Assembly (NCBI GenBank): GCA_033032865.1
Contig: JAWHQI010000068.1
Coordinates: 3,906,001-3,970,000 of the forward strand
Reading direction: 5' to 3'
Source of the DNA: Dactylorhiza incarnata
Taxonomy: Eukaryota > Streptophyta > Magnoliopsida > Asparagales > Orchidaceae
Length of the DNA stretch: 64,000 nt
Shown here: piece by piece, positions 1 to 64,000 of the stretch
How the letters are laid out: each line of letters opens with the position of its first letter
Position numbering within the stretch: position 1 is the first letter of the stretch
Made by a program: the position numbers and the translations under genes
Notes under the pieces: model-generated
What the model was told of the DNA's origin: nothing
Databases searched by the model: none
The model's input: the letters and a program-made list of their open reading frames with translations, nothing else

Positions 1-176
1 GACCCTATGTCCACCACTAGTAGAGCTCGCTCCTAGAAGTGTGTCGACCCTATGTCCACCACTAGTAGAGCTCGCTCCTAGAAATGTGTCGACCCTATGT
101 CCACCACTAGTAGAGCTCGCTCCTAGAAGTGTGTCGACCCTATGTCCACCACTAGTAGAGCTCGCTCCTAGAAGTA
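1..176 (+). repeat. 45-bp tandem repeat, about 3.9 copies
   Basis: A 45-bp unit starting GACCCTATGTCCACCACTAG is repeated almost without change and may extend left of the window. It lies in the 3' UTR of the Tat element, a region known in this lineage to breed satellite-like arrays. Confidence 0.95.
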
Positions 177-510
177 TTTAGTCCCGACGCTGGCCCGCTG
201 ACCAGGCTCTCATCAAGCTGGCAGGTCCGAGGATCGCTCGGTGGCAGGAAAGTTTCAAGTATTTAGTCCTGATGCTGGCCCGCTGACCAGGCTCCCATCA
301 AGCTGGCAGGTCCGAGGATCGCTCGGTGACAGGAAAGTTTCAAGTACTTAGTCCCGATGCTGGCCCGCTGGCCAGGCTCCCATCTAGCTGGCAGGGCCGG
401 GAACCGCTCGGGGGCAAGAAGGAAAGTACTTAGCATCGATGCTGGCCCGCTGACCAGGCTCTCACCTAGCTGGCAGGGTCAGGAACCGCTCAGTGGCCGA
501 AAATTCTCTT
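173..510 (+). repeat. About 85-bp tandem repeat, 4 copies
   Basis: Units start near 173, 258, 343 and 425 with AGTAYTTAG and contain CTGGCCCGCTG and AGCTGGCAGG. The copies have diverged at several positions and the last is about 82 bp. It is a second, unrelated array directly abutting the 45-bp array, in the Tat 3' UTR. Confidence 0.9.
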
Positions 511-701
511 AAGTATTTTTCCCCCCGAGGTGGCTCAGCTAGCCGGGCTCTCGCTAGCCGGCAAGGTTGGGGAACCTCTCGGGGAGGCGCTGTGGCTTTT
601 CCAAGATATCACCAATAATCGGATTCCCAGCGACACTCGTCGAATATGCAGGGTTGGACATTTCTTTCTGAGCGTGAGCTACGCTCGAAAAGAGCGGGGA
701 T
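511..701 (+). other. Tat 3' UTR spacer and polypurine tract
   Basis: No gene is visible. The stretch ends in a purine tract at 687-700, the expected primer for plus-strand synthesis, immediately before the LTR start at about 702 (TGTGTACAACC). Confidence 0.7.
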
Positions 702-850
702 TGTGTACAACCCTGTATTCGCCGAGTGGGCCCCCGAGGCCCAAGATATTTTTAGGCCCAATGTTTTCAAATGACGCGACCCCGGGAGGAGGAGGGGTGA
801 GCATTTGGAGGGAGTCGAGTCTGAGGGGCGCATCCCAGGACTGTTCCCTT

Positions 851-1315
851 GTGAGGGCGAGCCGGGGAGGGCCGGGAGGCCTCCGACTCGCCCAGAGCCT
901 TGTGAGGGCGAGCCGGGGAGGGCCGGGAGGCCCCCGGCTCGCCCACACCCTTGTGGGGGCGAGCCGGGAGGGCCGGGAGGCCTCCGGCTCGCCCAGACCC
1001 TTATGGGGGCGAGCCGGGAGGGCCGGGAGGCCTCCGGCTCGCCCACACCCTTGTGGGGGCGAGTCGGGAGGGCCGGGAAGCCTCCGGCTCGCCCAGACCC
1101 TTGTGGGGGGGGGGGGGCGAGCTGGGAGGGCCGGGGGGCCTCCGGCTCGCCCACACCCTTGTGGGGGTGAGCCGGGAGGGCCGGGAGGCCTCCGGCTCGC
1201 CCAGACCCTTGTGGGGGCGAGCTGAGAGGGCCGGGAGGCCTCCGGCTCGCCCACACCCTTGTGGGGGCGAGCTGGGAGGGCCGGGAGGCCTCTGGCTCGC
1301 CCAGAACCTTGCCGG
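851..1315. repeat. 50-bp GC-rich tandem hairpin array in U3
   Basis: Nine or so units of 50-51 bp. Each holds the inverted pair GGCGAGCCGG ... CCGGCTCGCC, closing a loop of GC-rich sequence, so every unit can form a stem of 10 or more base pairs. A G-run of 13 interrupts one unit near 1107. The array ends about 175 bp upstream of the TATA box at 1491. Confidence 0.9.
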
Positions 1316-1490
1316 GTAGGCGGTCTGCGTTTAGCGCCCAAGAGTAGCGGGATTTGGCTATTCGCAGTCCAGTTTTGGTTATTCGCAGTCCAAGAGCAGC
1401 GGGATTTGGCTATCTGCAGCCCAGTTCAAGGGTATTTTGGTAATCTGGCAGACCAGTTTTCGGCTATTTGCAGCCCAACTTCAGAAATCC

Positions 1491-1498
1491 TATAAATA
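1491..1498 (+). promoter_or_regulatory. LTR TATA box (TATAAATA)
   Basis: TATAAATA followed after about 40 bp by a CT-rich leader, the same arrangement as at 17734 and 29856. It marks the probable U3/R boundary region of this LTR. Confidence 0.75.
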
Positions 1499-1820
1499 GG
1501 ACCAAGGGGGCACCATTTGGAGGGATCTCATTCTAGGCTAGCTCTCTCCCTCTCTCTCTCCCTCCCCAAGTCTCTCTAGGGGGGTGAGGAGAGCCTCCAG
1601 TGGTGCCCAAGCTTAGTAGTGGCTTGGGAGGGGAAGTTCCTGAGGGGCTTCCGGGTATGTGGCGGGACCTCCCCACTAAGCCCTTGGTCCAGTCCCTAGT
1701 TCCAACACCTTCAACCTAGAGCTCTCCCTTGGGAGGAGTAAGGATTGGTCGCCCCTCGGCTAGCTGAGGGCCCCGAACTCCACAGAGACTAAGTCTTGTT
1801 CGCAAGTCTCAGTTTCAACA

Positions 1821-2676
1821 ATATAGTCCATCATTTTGGCCCGGTTGAGCCTTTGTGCTTATTCCTATCGCTATATCCTCGTTAGCCCAGTTGTGCCTTC
1901 TTTGATTCATCCCCACTTTTATCTCACCAAAGCCTAAAAGCCAATCCTAGTCGCACGCCCAAATTTGAGCGTTGGTTGTATATCGTTTTCATGATTGGGA
2001 TGTTGATGTGGTGATATTTTTTTGTGAAAATGTGGATGCGCTTCATTGCTCATTCTGCTGAAAATGTTTTGAAAAGAAAAGAAAAGAAAAAGAAAATAAG
2101 AAAAAGAAAAGAAGTGAGAAGAAAAGAAAAAGAGATGAGCTTAAGTGAAAAAAAAATCTTTTTGTACAAACTTATGATTGGGAGTAGTGCACACACCCAT
2201 GTAGTCAAGTTCAAGTCTGGGGGTGTGGTGTTCCCGCGTGTCTTTTTGTGGTGCTTGAGGATAGTTTTCTGTGCTAGCTCATTTGGGTTTATTACTTGAG
2301 CCGCCGTTTTTATCATTGTATACCTCACCTAAACCCAAGCTTATGGTCACCGACATTGATGGATTTCAATTGAGGTTGTCTCGAGCCTCGATCTTTGGCA
2401 GTGCTCGCCTCAGCGTTCAGTTTACTTTCTTCGTATGTACGACCTTATGATTCACCGTGATTCACTTTTTGAGTAAATGTAATATATAAATACGCTCCTA
2501 GAAAAGTATAAACTAATATGTATAATTAGAAATTTTGTCTACTGTATTTCTACGCACATGAGCATGCGACTTCGCATGGTACTCAGCCCTTGCAATTTCT
2601 ATGCCAGCTTTGTATTTTCTCATCCGCTTGAGGGATTTGTTTGCTCGGGACGCGCAAACAGGTAAGTCTGGGGGTG
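1821..2676 (+). mobile_element. Family-B retrotransposon, 3' non-coding internal region
   Basis: No supported gene. A lysine-rich ORF near 2024-2299 is an A-rich low-complexity run. Two near-identical purine tracts occur: AAGTCTGGGGGTGTG at 2213-2227 and AAGTCTGGGGGTG at 2664-2676. The second directly primes the LTR at 2677. The left part of this element is cut off by the Tat element ending at 1820. Confidence 0.7.
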
Positions 2677-3564
2677 TGATGAGTCCCATTTATATACACA
2701 TTTTTTGGACTCATCTGGGCTGGTATTATAGTCAATGCACTACGTATTAGATCCATAATCACTCTTATTTGTTCTCTATACTTCACTCTTATTTGTTCTC
2801 TATACTTCATTCCATGTGAAGTGCACATTTTGGCCCATTTTGGTATGCAATTGCGCGCTTTGTTTTTTGGGGGTAAGCACATGGTGGTCCCCAACCCTTT
2901 TTATGTATTTGGATTGAGCTGGAAGGGTACTCCCAACTTGTGATTGCTGTTTGGTGCTGTGCAGGTGGGTAGAACATCCATTATGTCCAGATTTCACATC
3001 TGCATGAAACGCACGGTCGTGCGTTTCCTTAACGCATGATCGATCTGACCGTGCGCGTTCATCTATGACCCAAAATAGCATTCTGAATTTGGTCATGTGT
3101 TTTTACACACGGCCATGCGTTTGGTCATGCGTGAACAAAATTCTGCAATCTTTACTATTTAAACTGCGATTTTTTAGGTTTTGAGGACCCTAACAGCTCC
3201 GTGATTTCTTCCACCGGAAGGGTCCGGCTGCTCCGTTTTTCTTCATCCAAGGGAGGGTATCACTCCATAGTTTTTCCCCATCATCCTAAGCCCTCAAGAA
3301 GGTGATCTCCACTCCATATTAGCCGGATTGCAAGGAAGAATGAGGGGATTGATGTGGACAACGTAGACACTCGAGAAGACGGGCTAGAGGTGGTGAGAGC
3401 ATCAGAGATCCCGGACGCAACCAATGAATGGACTGTAGGACATAGATTGACAACCCAGTGCATCCTCCCATTTCTACAGCATAGACTCGATCGTTGTTTG
3501 TATATCTACCCTTATTTTCCTCTTTTATGGTTGTACGGTATGAAATCACCTATACTTTAATGAT
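2677..3564 (+). repeat. Family-B 3' LTR, left part (split)
   Basis: Begins TGATGAGTCCC directly after the purine tract, as does the LTR at 60509. Contains a 20-bp palindrome at 3007-3026 with 9-bp arms (AAACGCACG / CGTGCGTTT), further ACGCACGGTCG-type words to about 3130, then a TATTTAAA box near 3152. It is interrupted at 3564 by the Athila insertion and resumes at 12878. Confidence 0.85.
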
Positions 3565-4522
3565 TGATGAGCGAAACTATATCCGCAAACGATAACGACA
3601 AGTGTACTGTATCGAATGTAGTATAGGTTATAAAACCAAGGTCGTATAAAAATCTGGGCGTGTTGATTACTCTTACTCAAGAAGATCTCTATTGTTCTAT
3701 CAAAAAGTACTTTGATTTGGTTGCAACAAGAAAAGTAACTTAACTTGAAAATTATAACTATTGAAGAGAGGGTGGACAAACTTTAGAGAAATGGATGAAT
3801 AAAACAACAATAATTTTTATTAATTCAAAAGAGGAATTACAATTATTGAAAGGGAAATTACAAATGCAAGAAAAAGTAAAACTAGATTACTCAAAATAGG
3901 AGAAATAATGCAGAAAATGGAGGCTTGGACTCCAAAACAAGGTCCCTGATCATCTGGAGGAGCTGCCTTTTTATAGCTGAAAATTTGGTGTTACACGCCC
4001 TTGGTCACGCCCGTGACCTGAGGCGTGTAATCTTTAAAACTCGCTGTTGCCGGGAAGCTTCGGCGGGAAATTAGTTCGGGAAGAGTCACGCCCGTGTACT
4101 GGATGTCACGCCCCAAATATCACGCCCGTGACCCGGGGCGTGTAATTTTAATTATCGTGGCAGCAGATTCTGGATGCTTGCGGCGGGTCACGACCGTGAC
4201 ATTGGGTCACGCCCTTCGTCACACCCGTGACCTGGGGCGTGTACTTGGCGAATTCTTCACGGAACGACTCTGGGGTGGGGGAAATAGGTCTGGAACACTT
4301 CGTAGGTTACACGCCCATGGGTCATGCCCGTGACCTGGGGCGTGTAATTTTACTTTTTGCTCAAAACAGCCCAGAAAACCTGAAAACACAAAATTAACTC
4401 AAGTTAGCTTATGAAATAAACAATGGAAGGATTTATATGATATAATTCTTATAAATAACATAATTTCATATTAAAACTATAATAAACCTATACTAAAAGA
4501 TGAGTAAATAAATTGCTCATCA
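3565..4522 (-). repeat. Athila 3' LTR (minus strand)
   Basis: TGATGAGC...TCATCA when read on the minus strand, 958 bp. It contains a cluster of GTCACGCCCGTGAC and GGGGCGTGTAA words (about 3990-4350) upstream, in element orientation, of a TATAAAAA box near 3967-3975. Confidence 0.93.
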
Positions 4523-6399
4523 AATACCCCCATACTTGCTCATTGCTCGTCCCGAGCAAACCGCTTCTCATAAGGGTAGGAAAAATTAATGCTAGAAAGA
4601 ATAATGAAAGCTAGAGAGTAAAATGCGAAGTTTTATGCCGACATGCGTAGATGTTTTAGTAAAAAGACGTTCTTGGCATAAATACTAATTTATGAAATAT
4701 TCAACCTGCGTTATAATTCTTTATTATCACTTTTAAAATGAGCCGACGGTCAATCAAGAAAGTTATGTAAAGGGAGAAAATAACGTGATTGCTGAGATTT
4801 AAATTACTAGATTTGAACGCTCGGGGTGGCCTCCAAAGAAATCCATCAATGTCGACGGCCATAGGCTTGCCCGTTTGCACCTTCTCCACTGCACTTCATA
4901 CTAAATCAACTCTATGGATCTTTAGGACTTAGATAGGGTGCATTTTAAGGCTTGGGGTTAAGGGTGAGGTAAACAATGATAAACATGAAGGCATATTCCA
5001 CTTAAACAAAAAGTTTTGAGCTAAATAATGACTACCACAAAAATAATGAAGCTTTACCCCATACTTATTTTTTTTGCAAAGGGAAACACTCTCATTCACC
5101 TACATTTATATCGCGAATCTTCATAATTGGGATCATTCCAAGTATGCATGTGCATACCTAGGCCGCATATCATTATGAGATTATTGTTTTTTTGATATAA
5201 AAATATTATATATATTTTATTTTGTCCTTTTTTTTTTGAATTGATACCCATTTTTTTTCATAGAATCGTACCCAAATATTTTTTCAATTTATCTCAAAAT
5301 TTTCAAGTGTTCATTTGGGTTTTGGGCTTTTTAGCTTTGGTGCCGAAATGATGAGGGTGGTTCAAATAAAGGTGTAAGGCTCAAATTTGTGTGAACAATG
5401 ATAGTAAATCGAGGTTGGGTTCAAAGGCTCAAACTATCCAAAGAAAGGCCTAAATCACTCCCGTAAGGTTAATTTGTCTAAAGTGCACATGTATTGAAAA
5501 TAGCTTGGGGCAAGTTCTAGACATCGAGAAAGGACACCCTTCTGTTTAAATCGAGTAATAGCTTTCTAACAATCTTCTACACACTCACCTAAACTACTTT
5601 TAGATAAGATCGAATTCGATTTAAAAGTGAAATAGATTATTGCTACGCAAATAAATAAAACATAATTTTAGATCTATGCCAAGAATTTAATTTTACCACG
5701 ACCCTACTCAAATACAAGCATACGACTAGGAGCACTATATGAGTCAACAATTTTACTCAAAAGTTTCAAAAAAAAAACTATTCTTGCACAGAAATTCTTT
5801 GTCCAAATGAAAAATAAGTATACTTTAGAACTTTCAATTTAGCAAGTTGGGAAGTTTTGACAACTAAACAAAAAGAACATTACTTAAAAAAAATATATAT
5901 ATATATATATTTTAAATTTTTTATTCTTGGACTTCCCAAGATCTACCCGGTGAAGGGTTTGCAAGGTACTAGAGGCTGTGATGGGAATTCAAGCCCAAAG
6001 CGTCCTTTCCAAGAAATTTAATTTTGATTTTCTAATTTTTAAAGTTAAACTAAGCTATATTAAATCAGGAAACTGCACCCCCATACTTAAAGTTAAACAT
6101 TGTCCCCAATGTTTAAAACTAAGTATGAAGACAAAAACTAAAATGACAATAGCGAGAAGAAAAGTAAAAAAATTACTAAAGGGTGAAGAGGGCTTCCCTG
6201 ATCGGTAGACGAGGTTGCCGGACAGAAAATAAAACCTGCAAAATTAAGTTAAACAAAACAAACAATAAAAAAATTTGGGTTGCCTCCCAAAAGCGCTTTG
6301 TTTACCGTCGCGTAGCTTTACTAAGTGGCGTTCTACAAGTTTGTGAGGTTCAGCGTTTCAATTTTGTCGGGCGCTGGGTCGCCAGAATGATATAATTTC
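4523..6399 (-). other. Athila 3' non-coding region with two purine tracts
   Basis: AT-rich stretch with no convincing ORF. In element orientation it begins with GCGCTTTTGGGAGGCA (about 6283-6300), a phrase also found just after pol in the second Athila copy at 33624. It then has a 10-bp-stem hairpin (6093-6116), an internal purine tract (6075-6089), and ends with the terminal purine tract AAGTATGGGGGTATT (4523-4537) abutting the LTR. Confidence 0.75.
6093..6116 (-). other. Conserved hairpin with GGGA tetraloop before internal purine tract
   Basis: On the minus strand TTAAACATTG and CAATGTTTAA form a perfect 10-bp stem around GGGA, a GNRA-class tetraloop. The same stem with loop GAGA, also GNRA, occurs at 33809-33832 in the other Athila copy. 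In both it lies a few bases upstream of a purine tract. Confidence 0.75.
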
Positions 6400-8997
6400 A
6401 ATCAGTGTCTGTTGACTTTCAAAAGGGCTTGATCCGGGTGTTCTATTAGCACGGTCCAATATGGCCAAACCTCTTTTACAAAAAAAGGGCCAGACCATTG
6501 GTATTTTAATTTGCCCAGAAAAAGTTTTAATCTAGAATTATATAAAAGGACTAAGTCTCCCGGTGAAAAAGATTTTAGAAATTTTATTTTTTGTCATGGC
6601 AAAACTTATGCGCTCCTTGTAAAATTTATTATTTTCATAGGCGTTTGCGCGCCATTCGTCTAATTCATTAAGTTAAAATTTTCGTTGATCGGAGGCTAAG
6701 TTCAAATCTAAGTTTAAAAATTTTTGCCCCCAGAATGCGCGATGTTCTAATTCTACCGGTAAATGACACGCTTTTTCATAGACTAATCGGTACAGTGTAC
6801 ATCCGATGGCGGTTTTGTATGCTATCTGATAGTCTCATAGTGTGTCGTCTAATTTTAGCGACCAATCCTTCCTATTAATGGACACAGTTTTTTCTAAAAT
6901 TCTTTTTAGTTCACGATTCACCACCTCCACTTGGCCACCTTGTGGGTGGTAGGCGGTAGATAGCTTGTGGGTAACTCCATACTTTGCTAAAATTTTAACA
7001 AGTTGGTTGTTACAGAAATGTGTGCCCCGATCACTAATTAGTGCTCGGGGTGTGCCAAATCGCGAAAATAATTTTTTTAAAAAAATTACGACGACTCTCG
7101 CGTCGTTAGTGGGGAAAGCTTGTGCTTCCGTCCACCTTGACACGTAATCGACTGCAACAAGAATATATTTATTATTTAAAGAAGAGGGTAAAGGACCTAC
7201 GAAATCTATTCCCAAAAGATCAAAAAGTTTGCATTCTATAAAAATATTTTGGGGCATTTTGTCTCGGTTAGAAATGTTACCTGACCGTTGGCACCAATCA
7301 CAATTACTCACAAAATTATGAGCATCTTTGAATAAGGTGGGCCAATAGAAGCCCGCCTCTAGCGCTTTTCTTGCGGTCCGGTTTGCTTGGTAGTGTCCGC
7401 CGGATGGTCCTTCGTGGCAGTGCCGCAATATTTGGACGCCTTCCTCGCCCAAAATACACCTTCTTACCACTTGGTCCGCGCAGACACGAAATAAAAAGGG
7501 GTCCTCCCAAAAATAATTTTTCAAATCCGAAGAGAATTTCTTCTTTTGCTGACTTGAAAAATCTTTTGGTAGGACCCGGGCCACTAAATAGTTGGCCAAA
7601 TCCGCGTACCAAGAGGTGGAAGAAGTCGTTACCTTTTCGATGGTGAGGAGGCGCTCTTCAGGGAATTTGTCGTCAATTTTGGCCTCCACTAGCACTCCTG
7701 CAGTCGGATTCTCTAACCGTGAGAGGTGGTCGGCTGTAACATTCTCCGCTCCCCTTTTGTCTTGGATCTCCAAATCGAATTCATGTAGTAGGAGTATCCA
7801 CCTTAGCAGTCGAGGCTTTGCATCTTCTTTTTGTAGTAAATACCGGAGGGCGGAGTGATCTGTAAAAACAATAACTTTTGAAAGCGTTAAATATGATCGA
7901 AATTTATCGAAAGCAAAAATTATTGCCAAAAATTCTTTTTCCGTTGTTATATAATTTGCTTGCGCAGTTGTTAGCGTTTTGCTGGCGTAATAAATCGGGT
8001 GAAAATATTTATTCACCCGTTGGCTTAAAACTGCACCTACAACAAAATCTCTAGCGTCGCACTTGATTTCAAACGGAAGAGACCAATTTGGCGCGATTAA
8101 AATAGGAGAATTGATTAGTTCATTTTTAATTTTATTAAACACTTTTAAACACTCATCATCAAAATTAAATGCGGATTCTTTTTCTAAGAGATGAGTTAGC
8201 GGTTTCGTAATTTTTGAGGAATCTTTTATAAACCGCCTATAAAAACCCGCATGTTCTAGAAAACTCCTAATAGATTTTATATTAGTAGGAGGGAGAAGTT
8301 TTTCTATGACCTCGATCTTGGCCCTATCGACCTCGATCCCCTTACTAGAAACTTTATGTCCGAGGACTAACCCCTCTCGGACCATAAAGTGGCACTTCTC
8401 CCAGTTGAGTGCCAAATTCGTGTCTTCGCAACTTTGAAGAACACAGTCTAGATTATTTAAACATTTAGTAAAAGAATCATCAAAGACGGAAAAATCATCC
8501 ATGAATACTTCCATGACGTCTTCTATAAGTTCATTAAAAATTGCCAACATACATCGTTGAAATGTAGACGGCGCGTTGCAAAGACCAAACGACATTCTTC
8601 GATATGCGAAGGTGCCGAACGAACATGTGAAGGTGGTTTTCTCTTGATCTTCAGGAGCAATTGGGATTTGAAAATATCCTGAAAGACCATCGAGGAAACA
8701 ATAGTGCGAATGACCGGATAAGCGTTCTAAGATTTGGTCAATAAAGGGTAACGGAAAGTGATCCTTGCGGGTAGCATCATTTAATTTTCTGTAATCGATG
8801 CATACTCACCAACCCGTAACAGTACGGGTCGGGATCAACTCATTATTTTTGTTAGTGATTACTGTTATTCCTCCCTTTTTGGGCACGACTTGCACTGGGC
8901 TAACCCAAGTGCTATCAGAAATCGGATAAATAAATCCTGCGTTTAATAATTTTATAATTTCGTCCTTAACGACGTCCTTCATATTTGGGTAAAGGCG
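6400..8997 (-). pseudogene. pol: Athila pol: reverse transcriptase, RNase H, integrase (broken)
   Basis: Longest open piece 6835-8595 (586 codons). Order on the minus strand: RT palm with VFMDDFSV (the catalytic YVDD equivalent), Ty3-type RNase H ([12 protein letters not shown]), a GPY/HHCC zinc-binding stretch ([11 protein letters not shown] ... CDWCQ) and the integrase core ([31 protein letters not shown]). The RT N-terminus lies upstream in the same frame but is cut by TGA codons at 8998-9000 and 8806-8808. Integrase is stopped at 6835 and its C-terminal part continues degenerately to about 6400. Family assignment is secure; activity is not expected. Confidence 0.92.
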
Positions 8998-9974
8998 TCA
9001 TTGAGGCTGAATAGAGCCGCGGGAATTATTTTCTAAATTTATTTTATGCGTGCAAAATGAGGGGCTAATCCCTTTTATATCCGAAATTTTCCATGCAATT
9101 GCATGGCGGTGATTATTTAAAATTTTAATTAATTCGGAAATTTCCGAATCGTTAAGTGTGGAAGATATGATTACGGGCAATTTTGAATCTTTTTCTAAAA
9201 ATATGTATTTTAAATGTTCCGGCAATTGTTTTAGTTCTAAACTCGGTGGCTCCTCGTAAGATGTTTTTATTTTAGAAATATTTAATTTTACTTCTTCAAA
9301 TTTGGTTGGCCGAGTTATTTCTTCTAAACAAAATAAATTTGCAATTTTCGGATTTTCAAATAAAGGCGAAATTATTTCAGAAAACGACGTTGTTTCCTCT
9401 TCAAAATTTGTTTCTAAGGTAAAACAAGAGTCGTCGTTTGGAAGCGCATTCCTCATTGATTGATTTATATTAAACGTAACTTCTTCTTCCCCAACTCGTT
9501 GGAGAAGGTTTCCGTTACTTACGTCAATTATAGCCCGAGCGGTGGCTTGGAAGGGCCGACCAAGTATGAGTGGTACTTTGGCGTCCTCTTCGATATCGAG
9601 GATGACAAAGTCTACCGGAAAGATAAACTTGTCAACCTTCACTAGCGCATCCTCAATGATCCTGATTGGATATTTTACGGAACGATCCTCTAGTTGGATG
9701 CTTATATTAGTTGGGCTTGGGGTGCCCAAACCAACCTTTTAAATAAGGAGAACGACATAAGATTTATTCTCGCCCCTAGATCGGCCAAGGCATTTTTAAT
9801 TAATAAATTTCTGAATAAACACGGGATGGAAAACCGTCCCGGATCATTTAATTTTTCCGGCAATTTATTTAAAACTATCGCCGAACATTCTGCGTTAAGA
9901 GAAACACGCGAAATATCTTCAAGTTTCTTTTTATTTGATAATAAATCCTTGAGATATTTTGCGTATTTAGGCAT
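8998..9974 (-). pseudogene. pro: Athila protease region (frameshifted)
   Basis: Two overlapping frames. 9702-9974 carries the spacer (QMPKYAKYLKDLLSNKKKLE) and the aspartic-protease motif ADLGARINLM. 9729-8998 carries the rest (VPLILGRPFQATARAIID) and the lead into RT. The frame changes near 9715-9730. The catalytic DLGAS of the family reads DLGAR here, a change next to the active site. The piece ends at a TGA that replaces an Arg codon conserved in the sister copy at 30931. Confidence 0.88.
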
Positions 9975-10013
9975 TTGAGAGAGTACCTCGCAAAATGGTA
10001 CATTGATTTGTAT

Positions 10014-11564
10014 TTATTTTAAAATATTTATAAATTTTTTATACTGCTCCTCGTTACGCTCATTTTGTAATTTAGAAGGATATGAAATAGAAGGCGTTTG
10101 AATAATGCGCGGAGCTAAATCAGAAGAATTGAAAAGCGGGGGTGGAGTCGAAACGTTTACCTCAGGCTCGGCCAAATTTGAAGAAGATACCTCCTTTCCG
10201 CTACGGAGGGTAATTGCGTTGGCGCTCTCCCTTGGATTTGGCTCAGTATTGCCCGGTAGAGCTCCAGGCTGGCGTTCAGAGAACATTTTGGCGAGTTGTC
10301 CAATTTGACTTTCCAAGCTTTTTATAGATCCGGAAAGGTTCCGGATATTGGAATCAGTAGAGGTGGCGTATTTGGTGAAGACCTCTTCAAGTGAAAGGGC
10401 CTTTGGTGGTTGTGGTGGAGCTAATCTGGTAGGATACGCTTGTGGGGGGCGTTGAGCATTATTGGGGTTGTTCCATGAAAAATTTGGGTGGTTCCTTAAA
10501 CCCAGATTATAACTATTGTTAAACGGAAGATTATTATTCGGGTTATAAGGAGGGCGATAAGAGTTCCCCATATAATCAACTTGCTCATGAATGAAATTAT
10601 TATTCAAATTATTAAAATTATTATTATTAGCCCAATTTATGGCAGAGGAAGCAGTCATCTCCGCCACATAATGTTTTGTGAGCATTTCTACTTGTTGAGC
10701 TATGTTAGGGGTGGCCTCGACTTCAAAAAGTCCGGTCGGCTTATTAGGGCGCGACCGTGGTGCATTCCACTGATAGGCATTCATGGCCATCTCCTCAAAA
10801 AGCTCTTGAGCAGCTTCGGGGGTTTTATTATTAAGAGTTCCCCCTGCGGCCGCATCAATCATCTGCCTCGTTTGGAGATTCAAACCATTGTAGAAAGTCT
10901 GAACTTGTTGCCATACGGGAAGGGCATGGTGAGGACATCTCCGCAAATGTTCCTTGAAGCGCTCCCATGTGTCGTAGAGACACTCCGATTCGATTTGCAT
11001 GAACGAGAGAATGTCCGTACGTAATTTAGCGGACTTTGCCGGAGGAAAATATTTCGTTAAGAATTTCTCCGTCATCTCGGCCCACGTAGTGATGGAACCC
11101 CTAGGAAGAGATCCCAACCATTGCTTGGCCTTAGTCCGCAAAGAAAAAGAAAATAAGCGTAAACGGATGGCATCATCGGTGACACCATTTATCTTAAATG
11201 TATCGCAAATTTCCAAAAAACTAAGTAAATGTAAATTAGGATCTTCATCCGGTAAACCATCGAAAACGACGGTTTGTTGTACCATCTGAATGATGCTCAT
11301 TTTAATTTCAAAATTATTATTCACCACAGCCAGGCGAATAATACTAAATTGTGTACCCTCCCAATTCGGTCTCGCATAATAGGGCATGGTCCGTAGCGGG
11401 GCCTCATTATGGATGGGATCACCCATTATTTCCTCGTTAGTTTCTCCGACCGACTCTTCGCGAATTATAGGCAGATCACTAAATCGGAGATGCCGCCGCA
11501 ATGTGCGCTCGATTTTCGGATCCAATCCAAATTCAAAATTAGCTGGAGAGTTGTGTCGGGTCAT
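10014..11564 (-). CDS. gag: Athila gag polyprotein (N-terminal ORF)
   Basis: 516 codons, uninterrupted. The retrotransposon gag domain spans about residues 100-270, with the Athila signature phrases FEIKMSIIQMVQ, DDAIRLRLFSFSLRTKAKQW, GSITTWAEM and WERFKEHLRRCPHH. A low-complexity Asn-rich linker follows (residues about 300-370), then a proline-rich region and the conserved NAITLRSGKE. The start MTRHNSP corresponds to MTRGSAS at 36727 in the other copy. It is followed after a stop by the protease frame. It forms the virus-like particle in the cytoplasm; no zinc knuckle is visible, as is common in Athila gag. Confidence 0.93.
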   Translation of the reverse strand: MTRHNSPANFEFGLDPKIERTLRRHLRFSDLPIIREESVGETNEEIMGDPIHNEAPLRTMPYYARPNWEGTQFSIIRLAVVNNNFEIKMSIIQMVQQTVVFDGLPDEDPNLHLLSFLEICDTFKINGVTDDAIRLRLFSFSLRTKAKQWLGSLPRGSITTWAEMTEKFLTKYFPPAKSAKLRTDILSFMQIESECLYDTWERFKEHLRRCPHHALPVWQQVQTFYNGLNLQTRQMIDAAAGGTLNNKTPEAAQELFEEMAMNAYQWNAPRSRPNKPTGLFEVEATPNIAQQVEMLTKHYVAEMTASSAINWANNNNFNNLNNNFIHEQVDYMGNSYRPPYNPNNNLPFNNSYNLGLRNHPNFSWNNPNNAQRPPQAYPTRLAPPQPPKALSLEEVFTKYATSTDSNIRNLSGSIKSLESQIGQLAKMFSERQPGALPGNTEPNPRESANAITLRSGKEVSSSNLAEPEVNVSTPPPLFNSSDLAPRIIQTPSISYPSKLQNERNEEQYKKFINILK

Positions 11565-11873
11565 AAACCAAGAAGAAAAGAAAAGAAAAGAGAGAAAGAG
11601 GTGAGAGAGAAAAACAAAGCAAAAATTTAGATAAATATATTTATTAAATAATATATATATTTTTTATTTTTTTTATTTGGTGATTTAAAATTAGTCCTGG
11701 ACTTCCCAAGATCTACCCGTTGAAGGGTTTGCAAGGTATTAGAGGCTATGTTGGGAATTCAAGCCCAAAGCATCCTTTCCAGGAATTTAGTTACACCTTG
11801 AATGATAAAAAAATAAGAGAAGAAAGGAAGCGATAAAACCAATAGATATTCTCTTTCGAAATATCAACTCAGA

Positions 11874-11891
11874 TCCCCGGCAACGGCGCCA
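11874..11891 (-). promoter_or_regulatory. Primer-binding site, tRNA-Asp
   Basis: TGGCGCCGTTGCCGGGGA on the minus strand, 6 nt from the 5' LTR end (ATCA then AGTTTT). From general knowledge this is the complement of the 3' end of plant tRNA-Asp(GTC), 18 of 18 positions. Confidence 0.9.
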
Positions 11892-11897
11892 AAAACT

Positions 11898-12872
11898 TGA
11901 TGAGCGAAACTATATCCGCAAATGATAACTTGAAGTGTACCGTATCGAATGTAGTATAGGTTATAAAACCAAGGTCGTATAAAAATCCGGGTGTGTTGAT
12001 TACTCTTACTCAAGAAGATATCTATTGTTCTATCTAAAAGTACTTTGATTTGGTTGCAACAAGAAAAGTAACTTAACTTGAAAATTATAACTATTGAAGA
12101 GAGGGTGGACAAACTTTAGAGAAATGAATGAATAAGACAACAATTATTTTTATTAATTCAAAAGAGGAATTACAACTATTGAAAGGGAAATTACAAGTGC
12201 AAGAAAAAGTAAAACTAGATTACTCAAAACAGGAAAAATAATGGAGAAAATGGAGGCTTGGACTCCAAAACATGGTCCCTGATCAATGGAGGAGTTGCCT
12301 TTTTATAGCTGAAAATTTTGTGTTACGTGCCCTTGGTCACGCCCGTGACCTAGGGCGTGTAATCTTTAGAACTCGCTGCTGGCGGGAAGCTTCGGCGGGA
12401 AATTGGCGCGGGAAGAGTCACGCCCGTGTACTGGATGTCACGCCCCAAATATCACGCCCGTGACTGGATGTCACGCTCGTGACCTGGGGCGTGTAATTTT
12501 AATTGTCGTGGAAGCAGATTTTGGATGCTTGCGGCGGGTCGCAGCCGTGACCTTGGGTCACGCCCTTCGTCACGCCCGTGACCTGGGGCGTGTACTTGGC
12601 GAATTCTTCACGGAATGACTCCGGGGTGGGGGAAACAGGTCTGGAACACTTCGTAGGTTACACGCCCATGGGTCACGCCCGTGACCTGGGGCGTGTAATT
12701 TTACTTTTTGCTTTAAACTGCCCAGAAAACCTGAAAACACAAAATAACTCAAGTTATCTTATGAAATAAATAATGGAAGGATTTATATGATATAATTCTT
12801 ATAAATAACATAATTTCATATTAAAACTCTAATAAACCTATACTAAAAGATGAGTAAATAAATTGCTCCTCA
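11898..12872 (-). repeat. Athila 5' LTR (minus strand)
   Basis: 975 bp, same ends as 3565-4522 and highly similar to it. One extra GTCACG word lies near 12466-12485. The CACGCCCGTGACC cluster at about 12330-12700 lies upstream (element orientation) of TATAAAAA near 12302-12309. Confidence 0.93.
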
Positions 12873-13498
12873 ATGATGAACCTTGCTTAAACCTGTTTTA
12901 ATTGCTATTTGCTTTCATTATGCTTTTATGAAAGTTCATTGTGTTTGTGCTTGGTGTGTGGAATCATTATTGAGTGGTATGCCTGTGATCTTGGTTGAGC
13001 TTTGTTAGATGTGAATGCAGCCCTCCTTTCCGCAAAGTGTTTTCACTCCATCCGCTTGACTACTCGTCCATCCGCCTTGTGAAGCGTGGCATAGTGGCCT
13101 GTGTAATCCATTCGCCTAACAAAGCAGTGCGCTCAAGGCCTGCACAATTCGATTCTGCTTGCATACTCGTCCATCCGCCCTTGCGAAGTAGTGTGTTCAA
13201 GGCCTACGTAGTTTTCCATCCCGCCTGGCGAAGCATTGCATAGCGACATTGCATAGGAGTAGTTGTAGTTGTTTTCTTTTATTTTCCAAAAGCCAAATCA
13301 ACTCTCCCGCAATCCATCCGACTTAAGGACTTCAATCTCAAGTCTGTCCTCAATAGTTAACTCCACCGTACTATGTTCCTTCGAGATCGATACTCGGGGA
13401 TTTGCTCCTCGTTTTATATTACTTGAACGATCGATGCACTGCCATTTCGTGCCGCAGTCTAGCTACCTCCTATAGCGGTGTGCTAGATTTGCGCATTA
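12873..13498 (+). repeat. Family-B 3' LTR, right part (split)
   Basis: Resumes the LTR interrupted at 3564; the first five bases are the duplicated target ATGAT. The phrase from GAAGCATTGCATAGC through TACTCGGGGAT to CTATAGCGGTGTG aligns with 61660-61920. The LTR end is GCGCATTA here versus GCGCCATCA at 61933, so the exact right edge (13495-13498) is uncertain. Confidence 0.8.
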
Positions 13499-13769
13499 GA
13501 CGGCGAACCGGCAGACTTCGCCAGGATGCCAACCCGCTTGGAGTGGATAAGACCCCATGGTGTTGAAAAATCACTACACGATTCCGCTATCTGCACCCCC
13601 CCCCAACGCTTCGTATCCTTTCCGCACTTTTCATTTCTATAAATAGTCGCCATCTTTTACTTTATAACTACCGTATTAACTGTTCTCTAGCCTCTCTTCT
13701 CTCTTCCAGACCCTCTCGGTAACTCCATCTCTCACTCGCTTCTTTTCCCGGCTCACAAATACTTCCATC
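13499..13769 (+). promoter_or_regulatory. Promoter of the plus-strand PF04195-like pseudogene
   Basis: TATAAATA at 13638-13645, about 125 bp before the ATG at 13770. The CT-rich leader and distance match the promoter of the antisense gene at 27315-27192. The sequence starts immediately after the family-B LTR and includes GGCGAACCGGCAGACTTCGCC-like inverted words at 13503-13525. Confidence 0.65.
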
Positions 13770-15156
13770 ATGGTTGTCGAGGGCGAATCCGAAGGGCGAG
13801 CCAGGTGTGCCGGGGCTTTTTGTGACCACACTTTCTTCGGCGCCTCACTCACCGGTGACGAGTTCCTCACCGTCATAGACAAGTATATCCCTTCAGGGTA
13901 TATTGCTCGTCGCCCTCCGAGCACTGCCACCCTCAATGATCCGTCCACCGACGAGCTCGTCATCCCCATTGCACATTTTGAGAATGGGTTACGACTCCCG
14001 CTCTAGCTAGAGGTTCGCCAGGTAATTTATTCGATCCTCGCCCTTCTTACTCGCCTCGCAGGGACCATTCTAACCATACCTTGGTGAATTTTTCAGGTAC
14101 TCAAGTACTACGGCGTGCTATTGAGCCAGCTGACACCGAACGCGATCGCCTGCTACCCGCGGGAGGAGAAGATCGAGTTCAGCCTACTCATCTTCCGCAA
14201 AGTCTTCTCCTTCCGTGCGTACAAGGATGGGACGAACCACTTTGCGAGGCAACATGTCACCGTCTGCGAAACTGTGAACAAAGCCCATTACTGGCACCAA
14301 AAATTCGTCCTGGTGAAAGGACCGTTCTGCAACATCCCCTTCTCCCCCTTCCAACAGGATGATGCAACCTACCGCCATCCCACCTCGCTCAGTGGTGACG
14401 ACGCGAGGCTCTACCAATACATGGATGGTAAAAACTTTGAGGTCGCCCACATACGGAAGAGGGTGGACTCCCTGCTGCCGGTACCGCAAGGGGAAGGTTT
14501 GACTCGCACTCGCAAGTTCTTATGTAATTTTTTTCTCATTCTATCCGCTAACTCTTTCTTCGCACATGCAGGGGAGCGGGATCTTCCCATCCACCCCCCC
14601 CCCCCCCCCCCATATGCGAGGAGTGAGACCCTCTCTTCCAGCACCTTCGCTGTCGCGGCCGCCGATGCATGCCGAGAACCCCCGGGCTCGACTTCGGGTA
14701 AGATGCGGCCGCCGCCTGCGAGAAATCTCACCACGAAGCCCCCCGCCAAGAAGAGGAACAAGGACACCCCATCCAAAACAAAGGGAAAATAGGTCGTGGT
14801 CCTGAGCGAGTCAGAGACTCTGCTCACCCCCTCTACGAGCCAAAAAGCTGCCCAGGAGGGCAGCGAGCCGAAGGATGCCCCTGGCGGGCCCAAGCCAATC
14901 AGCCACAAAAACTTCGGCCTGGGTGCCAAACTCCCTGACGCCCTCGGCGAGCCGATGCTCGCGTAGGATCCTGACCTCAATAGGATCTCTTGCTCGTCGC
15001 TCCTCCCATCCTGGGTTGAGAGTTATAAGGTGGGAGGCAAGGAGTTCTCCCTCGCCTTTGGGCTTTATGGCCGCGAGGACGCCGCCAATTTCGGCGCCCT
15101 GCGGTCCCGTCTGCATGAACAAATTGCACGGGCGGCGCAGCGTTTTCTACAAGCCA
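13770..15156 (+). pseudogene. Tat antisense gene copy (putative gypsy-type transposon domain), broken
   Basis: Homologous exon by exon to the minus-strand gene at 25251-27192. Exon 1 13770-14021, GT-AG intron 14022-14096, exon 2 14097-14496, intron 14497-14571, exon 3 from 14572. Intron positions and phases (0 and 1) are identical in both copies. The shared core reads HFENGLRLPL | YYGVLLSQLTPNAIA ... FRKVFSFRA ... DDATYRHP, which I recognise as the Pfam 'putative gypsy type transposon' family (PF04195). Stops lie in frame at 14004, 14790 and 14965; six codons are missing in exon 2. The copy is cut off at about 15156 inside LYGREDAA...RFLQA by a truncated LTR. Function unknown; probably a relic of a minus-strand Tat element. 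Confidence 0.8.
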
Positions 15157-16163
15157 TATTTTATCCATTAATATCGCACGGTCTGCGCACGATCGTGCGT
15201 TCGACCGTGCGTTCGACCGTGCATGACCAATTTTCAGCCTGTTTCCTATAAAAAGCAGGAATCGAGGCAATCAGAAGGGAGGACCGGGAGAGGACGATCG
15301 GGAGCGATTCAGAGAGCGGGAAATCTCTTCCTTCCCGCTGCTCTTGAGGGTTGAAGGCTTCTCCTTCATCTCCTCCACCATCAAGGCCATTTCCGGTGAT
15401 TTCCACCTCCATCCTTCCATCCGGGAGCATTAGGGAGCTTCATCCACCATTAGCTCAAGCATTCCTCGCCAAGGAGACCAAGGAAGCACTGAAGATCGTA
15501 GGAGCGGTGACAGCCTCCTTCGAGCCAAGCTCACCATCTGAGGGCCGAGTCCGGAGAGAGCCCGACAACCTCTCATTCCGGCCGTGAACCCAAGATGTGA
15601 CCTTTTCTTTGTGGTCCTCTCTAACCTTGAATGCTTTTACTTCATTTTTTGTTGTATGAACATGTGTTAAGCTAATCCTAAGTAGTTTTGCTTTCCTTCA
15701 TATGCACTGATGTTGTGGTGGCATGAATAGCCCCTTTGTTCCTAGTGATTTTCTGTCATTTATTGTGGGTGAAGCCACTAGCAATTGCTAGTGGTGATGT
15801 TTTGAGAAGAGGTGCGTGCGACCCTCAACCGTCATAGTGATTTCCCGTCCACACGCTTTCCGAAGCACGACATCGCGGCCGTTGCACCCATCTCGCCGCG
15901 CGAAGCGGAGTTTTGACCGCATCTTTCTTCATTCTGCAATAGCGTAGAAAACCAAATCAACCCCCCCCCCCCCTCCCCCGTGGTTACTTATCATTTCTTT
16001 TAACTGATTTCCTGTTTAGAGCAAATCGTACTACCCAACTTGCAGTCCTTGAGAGATTGATACTTGGGGATAACTTACCATTTTTTATTACTTGAGCGAC
16101 CGGTTCACTGCCGTCGTATCGCATTTCGTGCCTGCTAATTAGCAGTGCCGAAATAGCGCATCA
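15157..16163 (+). repeat. 5'-truncated family-B-like LTR
   Basis: Lacks the TGATGAGTCCC start but has the family's palindrome CGCACGATCGTGCG (15186-15199), TATAAAAA (15247-15254), the CTAGCAATTGCTAGTGG phrase (about 15780) and ends GCGCATCA at 16163. The left junction, inside the PF04195-like pseudogene, shows no LTR terminus, so the 5' part was lost by deletion or ectopic recombination. Confidence 0.75.
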
Positions 16164-17021
16164 GCCTTCCTATAACCCGAACTCCGCTCCGTATAACAAC
16201 ACATACAATGCGGGTTATAGGAATCATCCGAATTTCTTGTGGAGCAACCAAGGAAATGCTCAGTGTCCTATGAATCTAAATCAACCCCCCCTAATCAACT
16301 TCTTAACTTAACTCCGCCTCTAAATTTGATTTCTCAAAATTTTAATCCTCCCAGTGTTCCACTGTAACAGCACAAGCCCTCTTCGCTTGAAGAGGTCTTT
16401 GCAAAATATGTTGCTACAAATGAATCGAACATCCTGAACCTCACCGGATCGATCAAAAATTTAGAGAACCAAGTGGGCCAGCTAGCGAAGATGATCTCCG
16501 AGCATCAGCAAGGAGCACTACCGAGGAATACAGAGCAAAATCCAAATGAGAGTGCGAACGCGATTACACTCCGAAGCAGGAAGGAGGTGGTTTCAAAACA
16601 AGACGAACCCAAGGTAACTTCCTCTCCTCCTACTCGTACTCTTAATTTATCTTCGAATATGCCCGCTACGTTAGCTCCACGCGCTTCTACTTCTAATATT
16701 CCGTATCCGTCTAAATTTAAAAGCGAGTGCGCCGAAAAAAACTATAAAACGTTTTTAGATATTGTAAAGCAAATTCATATTAATGTACCCTTCTGCGAGG
16801 CTATCTCTCAAATGCCTAAATATGCAAAATATCTTAAGGAGTTGCTCTCCAATAAGAAAAAAATTAGAAGATATTTCACATATTTCTTTAAACGCAGAAT
16901 GCTCCGCGGTTGTACTCAACAAATTGCCTCAAAAAGCAAATGACCCGGGATGTTTCTCCATCTCGTGTTTATTTGGCAATTCGTTAGTAAAACACGCCTT
17001 AGCGGATCTTGGAGCAAGCAT
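16164..17021 (+). pseudogene. gag: Athila gag C-terminus and protease start (host of the Tat insertion)
   Basis: Begins mid-gag at SYNPNSAPYNNTYN, which overlaps the same region of the copy at 45400-45500. It runs through QVGQLAKMISEHQQGAL and ANAITLRS, then QMPKYAKYLKELLSNKKK, and breaks frame in an A-run near 16857 before reaching LADLGASI at 17021. The protease continues at 30169 after removal of the Tat element and one copy of AGCAT. Confidence 0.88.
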
Positions 17022-18040
17022 TGTACAACCCCAATGTTCGCCAGGAAGCAACCAAAGCTCGCGCTCAAGGAGGCGAGCCAAAAGGGGCGAACCCTGATCG
17101 CAAGAGACTGCGCAGGTGAGCGAGCCCAGCGAAGGGAAGGTAACCGGCTCCTTCGAAGCTCGGCGAGGGCAGTGCATGTGAGCCCGACCAGTTGAGGAGG
17201 GAGCTCGCCAGGCGAGCCCGGAACCTCGGGGTACAGTTAGCCACTCTTGGGGTACAGATAGCCACTCTTGGGGTACAGTTAGCCATTTTGGGGTGCGGAT
17301 AGCCATCCTGGGGTTCGCCGACCCAGAGGCTCGCGAGCTCCGCTCGCGAGGGCAGTCGGCTTGGCCGGGTCGCTATGGGCGAGCCCAACCATTCGAGGAA
17401 GGGGTCCGCTAGGTGAGCCCGCCTAGAGTGGGTGCGGATAGTCATCCTGGGGCTCGCCGAGGTAGTACAGGCGAGCGAGCCATGCAACGTGCCAGTAATA
17501 ACTCTGGGGCTCGCCGATCCAGAGGCTCGCAAGCTTCACTCGCGAGGGAGGCCGCGAAGTGGGCTGACTCGCCCAGTAAAAGTCTAGGAAGGGATTTTTA
17601 CCAAGAGGCCCCCGGTGGTCTGCATTTAGCCTCTCCGAACAGCGGAGTTTGGCTGTTAGCATGCCAATCCGGTGTGCGGATAGTAAGAATGGACAGCGGG
17701 ATTTGGTTATTGACAGACCACAAAACTAAAATCTATAAATAGACCTCAAAGGGCACCTTGGAAGGAGACCGGTTCATTATCTTTGAGCTCTTCTCTCCCT
17801 AGTCGCTTTGGTTTGGGCTCTCTAGCTCTCCAAGGTGCCCGAGTCTTAGCTTTGGCTTGGGAGGGGAAGCGCTCAACGATCTTCCGGGTTAGTGGAGGGA
17901 CCTCCTCGCTGAGACTAGGGTCTTTGTTCTTTGCTCGAGTCGTCGGCCTTACCTCTCCCGAGGGACCGGTAAGGGCTAGCTGCCCCTCATCTCGGTGAGG
18001 GCCCCGAGCTCCACAAGAGATCGAGAAATCGATTTCAACA
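17022..18040 (+). repeat. Tat 5' LTR
   Basis: TGTACAACCCC ... TTTCAACA. U3 holds many GGCTCGC / GCGAGCC words including the palindrome CTCGCGAG, and a four-copy run of a roughly 21-bp unit (GGGGTACAGTTAGCCACTCT-like) at 17228-17312. TATAAATA lies at 17734-17741, followed by a CT-rich leader. Confidence 0.95.
17734..17741 (+). promoter_or_regulatory. TATA box of the Tat 5' LTR
   Basis: TATAAATA, downstream of the GCGAGCC word cluster. It is expected to drive the genomic RNA encoding gag-pol. Confidence 0.8.
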
Positions 18041-18062
18041 TTTTGGTGCGGTGAGCGTGGAG
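18041..18062 (+). promoter_or_regulatory. Candidate primer-binding site of the Tat element
   Basis: TGGTGCGGTGAGCGTGG begins 3 nt after the LTR end and is conserved at 60023 in the other Tat fragment. I could not assign the tRNA from memory. The distance from LTR end to gag ATG is 57 bp in both copies. Confidence 0.6.
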
Positions 18063-18096
18063 CGCGGCTGGTTCAAGAAAGTCCCAGAGAAGAGTT

Positions 18097-21000
18097 ATGG
18101 CTAGGGATGAAGAGCAGGGCGAGGAGTTCGGCGAGACCCCTCAGGAAGCAATGGCTAGGATGTTCGCGGATTTCAGGAAGGAGGTGCTCGACACCTTGGG
18201 GTTCACGGTCACGGCTCTGCGAAGTGAGTTTGCGACCCCGGCACCTCAGGCGACCACTCCCCCAACAGCAGTCGGCGAGAGGGCACCAGGAGGAAGGGCT
18301 GGAAAAGAAGTTGCCGCTGAACCAGGACATGACAGGGAAGGGCGAGTGCTGTTCGCCAGTCCGGCGAGCCCGGTGTTAGCGAGCTCCGCGCCGGCGAGTT
18401 CGGTGCCGACGAGCTCTGCCCCAGCGAGCGCGGCGCAGGCGAGCGCGTGCCAGGAAGATGCGACGACAGTCGGGGTGGTTCAGGCGAGCGTCGCCCTCGC
18501 GAGTGCGATCCCAAGCCTGGCGAGCGAGCTAGGTCCGCGAGCCGAGCGAGAGAAGATGGTAGGAGGGGGAAGCCCCTTCTGCGAATTAGTGTTGTCTGCA
18601 CCCGTTCCAGCAGGATTCGGGGAATGGGATAGAGTGTACTACAATGGCAGAGATGACCCAGTTCAGCATCTGCAGTCTTTCGAGGACTCGGTCTCCATCA
18701 GGCCGATGTCCGATGCCTTCAAGTGTCGGCTCTTCGCCGTCACTCTCAAGGAGAAGGCCAGGGACTGGTTTCATTCACTTCCGGCAGGCTCCATCTACGC
18801 GTTCGAGGACCTGCGCCGAAGTTTTTTGTTGAGATTTTCAACTTCAAAAAGGAGGAAGAAGGATGCTGATTCCCTCTTCGCGGTGAAGCAGGAGTCCAGG
18901 GAGACGTTGGCTCAGTATGCGGATCGGTTCCAGGAGGAAGTGCAGCTCACTCAGGAGGTGCCCGGGTTTGCACTTCAACTCGCCTTCACAGTCGGGTTGA
19001 AGGAAAGTTTCTTCAAGATGGCGTTGAAAAGGAAGGCCCCCGTCTCCTATGAGGAGCTGATGGAGAGGGTGGCGGAGGAAGTAGCAAGCGAAGAAGCCAA
19101 CCCAGAGCTCACCAAGAGGCTGGCAAAGCTCAGTGAGCCGGAGATTAGGCAGCAAGAGGTCAGAAGAAGAGAAGAGCCCCGGGCCCCGGAGGGGGGATGG
19201 AGGCCGCAAGGTGGAGGAGTGCAGGGGCAGGGAAGGGGTTATGGCCCAGGAAGGGGTAACCGATTCGAAGGACAATGGAGACCCCCCCAGTTGGGGTGGA
19301 GGCAGGGCCCGATGCAGTTGCCTCCCCCACCTCAACAGGCCATGGCAATTGGCCGGGGAAGAGGAAGGGGAAGGGGAGGAGAAGCGGAGACAGCGGCCGC
19401 TAGGAGAAGAAGGAACAGGATAGCAGAGACCGGGGCAAGGGAAGCGGCGGTGCCCTATTGCATCTTCCACGATGTGGAAGGCCACTCCACGGACACCTGT
19501 CCGGAGTTCCTGGAGGTGAAGAGGGTCCGAGCACCCGCGCCACCACAGCAGCAACCATTAAGGATCGTGGAGGTGGAACCTCGGGAGGAGGAGGAGGAAA
19601 GATGTGAGGATAGAGCAGATCTGGGGAATAGAGGAGGGATCGGAGTGATCCATGGGGGGGTAGGGGTGGAGGCAACCCGCAAGGCTAGTCTCCATACCAT
19701 CTACCGCCGGAGCGTAGCGTCAACATCCACCGCTCCACCCCCGGCCGAAAAAATTATTTTCACCCAGAAGGACATGCCGAGCTACGAAGACCCGTTCTGC
19801 GACGCGCTGGTTATCCAGACGGCGATCGAGAACTTCACCGTCTCCCGAATCCTAGTGGACAATGGGAGTTCGGTCAATGTCATCTTCAAGAAGGCATTCG
19901 ACAAGATGGAGGTGGAACCCAGAAGGGTGTTGGCCTCGGATGGCCCTCTGTTCGGATTTTCGGGGGAGAGGAAGGAAGTAGAAGGAGGGGTAGGGCTCCA
20001 TGTGACCCTGGGTGGGCAGTCTCGGAACTGTCGCTTTGTCATAGTGGACGCCCCGAGCAGTTACAGTGCCATCTTCAGACGGCCACTCATCAGCGCGTTC
20101 CGCTGCGTCCCTTCCACTTTTCATCAGTGCCTCAAGTTCAATGACGGAGGGGTCCAGGTGCGGATCAGGGGGGATCCCAAAGTGGCAAGACAGTGCTACG
20201 TGACGGCGGTCAACACCATCTCCTGGATGGGAGAAGCTGAGGAGTGGGATAAGGTGATGGGGGAGGTAGCCGAAGCCGGAGGTCTGAAGGTGGCTGAAGA
20301 GAAGAAGGGAGGTGAAGTTCATGCCCAGGAAGGGGTGGCTAAGATACCCCGGGCGGAGAGAAAGGGAGAAGAGGAGAAGGCCCAGGAGGAAAGGGCGGAA
20401 GAGCTGATGGTGTTAGGGGAGGGAGTCGAGGAAGAGATCCCAGCCCCCGCTTGTACCGAAGAAGAAAGGGCTTGGGGGGAACCGTCCCGGCTGGAGGCCG
20501 TGGACGAGGTCATGGAGCTCGAGGTCATCACCCGGCTGGGGGTGGTGGAAAAAGTCCGGGTCAGCGGAGGACTCAGCCCAGGAGATCAAGCGGAGATTCT
20601 GGCTTGCGTGCAACAGAACGTGGACGTCTTCGCTTGGAGCGCCGCAGAAATGCCCGGGATCGATGCGGATGTGGCGTGCCATCGCCTCAACCTCGACCCC
20701 GGTGTCCGCCCCATCCGCCAGAAGAGGAGGGCCGTCGCAGACAAGCTAGAAGGGCCCATCCGCGAGGTGGTGGGCAAACTCCTGCAGGCCGGATTTGTAT
20801 CGGAGATCCAGTATCCAGGCTGGGTCTCCAACGTCGTTATGGTGAAGAAGGGTGGAGGTAAGTGGCGTATGTGTATCGATTTTTCACTTCTTAATAAAGC
20901 ATGCCCGAAAGATTGCTACCCCCTGCCCAGAATCGACGCGCTGGTTGACTCAGCCGTCGGTTTTTCTGTAATGTCCTTCTTAGATGCTTTTTCAGGTTAC

Positions 21001-23721
21001 CATCAAATCCGCATGCATCCCCCGGACATCAAGGACGTTTCCTTCATCACGGGGGATGGATGTTATTGCTATAAGATGATGCCCTTCGGGCTCAAGAACG
21101 CAGGGGCAACGTACCAAAGGATGATGGATAGGGTCTTCCGCGAACAGAAAGGAAGAAATGTAGAGGTCTATGTCGACGACCTCATGGTTAAGAGCCGAGA
21201 CCTCGGGACCCACCTCCGAGACCTCGAAGAGACATTTAGGACCTTGCGGCGGTACAAGATGAAGCTCAATCCCTTGAAGTGCGTCTTCGGGGCAAGCCGA
21301 GGGAAGTTCCTGGGCCATCTGCTCACCCCCACGGGAGTGGAGCCCAACCCGGACAAAGTTAGAGCGGTGATGGAGTTGGAGTCGCCGAGAAATCCGAAGG
21401 AGGTCCAGAGCCTCACAGGGAAATTGGCTGGGCTCAGCAGATTCCTCTCCAAGGCGGGAGAAAAATGTGCACCTTTTTTCAAAGTACTGCGGGGAAACAA
21501 GAAGTTCGAATGGACCCCGGAATGCGAGAGGGCCTTCCAAGCCCTGAAAGAACAGCTCACTCAAACCCCCCTGCTCCAGGGACCGAGACCAGGGGAGGAC
21601 CTATCTCTATACCTAGGGGTAGGATCCGAGGTAGTAAGTTCCGTGCTAGTCCGGGAGGAGGGGAAGAAACAGTTCCCAATCTACTATGTTAGCCGAGTAC
21701 TGAAGAAGGCGGAACTCCGATACCCAATCCTAGAAAAGTTAGCCTTCGCGTTGGTGGTGTCGGCTCGGAGGCTCCGGCCTTACTTTCAAGCCCATTCAAT
21801 TAAAGTAGTGACCGACCATCCGCTCCGCAAAATCATGGAAGGGGTGGAACACTCAGGAAGGTTGGCAAAGTGGTCCGTGGAGTTAAGCGAGTTCAATATC
21901 ACCTTCGTACCCAGGACATCCATCAGGGCTCAAGCAGTGGCAGACTTCATGGCCGACTACGCGGCCGAAGTGGGGGAGCACGAGCCACCTCCCCCAGAAG
22001 CATGGAGGATGTTGGTGGACGGAGCGTCGGGAAAACACTCCTTCGGGGGGGGGGGGGGGGGAATAGTCCTGGTGAGTCCTCAGGGGACTCAGATTGAGCA
22101 AGCCTTAAACATCCGTTTCCCGATCACCAACAACCAGGCGGAGTACGAAGCAGTGATAGCGGGCCTTCGGCTGGCCCGGGAACTGGGTGTGCAGGACGTG
22201 GAGGTCTCCACAGACTCCATGGTGGTGGCATGCCAGATCAAAGGAGAGTTTGAAGCAAAGGATCCAACCCTCCTACTATACCTGGAGAAGGTCAAGGGAG
22301 TCATCGGGCAGTTCCGCACCTTCTCAATCAAACATGTGCCGAGGGAGGAGAGCACCCAGGCGGACCTCCTAGCCAAGTTCGGTCCTCGAGCGGGGGGAAC
22401 GACTTCGGAACTCTTCCGGCCCTCCATCGAGGAGGGAGAGTCGATGGAAGTGGATCAGCAGGCCTCGTGGATGGATCCATTCATCACCTTCCTATCCTCC
22501 GGACAGTTCCCTGGAGAGGATGTGGACAAGAGGCGCTTCAGGTATAAGTCCGCATATTACTCTTTGCATGCAGGGGGGCTATATAGAAAGACTCTCTCGG
22601 GACTCCTGGCTCGTTGTGTCTCCGAGAAGGAGGTCCCGAGGGTGCTGGAAGAAATCCACTCCAGGGAGTGCGGCAGTCACTCCGGGAGTCGGACCCTGGA
22701 AGGGAGGATGTTGAGACAAGGCTACTTCTGGCCCACTCTCAGCAAGGATGCAGCAGAGTTCACAAGAAAGTGTCAGAAGTGCCAACTCTATGCTCCGCTC
22801 CAACTCCTCCCCGCTCAAAGGCTCCGGACCATCACGGCCCCCTGGCCCTTCGCCATATGGGGGTTAGACCTGGTCGGCCCCTTTACCCAAGCCAGCGGTC
22901 AGAGGAAGTTCCTGCTGGTCATGATCGACTACTTCTCCAAGTGGGTAGAGGTGAAGGCACTAGCTAAGGTAACTTCTCAGGTTGTAAGGAATTTTGTGTG
23001 GGGGGAAATAATCTGCAGACATGGGCTCCCTCTAGCCATAGTAACAGACAATGGGCCACAGTTCGCGAGTGAAGAGTTTGTCGGCTTCTGCACTCAGCTC
23101 GGCATTGACCTCAGGTTTGCTTCAGTCCACCACCCGAGGAGCAATGGGCAAGTGGAGGCGGTGAACAAGATAATCGTCAACCTGCTAAAAAAGAAAGTGG
23201 AAAACCTACGAGGAAGTTGGGTGGAACAACTACCCTCCGTCCTCTGGGCCATGAGGACTACTCCGAATACCGCCACCGGGGAGACTCCGTTCAAGCTCTC
23301 CCACGGGTCCGAGGCCGTTCTCCCCATGGAGTTCGAGGTAAAGACCCCCCGAGTGACCGCTGCATGCGAGGGGGATGAAGAGTGGCTAGAAGGTAACAAT
23401 GCCGAGCAGAGGCTATCCTTGGACCTGGTGGAAGAACTCCGGGACTTGGCCGCCATCAGGCAGGAAGAGGTCAAGAGGCGAATGGCTCGATATTTTGACA
23501 AACATATCCGGATCAAACACTTTCAGAAAGGGGACCTAGTCCTGAAGAAGGTCGATGCGGCCGGCAGAGGGGCCACATTGGGTAAGCTTAACCCCAACTG
23601 GGAAGGCCCCTATATTGTAAGCGAGGTGCTCAAGTCGGGGGGGTATCACCTCCAGGATGTGGAAGGGATGCCCCTTGACCGGGCTCGGAGTGGGGATGAT
23701 TTGAAACGATTCTACCCTTGA
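18097..23721 (+). CDS. gag-pol: Tat gag-pol polyprotein with dual RNase H
   Basis: 1874 codons, no interruption. Gag domain about residues 185-300 (KEKARDWFHSLPAGSI, RFQEEVQL). CHHC-type knuckle about 455-468 (CIFHDVEGHSTDTC). Aspartic protease about 585 (LVDNGSSVNVIF). RT about 905-1090 with YVDD at 1025-1028. The RT-linked RNase H follows (YYVSRVL, VVTDHPLR). A second RNase H about 1303-1430 has LVDGASG, NNQAEYEAV and STDSMVV, the extra domain typical of the Tat lineage. Integrase: zinc domain about 1520-1565 (H..H..CQKCQ) and core LDLVGPF, VTDNGPQFAS, GQVEAVNK. A low-complexity Ala/Ser stretch at residues 88-130 is encoded by repeated GCGAGC words. A run of 17 G in frame (22047-22063) makes a six-glycine stretch inside the second RNase H and is a likely slippage site. 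The start at 18097 is supported by the matching ATG at 60076. Confidence 0.96.
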   Translation: MARDEEQGEEFGETPQEAMARMFADFRKEVLDTLGFTVTALRSEFATPAPQATTPPTAVGERAPGGRAGKEVAAEPGHDREGRVLFASPASPVLASSAPASSVPTSSAPASAAQASACQEDATTVGVVQASVALASAIPSLASELGPRAEREKMVGGGSPFCELVLSAPVPAGFGEWDRVYYNGRDDPVQHLQSFEDSVSIRPMSDAFKCRLFAVTLKEKARDWFHSLPAGSIYAFEDLRRSFLLRFSTSKRRKKDADSLFAVKQESRETLAQYADRFQEEVQLTQEVPGFALQLAFTVGLKESFFKMALKRKAPVSYEELMERVAEEVASEEANPELTKRLAKLSEPEIRQQEVRRREEPRAPEGGWRPQGGGVQGQGRGYGPGRGNRFEGQWRPPQLGWRQGPMQLPPPPQQAMAIGRGRGRGRGGEAETAAARRRRNRIAETGAREAAVPYCIFHDVEGHSTDTCPEFLEVKRVRAPAPPQQQPLRIVEVEPREEEEERCEDRADLGNRGGIGVIHGGVGVEATRKASLHTIYRRSVASTSTAPPPAEKIIFTQKDMPSYEDPFCDALVIQTAIENFTVSRILVDNGSSVNVIFKKAFDKMEVEPRRVLASDGPLFGFSGERKEVEGGVGLHVTLGGQSRNCRFVIVDAPSSYSAIFRRPLISAFRCVPSTFHQCLKFNDGGVQVRIRGDPKVARQCYVTAVNTISWMGEAEEWDKVMGEVAEAGGLKVAEEKKGGEVHAQEGVAKIPRAERKGEEEKAQEERAEELMVLGEGVEEEIPAPACTEEERAWGEPSRLEAVDEVMELEVITRLGVVEKVRVSGGLSPGDQAEILACVQQNVDVFAWSAAEMPGIDADVACHRLNLDPGVRPIRQKRRAVADKLEGPIREVVGKLLQAGFVSEIQYPGWVSNVVMVKKGGGKWRMCIDFSLLNKACPKDCYPLPRIDALVDSAVGFSVMSFLDAFSGYHQIRMHPPDIKDVSFITGDGCYCYKMMPFGLKNAGATYQRMMDRVFREQKGRNVEVYVDDLMVKSRDLGTHLRDLEETFRTLRRYKMKLNPLKCVFGASRGKFLGHLLTPTGVEPNPDKVRAVMELESPRNPKEVQSLTGKLAGLSRFLSKAGEKCAPFFKVLRGNKKFEWTPECERAFQALKEQLTQTPLLQGPRPGEDLSLYLGVGSEVVSSVLVREEGKKQFPIYYVSRVLKKAELRYPILEKLAFALVVSARRLRPYFQAHSIKVVTDHPLRKIMEGVEHSGRLAKWSVELSEFNITFVPRTSIRAQAVADFMADYAAEVGEHEPPPPEAWRMLVDGASGKHSFGGGGGGIVLVSPQGTQIEQALNIRFPITNNQAEYEAVIAGLRLARELGVQDVEVSTDSMVVACQIKGEFEAKDPTLLLYLEKVKGVIGQFRTFSIKHVPREESTQADLLAKFGPRAGGTTSELFRPSIEEGESMEVDQQASWMDPFITFLSSGQFPGEDVDKRRFRYKSAYYSLHAGGLYRKTLSGLLARCVSEKEVPRVLEEIHSRECGSHSGSRTLEGRMLRQGYFWPTLSKDAAEFTRKCQKCQLYAPLQLLPAQRLRTITAPWPFAIWGLDLVGPFTQASGQRKFLLVMIDYFSKWVEVKALAKVTSQVVRNFVWGEIICRHGLPLAIVTDNGPQFASEEFVGFCTQLGIDLRFASVHHPRSNGQVEAVNKIIVNLLKKKVENLRGSWVEQLPSVLWAMRTTPNTATGETPFKLSHGSEAVLPMEFEVKTPRVTAACEGDEEWLEGNNAEQRLSLDLVEELRDLAAIRQEEVKRRMARYFDKHIRIKHFQKGDLVLKKVDAAGRGATLGKLNPNWEGPYIVSEVLKSGGYHLQDVEGMPLDRARSGDDLKRFYP

Positions 23722-25250
23722 AAACCTTATTTTGTTATCCAATCAACATCTTACTTTCATTTGTTATGCTCTCAACTGCTGCGATACTAGGGTTGGAAAT
23801 ATTGGTGCTGGATTGCCCCAGATCGATTCCGCTCCCGGGCTCTCACCTAGACGGGGGGTTCTGGTTGATCTCTGGAGAGGCTGGCAAGGTTGGAAATATT
23901 GGTGCTGGATTGCCCCAGATCGATTCCGCTCCCGGGCTCTCACCTAGACGGGGGGTTCTGGTTGATCTCTGGAGAGGCTGGCAAGGTTGGAAATATTGGT
24001 TCTGGTTGATCTCTGGAGAGGCTGGCAAGGTTGGAAATATTGGTGCTGGATTGCCCCAGATCGATTCCGCTCCCGGGCTCTCACCTAGACGGGGGGTTCT
24101 GGTTGATCTCTGGAGAGGCTGGCAAGGTTGGAAATATTGGTGCTGGATTGCCCCAGATCGATTCCGCTCCCGGGCTCTCACCTAGACGGGGGGTTCTGGT
24201 TGATCTCTGGAGAGGCTGGCAAGGTTGGAAATATTGGTGCTGGATTGCCCCAGATCGATTCCGCTCCCGGGCTCTCACCTAGACGGGGGGTTCTGGTTGA
24301 TCTCTGGAGAGGCTGGCAGGGTTGGAAATATTGGTGCTGGATTGCCCCAGATCGATTCCGCTCCCGGGCTCTCACCTAGACGGGGGTTCTGGTTGATCTC
24401 TGGAGAGGCTGGCAAGGTTGGAAATATTGGTGCTGGATTGCCCCAGATCGATTCCGCTCCCGGGCTCTCACCTAGACGGGGGGTTCTGGTTGATCTCTGG
24501 AGAGGCTGGCAAGGTTGGAAATATTGGTGCTGGATTGCCCCAGATCGATTCCGCTCCCGGGCTCTCACCTAGACGGGGGGTTCTGGTTGATCTCTGGAGA
24601 GGCTGGCAAGGTTGGAAATATTGGTGCTGGATTGCCCCAGATCGATTCCGCTCCCGGGCTCTCACCTAGACGGGGGGTTCTGGTTGATCTCTGGAGAGGC
24701 TGGCAGGGTTGGAAATATTGGTGCTGGATTGCCCCAGATCGATTCCGCTCCCGGGCTCTCACCTAGACGGGGGGTTCTGGTTGATCTCTGGAGAGGCTAC
24801 TAACAAGGGTCAAGGGCTATGCTGATTGGTTGAGGTGTTAGAGCCAGAAGGGTTTGAGTCGAGGCCGGTGAAGCCTGAGGTAGCGGGTTGAAATGCTATA
24901 ACCGGAGAAGTTCAGCTCGCGGGTTGCCTGTGCCCATGCTCGCCAAGGCTAGGTTCGCCGGGCAGTGTCCGCGGGCAACGACAACCCGGGTTCGCGTAAT
25001 CCGTGAAAAAGAAACCTTGGCGAGGCGAGCCCAGACATGCCTGTTCGCGAGCCCTCCGAGAACACTACCGCGTAACAATTAGCCAAGAGAGGTTGAAAAG
25101 AAACCCAATGCGAGGAAAGAAATGAACACAAGCATAATCATAAATGTTAACAAAAGAAAAACTATCACGAAGTCCTTCTATGTTCGGCGGCGATCTCGCC
25201 AGCCCAAAAAGAATAATATACATTCACAAGAGGGGAAGGAAAAAGGGAAG
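23722..25250 (+). repeat. 97-bp tandem array in Tat 3' UTR plus spacer
   Basis: The array at about 23792-24799 holds ten full or partial 97-bp units containing GGAAATATTGGTGCTGGATT and CTCACCTAGACGGGGGGTTC. Units are nearly identical; one carries five instead of six G, and one (about 23985-24031) is internally deleted to roughly 45 bp. ORFs on both strands through the array only reflect 97 not being a multiple of three. 24800-25250 has no gene and probably holds the 3' UTR of the antisense gene ending at 25251. Confidence 0.92.
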
Positions 25251-27192
25251 TCATTCTGGAAGGTCCTCTCCATCTTTGCGAGCCCCCAACCAGGGAGCCA
25301 AGGCGAAGAGGTCCGGGCAGACGTCTTCCGCTGTGAACTCCATCGCGTCTTCGGCCAGCAGGCTCGCATCCTTAAGGGTCATGAAGACAAGGTTGGCGAC
25401 CTCCTGTGCATCTCGCCGCCTCTGCTCCTCACTTTCGGCAGCCTTCTGTTGGGGGCCGACTCGCCCAGGAGAGGGGGGTAGCACGCTGCGAACCAGCTCA
25501 TCCACTCGAGCCTTCAACATCGTATTCTCCAACTCCAGCTCGCCGTTGCGAGCGAGAAGCTTGGTGGCTACGTCGGCATCCTGAGCGTCAAACGAGTTAG
25601 GAGAAAGCTAGAGGTCGCGAACGGTAAGGAAAAGAGACCCAAGGATCACTTACCATCTTGCCCTGCATCCCGGCGAGAAGGCTTTCCGTCACCTCCTCCT
25701 TCTCTTTAAGACCTTTGATCTCTTCGCGAGCTCTCTTGAGCTCCTCCCGGTACGCGCGGATATCCCTATCCGCCTGCAGATAGCGGCGCCCCGCCATGTG
25801 CGTGAGTTCCGTCGAACGGAACTGGGCTCGCATTTCTTCATAAACCAGCTGCCGTGGTCCCATGTCTTTGTAGGCAGCGGCGTCCTCGCGGCCATATAAG
25901 CTGAAGGAGAGAGAGAACGCCTCCTCCCCGGCCTTACCGAGCTCCACCCAGGAGGGGTGAAGGGTGGAGCAGGAAATCCGGTTGGCATTGGGGTCCCAAG
26001 CGAGCAGGGGTTCGCCGAGGACGTCGAAAACTTTCTCGCCCAGACCGAAGTTTCTGTGGCCTTTGGGTTGTGGGGTCACAGAAGAACTCCCAACACCCTG
26101 GTCCGCCGGGGGGTCAGGTTTTTTCGCAGGGGAAGGAGGCGAGCCGTCGGTCTCGCTTAGATAAACGACCGCGCTCCTATCCTTGGTAGCGATGGTCTTT
26201 TCCTTCAACCTCTTGGAGGGTCGCGAACCCGATTGACTCGCAGAAGGAGGCCGCTTCTTGCCGGACCCGACGGCGGGAAGGTCGCGGCAAGCCTCTGCCG
26301 CTGCGGTCGCGAGAGTGTCCGCCGTGAGAGTGGCGCCTTGCGCGTGCGGGGGGTTGACAGGGATCTCGCGCTCGCCTGTAAAGTAAGAGTGTTATGCAAC
26401 GAAGAAAGGAAAGGAGAGTGGGGCGAGATCGAGCCCTACCTTCCCCTTGGGGAACGGCGAGTAACGAATCAACGTTGCGCCGCAGATAGACGACTTCGAA
26501 GTTTTTGCCGGAGAGGTATTGGAGGAGTTTAGCGTCGGCGCCGCTCAGCGAGCTCGGAGGGCGGTAAGTGGCGTCATCCCGCTGGAGGGGGGTGAAGTGG
26601 AGATTGCCGAAGGGTCCATTCACTAGATGGAACTTCTGAGTCCAATAGTGACTCTTATTCACCGCCTCGCAGACCGTGACGTGCTGACTCGCGAAATAAG
26701 TAGTCCCGTCTCGGAAGGCGCGGAAGGAAAACACCTTGCGGAAGACGAGGAGGCTGAACTCGATCCTCTCCTCCCGCAGGTAACTGGCGAACGCGACAAT
26801 ATCCGCGATCGCATTTGGGGTCAACTGGCTCGGTAACACTCCATAATATCGCAACACCTACAAAGAACGATGAGAAAGTTGCGATAGCGAACGTGAAGCG
26901 GCGAGAAGGCTAGGCGAGGTACCTGACGAATTTCAGGCAACAGAGGGAGTCGCAACCCATTCTCGAAGTGCGCAACGGGGATCGCGAGCTCGTCAGCCTC
27001 GGTCTCGTTTAAAGTAGAATTCTCGCTTGGACAGCGGGCTGAATAGCCCTCTGGGAGATAGCGGTCCACGGCGAGTTTATACTCCTCGGCTGTGATGTTC
27101 GCACAGTAGAACTCGTGGGCCTGAAATGCTGAGGCGCACTTTGACCGCCCCTCGCTCTCGCCATCCGCTCCCAGTTGCTGATTCGTCCGCAT
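25251..27192 (-). CDS. Antisense gene 1 of the Tat element: PF04195-like, coiled coil, four exons
   Basis: Predicted exons on the minus strand: 27192-26923, 26857-26440, 26375-25654, 25580-25251. The introns (65, 64 and 73 bp) all start GT and end AG, and the reading frame stays open through all joints for about 579 codons. The N-terminal half contains ELAIPVAHFENGLRLPL, LTPNAIADIVAFA, FRKVFSFRAF and DDATYRPP, recognised as the 'putative gypsy type transposon' family. A Lys/Arg-rich stretch (KKRPPS, SKRLKEK) around residues 250-275 could be a nuclear signal. Residues about 435-505 look like a coiled coil (REELKRAREEIKGLKEKEE ... LELENTMLKARVDEL). Own TATA box at 27315-27322. A second, broken copy at 13770 keeps the first two intron positions and phases. 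The molecular function is not known to me. Confidence 0.85.
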
Positions 27193-27729
27193 CAAGTCAG
27201 GAAGAGGCAACCTACAAGCAGCGAACGCGAACACGATCTTGCGAGGACGGAGATGAGCGTGGACGCGAGCAGACGAGAAAAATAAATGCGACGGGTAGGA
27301 GAATGAATCCGAGCTATTTATAAGAAATTCGGGTGGGCACGGGAATCGAAGCGTCGGGAGTGCGGATAACTAAAATAAAGTAGTTTTCTGCTCAAAGGGA
27401 CTGCGGTCTTGCGATCCAGGGCTCGCCATCGCGCGATAATTGAGTCCCACCCAAGGACGGCCCGTGAGAAAAAGGGGTCCGGGCATAGCGTTGCACAGAA
27501 GCTCGCAAGCGCTCTGCGAGGGCGATCATATCAAACACAGCGGACGAGCCGAATAAATCACATGCACACCACAGAAATAAAGGGAAAAGTTAAAAATGGA
27601 AAACGATAAAAGGCGAGTCACGACAGACTCGCGAATATTACCATACCGGTTATTGTTCAACAGACATCATAAAAGAAATACAAGCAAAAGAGTAGCAGAA
27701 TTAAAAACCCGCTGCAGCCTCAGGGGTAC
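27193..27729 (-). promoter_or_regulatory. Promoter region of antisense gene 1
   Basis: TATAAATA on the minus strand at 27315-27322, 123 bp before the ATG. Upstream (27410-27560) are several copies of the Tat word: GGCTCGCC, CGCGCGAT, AGCTCGCAAGCGCTCTGCGAG. No further gene is visible before the end of gene 2 at 27730. Confidence 0.65.
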
Positions 27730-28951
27730 TCAGGGGTAGGGAAGCCATTTCCAGCGACCCCGACCCCGCTTGCCCGCACGCGGCGGTACTCTCGGATAAT
27801 GGTATTCGCGAAGCGCTTTAAACTCGCGCAGGATTAGGTGCGCTTGATCCTCGCCCCGCGAGATGTGCACGCCGGGCGAGGTAACATCTGCGCGAGGCAC
27901 CGGCTCTGCCTCGGCGATTAAGCGCGCATTCGCGTCTTCCAACACGGCGAATCTCTCGTCAAAAGCAGCCCGGTCCGCGTCATACCGCTCCTCCAACTCG
28001 CGTAACATCATGCCGTGCTTCTGAAGCACCTCAGACACCCGACTCTTCATCCGCACGGGGTCGCCAGGGTCACCCAAGAAGTCTTCAATCTGGCTAGGCG
28101 AAGGCGGTGGCGGCATCTCCATCCTCCCATGCTCTAACTCAGGAGTGGCTCCTGGGATTTCAACGAAGGGTTAGAAGGGCCCGAGGGCGGGCAAGAGATG
28201 GGAGCTCGCAAAAATATGCTGACCTGGCGAGGAGGGGGATTCAAGGCGGGGCTTGCGCGAAGACTCCGGCCGACCCTGGAAGTTTTTGCGGAATCCCGAG
28301 ACGTGGGGTTTCCCCAGTCCAGGAGGGTATACCACTCTCTCCGCGACTTGGGCGCCGTCGAGAAGTGAGCCGCCCGGACTTCGCTTGCCCATCAGACCGA
28401 AGCCTGGGGTCGCCACGTTAACCTTAGGCGGGACCGGCGAGTTCACCGGGGTGGAGACTTTCTCCTTGGGACTCGACGATGGGGTATCTGCATGGGCCAC
28501 CGACGTGTGGGTATCACGGACTTAAGCGGAGGTAAAGTAGGATGCGAGTGACTTACGAGGTTGCGAGAGAGGTGCCTGTTGGGACGAAGTCCCGACCCCA
28601 ACATCTAGCAACCCCAGCCTCGCGGGGGACGGAGCGCCGAAAGTCGTCAGCGTAAGGCTTGCCAGGCGGTCCTCCGGAGGAGGATTATGCGAGAAGGAAG
28701 GGAATGAGCAAGGGGCCGATGTAAAGAATTTAGACTGAGGATACCTGTTGTGCGAGCACGGTATTCGGCGGAGGTGGGGAATCAGGAGGCAATGTCATGT
28801 CCTCCCCCGGCGACCTCCTAATCGTCATGGCTTTCTTGGTCTGGGGAGAGGTGGCAGGGTTGAACATCCAGGCGTTGCGCTCGGCGGCCCGAGCTTTCGC
28901 CATCTCCCTAGAAGCCTTCAGTCGTTCCAACGCGCTCTGCTTGCTGGACAT
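27730..28951 (-). CDS. Antisense gene 2 of the Tat element: unknown, Pro/Ser-rich with coiled coil, four exons
   Basis: Predicted exons on the minus strand: 28951-28745, 28671-28557, 28487-28224, 28151-27730. Introns of 73, 69 and 72 bp start GT and end AG; donors at exons 2 and 3 are GTAAGT and GTCAGC. All phases agree (0, 1, 1), giving about 335 codons. The N-terminus is basic and helical (ALERLKASREMAKARAAERN), the middle is Pro/Ser/Gly-rich, and the C-terminal third has a probable coiled coil (VSEVLQKHGMMLRELEERYD) and a basic tail (PRAGKRGRGRWKW). No family recognised. The first acceptor is the least certain joint. Own TATA at 29021-29030. Confidence 0.7.
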
Positions 28952-29143
28952 CCTGAAGGAAGAACGATTTCGGCGAGAAAGGAACAAAAGGGAAGGCTTG
29001 ATCACCACCCTCGGTGGGCAGTATTTATAGCTTCGGGCAGGGGACCCACCAAAAGATTCCCGCCACGTCAGCAGAGTCGGCGAACACCAGGGGTTGGATG
29101 TATCTTCGCGAGCTTAGGGCAACCTCGTGAAGAGCGGGGATTG
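28952..29143 (-). promoter_or_regulatory. Promoter of antisense gene 2, abutting the 3' LTR
   Basis: CTATAAATAC on the minus strand at 29021-29030, 70 bp before the ATG at 28951. The 3' LTR starts 110 bp further upstream, so the GCGAGCC cluster of its U3 (about 29180-29700) lies between this TATA and the plus-strand LTR TATA at 29856. The purine tract GAAGAGCGGGGA lies at 29129-29140. Confidence 0.65.
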
Positions 29144-30163
29144 TGTACAACCCCAATGTTCGCCAGAAAGCAACCAAAGCTCGCGCTCAAGGAGGCGAGC
29201 CAAAAGGGGCGAACCCTGATCGCAAGAGACTGCGCAGGCGAGCGAGCCCAGCGAAGGGAAGGTAACCGGCTCCTTCAAAGCTCGGCGAGGGCAGTGCATG
29301 CGAGCCCGACCAGTTGAGGAGGGAGCTCGCCAGGCGAGCCCGGAACCTCGGGGTACAGTTAGCCACTCTTGGGGTACAGTTAGCCACTCTTGGGGTACAG
29401 TTAGCCATTTTGGGGTGCGGATAGCCATCCTGGGGTTCGCCGACCCAGAGGCTCGCGAGCTCCGCTCGCGAGGGCAGTCGGCTTGGCCGGGTCGCTATGG
29501 GCGAGCCCAACCATTCGAGGAAGGGGTCCGCTAGGTGAGCCCGCCTAGAGTGGGTGCGGATAGTCATCCTGGGGCTCGCCGAGGTAGTACAGGCGAGCGA
29601 GCCATGCAACGTGCCAGTAATAACTCCGGGGCTCGCCGATCCAGAGGCTCGCGAGCTTCACTCGCGAGGGAGGCCGCGAAGTGGGCTGACTCGCCCAGTA
29701 AAAGTCTAGAAAGGGATTTTTACCAAGAGGCCCCCGGTGGTCTGCATTTAGCCTCTCCGAACAGCGGAGTTTGGCTGTTAGCAGGCCAATCCGGTGTGCG
29801 GATAGTAAGAATGGACAGCAGGATTTGGTTATTGACAGACCACAAAACTAAAATCTATAAATAGACCTCAAAGGGCACCTTGGAAGGAGACCGGTTCATT
29901 ATCTTTGAGCTCTTCTCTCCCTAGGTCGCTTTGGTTTGGGCTCTCTAGCTCTCCAAGGTGCCCGAGTCTTAGCTTTGGCTTGGGAGGGGAAGCGCTCAAC
30001 GATCTTCCGGGTTAGTGGAGGGACCTCCTCGCTGAGACTAGGGTCTTTGTTCTTTGCTCGAGTCGTCGGCCTTACCTCTCCCGAGGGACCGGTAAGGGCT
30101 AGCTGCCCCTCATCTCGGTGAGGGCCCCGAGCTCCACAAGAGATCGAGAAATCGGTTTCAACA
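29144..30163 (+). repeat. Tat 3' LTR
   Basis: Nearly identical to 17022-18040; the copy begins TGTGTACAACC (29142 or 29144) versus TGTACAACC in the 5' LTR. TATAAATA at 29856-29863. Differences are mostly single transitions, for example GTCTAGAAAGG versus GTCTAGGAAGG. Confidence 0.95.
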
Positions 30164-33100
30164 AGCATCAATCTCATGCCGTTTTCATTATTCAAAAAGC
30201 TAGGTCTAGGAAATCCAAGCCCCACTCGAATGAGTATTCTATTAGCGGATCGTTCTTTAAAATATCTGGTAGGAATAGTCGAGGACGTGCCTGTCAAGGT
30301 TGACAAGTTCATCTTCCCGGTGGACTTTGTCATTCTTGACAAAGAAGAGGATGCCGAAGTACCCCTCATACTCGGCCGCCCCTTCCTTGCCACCTCCCGC
30401 GCTATTATAGACGTAAGTAACGGAAAGCTCCTCCTACGGGTTGGAGACGATGAAGTTACTTTCGGCATAAATTCCTCGACGCGGAACACATTAGAAAACG
30501 ACGATTTGTGTTTTTACCTGGAAGAGTGTTGTGAGTTCGATTCATCCCTCGAGTTAGTCTCACCGACAAGTAGTAATTCTGAGCTCGTCGAGCTCTTTTA
30601 TCTTGAAGAAGAAGTCTCTCACCCCACACCACCCGAGCCATTATTTGTAGAAAATTAAAAATTAAAACTTCTTATGAAGAGCCACCCATGTTAGATTTAA
30701 AGCAACTCCCCCCTCACCTTAAATATTTATTTTTAGAAAAAGAGTCTAAGCTGCCTGTCATCGTTTCATCCGAACTTAGCAACTCAGAAATTTCTGAGTT
30801 GACTATTGTCTTAAGCAAGCACTGCCACGCAATTGCGTGGCAAATTTCGGATATTAAGGGTATAAACCCTTCCTTCTGCACTCATAAAATCTTTATCGAA
30901 GATAATTCCCGCAACTCAGTCCAGCCTCAACGACGACTAAACCCAAATATGAAAGAAGTCGTTAAGGACGAAGTTATTAAACTATTAGACACGGGAATCA
31001 TCTACCCGATATCGGATAGTACTTGGGTTAGGCCAGTACAAGTCGTACCGAAGAAAGGTGGCGTTACGGTAGTTGCGAATGAGAATAATGAATTAATCCC
31101 TACCCGTACCATTACGGGTTGGCGGATGTGCATCGATTATCGAAAACTAAATGATGCCACCCATAAGGATCACTTCCCTCTACCTTTTATCGATCAAATC
31201 CTAGAGCGCCTTTCAGGTCACTCCTACTACTGTTTTCTCGATGGTTTGTCGGGATATTTCCAAATCCTGATTTCGCCCGACGACCAAGAAAAACCACTTT
31301 TACTTGTCCCTTTGGCACCTTCGCTAATCGAAGGATGCCATTTGGTCTTTGTAGCACGCCAGCTACATTCCAAAGATGTATGCTGGCAATATTTGACGAG
31401 TTAGTAGAGGAGGTGATTGAAGTGTTCATGGACGACTTCTCTGTGTTCAGAAATTCATTTAAAAATTGTTTAAAAAATCTCGAGCGCGTGCTGCAGCGAT
31501 GTGTGGAAATGAATTTAGCGCTTAATTGGGAGAAATTCCATTTTATGGTCAAAGAATGATTAGTCATTGGCCATAAAATTTCGGGCAAGGGGATCGAGGT
31601 CGATAGGGACAAGATCGAAGTAATTGAAAAACTCCCGCCAACAACAAACGTAAAAGCTATTAGAAGTTTCCTAGGCCACGCGGGGTTTTATCAGCGCTTT
31701 ATACAAAATTTTTCCAAAATCACAAAGTCGTTAACCCATCTTCTCGAAAAAGAATCCTCCTTTATTTTTAACGATGAATGCCATTTGGCCTTTAAACTTA
31801 TCAAAGAAAAGCTTATAAATTCTCCGATTCTAGTTGCGCCAGATTGGTCGCTACCCTTCGAGATTATGTGCGACGCGAGTGATATTGCGGTAGGCGCTGT
31901 GTTAGGCAAACGGGTGAGTAAGTATTTCCACCCGATTTATTATGCAAGCAAGACACTCACGTCGGCACAAGCAAACTACACCACTACCGAGAAGGAACTC
32001 CTAGCAATCATTTTCGCTTTTGATTAGTTGTGGTCGTATATCACGCTTTCCAAAGTTATCGTCTTCACAGATCACTTCGCGCTTAGGTATCTCTTATGTA
32101 AATTGGACGCCAAGCCCCATCTTTTGCGATGGATCCTCCTCTTGCAGGAGTTTGACTTAGAGCTCCGGGACAAAAGGGGAGCCGAAAACTTGGCGGCCGA
32201 TCATCTTTCCCGTTTAGAAAACCCCGCCTCGAAAGCATTAATAGAAGCCGACATTAATGATAAATTTCCCGAAGAGCGCCTCCTCTCTCTCAAAAATATA
32301 AATTCATCTTCCACCCCCTGGTTTGTGGATTTGGCTAACTATATAGTAGCCCGGGTCCTGCCAAAAGAATTCTCGAGTCAGCAAAAGATGAAATTCTTTT
32401 CTGATTTAAGGAATTTTTTTTGGAGGACCCCCATTTTATTCTGTGTTTGCGCAGACTAGGTGGTGATAAGATGCGTCTCAAGTGAGGAGGGTCTTAAAAT
32501 TTTACGGCATTGTTACGAGGGACCAACCGGTGTTCATTATCATTCAAACCGAACTGTGAGGAAGGCGCTGGAGGCAGTCTTTTATTGGCCCACGCTCTTC
32601 AAAGATGCTCACACCCTTGTGAGTACTTGTGACAGCTGCCAGCGGTCGGGGAACATCTCCCGCCGGGATGAGATGCCCCAAAACATTTTCTTAGAATGCG
32701 AAATTTTCGATCTTTGGGTATAGATTTTGTAGGTCCTCTCCCTCCATCATTTTCAAATAAATATATTCTCGTTGTGGTCGACTATGTGTCGAGGTGGGCG
32801 GAAGCGCAAGCTCTCCCCACCAATGATGCGCGAGTCATCATTAACTTCTTTAAAAAAATTCTCGATTTGGCACGTCGCGCGCTATTGTGAGTGATCGGGG
32901 CACCCATTTTTGCAATAATCAATTTACAAAAATCATAGCAAAATATGGTGTCACGCACAAATTATCCACTGCATATCACCCACAAACGAGCGGCCAAGTC
33001 GAAGTTGTTAATCGAGAATTAACGCGGATTTTAGAAAAAACGCTTTCTATTAATCGGAAGGATTGGGCAATAAAGCTTGATGACGCGCTATGGGCTTATC

Positions 33101-33586
33101 GAACGGCGTACAAGACCGCTATCGGTTGTACACCATATCAAATGGTCTATGGCAATGCTTGCCACCTTCCGGTCGAATTAGAACACCGCGCATTTTGGGA
33201 GCTTAAAGTTTTAAAACTCGATTCTACTTTAGCGGTCGAACAAAGAAAATTTCAAATGAACGAATTATATGAATGGCGAGCGAATGCGTATGAATGGCGA
33301 GCGAACAAAGTTTTATCATGATAAACATATAAAATTTCCGAAGACTTTTTCGCCGGGCGATCTCGTCCTCCTTTATAATTCTCGCCTTCGCCTTTTTCCG
33401 GGAAAATTAAAATCCCGATGGTCCGGACCCTTTATTGTTAAAGAGGTTTGGTCCTATGGGACAATCCTAATTTCCCTCCCAGAAAAAGGTTCCTTCAAAG
33501 TAAATGGGCACCGCCTTAAGTTATATCTTCCGGGAGAGCTAGTAAACGAGAAGAGAGAATCATTATCTTTTCATCCTATAATATGA
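30164..33586 (+). pseudogene. pol: Athila protease-RT-RNase H-integrase (decayed)
   Basis: Continues the protease broken at 17021 (after AGCAT: NLMPFSLFKKLGL), then VPLILGRPFLATSRAIID. RT begins in 30688-31404 ([21 protein letters not shown]), shifts frame near 31310 and resumes at 31335 with MPFGLCSTPATFQRCM and VFMDDFSV. RNase H (CDASDIAVGAVL) precedes stops at 32026 and 32458. The integrase zinc domain and core follow ([46 protein letters not shown]), with shifts near 32715 and 32870. The C-terminus contains an 18-nt direct duplication (YEWRAN twice, about 33268-33306) and ends PFIVKEVW...[11 protein letters not shown]. At least six lesions. Confidence 0.92.
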
Positions 33587-33808
33587 TCGACAAGTGGGTC
33601 AAGCTACGCGACCTTAAACAGAGTGCTTTTGGGAGGCACCCCAAAGTTATCTTTTTATTGTTTTTTTTTCTTCTTTAACAACTTTTGTAGGTAATCACCG
33701 CTTCCCCACAAAAGCTTCAAAAATCAGGGAAGCTCTTTTTCCTTCTCTTTTTTTCCTTGCATTTCTTTATTTGCTTCTTTTTCTTTTCTTTTTACTTCAT
33801 ACTTAGTT

Positions 33809-33832
33809 TTAAACATTGGAGACAATGTTTAA
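33809..33832 (+). other. Conserved GNRA-tetraloop hairpin before internal purine tract
   Basis: TTAAACATTG - GAGA - CAATGTTTAA: a 10-bp perfect stem with a GNRA loop, followed within 5 nt by AGGTATGGGGGTG. The same stem with loop GGGA is at 6093-6116 on the minus strand. Confidence 0.75.
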
Positions 33833-34625
33833 CTTTAGGTATGGGGGTGTAAATTGCTCTTTGTCAATAGTTTTTAAATTAGAAATTTTCAAAAAATTAA
33901 AAAAATTATTAATTAAATTATTTTCTTTTGTTTTTTTAAGCACTTGTAAAACCCAAAAACTCAAATAAAAAATATAGAAAATCGAAAATTTAAATTTTGT
34001 AAAGGGACGTTTGGGATATCATCCCATCACACGTCCTAGTACCGTGAGAACCCTTCACGGGGTATGCCTCGGGAAGTCCAGGAATTAACAAAAATGTTAG
34101 GTTTAAAACTAGTTTCCTTTCTTAAATTATCAAAAATTTAGAAAATGGTAATAGTCAAAAATTCAAAAAAATATAATATTCAAAAATTCAAAAAAAAGAT
34201 AATATAAAAAAAAATCCAAAATTTCTTACACCTCTCTTACTTGTTGTTTTGTGATTTCTTAGAAATCTAGTTGAGAATGTTTATAAGAATTTTTAGGTTT
34301 TTAATTGGCCAAAATTTTGTTTATTATAGTTTGTTAATTTCAAATTTTAGGTAATCTTGTTTTAAGAACCATCTTATGATTTGGGTTTGATTAGAGAATT
34401 TTTGTTAGCACGGCTTCTCTTTTTATCTTTAAATAGCTTCATTTTGTAGTAAATTTGCTAAACCACTTTAGATTTCAATTATATTTTCTTATAGCTCTTT
34501 AGATCTTACGAAATTTAATTTTACTAGAATTTGCTCTCAATATAATTAAATTTATAAACTAGAAATTTTTCCTACCCCACCCCTTTGATGGCTTAAAAAA
34601 AGTGTTTTAAAAGATCATATGTCAT

Positions 34626-34874
34626 GGGAATAAGAGGATAAAATTCATTATTCCCTAAAACATATGCACCCAAAATATTTTAGAAGATTATATGACATGG
34701 AGTAAGAGGATAAAATTCATTACTCCTAAACCAAATACATTTTGGGTTTTTATTAGAAGAGAATTTAAAAAAAAAGATTATATGCATGTGAATAAGAGGA
34801 TAAAATTCATTATTCCCTAAACATATAAAAAAAAGGGAAAAAAATAGAGGTGAGAGGATAAAATTCATCACCTC
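34626..34874 (+). other. Four hairpins: invariant 14-nt loop, co-varying stems
   Basis: Stems and loops: 34626-34655 (GGGAATAA / TTATTCCC), 34699-34726 (GGAGTAA / TTACTCC), 34790-34815 (GAATAA / TTATTC) and 34847-34874 (GAGGTGA / TCACCTC). The loop is GAGGATAAAATTCA in all four. Three of the four are preceded by AGATYATATG. Wherever the left stem arm differs, the right arm differs to match. Confidence 0.88.
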
Positions 34875-35275
34875 AAATCAAAAACCTATTCTTATGTCAA
34901 GCTTTGTAACCCCCCTTAGCCAACATCTTTGATCTAGGTTTAACTTAAGTTATGGAGAGAGCAATATTTAGTAGGTTACTTTTCCTTAAGTTTCTTTTAA
35001 GATAGAGTTCTTATAATTTTAATTTAATCTAGTTTTATTTTTTTCTACAATTTTGGTAAGCTAATTAATTACCTTGAGAAGTCCTTGCCAAAACAATTTT
35101 CTCTCTTTGTAAATCATCATCATAATTTAGGACTTAACTCCTCATAGAATTTATTCTTAACTTAACTTTTGGTTTAATAAAATTTTAGTTTGAAATTAAA
35201 ATTTTTTTGGATGTCTTATATATTATGTCTCACACTTTTGCTCTGGAATAGCAAAACCTCAAGTATGGGGGTATT

Positions 35276-36537
35276 TGATAAGTAGTATTTATATAAGTTT
35301 TTAATAGAAATTTTTGTGAGTATTTAAAATGAATTTTTCCATTTCATGTCAATTTTAGGTTATAAGTAGTTCTTTTTGTAATTTTGATTCTAACTTAGCT
35401 TAATTCCAAAATTTGCAGAATTTTGGGAGAAATTGGTGGATTTCCAAGTCACGCCGAAGGTCACGCACGTGACCAAGGGGCGTGTAACCTGAAGATCAAA
35501 CCAGAGTCGATGCCGCGCTGATTGAGCTAGCCCAGAACAAGTCACGCCCCAGGTCACGCCCGTGACCCAAAGTCACGCCCGTGTCCAAGGGGCGTGTAAT
35601 TTTAGAATCTTCCCAGCAGGCGGCCATCGAGACGTGGAGAAGCCGTCGAGAAGTCAACATGAGTCACGCCCGTGACCCAAATGTCATGGTCGTGACTGTC
35701 CCGCGTGATCTCTGCACGTCGCCGCTCTGCAAGCAAGGTCCACGCCACAATAAATGAAGTCGTCCAAGTACATGCCCGTGACCCTAGTTACACGGGCATG
35801 TAATGTCTGAATTCCTCCTGCCGTCACGCAAAGCCCATGCCACTGCCGGATCTGATGTTAACAGTGTTTACATGCCCTAGGTCACGCCCGTGACTAAGGG
35901 GCGTGTAGCATGAAATTTCTTCCTATAAATTCAGAGGCTCTCCTTGAGTCCATGGTTCAGAAATTTGGAGAGGGGGAGGTGCTGGTAGTGCTGTTAGTGA
36001 GTTTTTCATGTTCATTTTCATGTCTTTCCATTTCATGTTCTCTTTCTCTTCATGTCAAGTAATTCTTTAATTTTCCTTCTTGCAATAGCCTAGTTTAAGC
36101 TTGTAACCTTGTTTTTCCTAGCTTGTAATCTATTTTCCTTAAGGCTTGTAATAGTTTTCATCTTAATAAAAATTAAGTTAGCATAGTTTTCTTCTCCTCT
36201 CTTTCTACTTAGTCAATTTTCCTTATTATGCAATTTTATTTTTCTTCCTCTTCCCCCTCCAGCATGAGCACTATTCTCTTTTACCATCATTTAATCCCTT
36301 CTTTTAGCTTGCAATTTGTCTCTATTTAGCTAGTAAAGCAAAACTCAAAAATCGATTAGATAAGATAATAGTGATTTTCCTCGAAGTAGAAGTAATCAAC
36401 GCACCTCGTGGAATACGAGCTTGGTATTTCTAAATATCCTATACTATAGACGATAAGGTACACTTGCCTTTATCGAATATAGTTTTGGAGAATATCTTTA
36501 ATCACCTTACTTTATAAAACCTTAAATTTCTATATCA
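35276..36537 (+). repeat. Athila LTR shared by two internal regions
   Basis: Starts TGATAAGT right after a purine tract and ends TATATCA right before a tRNA-Asp primer site (36544-36561, one mismatch). It can therefore serve as 3' LTR of the element on the left and 5' LTR of the one on the right. The U3 cluster of GTCACGCCCGTGAC / GGGGCGTGTA words at 35446-35905 precedes TATAAAT at 35924-35930. Confidence 0.88.
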
Positions 36538-36543
36538 AGTTTT

Positions 36544-36561
36544 TGGCACCGTTGCCGGGGA
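36544..36561 (+). promoter_or_regulatory. Primer-binding site, tRNA-Asp type
   Basis: TGGCACCGTTGCCGGGGA: 17 of 18 positions match the perfect site at 11874-11891. It lies 6 nt after the LTR end. Confidence 0.85.
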
Positions 36562-36726
36562 CTTGCGTAGATATTTTGAAAATAGGATAGCTATTAATTT
36601 TATCATGCTTCTTTTTATTTTATTTTGCTTTTTTTAAATTCCAAAAAGAAAAAAAAATATATAATAGTCTAGTTTTCCTCTTTCTTTCTTTTCTTTTCAT
36701 TATCAACCCTTTTTCTTCTTTAGTGT

Positions 36727-37523
36727 ATGACCCGAGGTAGCGCTTCGAATATTCCCTTTGATCCAGAGATCGAGCGAACCCTTTGGCGGCGCCACTGTTC
36801 TCGTGATCAGGAAAATCAAGTAGAATTCGAAGAGTCGATCGGGGACACTAAAACAGCGAATATGGATCCTGATCTTAATCCTCCTAATACTAATACGCCA
36901 AATCATAATGAGGCCGCGCAACGGACCATGTCCTATTATGCGCGGCTGAATTTGGAAGGCACACAGTCGGGTATTGTTCGCCCCACAGTGGCGAACAATA
37001 ATTTTGAGATCAAGTCCAACATCATACAAATGTTGCAACAATTGGTGACCTTCGATGGTCAACCAGACGAAGATCCAAATTCACATATTTCTTACTTTCT
37101 TGAAATTTGCGATACTTTTAAAATCAATGGCATCACCGATGACGCCATTTGATTGTGTCTTTTTCCTTTTTCTTTGCGGTTTAAGGCCAAGCAGTGGCTG
37201 GGCTCCCTACCTAGGGGATCCATCACTACATGGGCCGAAATGGCGGAAAAATTTCTAAATAAATATTTCTCCGCTTCAAAGAACGCTAAATTACGCACGG
37301 ATATTGCGTCATTCATGCAAATCGACTCGGAGACTCTCTATGACACATGGGAGCGCTTCAAGGAGCTTTTGCGTCGATGCCCTCACCACACACTTGCCAC
37401 TTGGCAACAAGTGCAAATATTTTATAATGGCTTAAATCTCCAAACGAGGCAAATGATTGATGCGGTCGCCGGGGGGACGTTAAATAACAAAACCTTGGAT
37501 GCCGCTCAAGAGCTTTTCGAAGA
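36727..37523 (+). pseudogene. gag: Athila gag, 5' part (split by copia insertion)
   Basis: Starts MTRGSASNIPFDPEIE. The gag domain (FEIKSNIIQMLQQ, ICDTFKINGITDDAI, SLRFKAKQWLGSLP, WERFKELLRRCPHH) is interrupted by TGA at 37150-37152 in place of an Arg codon. It reads into AAQELFE at 37523, where the copia element inserts, and continues at 45186. Confidence 0.9.
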
Positions 37524-38832
37524 TGAAAGTGCACAGTTAACCTCACTAGAATTCTCTAGAGGGGGGGGGTGAATAGAGATTTAAGATACTTTGTGCAATT
37601 ATATATATTTATATGTGGTGATCACAGATTAAGGCTTCCCACACACCAACAAGAATTAAACAAGTAAAGAAAATAAATGCAAGAAAAGAAATCACAGCAC
37701 AACACAAAGAAATATAGTGGTTCCCCAAACTTTGGGTAGTCCACTCTTCTACCCCCTTGGTAGGAAATTCACTATCTTGCACTGAGTCTTTTGATAAGGA
37801 GACTCTTAGAACCACCCTGAGTCTTTTGACAAGGAGACTCTTAGAACCAACTGAGTCTTTTGAAAAGGAGACTCTTAGAACCAGTACAACTGAATTTTTT
37901 GAAGAGTGATTCTAAAAACTCTTTTACAATATGTGAGAATGAAAATAAGAAAAAGGAAAATAAGTATTTAAGACAAGAATGAATCTTCTTCCTAGCAAGA
38001 AGATTGGAAGCACAAGAAGTAGTGAATTAAATTTCCCTTCTATAGTGAGAAGGAGATTGTAAGCTTTTCAGAATTTTGCAGCAGTATGGCTTTAGAAGCA
38101 GAAGAAGAAGAATGCTTGATGGTTGCTGCAGAACAATTTCTCTATTCTCTCTCTTTTTCACTTTTGGGAGCTTTTCCTCTTTTTCAATGTGTATATGGTG
38201 GATAACTTCTTCTTGCTCTCTGCCGACCACCTTGTTTTTTATAGCTCTGTTCATTAAAATAACACTATAGGAGAGTAATCAATTAGCAGACAGAGTATTA
38301 GAAAGAAAGAGAAATTTCCATAACAGTTATATCCATAGAAGGAAAGTATTCAATCTGATTTCAAATAATGTCCATAAAGGATTTAATCAATTTAGCCAAG
38401 AATCTATTAGAGGAAAGAATGATTCAGAATGGCTATAAAGAATAAATTGATTCCATATAAATCAGATCTATGAAAGAAGGAAAGAGATCTGGCGATTTTT
38501 TGAATTAATCATAGAAATCGATGTGCGTCGATTACTATTCGACGTAGGCGTCGAATTCGTCCTGGCAGAATGTCGAGAGGAGAATAAGGAAGGTGCGTCA
38601 ACTAGGGTGCGTCGACTTCTCAAGATACGTCGACTAGAAGTCAGAGCTACGTCGACATAGGATACGTCGAATTCTGCTTGGAGCTACTTCGACTCATTCT
38701 GATAGAAACGTCGACTTTATTTCGACGTTGCGTCGAATACTATTCGACGCATATTTACTTACCTTGATTTTCCTTTCTTGGAATTCATATTCAACGCATT
38801 TTCAGGGGTTAAGAGAAATCATTTTCCCAACA
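37524..38832 (-). repeat. Copia 3' LTR (minus strand)
   Basis: TGAAAGTGCA ... TTTCCCAACA on the plus strand; TGTTGGG...TTTCA on the minus. A dense cluster of GCGTCGA words lies at 38520-38752, including a palindrome at 38730-38750 (GCGTCGAAT / ATTCGACGC arms). It lies upstream, in element orientation, of TATAAAAA near 38235. Confidence 0.92.
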
Positions 38833-39047
38833 ATCTCCCCCTATTTGTCTTAACCCTATTTAGAGGGAAATTGTACTAGCATTTAATCAACTTAGCAAGG
38901 CAATTATATAGAACAGAAATATGTCAAACAATCAGAAGAGAAATTAGAAAGAGAGATCATATAAACAAGCTTCCCAGAATTATATAAACAGACTTCATGT
39001 TTAGTATTCAATTATAAGGTAAAGTATATCAGCATTATTTTCAATCA
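38833..39047 (-). other. Copia 3' non-coding tail
   Basis: In element orientation this is the stretch from the ORF stop to the LTR. It ends in a purine-rich tract (plus-strand TCTCCCCCTATTTG at 38834-38847) that should prime plus-strand synthesis. Nothing else is seen. Confidence 0.6.
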
Positions 39048-40914
39048 TTATTCAGGAGGGGTAGGAGGAGTCTTTCTTTTTCTTTTGAATACTTTGGTGG
39101 GTTTCTCTTTCTCAGTAGCAGATTGTACCCTCAGCTCCCCCTGAGTCACAGTGGTGTGCTCCCCCTGGAATGGAACTTCAGATCCTTCTATTTCTATTTC
39201 AGCATTAGTTAAAACAGCATCTGGCTCGACCTGAGCTTCAGCTTCAGCCAACACAGCATCTGACTGTCCTTTTTCATTTTCAGCTTCATTCATAGCAGTA
39301 TCCAGCTCCCCCTGAGTTTCAGTTTCTTTGTCTTTCTCACCATCTGCCACATCTTCCTTTTCAGCTTCATTTTCTGCCCTGCTTGCCTCCCCTTGTAATA
39401 GTACCACTTGATTTGCAGCCTCTCTTGCTATATTGAGTACTTCTATTGTTTGTTCTTCAATATGTAGCTCAGGTACTTTCTCATTTCCAATTGTCTTGAG
39501 CAGTGCAAGACTGTCAGATTTTGAAGAAGGAGGGGATTTGTGTGAGGGAGATTTAAGATTGGAGGGCTTCTCTTCATCTAGCTTCTCCCCCTTCTTGACC
39601 TTCTTGGCCAAGGAGGTTAAGAAAGACTTGGTAACTCTTGAGGAAGAGAGAGATTTCTTCAGACTTTGCACATAGGCACTGGCCCCATCTATTTGGGTGT
39701 GCATGTGTAGGATGGAGGAATAAATCTGGGAGCAGTGCTCATCCAGCATTGCTTGGAATGTTTGAGCTGCTGATGCAATGCACTGAGTGAGGAGAGCTTC
39801 AGTGGATGCAGATGGTTCATGTTGTGGTTGGTGATGAGTAGAGAGTGGTGGAGGTGGTGATGAAGCTGGAGAGAAGTTAGTTGATACATGAGGTATGGGT
39901 GATAAAGGAGGTGGAGAGGATGAGAAAGTAGGAGGAGGAAGAGATGGAGAAACTGCTGTTTGAGCAGGTGTTTGAGAAGAGGTAGGTAGAGTAGGAGTTG
40001 TGAGAGTGGAAGAGACTAGTGGAGTAGATGATGGTGGTAGAGAAGGAGTGTTTCTTTGAGGAGGAGGAGGAGGAGAAGATGGATGACCAGGAGAATTAGG
40101 AGGAGAGGGAGTTCTGTCAGGAATGGAACCAGGCTTGGGGATTTGCCTGGTCCATTTGGAGAAGAGGGCAATGAACATCCTCTTTCCAGGAGGGATAGGA
40201 ATTCCTTTTGACCTACAGAGGTCAGGGAAGGAGTGGAAGAGTACTTGACTCATAATCCTCATGTAGGCATTCTCTTTGTGAGAATATCTAGAGCCTATCA
40301 TCTTGAGTAGACAGCTGGCCCAGTCTATTTTCTTCTTCAATACAAGGGACCCCATGATGTTCAGTTGCTGCTTGGGTACTGCATCATGGGCTGAAATTTT
40401 GCATAGTAGTATCTTTCCTACTATATCTGCTAGCAGTCTGTACTCCTCAGAAAAGTCTATTTTCTTTAGATGGATTGGTTTATCCCTTGAAAACTTCATG
40501 GTGGTTAGCAGATGCTTGATTTCATCAGGTGTGAGGTCTATAGATTCATCACCTAATAGGGGAATGATAAAGACTTATGAGGTTACTCTTTAGAAATTGA
40601 TTTCCTTTCCCTATTTTATTTGAACAAAGATAATATTAGGATATACCTGAAGGAAGATCAAAGGTGGTCCTAAATTGTTCTACAGAGATTGAGACTGGTC
40701 TCTCATAGATTGTTCCCTGGATTTCTCCTTGTTCAGATATCTGAACAAGAGTCATCAGCTCTGTGAGCTCTGTTTCCAGGAGCTTGCATCTTGTGGAGAT
40801 GAGTTTGTCCAATCCAGCTTCAGTGAAGAGAGCTATGATGTTCTTATAATTTTCTGCAGTGGCTTAGAAGGAGTCGAGGTCAATGTCGAAACCAGAGTTT
40901 ATCTTGGGAGCCAT
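39048..40914 (-). CDS. Extra ORF of the copia element, two exons, Pro-rich
   Basis: Exon 1 40914-40647, GT-AG intron 40646-40553, exon 2 40552-39048; the joint keeps frame (phase 1). Exon 2 is open for over 480 codons. The N-terminal part (LFTEAGLDKLIS, ISVEQFRTTFDLP, DLTPDEIKHLLTTMKFSRDKP, SRYSHKENAYMRIMSQVLF) resembles uncharacterised plant transposon-associated proteins that use the DEIKHLLT-type phrase. The middle is a Pro/Ser-rich linker, then a probable coiled coil and a very acidic Glu/Ala-rich tail ending in KVFKRKRKTPP. Exon 1 has a TAA at codon 17 (40864-40866), so this copy needs a downstream start or is broken. Gag- and pol-related motifs are absent. Confidence 0.72.
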
Positions 40915-41330
40915 TTTAGGTCAGTGAAAGAGAGGAGGAAATGGCTGGACTAAGGAGCAAGAAGGATAAAGGATGCAGAGTAGTGAAGGTTTCTAACTGA
41001 AGAGTCTTTTTAAGTCAGGTGAAGCGTCGAAACGGGACTCAATTCGAGGCTTATTCGGTACTTCAGTGGATGTGACCGAAAATATTTTAGCATTGCCGCT
41101 CGTTTTTATGAAGTCGACGTTACGTCGAGTGGAATTCGACTTAAGCGTCGATACAGCCCGCGTTAAGATGTTAGGGTTTCGTATCGACGTATGCGTCAAT
41201 TTCACTTATTGAGTTGAGTCATCGACGGTGCGTCGATTAGAAGTCGACGTGACTTTTGATTTTCCTGAAGAATTTTAGGTGTTTATTTCTTTTTATCTCT
41301 TCCTAGTTCTAAGTCAGTCTAGGACTAATT
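40915..41330 (-). promoter_or_regulatory. Candidate internal promoter of the copia extra ORF
   Basis: Upstream of the ATG at 40914 on the minus strand is a second cluster of the LTR word: CGTCGA/TCGACG copies at 41030, 41113-41150 and 41221-41256. A weak TATA-like TTAAAAAG lies at 41006-41013. The word match to U3 is clear; promoter activity is inference. Confidence 0.45.
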
Positions 41331-42475
41331 TTTACAGATAGTTTGATTGGTTGTGCCAACATTGTTTGGCAAGGTGGCCAGTTTTGTTACATATATGGCA
41401 CTTGATTATCTTGTTTTACGGACCCACTGTTCCCCGAAAATCTTTACTTGAAGAGGGGATTTGGAGGAGATCTCTCGAAAAGTATTTAGTGCTCATTTCG
41501 GTCAACTCTCTATTATCTTTCTTATGATAATTTGAGTTTAGAGAAGGATAGAAGGGTTGATTAGGATAGAAAGTTTGATTAGGATGGGAATTTTGGGTAC
41601 CAGGTTTAGGGTAGAAATTTTGGTTAGGATAGAGGTGTTGATTAGGATGGAAATCATGGTTAGGATGAATGGATCCTGAATGGGAATTATAGAAGGTTTT
41701 TGGAGAATAGGCATTTAAGTAGCTCTGAATTTTTGTGCGTCGATATCCATTCGATGCATGTTGATAGTTGCTTCGATTTATATTCGGCGCTTTCTCCCTA
41801 TAGCGTTGATCTGATATCGACGCATGGAAAAAGTTGCGTTGATTGGAAGTCGACGTACTTTTATTCAAGTGTCGAGTAGAGGTCGAGGCATCTGAGAGGT
41901 TGCGTTGAGTAAAAGTTGACGCACTATCATTCATGCGTCGATATAAAGTCGACGCAACTGTATCTTCACACATTTTCTTTTTCCCTTTTTTCTGATTTTG
42001 TTCTTTTATGTATGGTTTCTTTTGGCTTAGTTGCTTCTTCAGATGAAGTTTGAGAGTCATCAGCTGAATAATATGATGTTTCATCAGATTGTTTTATTTC
42101 CTTGAGAGAGTCTTCTTCCTTATTTAGTGAGTCTTTTTCTTGGTTTGATTTGATGGGTTTTGTGAATTTTACAGGGATCATCCAAGCAGGTTTGTTGGAT
42201 GGAACTTGGCTGGTCGAGGGATCAGCCCCTAGACCAAGATTTTAATGTCTCCTTGTTTGTTGTTCAGTGATTTCCTTGAGAGTATATCTTCTCATGTTTA
42301 TTCATTCTTCAAAGGCTTTTGCCTGGGATACCTTATCCTTAAGGAGCTGGTTTTCTATTCTAGCCCTTTCTACTTCCTTTTCTATGATGTTTACTTCAAA
42401 ATTTTTAGAGCATTTATCCTCTCTATTTCTCTGGTTTTTAGCCACATTAATTTGTTCCTTTAGATCTTTAATTTC
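41331..42475 (-). pseudogene. Copia gag C-terminal extension (decayed)
   Basis: Reading on past the stop at 42476 gives a coiled-coil-like continuation (IKDLKEQINVAKNQ, VERARIENQLLKDK) with further stops. Next comes a piece at 41966-42181, then a Ser/Thr/Asn/Arg-rich repeat region in another frame (41416-42084). Finally a second CCHC knuckle, CHICNKTGHLAKQC, lies near 41357-41398. The repeats at about 41730-41955 are built from GCGTCGA-type DNA words; 41560-41690 encodes a run of HPNQxxYPN-type repeats. Confidence 0.65.
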
Positions 42476-43687
42476 TTATGTATCTTTTAGTTGATCTAGA
42501 CACATTCCCATAAAATCATTTCTGAAATTATCACATTGAAAATCTATTTCATCAAAAATGCTTACCTCATCCTTATCCTCAGATTCCTCTATGAGAATAA
42601 GGCTATCTTCTTTTTCATCTTCAGAAGATATGCTTTCTTCTGATCCCGTCTCACTCCATGATTTAGCACCATCATCATTCTTTGAGCCTTCAAGGGCCAT
42701 TAAGCATAGATCTTCTTGCTTAGGCTCTTCATTGTCACTCTTAGAAGAGGAGTTGTCCTCAGAGTATGTATCACTCCAGGCTTCTGCCATAAAGCCTCTT
42801 TCTTTCTTCTTCTCATTTTTCTTGAGATCTTTCTTTTTCAGATCTTTCTTTATCTCAGCATTTTCTGAACATTCTGGGGCAATATGTCCAAGTTTCCTGC
42901 AGGAGTAACAAATAATTTCTTTAGTAGGAGTTTTGTCATACCTAGGTTTTGACTCTCTCCTTCTTGATCCATCTGTCCTGACCCATTTCTTGAATTTTCT
43001 GGCCAGGAAACTGAATAGTTCTTCTTCAGTGACAGAGCTTCTTTCTTCTGTTGCTTTTAATGCAATGTTCCTGTCTTTTGAAGAAGTTGGGGTGTTTTCT
43101 CTTCTCTTCTTCTCTTCTCTGGTTTTCAGCAGTTGCTCATAGGATCTGAGTTTTCCTAAGAGAGCATCTGTTGAAATTTCCCTTTGTCCTCTTGTGTCTC
43201 TTATTGCCCATATCCTTGAGTCCCATGAGCTTGGGAGACTCATCAGCAATTTGTCATTGATCTCTGTAAGAGAGATTTCTCTATCCAAGTCCCTTAGTTG
43301 ATTGATGATCAGACTAAATCTGTCATACATCTCAGAGATGCTTTCTTCATTCTTCTTTTGGAAGTTCTCATATTGAGAGATCAATAGAGCCTTCCTATCT
43401 TTTCTTTCTTCAGCACTTCCTTCTACCATCTTTATGAGAGCCTCCCAAATTTCTTTGGATGATTCACAATCAACAACCCTTTCAAAGATTTCATCAGAGA
43501 GGGTTGAGACCAGAATATTTACAGCCTTTGCATCACATGTTCCTGCCTTTTTCTCTTCAACTGTCCACTCAGCCTTTGGGACAAGTGTTTGAGTCACTTC
43601 ACCACTTGAGTCTTTTCTATAAGGCTTGGGAGGACCTGTCAAGATAACATTAAATAAATCTTCATCAATAGAGTTCATATAAATCAT
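42476..43687 (-). CDS. gag: Copia-type gag with zinc knuckle
   Basis: 403 codons open. The natural start is probably ATG at 43768 (MAQIKDYASTRPPM), 27 codons further out in the same frame, cut by TGA at codon 15 (43724-43726). The gag domain about residues 25-190 (CDAKAVNILVSTLSDEIFERV, SKEIWEAL, SISEMYDRFSLIINQLRDL, LLMSLPSSWD) matches the copia UBN2-type gag. Knuckle CYSCRKLGHIAPEC at about residue 270. The tail is Lys/Glu/Asp-rich. No protease follows, unlike autonomous copia. Confidence 0.88.
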   Translation of the reverse strand: MIYMNSIDEDLFNVILTGPPKPYRKDSSGEVTQTLVPKAEWTVEEKKAGTCDAKAVNILVSTLSDEIFERVVDCESSKEIWEALIKMVEGSAEERKDRKALLISQYENFQKKNEESISEMYDRFSLIINQLRDLDREISLTEINDKLLMSLPSSWDSRIWAIRDTRGQREISTDALLGKLRSYEQLLKTREEKKRRENTPTSSKDRNIALKATEERSSVTEEELFSFLARKFKKWVRTDGSRRRESKPRYDKTPTKEIICYSCRKLGHIAPECSENAEIKKDLKKKDLKKNEKKKERGFMAEAWSDTYSEDNSSSKSDNEEPKQEDLCLMALEGSKNDDGAKSWSETGSEESISSEDEKEDSLILIEESEDKDEVSIFDEIDFQCDNFRNDFMGMCLDQLKDT

Positions 43688-43855
43688 AATTCTTGTTTTC
43701 CAAACTGCAAACTTTTTAAGATTTCACATTGGTGGTCTGGTGGAAGCATAATCTTTGATTTGTGCCATGTGAAAAATAATTGTTAGAGAAATATATATAT
43801 ATATAAATAAGAGGTAGGATCTTTTTGATCAAGGAGTTAACTTTTTTAGATCAAC

Positions 43856-43872
43856 CTCCCTCTGATACCAAT
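43856..43872 (-). promoter_or_regulatory. Primer-binding site, initiator-Met tRNA
   Basis: On the minus strand ATTGGTATCAGAGGG directly follows the 5' LTR end. TGGTATCAGAG is the standard complement of plant tRNA-iMet used by copia elements. Confidence 0.9.
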
Positions 43873-45180
43873 TGAAAGTGCATAGTTAACCTCTCTAGAA
43901 TTCTCTAGAGGGGGGGTGAATAGAGATTTAAAATACTTTATGCAATTATATATATTTATATGTGGTGATCACAGATTAAGGCTTCCCACACACCAACAAG
44001 AATTAAACAAGTAAAGAAAATAAATGCAAGAAAAGAAACCACAGCACAACACAAAGAAATATAGTGGTTCCCCAAAACATTGGGTAGTCCACTCTTCTAC
44101 CCCCTTGGTAGGAAATTCACTATCTTGCACTGAGTCTTTTGATAAGGAGACTCTTAGAACCACCCTGAGTCTTTTGACAAGGAGACTCTTAGAACCAACT
44201 GAGTCTTTTGAAAAGGAGACTCTTAGAACCAGTACAACTGAATTTTTTGAAGAGTGATTCTAAAAACTCTTTTACAATATGTGAGAATGAAAATAAGAAA
44301 AAGGAAAATAAGTATTTAAGACAAGAATGAATCTTCTTCCTAGCAAGAAGATTGGAAGCACAAGAAGTAGTGAATTAAATCTCCCTTCTATAGTGAGAAG
44401 GAGATTGTAAGCTTTTCAGAATTTTGCAGCAGTATGGCTTTAGAAGCAGAAGAAGAAGAATGCTTGATGGTTGTTGCAGAACAATTTCTCTATTCTCTCT
44501 CTTTTTCACTTTTGGGAGCTTTTCCTCTTTTTCAATGTGTATATGGTGGATCACTTCTTCTTGCTCTCTGCCGACCACCTTGTTATTTATAGCTCTATTC
44601 ATTAAAATAACACTATAGGAGAGTAATCAATTAGCAGGCAGAGTATTAGAAAGAAAGAGAAATTTCCATAACAGTTATATCCATAGAAGGAAAGTATTCA
44701 ATCTGATTTCAAATAATGTCCATAAAGGATTTAATCAATTTAGCCAAGAATCTATTAGAGGAAAGAATGATTCAGAATGGCTATAAAGAATAAATTGATT
44801 CCATAGAAATCAGATCTATGAAAGAAGGAAAGAGATCTGGCGATTTTTTGAATTAATCATAGAAATCGATGTGCGTCGATTACTATTCGACGTAGGCGTC
44901 GAATTCGTCCTGGCAGAACGTCGAGAGGAGAATAAGGAAGGTGCGTCGACTAGGGTGCGTCGACTTCTCAAGATACATCGACTAGAAGTCAGAGCTACGT
45001 CGACATAGGATACGTCGAATTCTGCTTGGAGCTACTTCGACTCATTCTGATAGAAACGTCGACTTTATTTCGGCGTTGCGTCGAATACTATTCGACGCAT
45101 ATTTACTTACCTTGATTTTCCTTTCTTGGAATTCATATTCAACTCATTTTCAGGGGTTAAGAGAAATCATTTTCCCAACA
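43873..45180 (-). repeat. Copia 5' LTR (minus strand)
   Basis: 1308 bp. GCGTCGA words at 44870-45100 with the perfect palindrome at 45078-45098. TATAAATA on the minus strand at 44584-44591, downstream of the cluster in element orientation. Confidence 0.92.
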
Positions 45181-45507
45181 GAAGAGATGACCACGAATGC
45201 GTACCAATGGAACATGCCCCGAGCACGACCTAACAAGCCAGCCAAAATTTTTGAAATAGATGCAAACGCAAATTTGGCTTTACAAGTTGAGCGCTTAACA
45301 AAGCAAGTGGCGGAGATGTCTGCTTCCTCCGCCACTCCTCCTTGGGCTAATAACATTTTAATTGAAGAGCAGGTTTACTACATGGGAAATCTGCCTCGGC
45401 CTTCCTATAACCCGAACTCCGCTCCGTATAACAACACATACAATGTGGGTTATATGAATCATCCGAATTTCTCGTGGAGCAACTAAGTAAATGCTCAGCG
45501 TCTTATG
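45181..45507 (+). pseudogene. gag: Athila gag, continuation after the copia insertion
   Basis: EEMTTNAYQWNMPRARPNKPAKIFEID ... QVERLTKQVAEMSAS ... YNPNSAPYNNTYN ... NFSWSN, then a TAA (45484-45486). It is cut at 45507 by the LARD LTR. Joining point checked against the intact gag at 10014-11564 (AAQELFEEMAMNAYQWN). Confidence 0.88.
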
Positions 45508-46979
45508 TGTAAGACCCTCTTTTTTTTTTCTTTTAAAACCGGGTCTTACTGCCTAGAACCGCTGTCTTGCGGTGACACCATTACACCCAATGGTCGCCGC
45601 CACAAGACGCTGATCCTGCCGGCTATTCATCATCATCTAGGCCAACCATAATCACAGTAATTGAATTATTAAATGAAACTAGTCCACAAAATCACAATAT
45701 ATATTTATCATAATACATGATTACAATGTCCACGATGAGAATGAACTAAAATAGTAAGGGCTTACGCCCAGTACATGTTCAAATATAGTGCAACAACACT
45801 CTCACTCTACATCTATGCGGAAGCTGTCAAACACTGACTTCATGCATCTGTAGCTGCTGCTGCGACGATGTGTAATGGCTGCTCCGCTTCATCTCGTCCT
45901 CCTGTCCTGTCTCCTGAATGAGGTCCTGCTATTCCGACACATCATCCCTAAAATGATGAGGTCCACTGACCGTCAGTCTATAAGACTCAGCATATTCCTC
46001 ACCGCCTCCACCCGCGACTCCTAGGCACCGTGCGGGAGGAGGAAGCGGGGGACATCAAAGGATAAATCAAAAGCAGGTGACAAGCGGGTATTACTAACCT
46101 AGCAGTATATGTCAATAGCTAACAACATGTATATAAAAGCATTTACATCTAGGAATTATATAAATAGCTAACAACATGTATATATATATACATCAAACAC
46201 CTTTCTAGCAAATCTATCATAACAAATCAAGGGGCCACAAGGAAACCGAGTAGTATATAAACGAGCGTCAAAGTGAGTATACTCACGCAGTTATAAGATA
46301 GTCTGAGCAGCTAGAAAACTACACCAGAGTAGTTATAAAGAAAACTAGAGCAAGTAAAGAAACAACTAGAGCAGCTATGAAGGTAACCTTAACTTATGCG
46401 TAGACACACACAAACACATAAGCTAAGGGATCTGGCAAGAAGTAAACTCATCATATAAAAGAGCCCATACTAGTTTATACGATGAGGTCTCAATTTTATG
46501 CAAGTATGCTATGATATGATATGCAATGCAATGCAATGCAACACCATGGTGCAACTCACGCACACGACTCTGTACGTACAGACCTTTAGTTCCCACTTTT
46601 CGGAGGTAGCTAACCTCTCGGGCACCTCCCTTCGTGGTCAAACGGTGGTAGAGGAGCGGGCGTCTCCTCACCTAGGTGGGTAAGTCACACTACCCGACCT
46701 AGGCCCTAACGTACGCTGTGATACCGGTACCCGGTACTCACGAGCTCCTGTGTACTAAACTATATTGGCCAGGCAGGGTTTAGGGAATCCATCCCTTCGG
46801 ACGCACAGTGAAACAACCTGTCCCCTAATAAAACCACTAGCACTGCCTAGTCAACGAACTATTGTCGGTGTGACGACTAAGCCAGACCCGAAGACCCAGC
46901 ACATCTTATGCACATACAATTATGTATTATCCCTTACTACCGAGCCTCCAGATCGCAAATCTAAATCAACATTTATAAA

Positions 46980-48530
46980 GTAGAGCCTACCATTCGCTAG
47001 ACTACCTCAGTCTTATATTTAAGCTACGAGCCTACCACTTGCTAGACTACACCGGTCTTATTAGACTACGAGCATACCGCTCGCTAGACTACACTAGTAT
47101 ATATTTAAGCTACGAGCCTACCGCTCGCTAGACTACACCAGTCTTATATTTAAGCTACGAGCCTACCGCTCGCTAGACTACACCAGTCTTATCTTAAGCT
47201 ACGTGCCTACCGCTCGCTAGACTACACCAGTCTTATATTTAAGCTACGAGCCTACCGCTCGCTAGACTACACCAGTCTTATCTTAAGCTACGAGCCTACT
47301 GCTCGCTAGACTATACCAGTCTTATCTTAAGCTACGAGCCTACCGCTCGCTAGACTACATCAGTCTTATCTTAAGCTATGAGCCTACCACTCGCTAGACT
47401 ACACCAGTCTTATCTTAAGCAACGAGCCTACCGCTCGCTAGACTACACCAGTCTTATATTAAGCTACGAGCCTACCGCTCGCTAGACTACACCAGTCTCA
47501 TATTTAAGCTGCGAGCCTACCGCTCGCTATACTACACCAGTCTTATCTTAAGCTACGAGCCTACCGCTCGCTTATCTAGACCAGTCTTATCTTAATCTAC
47601 GAGCCTACCGCTCGCTAGACTGCACCAGTCTTATATTTAAGCTACGAGCCTACCGCTCGCTAGACTACACCAGTCTTATCTTAAGCTACGAGCCTACCGC
47701 TCGCTAGACTACACCAGTCTATATTTAAGCTACGAGCCTACCGCTCGCTAGACTACACCAGTCTTATATTTAAGCTACGAGCCTACCGCTCGCTAGACTA
47801 CACCAGTCTTATATTTAAGCTACGAGCCTACCGCTCGCTAGACTACACCAGTCTTATATTTAAGCTACGAGCCTACCGCTCGCTAGACTACACCAGTCTT
47901 ATCTTAAGCTACGAGACTACCGATCTCTAGACTATACCAGTCTTATCTTAAGCTACGAGCCTACCGCTCGCTAGACTACACCAGTCTTATCTTAAGCTAC
48001 GAGCCTACCACTTGCTAGACTACACCAGTCTTATTTTTAAGCTACGAGCCTACCGCTCACTAGACTACACCAGTCTTATCTTAAGCTACGAGCCTACCGC
48101 TCGTTAGACTATACCAGTCTTATCTTAAGCTACGAGCCTACCGCTCGCTAGACTACACCAGTCTTATATTTAAGCTATGAGCCTACCGCTCGCTATACTA
48201 CACCAGTCTTTTCTTAAGCTACGAGCCTACAGCTCGCTAGACTACACCAGTCTATATTTAAGCTATGAGCCTACCGCTCGCTAGACTACACCAGTCTTAT
48301 ATTTAAGCTACGAGCCTACCGCTCGCTAGACTATACCAGTCTTATATTTAAGCTACGAGTCTACCGCTCGCTAGACTACACCAGTCTTATATTTAAGCTA
48401 CGAGCCTACCGCTCGCTTGACTACACCAGTCTTATATTTAAGCTACGAGCCTACCGCTCGCAGGACTATCCCAGTCCTTCCTTATAACCCGAGCCTACTG
48501 CTCGCAGGACTATCCCAATCCTTCCTTATA
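46980..48530. repeat. 44/45-bp twin-hairpin satellite, about 33 copies
   Basis: The unit contains two adjacent perfect hairpins with 5-bp stems and 5-nt loops: CGAGC-CTACC-GCTCG and AGACT-ACACC-AGTCT. Spacers alternate between TTATATTTAAGCTA (45-bp unit) and TTATCTTAAGCTA (44-bp unit). In the last two units the second hairpin is AGGACT-ATCCC-AGTCCT, a 6-bp version changed on both arms. Confidence 0.93.
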
Positions 48531-50008
48531 TACCGAGCCAGTTTGGGATGGAAGTCAACTTGTCATGTTCTCCTACTTAACTAATCTTGTCTATAATTTA
48601 GTTAACCTTAGAAGCTTTAGGGTTAACCTTGGACTTCCGGAGGGTTACCCGGTGAGGGGCTCGCACCGGTACTAGGAAGTGTGACGGACCGACACCCCGA
48701 ACTTCCTCTTCCCAAGGCACTTAATCTTGTTGGTATCTACCTCTTTTTGCATGATCCCCGTTTTCCTCTCCAATTACATTAAATCTCTAAGATGAGTTAA
48801 ACTTGGCACTTAGGAGTGGGGGGAGTTCTTTGAACTCCAACTCCACCAACTGTGACTAGGTGCTGACTCTCCCGTCGTTACATTCTAAGCTCGAGTTCCC
48901 TTCTTCTCCTAGGAACTACACACATACACCTAAACTTCTCATCCTTCTTGGACCCACACTCATATTCTTCGTCATCCTTAATCCAGGGTTTGCCTTAGAT
49001 ATTTCTCGACTTCTCCCTTGAGCAATTACCTTAAGATGGCTCACCCGGCTAAGGGTAGTTTTACTTCCATAAAATCATTTAACACAGATGAGTTGTCTGT
49101 GGGGCCCTTGATGAGGTCTAACCTCCTTTTTATATCATTATAAATTCCTGCACTTATTGCTTTGCTAAACGCACCCCAACCCTTATTTCCCATGATGCCC
49201 TTAGATGTGTTCTTCCAAATAATCTGAGCCTTCATAATAATCAAAGAGTTAATAGTTCTATGTGTGAAGGTCAGTGGTGGTCTAAATCATATAAAATAGT
49301 TTTACTATTCGCAGACCAAATGAGATTGAGCTAGATTTGACTCCTATGGTGCAATCTTGATTATATCCTATCCAAATGAGTTCCAATTATTACCATAGGT
49401 TCACATTTTGTAATGATCTAACAACCTCAAGGCCTACACTTCATACTCTTCCAGGGAATTCTTAATCATAGTTTCTATTCAGATAGATGGGATGAAGGTT
49501 CTACGCAATAAGTATCATCTACGAATCTCTATAAATTCTGATGAATTCACACCAGCATAGTATTGGTCTAAAAACCTCAAACACCAAGTTTCACCTTTTC
49601 TAGGGATTATTTAACCATGATTTCTATTTTACATAAATGGTGTGCCAATTAGGGATTACACTACAACTACCATCTACAGGTCTCTATAAATTCTGGGAAA
49701 ATTACAATAGCACAAATTGGCCTAAAAACACCAGATCATAAGTCTCATATAAAACCAAGGTATATTCGTCGTTAATTATCAATTATTGCATTTTTGCTAA
49801 ACGCACCCAATTTTCCTACACCCCTAAGTCCAAAATTTCAACTTGAAGTTCAGAGGAATCCACTCATGCATATGAGTTGAATTCATAACTAGAGGTGGTT
49901 GTTATCATGTCCAAGGCATGGGCAAATATTCAAGGTATTTGCATGAGTCAAAACCACTAAACGCACCGGATACACTTTTATACATGTCTCTCTAAAAGTG
50001 ACCTAAAA

Positions 50009-50968
50009 GGAGCTACACTTGACCAAATGACATGAAGTCAGTGGCATTTTAAAGGTATCATCAAGATCTACAATACTTATGTTGATCACTAACTCCAGAA
50101 ATGAACCTAACCTAGGTGGAATTAACATGCAAGTGCTGTACAAAATGTTTAACATAGCAAAACACTATTATAGACATGTCACACCAAAAATGTTATAAAA
50201 AGAGCTATACTTGACCAAATGGCATGAAGTCAGTGGCATTTTAAAGGTATCATCAATATCTACAATACTCATGTTGATCACTAACTCCAGAAATGAACCT
50301 AACCTAGGTGGAATTAACATGCAAGTGATGTACAAAATGTTTAACATAGCAAAACACTACTATAGACATGTCACAACAAAAATGGTATGGAAAGAGCTAT
50401 ACTTGACCAAATGACATGAAGTCAAAGTCATTTTAAAGGTATCATCAAGATCTACAATACTCATGTTGATCACTAACTCCAGAAATGAACCTAACCTAGG
50501 TGGAATTATCATGCAAGTGTTGTACAAAATGTTTAACATAGCAAAACACTATTATAGACATGTCACACCAAAAATGGTATAGAAAGAGCTATAATTGACC
50601 AAATGACATGAAGTCGGTGGAATTTTAAAGGTATCATCAAGATCTACAATACTCATGTTGATCACTAACTCCGGAAATGAACCTAACCTAGGTGGAATTA
50701 ACATGCAAGTGCTGTACAAAATGTTTAACATAGCAAAACACTATTATAGACATGTCACACAAAAAATGGTATAGAAAGAGCTATACTTGACCAAATGACA
50801 TGAAGTCAGTGAAATTTTAAAGGTATCATCAAGATCTACAATACTCATGTTGATCACTAACTCCAGAAATGAACCTAACCAAGGTGGAATTAACATGCAA
50901 GTGATGTACAAAATGTTTAACATAACAAAATACACATATAAACACGTCACACCATTCACTACTTTTGA
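50009..50968. repeat. 192-bp tandem repeat, 5 copies
   Basis: Units start at 50009, 50201, 50393, 50585 and 50777 (AGAGCTATACTTGACC-type start). They differ by scattered substitutions; the last decays after about 160 bp. The other LTR copy of this element is truncated inside its first unit (59551). Confidence 0.92.
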
Positions 50969-53127
50969 TGATCTTGCATGTGAGATATTTTCACATGCAC
51001 TAATCCAAATTGCCCAAAATTTTGGCCAGAGACATTGCATGAGTAGGTCTACTATCCACCAAGGTTTTGTGAAGATTTGGCCTTGTATAACTCTAGATTT
51101 AGGTGTCACATGGAAAAGTAAATTTTTCCAAAAACCCTAAGACATTTTTGTCCTAAAAATCTGATATTTCTACTGAACATGCCTCTATATGTATCTCAAC
51201 CATACCCAAAGTTTCAGACCTTGGTGAGGTCCCAATCAATGGGAATTAATAAAAATGTGTCTGGTTTGTTGTTTGGACCAGTCTCACTAAATCCAACCTA
51301 CAAGGGGCTATATGTCACAAAATGACCTCATTTAAATTCCTATAAACTCAGAGGTCTACAAGTTTTGTCTCTGGGCATTTTTTGATTTTTGGCCACTAAG
51401 GGCATCAAATTCAGCTTGCAACATTGGTTAACTAAGTGTGACAGATTTCATGAAATATATATTTTATAAATAATGTGGTCTGCGGCTATCTATTCTTCCA
51501 GATCGGACGGCAGGGAGATCATCTTCCTCCCTGAGCCGATGGCCCCGATATCACCGCCCTGGAGCTACTTTAGAGCCCGATTCCGGCGAGCTCCGGCCAT
51601 CCCCGGCAAAACTGTCAAGCCCTCACCTTCACGGGACCTAGAGCTATCGAATGGCGGTGAGAGAACGGCCGGAGGTGGCCAGAGTAGGCCTGCGACTATT
51701 TTCCATTTTCGATCTTGGAACACAATAACGTGAAATGGCGATTTCACCATTCTTCATTGAATTTGAAAAGGGAAGAAAGGGGGAAGCTAGCACAGGTGGA
51801 GAGGGGAAGGAACTTGCCTGAATTCGGGTTTGGCGGCGAGCATTGCGGTGGAGGAAGATTTGGTTGGTTTTTCCGGCATCCATGGCTCTTTGGGGCTGCT
51901 GAGCTCGAATTCTCCAAAGGAGGGGGGGGGGGGGGGGGGGGGGGGCTCGTGCGCTTGAGGGTTCCTGAAGGTGGTGAGAGGGAGAAAAGAGAGGGAGGGG
52001 TGTATATGGCTAGCTGCCATTAAGAGGTTCTCGGCCACCCCATTGCCGCCCATGGCTGCCAATCAGAATCTCCTCCCCACTGCCCAAAACTGAAGGGAAT
52101 TCATTCCCCAAGCTCAGAGGATGCTTGGGGAATGAAGAGGGGTGCCATTTGGCACCCATCCCCTAATTCCTCCTCTTTTCCTCTCTTGTCTTCTTCCTCC
52201 CTTTCTCTCACTTGTACAAGACAATTAATCCCCCCCCCCCCTTATTTCAAATTTCAGATGGCATGGGGGCTGATAAACATGTGGGCTGCCTTCTTGGTCT
52301 ATGGGGTTGGGTTAAGCCCACTTAGCTTGGGTTTGTGGCTCACTTGACCCATTTAGGCTAAAATGGGGAATTTGGATTTGAGCTTGACCCTAGCTCACCC
52401 CATTCAAGGTGACTGACCCACATTTTTTCCTAAGAACCTATGGACCTACTCTAAGAAGAATTGAGCCATGGTGGGGTCATATGGGGTTTAATTGCACAAA
52501 ATTGCCTATAAGGGCAATTTGGGCATTTTGGTTGTTTTGCCCTAATTCTCCATAATTGACTGTGCACTTTGGTTCATTTGGGTCTCATTTACTCCCCTTA
52601 GTGCTTAGGGGTGATCAATTTGATCACACTAGGTCAATTGGAGATCAATTTGGGTTTTTAGCACATTTAGGTCAATTTGGGGCTTTTTAGAAATTGGCCC
52701 AATTTCCCCAAATTGATGGCCCTATGATGGGGCTTTTGGTTCCATTAGGTCCCCTAGGGAGGTTTCCATATGAGGGTGGGTCCAATTTGATCATTTGGAG
52801 TTCAATTGCCCTTATTTATGGTGGTTTGACCTAGGATAGCTCAAAGTTGACTTTTGGTCAATTTGACCAATTTGGTTGACCCCATGGGTCCCTAGTGGCC
52901 TACTTACCTCCTTGGATGGTCATAGGGATCGTAGTGAGGTTATGTTGGCTTTTTGGAGTCTTTTGGTCACTCCTAGGCTAGGACATCAAAATTTGCTAAA
53001 TGCACACCAATGTGATTTTTACCTATTCACCTTGATTCTTAAGGCCATTTTAGTCTCTTAGAGGTATGTTGTGACCTTGTCATGACAAAAAGCATCTCAG
53101 GGGTCTAGTTGTTCTGGGGATGTTACA

Positions 53128-55019
53128 AATCCCAATTAACGAAGAAACAATTTCGTCCCCGAAATTTAGGTTGGGTCTGCGGAAGTCGGAGTTCAAAATA
53201 TATCCGGAAGGTTTGATACTTTTTGTGCAACGTGACTCTCAACTAATATTGGAAACGGTTAGGTCTAGTTCACATCCCCTCATCATCAGTTTCTCCCAAG
53301 TGCACTTTTCGTTAAATCTTACTACGCCGTAATCAAGATCTCCTTCCCGAGGGTCCTTAATTCCAAGGCTCACAAAATTCAAGAATTGTAAATCCTTCAA
53401 GATTAATTCTTGGAGTGCACCTGATCACATTAATGTCCTGAAACCTCATTCCTGATTTTTATCCCAATCTCGTGTTATCAATGGTCAAATCTACAGTTCT
53501 CATTTTTGTTAAATGCAAACCAAGCTCAAAGGTTGTACGAGACCTATCACCTATGAATCAACTATCGTGAATATGTTGTAAATTGGTATCAATTATCATG
53601 AGCCAAAAGGTTTAACAGAATTTCCAGAGACTAATCATGATCCAAGACAGTGTTCGGCAGAAGTTCATAGTTTTCCTCCTTAAAATAATTCCAGAAGATT
53701 AATTATGTGGATAAGGGTGCAAAACCCATTTCGTAAAGGAAGTATGATAACTAATCAAATTAATTTTCTGAAGTTTAAAAGAGACCATGAGTCTATCTAC
53801 TCATTTATATAATATTCCTGCTTTTTATACTGATCTAGGGGAACTTGACCTTGGAATTCTCAATAATGCTTAATGTAACAAGGGTTCACAAACCCCGATT
53901 TCCTACGGAACTCAATCCTCAAAGCTTTCGATTATTCCAGAGATGAAAGATCTTTTGATCATAAGTGCATGTTTCAAATTTCAAGAGACTTGACCCATGA
54001 ATTAATTATTATTCAATATACTCTATGTGTGTAACAACATGGGTATTATCCTAAGCTACCTTTGTCTTGCATGTTGGACCCAACAATATGTAGGGTTCCA
54101 AATGGCCTTAAATATGTCTAGGAACTTTTCTTTCCGAGATCTACCATCCATAAAGATTTGAGTCTAGGGTTCACTTATATACCATGCACCAAAGCAGGTG
54201 CCCAGAGAGTTGTATAGTAGGGGCTTTTATGTTTCTAAAACAACCCAAGTTAATATTCTAGCGGCCCAATAAACGAAGAAACAAAATTATCCTCCCGTAA
54301 ATCTTGTGCTGAGTTTCTTATATCCGACAATTTAGACATTTCAAGTGTGTACTTAATCCTTATCGGTATAAAGTCCTTGAGATTTGTGTATATGGTAAGG
54401 TTCTCTACCCTCAAAAACGCCATTATCGTAATTCTCCAAGGGTCGTGTGCTTGTTATCCTATTCTCTGGTCTTCTTCTAGGCTGGAATTATCATTCCATA
54501 TTCGACATCCTCTCCTTATGATGGATTTTATGAGGACAGAAGTGGGGAGTATAGACTTCTAGGCACATGAGTTAAGCCTTATGAGTCTCATACTAATCTG
54601 ATAGTACAATCACAAGCACCATATACACTTAAGATTGTCCTATTTGTTTGTTTGAGGGGTTTTAATGTCACTTAGACAGTGGCGTAGGTATATCAGAGAG
54701 TAAGCACTGAATGCTTACACGTGCTTTTGACTCTTTCCTTTAGTCACTTTGGGGTATCCTACTACTTAGACAAAATATACTCGAGGTTGGTGTAAGACTA
54801 GGATACTTTATGAGATGTCTTGTTAAGTCAAACCAATACGGTGTACTAGTCAGGTTGGCCTAATCTCATCGTTAAGTGGACAAAGTTATGTGATTTCCCA
54901 TATGGGCACACCACTGCTTCCGCTGCTAGTTTATCCTCAAACTAACTCGAGCGGGGGTTGCCCTAGGGTTTGTGGACTTCTTTTACTTGGATCGAAAGTC
55001 GGCTAAGTTGATACCAGTT
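53128..55019 (-). other. Non-coding internal region of the LARD
   Basis: 1892 bp with no ORF resembling gag or pol. Two related phrases around ACGAAGAAACAA (53140 and 54274) suggest an internal duplication of the 3'-end motif. Both priming sites seem present at the edges, so it could be copied in trans. Confidence 0.7.
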
Positions 55020-58000
55020 TGTAAGACCCTCTTTTTTTTGCTTTTAAAACCGGGTCTTACCGCCCAGAACCACCGTCTTGCGGCGACACCATTACACCCA
55101 ATGGTCGCCGCCACAAGACGCCGATCCTGCCGGCTATTCATCATCATCCAGGCCAACCATAATCAAAGTAATTGAAGTATTAAATGAAACAAGTCCACCA
55201 AATCACAATTTATATTTATCATAATACATGATTACAATGTCCACGATGAGAATGAACTAAAAGAATAAGGGCTTACGCCCAGTACATGTTCAAATATAGT
55301 GCAACAACACTCTCACTCTACATCTATGCGAAAGCTGTCAAGCACTGACTTCATGCATCTGTAGCTGCCGCTGCGACGACGTGTAATGGCTGCTCTGCTT
55401 CATCTCGTCCTCCTGTCCTGTCTCCTGAACGAGGTCCTGCTATTCCGACACATCATCCCTAAAATGATGAGGTCCACCGACCGTCAGTCTATAAGACTCA
55501 GCATATTCCTCACCGCCTCCACCCGCGACTCGTAGGCACCGTGCGGGAGGAGGAAGCGGAGGACATCAAAGGATAAATCAAAAGCAGGTGACAAACGGGT
55601 ATTACTAACCTAGCAGTATATATCAATATCTAACAACATGTATATAAAAAACATTTACATCTAGCAATTATATCAATAGCTAACAACATGTATATATATA
55701 CATCAAACACCTTTCTAGCAAATCTATCATAACAAATTAAGGGGCCACAAGGAAACCGAGTAGTATATAAATGAGCGTCAAAGTGAGTATACACACGCAG
55801 TTATAAGATAGTCTGAGCAGCTAGAAAAGTACACCAGAGTAGTTATAAAGAAAACTAGAGCAATTAAAGAAACAACTAGAGCAGCTATGAAGGTAACCTT
55901 AACTTATGCGTAGACACACACAAACACATAAGCTAAGGGATCTGGCGAGAAGTAAACTCATCGTATAAAAGAGCCCAAACTAGTTTATACGATGAGGTCT
56001 CTATTTTATGCAAGTATGCTATGTTATGATATTCAATGCAATGCAATGCAACACCATGGTGCAACTCACGCACACGACTCTGTACGTACAGACCTTTAGT
56101 TCCCACTTTTCGGAGGTAGCTAACCTCTCGGGCACCTCCCGTCGTGGTCAAACGGTGGCAGAGGAGCGGGCGTCTCCTCACCTAGGTGGGTAAGTCACAC
56201 TACCCGACCTAGGCCCTAATGTACGTTGTGATACCGGTACTCGGTACCCACGATCTCCTGCATACTAAACTATATTGGCCAGGCAGGGTTTAGGGAATCC
56301 GTCCCGTCGGATGCGCAGTAAAACAACCTGGCCCCTAATCAAACCACTAGCACTGCCGTGTCAACGAACTGCTATCGGTGTGACGACTAAGCCAGAACCG
56401 AAGACCCACCACATCTTATGCACATACAATTATGTATTATCCCTTACTACCGAGCCTCCAGCTCGCAAATCTAAATCAACATCTGTAAAGTAGAGCCTAC
56501 CATTCGCTAGACTACCTCAGTCTTATATTTAAGCTACGAGCCTACCGCTCGCTAGACTACACCAGTCTTATTTAACTACGAGCCTACCGCTCGCTAGACT
56601 ACACCAGTCTATATTTAAGCTACGAGCCTACCGCTCGCTAGACTACACCAGTCTTATATTTAAGCTACGAGCCTACCGCTCGCTAGACTACACCAGTCTT
56701 ATCTTAAGATATGAGCCTACCGCTCGCTAGACTACACCAGTCTTATATTTAAGCTACGAGTCTACCGCTCGCTAGACTACACCAGTCTTATCTTAAACTA
56801 CGAGCCTACCGCTCGCTAGACTATACCAGTCTTATCTTAAGTTACGATCCTACCGCTCACTAGACTACACCAGTCTTATCTTAAGCTACGAGCTTACCGC
56901 TCGCTAGACTAGACCAGTCTTATCTTAAGCTACGAGTCTACCACTCGCTTGACTAGACCAGTCTTATATTAAGCTACGAGCATACCGCTCGCTAGACTAC
57001 ACCAGTCTTATATTTAAGCTACGAGCCTACCGCTCGCTAGACTACACCAGTCTTATCTTAAGCTACGAGCCTACCGTTCGCTAGACTATACCAGTCTTAT
57101 CTTAAGCTACGAGCCTACCGCTCGCTAGACTACACTTGTCTATTATTTAAGCTACGAGCCTACCACTCGCTAGACTACACTAGTCTTATCTTAAGCTACG
57201 AGCCTACCGCTCGCTAGACTACACTAGTCTATATTTAAGCTACGAGCCTACCGCTCGCTAGACTACACTAGTCTTATATTTAAGCTACTAGCCTACCGCT
57301 CGCTAGACTACACCAGTCTTATATTTAAGCTACGAGCCTACCGCTCGCTAGACTACACCAGTCTTATATTTAAGCTACGAGCCTACCGCTCGCTAGACTA
57401 CACCAGTCTTATCTTAAGCTACGAGCCTACCGCTCGCTAGACTATACCAGTCTTATCTTAAGCTACGAGCCTACCGCTCGCTAGACTACACAGTCTTATC
57501 TTAAGCTACGAGCCTACCACTCGCTAGACTACACCAGTCTTATATTTAAACTACGAGCCTACCGCTCGCTAGACTACACCAGTCTTATTTTAAGATACGA
57601 GCCTACCGCTCGCTAGACTATACCAGTCTTATCTTAAGCTACGAGCCTACCGCTCGCTAGACTACACCAGTCTTATATTTAAGCTACGAGCCTACCGCTC
57701 GCTAGACTACACCAGTCTTATCTTAAGCTACGAGCCTACCGCTCGCTAGACTACACAGTCTATATTTAAGCAACGAGCCTACCGCTCACTAGACTACACC
57801 AGTCTTATATTTAAGCTACGAGCCTACCGCTCGCTAGAATACACCAGTCTTATATTTAAGCTACGAGTCTACCGCTCGCTAGACTACACCAGTCTTATAT
57901 TTTAGCTACGAGTCTACCGCTCGCTAGACTACACCAGTCTTATATTTAAGCTACGAGCCTACCGCTCGCAGGACTATCCCAGTCCTTCCTTATAACCTGA

Positions 58001-59551
58001 GCCTACTGCTCGCAGGACTATCCCAGTCCTTCCGTATATATCGAGCCGGTTTGGGATAGAAGTTAACTTGACAAGTTCTCCTACTTAACTAATCTTGTCT
58101 ATAATTTAGTTGACCTTAGATGCTTTAGGGTTAACCTTGGACTTCCAGAGGGTTACCCGGTGAGGGGCTCGCACCGGTACTAGGAAGTGTGACGGGCTGA
58201 CACCCCAAACTTCCTCTTCCCAAGGCACTTAATCTTGTTGGTATCTACCTCTTTTTACATGATCCCCGTTTTCCTCTCCAATTATATTAAATCTCTAAGA
58301 TGAGTTAAACTTGGCACTTAGGAGTGGGGGGAGAGTTCTTTAAACTCCAACACCATAAACTGTGACCGGGTGCTGACTCTCCGGTCGTCATATTCTAAGC
58401 GCGAGTTCCCTTCTTCACCCAGGAACTACACACATACACCTAAAATTCTCATCCTTCTTGGACCCACACTCCTATTCTTCATCATCCTTAATCCAGGGTA
58501 TGCCTTAGATATTTCTCGACTTCTCCCTTGAGAAATTACCTTAAGATGGCTCACCCAGCTAAGGGTAGTTTTACTTCCATAAAATCATTTAACACAGATG
58601 AGTTGTCTGTGGGGCCCTTGATGAGGTCTAACCTCCTTTTTATATCATTATAAATTCCTGCACTTATAGCTTTGCTAAACGCACACCAACCCTTATTTCC
58701 CATGATGCCCTTAGAGGTGTTCTTCCAAATAATCTGAGCCTTCATAATAATCAAAGAGTTAATAGTTCTATGTGTGAAGGTCAGTGGTGGTCTAAATCAT
58801 ATAAAACAGTTTTACTATTCGCAGGCCAAATGAGATTGAGCTAGATTTGACTTCTATGGTGCAATCTAGATTATATCATATCCAATTGAGTTCCAATTAT
58901 TACCATAGGTTCACATTTTGTAATGATCTAACAACCTCAAAGCCTACACTTCATACTCTTCCAGGGAATTCTTAATCATAGTTTCTATTCAGATAGATGG
59001 GATGAAGGTAAAGTTCTACGCAATAAGTATCATCTATGAATCTCTATGAATTCTGATGAATTCACACTAGCATAGTATTGGTCTAAAAACCTCAAACCCC
59101 AAGTTCCACCTTTTCCAGGGATTATTTAACCATGATTTCTATTTAACATAAATGGTGTGCCAATAAGGGATTACACTACAACTACCATCTACAGGTCTTT
59201 ATAAATTCTGGGAAAATTACAATAGCTCAAAATTGGTCTAAAAACACCAGATCCTAAGTCTCATATTAAACCAAGGTGTATTCGTCCTTAATTATCAATT
59301 ATTGCATTTTTGCTAAACGCACCCAATTTTCCTACACCCCTAAGTCCAAAATTTCAACTTGAAGTTCAGAGGAATCCACTCATGCACATGAGTTGAATTC
59401 ATAACTAGAGGTGGTTGATATCATGTCCAAGGCATGGACAAATATTCAAGGTATTTGCATGAGTCAAAACCACTAAACGCACCGGATACACTTTTATACA
59501 TGTCTCTCTAAAAGTGACCTAAAAGGAGCTACACTTGACCAAATGACATGA
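55020..59551 (-). repeat. Truncated LTR of the LARD
   Basis: Collinear with 45508-50025 including the satellite, then stops; the 3.1 kb equivalent to 50026-53127 is missing. The junction at 59551 leads straight into a Tat LTR fragment. Confidence 0.85.
56487..58045. repeat. 44/45-bp twin-hairpin satellite, second array
   Basis: Same unit and same terminal variant (AGGACT-ATCCC-AGTCCT) as 46980-48530, with independent substitutions and single-base deletions such as CTACACAGTCT. About 33 copies. Confidence 0.93.
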
Positions 59552-60019
59552 ACTCGGCAAAGGGGGCTAGAGGTGAATTTACACCTCTGCCACTGGTGGT
59601 CTACTGTTAGCTCCTCCAAATAGCGGAGTTTGTTTGTTAGCAGGCCAAATTTGGGTGCGTTTAGTAAAACCAAAAGGTGGAATTCCGCTATTAACAGACC
59701 ATGAACAAAAAACTATAAATAGAACTTGAATGGCACCTTGGGAGAGGATTCCAATATCAGTACTCTGAGCTTCTTCTTCCCTCGGTTACTTTGGTTTAGC
59801 TCTCCAGCTCTCCAAGGTGCCCAAGTCTCAGCTTTGGCTTGGAAGGGGAAGCGCTCAATGATCTTCTGGGTTTGTGGTGGGACCTCCTCGCTGTGACTAA
59901 GGTCTTAGTCTAGTTCCTAACCTTCCGTTTGTTCTTTCCGAGGGATCAGTAAGGGTTAGCTGCCCCTCGACTTGTTGAGGGCCCGAGCTTCACAAGAGTC
60001 CGAGAAATCGGTTTCAACA
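59552..60019 (+). repeat. Tat LTR, 3' part
   Basis: Aligns from about 59587 with 17612-18040: GTTAGC words, TATAAATA at 59714-59721, CT-rich leader, end TTTCAACA at 60019. The 5' portion is missing at the LARD junction. Confidence 0.85.
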
Positions 60020-60075
60020 TTTTGGTGCGGTGAGCGTGGAGTGTGGTTGGCCCAAGAAAGTTCCTAGGAAGGGAC

Positions 60076-60508
60076 ATGGCAGGAGATGAAGAGCAGGGCG
60101 AGGATTTTTGCGGGTCACCCCTGGTGGTGATGCTGAGGATGTTCTCAAACTTTAGGAGGGAATTCCTCGACACCCTCGGGTTCGCAGTCGCAGCATTGCA
60201 AAGCGAGTTCGCGACCCCGGCAGCTCAGGTGTTCCATCCTCCTGCATCAGTTGGCGAGAATGCCCCGGGAGGAAGGGATGGAAAGGAAGTAGCCGGGGTG
60301 GTCAGTGGAAGACCTGGAGGGGCGAGTGCTGTTCGCCAGCCCGTCGAGCTAAGTTCCGGCGAGCTCAGTTCCGGCGAGCTCGGTTCCGGTGAGCTCGGGG
60401 CAGGCGAGTGGGGCGTAGGCGAGTGTGGCGCAGGCGAGTGCAGTGCAAGCGAGTGCGGCGCAGGTGAGCGTGATTCAGGCAGGCGTGGCGCCCGTAGGAG
60501 CAGCCTGA
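60076..60508 (+). pseudogene. gag: Tat gag N-terminus (cut by family-B insertion)
   Basis: MAGDEEQGEDF ... FRREFLDTLGF corresponds to MARDEEQGEEF ... FRKEVLDTLGF at 18097. After residue about 90 comes an in-frame tandem of GCGAGCTC / GGCGAGTG words encoding GEL/GEC repeats, versus Ala/Ser repeats in the intact copy. The ORF is broken at 60508 by the LTR starting 60509. Confidence 0.85.
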
Positions 60509-61933
60509 TGAGTCCCAATTATATACACATTTATGGACTCATCTGGGCCGATTTTCTAGTCTTTGCACTTCACTTTAGACATGTTTTCATTCCTATTTAA
60601 TACTCCATGCTAAGTGCACTTCTAGGCCCGTTTTGGTGTTATTTCTTGTTCATCTTCGTTACTAGTTTTCATGCAGTGTTAAGTGCCACCTTCAGTGGCT
60701 GGACTGGTGTTGTATGCTGGATCAGGAGTCGTGCAGGTGTTCCCGGTACAATTCAGTACAGGAACACTGCGCACGATCACTGGCTCTATCGCGCACGACC
60801 ACTGGTCGTGCGCCACTGATCGTGCGCACTTAACGCCCATTTTATGAGTTCTGTCTTGCTTATCGCACGACCACTTACGATAGTGCGCACGACCACTGGT
60901 CGTGCGCTACTGGTCGTGCGAACTTGTATTCTATAATTTTCTTATCCTTCAGGCTCCGTCCAGGCAGGCGCACGATCACAGGATGCTAGTGCGCACGACC
61001 ACTGGTCGTGCGCCAATGACCGTGCACACTGTTTATTCCAGCGCCTATAAATTGTCCTGCTCGCGATTTAGGTCATGATGGACGCATTCCTGCCGCCCAG
61101 CTCCGCCGTTTTCGCCCCTTCCGCAGTTTCTTCACCCCCCTTGGAGAGGTTTCTAGCCCAAAGATCGCCAACATCGAGCAAGGAGATCGTGTATAGGAGG
61201 AGATTGGATCGTGACACGAAGAAGACGAGCCATTGGGAGGAAGTGACAGCCCTCCTCTACCTCAGACGCAGTTGAAGACCGAGCTTGGACGCGGATTGAC
61301 AACCCAGCGATTCCAACCGTGAATCTTCGGCAAGGCTTCGGATGTGGTCGACTCCTTTACTCTCTTTTTCCTTCCTTATGTTGTTGATTGTATAAACTAG
61401 TTTCCTCTATATATTGATGATGTGTGCTATGAACAATATTGCTTAATGTTTATTTCATTTATTTGGAATCATTTAGTTCATATGTGCTTATTGAGGTGCG
61501 CCCCCATCTAATTTCCATTCCACCATTGTGTTCGGTGCCGCACTAGCAATTGCTAGTGGCGTGCTTGTCGACGAGGTGCTTGCGACCCTCACTCCGCTAG
61601 CCTACTCGCCCATCCGCCCAACGAAGTAGTGCGTTCAAGGCCAATGTAGTTTCCCATTCCGCCAAGCGAAGCATTGCATAGCGGCATTGCATAGGAGTAG
61701 TCGATAGCTTTTATTTTACTTTGCAAAACCAATCCACCCACCTTCGTGAACATCGACCTAAGGACTTCAATCTCAAGTCCTTCCTCGATAATAAACTCCA
61801 CCTTACTGTGTTCCTTTGAGATTCGATACTCGGGGATTACTCCTCATTTTATATTACTTGAATGATCGATACACTGCCGTTTCGTGCGCAGTCGAGCTAC
61901 CGCCTATAGCGGTGTGTGAGATTCGCGCCATCA
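60509..61933 (+). repeat. Family-B 5' LTR
   Basis: TGATGAGTCCC ... GCCATCA. Three exact copies of a 23-bp palindrome (arms GCGCACGACCA / TGGTCGTGCGC, centre C) at 60791-60813, 60885-60907 and 60991-61013 precede TATAAAT at 61046-61052. An ORF at 61075-61275 in the leader is not supported by any family. Confidence 0.9.
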
Positions 61934-61939
61934 AGTTTT

Positions 61940-61957
61940 TGGCGTCGTTGCCGGGGA
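61940..61957 (+). promoter_or_regulatory. Primer-binding site, tRNA-Asp type
   Basis: TGGCGTCGTTGCCGGGGA, one mismatch from the perfect site at 11874, 6 nt after the LTR end. Confidence 0.85.
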
Positions 61958-62147
61958 ACACAGTCGTGTGAGTTTTCTGGAGAGGGAGAACCTGAGAGAG
62001 AAGCCCTTCCATTTGTAAATTGCATTTCTTTGTTTTATTTCTTTTTATTCCATTTTCCTGTTTTAATTAGGTTGCTTTAGTAATTTTTGTTAGGTGTAGT
62101 ATTTTGCACAATAGCATTTTTATTTTGAATCGTATTATCTTCACACT

Positions 62148-63290
62148 ATGTGGGCACATCTTAATTTCCGTTGCCGTTGGTGTGGAGCTACCTCCCACTC
62201 TAGTGATGAATGTCCTACGGAGAATAGTAGGCATAAGTCTTATAGCCCAGCATATGGAGCACCGACTTCGTCTGATACTCCATGTGGTGCGCGTAAGTCT
62301 TATGGCTACTCTGCTGAGCCTTTACCGTCTTACTTCTTTTCGGCTTCAGCACCCGCTGTGCCAAAGAAGCCCGTTAGGCAATGCCGGTTTTGTCGGAGCA
62401 CTAATCATGTCTTGAAGGACTGTGCCGAGTATCTTCGCCAATTGGACGAGGATGACGAGCCGGATATCCGGATCGTCCCAACTCCTAACTCTGGCGGCAC
62501 ACCTTCAACATCCAGTTTTGTGTCTTTGCCACCTTCACATCTTGAAGGGTATGGCGTTGACACAGTCACCAGATGTGTGGCCGATCTGGGCACCGACATT
62601 GCTGAGCCTATTCTCCCAGTGCATCCACCACCCCTAGTGGATTCGATTCTTTGTGAGGAATCGGTGCTCGACTTTTATCCGAGCACTACTCCTCCCCCTG
62701 TTATGCATACTACTTTCGTCTCTGACGACATTGTTGAGGATGTGTCGCGGGATGAGGCTGGCGATTTATGTGTTATGCCTGCTCCTATGGAGGAGGACAA
62801 CCTTCTAGGTGAAGAGGAGCTCTCCTCAACACCGGTGGAGGAAGTCCAAATCTTGGGCATGGCCACTGTCGATCCCGCTGAGCCTTGCGGCATTGATGAC
62901 AATGCAAACATTATTTTACTTCCCCAACCTGATGGGAGTGAGACCGGGATCACTCCCCCGATTGATGTTTATTTATGTTCTTCGTCTTCTTTATTTCTTG
63001 ATCCCCTTCCTTCATCTGAGTCTGTGCAGGTTGAATCTTCACAGGTACTTCAGGAGGACTTGGAGCTTTTTGTTCAAGTCAATGATGAGAGCATCCTTTC
63101 ATGTGAGGAGGTTTACTCCCCCTCCGTCGAGGAAGCTCCACTCATTGCCTTCGCCTCCTGCTATCTCCCTGTTGACGACACCTTGCTAGGCAAGGATGTG
63201 TTTGGTGAGTTGAGTGAGGATACCCCCCTCTCTTCTTATCTTCTGTTTCCTCTACCTGCGTTAAGTGGGTATTATCATTTGTGTAGATGA
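62148..63290 (+). CDS. Two-zinc-knuckle acidic protein, gag-like
   Basis: 380 codons. Two CCHC knuckles near the N-terminus: CRWCGATSHSSDEC (residues about 9-22) and CRFCRSTNHVLKDC (about 81-94), both C-x2-C-x4-H-x4-C. The rest is acidic, Pro/Ser-rich and probably disordered, with no capsid-like domain or protease. Knuckles at the N-terminus are the reverse of normal gag layout. An RNA-binding gag derivative is the best guess. An alternative is a gag fragment whose capsid part was lost upstream (61958-62147 is AT-rich, no ORF). Confidence 0.7.
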   Translation: MWAHLNFRCRWCGATSHSSDECPTENSRHKSYSPAYGAPTSSDTPCGARKSYGYSAEPLPSYFFSASAPAVPKKPVRQCRFCRSTNHVLKDCAEYLRQLDEDDEPDIRIVPTPNSGGTPSTSSFVSLPPSHLEGYGVDTVTRCVADLGTDIAEPILPVHPPPLVDSILCEESVLDFYPSTTPPPVMHTTFVSDDIVEDVSRDEAGDLCVMPAPMEEDNLLGEEELSSTPVEEVQILGMATVDPAEPCGIDDNANIILLPQPDGSETGITPPIDVYLCSSSSLFLDPLPSSESVQVESSQVLQEDLELFVQVNDESILSCEEVYSPSVEEAPLIAFASCYLPVDDTLLGKDVFGELSEDTPLSSYLLFPLPALSGYYHLCR

Positions 63291-63829
63291 GTAACTGTTA
63301 TGTCGCCGTATCGGTACCCGCTACCGACACGCGTATTAGAACAGTTACCTGTTCATTTTCACTATCATACGCCTATCAGTTAATATACATCTAAAACTCT
63401 TAAATAAATCCCATAAGGGGGACATGTAGCCCAACAGTTATCTAGGATTAATCTTTTTCTTCGTATTTGCATTGTTCTCCTTTCTACCCTATTTTCTTAC
63501 TTTAAATTAGTTTTTATTATGGCTGCGTTTGGCCCCTCATGCGCGGTGGACCCTGGAACGCTCATAAGGCGCAGTGGATTCAGTTTTCATGAAGAAGTTG
63601 GACGCCAGAAAATTTCCTTCACGCACGATCATTGATCGTGCGATCGGCCCAGTTTCTTTATAAAAACCGGGTCGCCCGAGCCCTGTGTGCGCGTCCTAGG
63701 TCTTCGCTTCCGTCATCCTCTCGCTACTGTTCGTGCGCCATTTCCGCCTGGTGCTCGCCGATCGTGCGTCCTCCCTCCCTCCGGTGAGCCCATTTCGGTT
63801 CTTCCTCCTTCCCTTGCCCTAATCCCACC
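63291..63829 (+). promoter_or_regulatory. Internal promoter region with family-B palindrome
   Basis: A 21-bp palindrome at 63622-63642 (arms CGCACGATCA / TGATCGTGCG, centre T) sits 16 bp upstream of TATAAAAA at 63659-63666. A CT-rich leader with more TCGTGCG words runs to the ATG at 63830. The arrangement copies that of the LTR U3. 63291-63600 contains GGTACCCGCTACCGAC-type inverted bases near 63312-63332 but no gene. Confidence 0.65.
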
Positions 63830-64000
63830 ATGAGTTCCAGTACTCGCCATTTCGCCAAGTCCTACCACCGCTCTGGCCATCCCTCTGCCTCTCCAGCTCA
63901 GATCCTTGCTCGAATGGCCACCTTCTCCAAGGATTCGCACACACGGCGATACAACTCACTGAAGGAGAAGCCATTTCTGTCCCAACGTTTAGTCGATTGG
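63830..64000 (+). CDS. N-terminus of an extra ORF, plant-transposon-protein-like (partial)
   Basis: 57 codons open to the window edge, MSSSTRHFAKSYHRSG... The segment ATFSKDSHTRRYNSLKEKPF followed by LSQRLVDW resembles the start of the 'putative plant transposon protein' / Athila ORF1-like family, which typically has a F-x-(5-8)-RY-x-L-K-x-(R/K)-x-(F/I)-(L/I)-x-(E/Q)-R pattern. The start is chosen for its CCACC ATG context and the TATA 165 bp upstream. Function unknown. Confidence 0.6.
   Translation, partial: MSSSTRHFAKSYHRSGHPSASPAQILARMATFSKDSHTRRYNSLKEKPFLSQRLVDW

What the first reader, a model, noticed from the sequence alone, without database searches (positions are those of the whole stretch)
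34626..34874. Four hairpins with an identical 14-nt loop and co-varying stems
Within 250 bp, four inverted repeats enclose exactly the same loop, GAGGATAAAATTCA, but have different stems: GGGAATAA/TTATTCCC, GGAGTAA/TTACTCC, GAATAA/TTATTC, GAGGTGA/TCACCTC. Substitutions in one arm are matched in the other, the classic mark of conserved pairing with a recognised loop. It lies in the 3' non-coding part of an Athila element, between integrase and the 3' LTR, where env would be. No such structure is visible in the other Athila copy (4523-6399). A protein- or RNA-binding loop (packaging, dimerisation, export) is inference. Template-switch correction of quasi-palindromes could also make matched arms without selection.
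Basis: partly seen in the sequence, partly recalled or inferred. Interest (0 to 1): 0.88.

Follow-up and report, generated by a model that had tools for sequence, protein, structure and literature searches.

The report
Identical-loop RNA hairpin array in retrotransposons
A large family of plant jumping genes carries, just before its 3' end, a short row of hairpins that keep the same loop while their stems change in matched pairs, which points to a signal in the element's RNA that something must recognise, and copies that have lost their protein genes still carry it.

Summary
The window's 3.27-Gb plant genome holds 20,355 exact copies of the 14-nt loop, against 13 for the reversed pattern. In 52 of 53 loci fetched by that loop it lies in the homologous Athila-type 3' non-coding region, 1-4 hairpins each. 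Stems differ between hairpins and lineages, yet arms match: at the second pair, 10,312 A-T and 8,610 G-C against 161 G.T and 212 A.C genome-wide. A covariance model built without the window finds its four hairpins. Ten of 86 loci have the layout of gag-pol-less derivatives; the two checked lack gag and pol, and one is very young. I read this as a cis-acting RNA domain, most likely a multivalent packaging signal read by Gag, with a CTE-like export signal as main rival. Structure is shown; ligand and step are inferred. Against it: sampling was by the loop itself, tree-based compensatory counts are modest, strand tests do not favour sense RNA, and no other plant species could be searched.

The parts
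34626..34655 (+). hairpin 1: arms GGGAATAA/TTATTCCC, loop 34634-34647
   Evidence: model hit E 1.1e-10
34699..34726 (+). hairpin 2: arms GGAGTAA/TTACTCC, loop 34706-34719
   Evidence: model hit E 9.8e-11
34790..34815 (+). hairpin 3: arms GAATAA/TTATTC (next pair broken in this copy), loop 34796-34809
   Evidence: model hit E 6e-8
34847..34874 (+). hairpin 4: arms GAGGTGA/TCACCTC, loop 34854-34867; no outer stem seen
   Evidence: model hit E 1.6e-9
34616..34666 (+). outer stem of hairpin 1: CATATGT 34616-34622 with ACATATG 34660-34666
   Evidence: folds; 93.5% of cells paired over 31 rows but no compensatory change
34779..34827 (+). outer stem of hairpin 3: TATATG 34779-34784 with CATATA 34822-34827
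   Evidence: read from the sequence; fold
34668..34747 (+). possible stem enclosing hairpin 2: ACCCAAAAT 34668-34676 with ATTTTGGGT 34739-34747
   Evidence: inverted repeat I7; 90.3% of cells paired, no compensatory change; not predicted by the consensus fold
33809..33832 (+). upstream 10-bp hairpin with GAGA (GNRA-type) loop, just before an internal polypurine-like motif, in the same 3' non-coding region
   Evidence: core motif in 71 of 86 loci with up to 2 mismatches
33839..33848 (+). internal polypurine-like motif GTATGGGGGT
35263..35272 (+). 3' polypurine tract GTATGGGGGT just before the LTR
   Evidence: found 401-518 nt after the last loop start in 75 of 86 loci
35276..36537 (+). LTR (TGATAAG...TATCA)
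   Evidence: ends read; the same kind of ends with a 5-bp target duplication at L020

Best explanation
The four hairpins are a cis-acting RNA domain of an Athila-type Ty3/gypsy LTR retrotransposon family, lying between the end of pol and the 3' polypurine tract. Each hairpin presents the same 14-nt loop on an interchangeable stem; one to four are repeated, the first three, in many copies, inside wider stems. Shown, with the sampling caveat below: the loop is the same between lineages and between hairpins of one element while the arms differ in a matched way, and the array is carried by gag-pol-less derivatives, at least one of which transposed very recently. Inferred: the repeated loop is a multivalent docking site for an RNA-binding protein, most likely the family's own Gag, which selects the genomic RNA, and that of the non-autonomous derivatives, for packaging. 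I hold 'selected cis-acting nucleic-acid structure' at about 0.85, 'acts as RNA' at about 0.75, and 'packaging by Gag' at about 0.35-0.4.
For: Genome-wide abundance 20,355 against 13 control. Pair 2 of the stem genome-wide: 18,922 of the 19,295 exact-loop sites that also have A-T at pair 1 and A/G with T/C at pair 2 are paired, 10,312 A-T and 8,610 G-C. 60 distinct hairpins: 105 double-change cells against 46 in shuffles, covariation 0.479 against 0.278, best at register 0. 31 rows of the H1-H2 domain: 17 double-change cells against 3.3. A model built without the window finds the window's four. In L009-L061, 47 of 64 hairpins beyond one exact hairpin per locus have the exact loop, while different lineages align at about 65-78% where they align. 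Ten of 86 loci have the gag-pol-less layout, on several branches of the flank tree; L020 has LTRs with 1 mismatch in 1,497 aligned bases, target duplication CTTAG and no gag/pol match. L098 has four exact loops with 5-6 of 7 inner pairs in flanks with no other similarity to the window or L009-L061.
Against: All loci were found by the exact loop, so lineages that lost it are invisible, and derivatives without the array would not have been seen; the other Athila copy in the window has none. Many of the sampled loci are close relatives (79-90% to the window). Fitch counts on the flank tree are modest: hairpin 1, 3 coincident changes against 0-1 with slid partners; hairpin 4, 11 against 5-6. In one search the number of pairs with a double change (6) is not above shuffles (5.3). 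Three related loci (L024, L041, L055) share an unmatched change in hairpin 1, and two lineages have a bulged T. In young clades shown the fourth hairpin no longer carries the loop, and deep lineages carry other loops at the first two positions. Sense-RNA wobble is not favoured: G.T 161 against A.C 212 genome-wide, 48 against 70 in the fetched hairpins; sense and antisense fold equally well on average over 15 loci. Nothing here shows transcription, a ligand or a step.
Confidence: 0.45

Rival explanations
1. [quoted passage not shown]
For: Same place (between pol and 3' LTR) and repeated identical loops, which fit a host factor; it would also serve gag-pol-less derivatives. CTE and RTE anatomy is recalled.
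Against: No Rfam match; no splicing evidence; nothing tested.
Confidence: 0.22
2. Signal for reverse transcription or 3'-end formation (strand transfer, plus-strand priming at the nearby polypurine tract, polyadenylation).
For: The last loop starts 401-518 nt before the 3' polypurine tract in 75 of 86 loci, and the array lies between two polypurine-like motifs in 59 of 86.
Against: A repeated identical loop is not needed for priming; loop complementarity to the start of the LTR is hardly above shuffles (longest match 7.04 against 6.70, n=75).
Confidence: 0.1
3. DNA-level element: palindromic protein-binding sites or cruciforms, for example a host factor that reads GGATAA.
For: Strand-neutral pattern: A.C at least as common as G.T, sense and antisense fold alike.
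Against: A duplex-DNA site does not need matched arms; nested outer stems, bulges and U.G pairs in deep-lineage outer stems (CTTATG/CATAGG in 6 of 21 short-loop candidates listed) fit RNA better.
Confidence: 0.12
4. No selection: duplication of a hairpin plus template-switch correction of quasi-palindromes keeps the arms matched, and the loop is simply inherited.
For: Template switching is common in reverse transcription (recalled); two lineages carry a bulged T; most changes on the tree are unmatched, though 40 of the loci had been picked for a mismatch.
Against: It does not hold a 14-nt loop constant across lineages whose flanks align at 65-78%, nor between hairpins whose arms differ; conversion tracts would have to end at the loop edges; L098 keeps loop and most pairs in flanks with no other similarity to those tested.
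Confidence: 0.06
5. Small-RNA source or decoy: the foldbacks feed or block Dicer, as suggested for the Athila6 3' region that makes siRNA854.
For: In Arabidopsis a region 3' of gag/pol of Athila6 yields 21-22-nt siRNAs on activation, and hairpin-like foldback was one of three models there (PMC3276544, passages).
Against: Stems of 6-9 bp look too short for Dicer (recalled); selection on the element to be silenced is not expected.
Confidence: 0.05

Closest known systems
Retroviral packaging signals (psi)
   Same: Stem-loops with exposed conserved loops that Gag reads; cis-acting; needed by derivatives moved in trans (recalled)
   Different: Classical psi lies in the 5' leader (abstract starts only, in the listing, and recall); here the repeats are at the 3' end and share one exact loop
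Constitutive transport elements (MPMV CTE; IAP RTE), recalled; CTE papers seen only as references in passages of PMC10309623
   Same: Repeated structured motifs between the last gene and the 3' LTR
   Different: No Rfam match here; CTE loops are internal, these are terminal
Athila6 3' region making siRNA854 (PMC3276544, 12 passages read)
   Same: Same named element lineage and place, 3' of gag/pol; a foldback was one proposed model
   Different: No array of identical-loop hairpins in the passages read; a shared GAGGATA word is recalled only and untested
Tandem repeats between pol and 3' LTR in Tat/Retand/Ogre elements (PMC11963269 and PMC6317226, passages read)
   Same: Short repeats in the 3' non-coding region of related Ty3/gypsy elements; function given as unknown in PMC11963269
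   Different: Those are sequence repeats; 'hairpin' and 'secondary structure' do not occur in the main text of PMC11963269, nor 'hairpin' in that of PMC6317226. Here the repeated unit is a structure whose stems vary
LARD/TRIM non-autonomous LTR retrotransposons (search listing only)
   Same: L020 has LTRs, PBS and PPT and no detected gag/pol
   Different: Here a specific structured domain shared with the coding family is carried
Phage coat-protein hairpins (MS2 type), recalled
   Same: Works like: small hairpin with fixed loop and bulged A, usable in arrays
   Different: No relation claimed

Membership tests
Athila clade of Ty3/gypsy | gag-pol with RT, RNase H and integrase, long non-coding or env-like region before the 3' LTR | tested here: met
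   Pfam RVT_1, RT_RNaseH and rve hits in both copies, some below the curated cut-off in the window element; pol of the second copy aligns to 30658-33462 at 74%; the first loop follows the last pol match by about 1.15 kb
Athila clade of Ty3/gypsy | placement in a reverse-transcriptase tree with named Athila elements | not tested
Conserved RNA structure | compensatory changes above shuffles and slid controls | tested here: met
   on most measures (not on the number of pairs with a double change: 6 against 5.3); whole-genome pair-2 counts; modest on a tree; R-scape not available
Conserved RNA structure | sense-strand wobble excess (G.U over A.C) | tested here: not met
   161 against 212 genome-wide; 48 against 70
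Rfam families | match to a curated covariance model | tested here: not met
   0 matches up to E 1 in 33400-36600; 0 at gathering score in the window
Retroviral packaging signal | needed in cis, binds Gag, sufficient for packaging | not testable with these tools
   Only its presence in gag-pol-less copies could be seen
Dimer initiation site | palindromic apical loop of 6 or more nt | tested here: not met
   Longest palindrome in the loop is AATT (read from the sequence)
CTE/RTE | binds an export factor and exports unspliced RNA | not testable with these tools
   none

The most novel reading that the evidence does not exclude
A repeated, loop-identical hairpin array at the 3' end is the packaging (Gag-recognition) signal of a large Athila family and the passport by which gag-pol-less derivatives are moved in trans: a 3' psi-like domain of a new architecture in plant LTR retrotransposons, whose valency (1-4) differs between lineages.
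Probability: 0.35. Interest if true: 0.87.

Novelty: new variant of a known kind. Interest (0 to 1): 0.77.

Why it matters
How plant LTR retrotransposons choose their RNA for packaging or export is, to my knowledge, hardly mapped, and so is how gag-pol-less derivatives are mobilised. A short, exactly defined loop present about twenty thousand times in one genome gives a direct bait for the protein that reads it and a marker for which derivatives are served. It also suggests that the 'empty' 3' region of such elements can hold a selected RNA domain.

Tried and rejected
Relatives elsewhere: pairs of loops 44-74 nt apart gave 0 in viral contigs and 0 in prokaryote genomes; pol as a query gave no confirmed relative in viral contigs; TRAGAGGATAAAATTCATYA gave 0 in viral contigs and 7 prokaryote matches whose flanking bases do not continue the stem, which I take as chance. 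Plant genomes of other species are not held, so presence outside this genome is untested.

Loop pairing with the LTR start looked possible in the window (inverted repeat I1) but is hardly above shuffles across 75 loci. Loop-loop kissing rejected for lack of a palindrome. Sense-strand tests by wobble and by folding energy gave no support. A conservation profile over 12 loci was of little use upstream and at hairpins 1-3, where repeated hairpins are misplaced by the aligner; the bins of hairpin 4 (0.74) and of the 3' polypurine tract (0.90) stand above most neighbours (about 0.6-0.66), but so does 34358-34397 (0.72).

A flank-based, loop-independent sample of the family was wanted and never answered: the main gap.

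Rows dropped: the degenerate fourth hairpin of GAGGATAAATTCCA type (7 loci: L009, L014, L019, L030, L038, L048, L049) was set aside before the counts; counted as non-exact it would make 47 of 64 into 47 of 71. Hairpins with more than 2 loop mismatches were not looked for in those counts. L021, L039, L072, L076, L081, L087, L098 and L100 (8 of 93 loci) were left out (the first part, hairpins per locus, covers 52 of L009-L061). L021 is included. One search was a careless alignment with a wrong third row and was not used.

Full report
WHAT IS THERE. The loop occurs nowhere else in the window even with two mismatches. Single-hairpin fold z-scores are -3.1, -2.5, -0.2 and -4.7; the 311-nt domain has z -4.0. 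The element runs on the plus strand: reverse transcriptase, RNase H and integrase pieces, a pol end, a 10-bp hairpin with a GAGA loop followed by an internal polypurine-like motif (33809-33848), about 0.8 kb of AT-rich sequence, the array, and after about 0.4 kb the polypurine tract and LTR at 35276.

HOW COMMON. The window lies in a 3.27-Gb genome of 3,184 contigs. The exact loop occurs 20,355 times there, the same letters read backwards 13 times. I fetched the 53 loci that cover the first 100 listed places. In 52 of 53 the locus matches the window's 3' region; L021 does not and has no arms. These 52 loci hold 116 hairpins with up to two loop mismatches: 12 loci have one, 22 two, 12 three and 6 four; in 84 of 116 the inner six pairs are all Watson-Crick. 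Forty more loci, 20 from each of the two listed mismatch sets (each list shows 100 places; taken from near the top, with some skipped), hold 115 hairpins; the 75 that were not themselves the mismatch index are 82.3% Watson-Crick over seven pairs, and 7 of 115 have two or fewer of seven pairs. Spacing is similar within a lineage, for example 71-72 between the first two hairpins in the window-like group and 69 in the L017 group.

COVARIATION. Between lineages and between hairpins the arms differ (GGGAATAA, GGAGTAA, GATGTAA, GAAGTAA, GGAAAATRA, GGAAATGA, GAGGTGA, GGGGTGA, each with its complement), while the loop does not. Over 52 distinct arm pairs the inner seven positions are 87.4% Watson-Crick against 63.6 +- 2.3% when 3' arms are re-dealt. 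Over 60 distinct hairpins 105 cells changed on both sides against 46 in shuffles, highest at register 0, though the number of pairs with any double change, 6, is not above shuffles. The whole genome gives one pair's full table: A-T 10,312, G-C 8,610, G.T 161, A.C 212. Copies are related, so these are not independent events. A Fitch count on a flank tree of 86 loci finds 3 coincident changes in hairpin 1 (58 loci; 0-1 with slid partners) and 11 in hairpin 4 (53 loci; 5-6 slid) among 39 and 81 changes; the class 'hairpin 4' is defined only by lack of an outer stem, and the 40 mismatch-picked loci inflate single changes. Two lineages have a bulged T (GGGG(T)TGA/TCACCCC, GGAG(T)TGA/TCACTCC), and L024, L041 and L055 share an unmatched change. 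A model built from 60 hairpins outside the window finds the four window hairpins at E 1e-10 to 6e-8; the only other hit up to E 10 is E 0.015 at 62934, and the other Athila copy has none.

LARGER STRUCTURE. In 31 aligned rows of the H1-H2 domain (the window and 30 loci), five helices named from row L016 are 90-98% paired: outer stem of hairpin 1, inner stem, a stem enclosing hairpin 2, its outer and inner stems; 17 double-change cells against 3.3. The outer stem of hairpin 1 and the enclosing stem have no compensatory change, so they are weakly supported, and RNAalifold on its own predicts neither. In deep lineages the first two hairpins have the same outer plan with a short other loop (CCTATG/CATAGG, CTTATG/CATAAG, CCTGTG/CACGGG), and only the fourth carries the 14-nt loop. 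In six copies of young clades shown (L016, L020, L024, L033, L044, L048) it is the fourth that has lost it. So the loop is constant where present, but which hairpin carries it changes.

SELECTION ON THE LOOP. Since loci were found by the exact loop, I set one exact hairpin per multi-hairpin locus aside and counted the others: 47 of 64 have the exact loop (47 of 71 with the degenerate fourth hairpins). Many of these loci are close relatives of the window element (79-90%), but other lineages, such as L012, L017 and L025, align at about 65-78% where they align and still have two or three exact loops beyond the first. L098 shows four exact loops with 5-6 of 7 inner pairs in flanks that share nothing else with the window or with L009-L061; no gag or pol match was found within 9.9 kb around it (L109), and L110, around L100, has no pol match but a TGGAAGGCAACCCA box 0.9 kb upstream.

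GAG-POL-LESS COPIES. Of 86 loci, 26 have a pol match upstream, 28 the GGGAGGCA box of the pol end, 22 neither (often for lack of fetched sequence), and 10 have instead the primer binding site 0.8-1.3 kb upstream of the array, with the GNRA-hairpin motif in between. Nine of the ten are in the tree: L020, L023, L024, L041 and L055 form one well-supported clade; L013, L014, L015 and L042 lie apart from it, some on weakly supported branches; the tenth, L091, aligns best to L042. Only L020 and L024 were checked further: L020 has LTRs of 1,497 aligned bases with one mismatch, CTTAG on both sides and no gag/pol match; L024 has LTRs about 98.7% identical over 1,676 aligned columns and no gag/pol match. 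Such copies must be moved in trans, so what they keep is a candidate cis signal. Caveat: derivatives without the array would not have been seen.

WHICH FUNCTION. A repeated fixed loop on free stems is what a protein docking site looks like. Packaging by the family's Gag explains presence without coding capacity and variable copy number; export explains the place near the 3' end equally well. Kissing dimerisation (no palindrome), loop-LTR pairing and small-RNA production (short stems) fit less. Strand tests are neutral or lean the other way, so a DNA-level role is not excluded.

LITERATURE. Ten searches of the open library showed no title or abstract start on such an array among the papers listed; several listings were cut (for example 10 of 1,772, 15 of 430), and subscription journals are mostly missing. 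Passages were read of PMC3276544, PMC11963269, PMC6317226 and PMC10309623; everything else is listing, abstract start or recall as marked.

ODDS.

Noticed in passing
33809-33848 and 6110-6070 (minus): Perfect 10-bp hairpin TTAAACATTG/CAATGTTTAA with GNRA-type loop (GAGA here, GGGA in the other copy) directly before a polypurine-like TATGGGGGTG, shared by both Athila copies; core motif in 71 of 86 loci.
   Followed up: partly
L020 with L111 and L112 (G000:C11:7563300-7568700): Very young gag-pol-less LTR element with 5-bp TSD that keeps GNRA hairpin, internal polypurine motif and two loop hairpins.
   Followed up: yes
L098/L109 and L100/L110: Same loop hairpins in flanks without other similarity to the window or L009-L061; host element unidentified.
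   Followed up: partly
L018, L028, L050, L053, L059, L060, L072, L085, L088: Deep lineages with short-loop hairpins (mostly AAGATTTC) in matched outer stems at the first two positions.
   Followed up: partly
G000:C42:2322-10939 and G000:C33:5603301-5609563: Loop hairpins recur at steps of about 4.2-4.3 kb and 3.1 kb, as if whole short elements stood in tandem.
   Followed up: no
L081 and L087: Two loci with the same foreign 5' flank joined at the loop's 5' edge; perhaps one recombinant that was duplicated or spread.
   Followed up: no
35276-37524: Order pol, array, LTR, primer binding site, gag: the LTR seems shared by two element bodies; gag is then cut by a copia-type insertion 37524-45180 with LTRs 98.4% alike.
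   Followed up: no
45508-50036 and 55020-59552: 4.5-kb repeat at 95% identity that contains an array of minisatellite units of about 43-45 bp.
   Followed up: no
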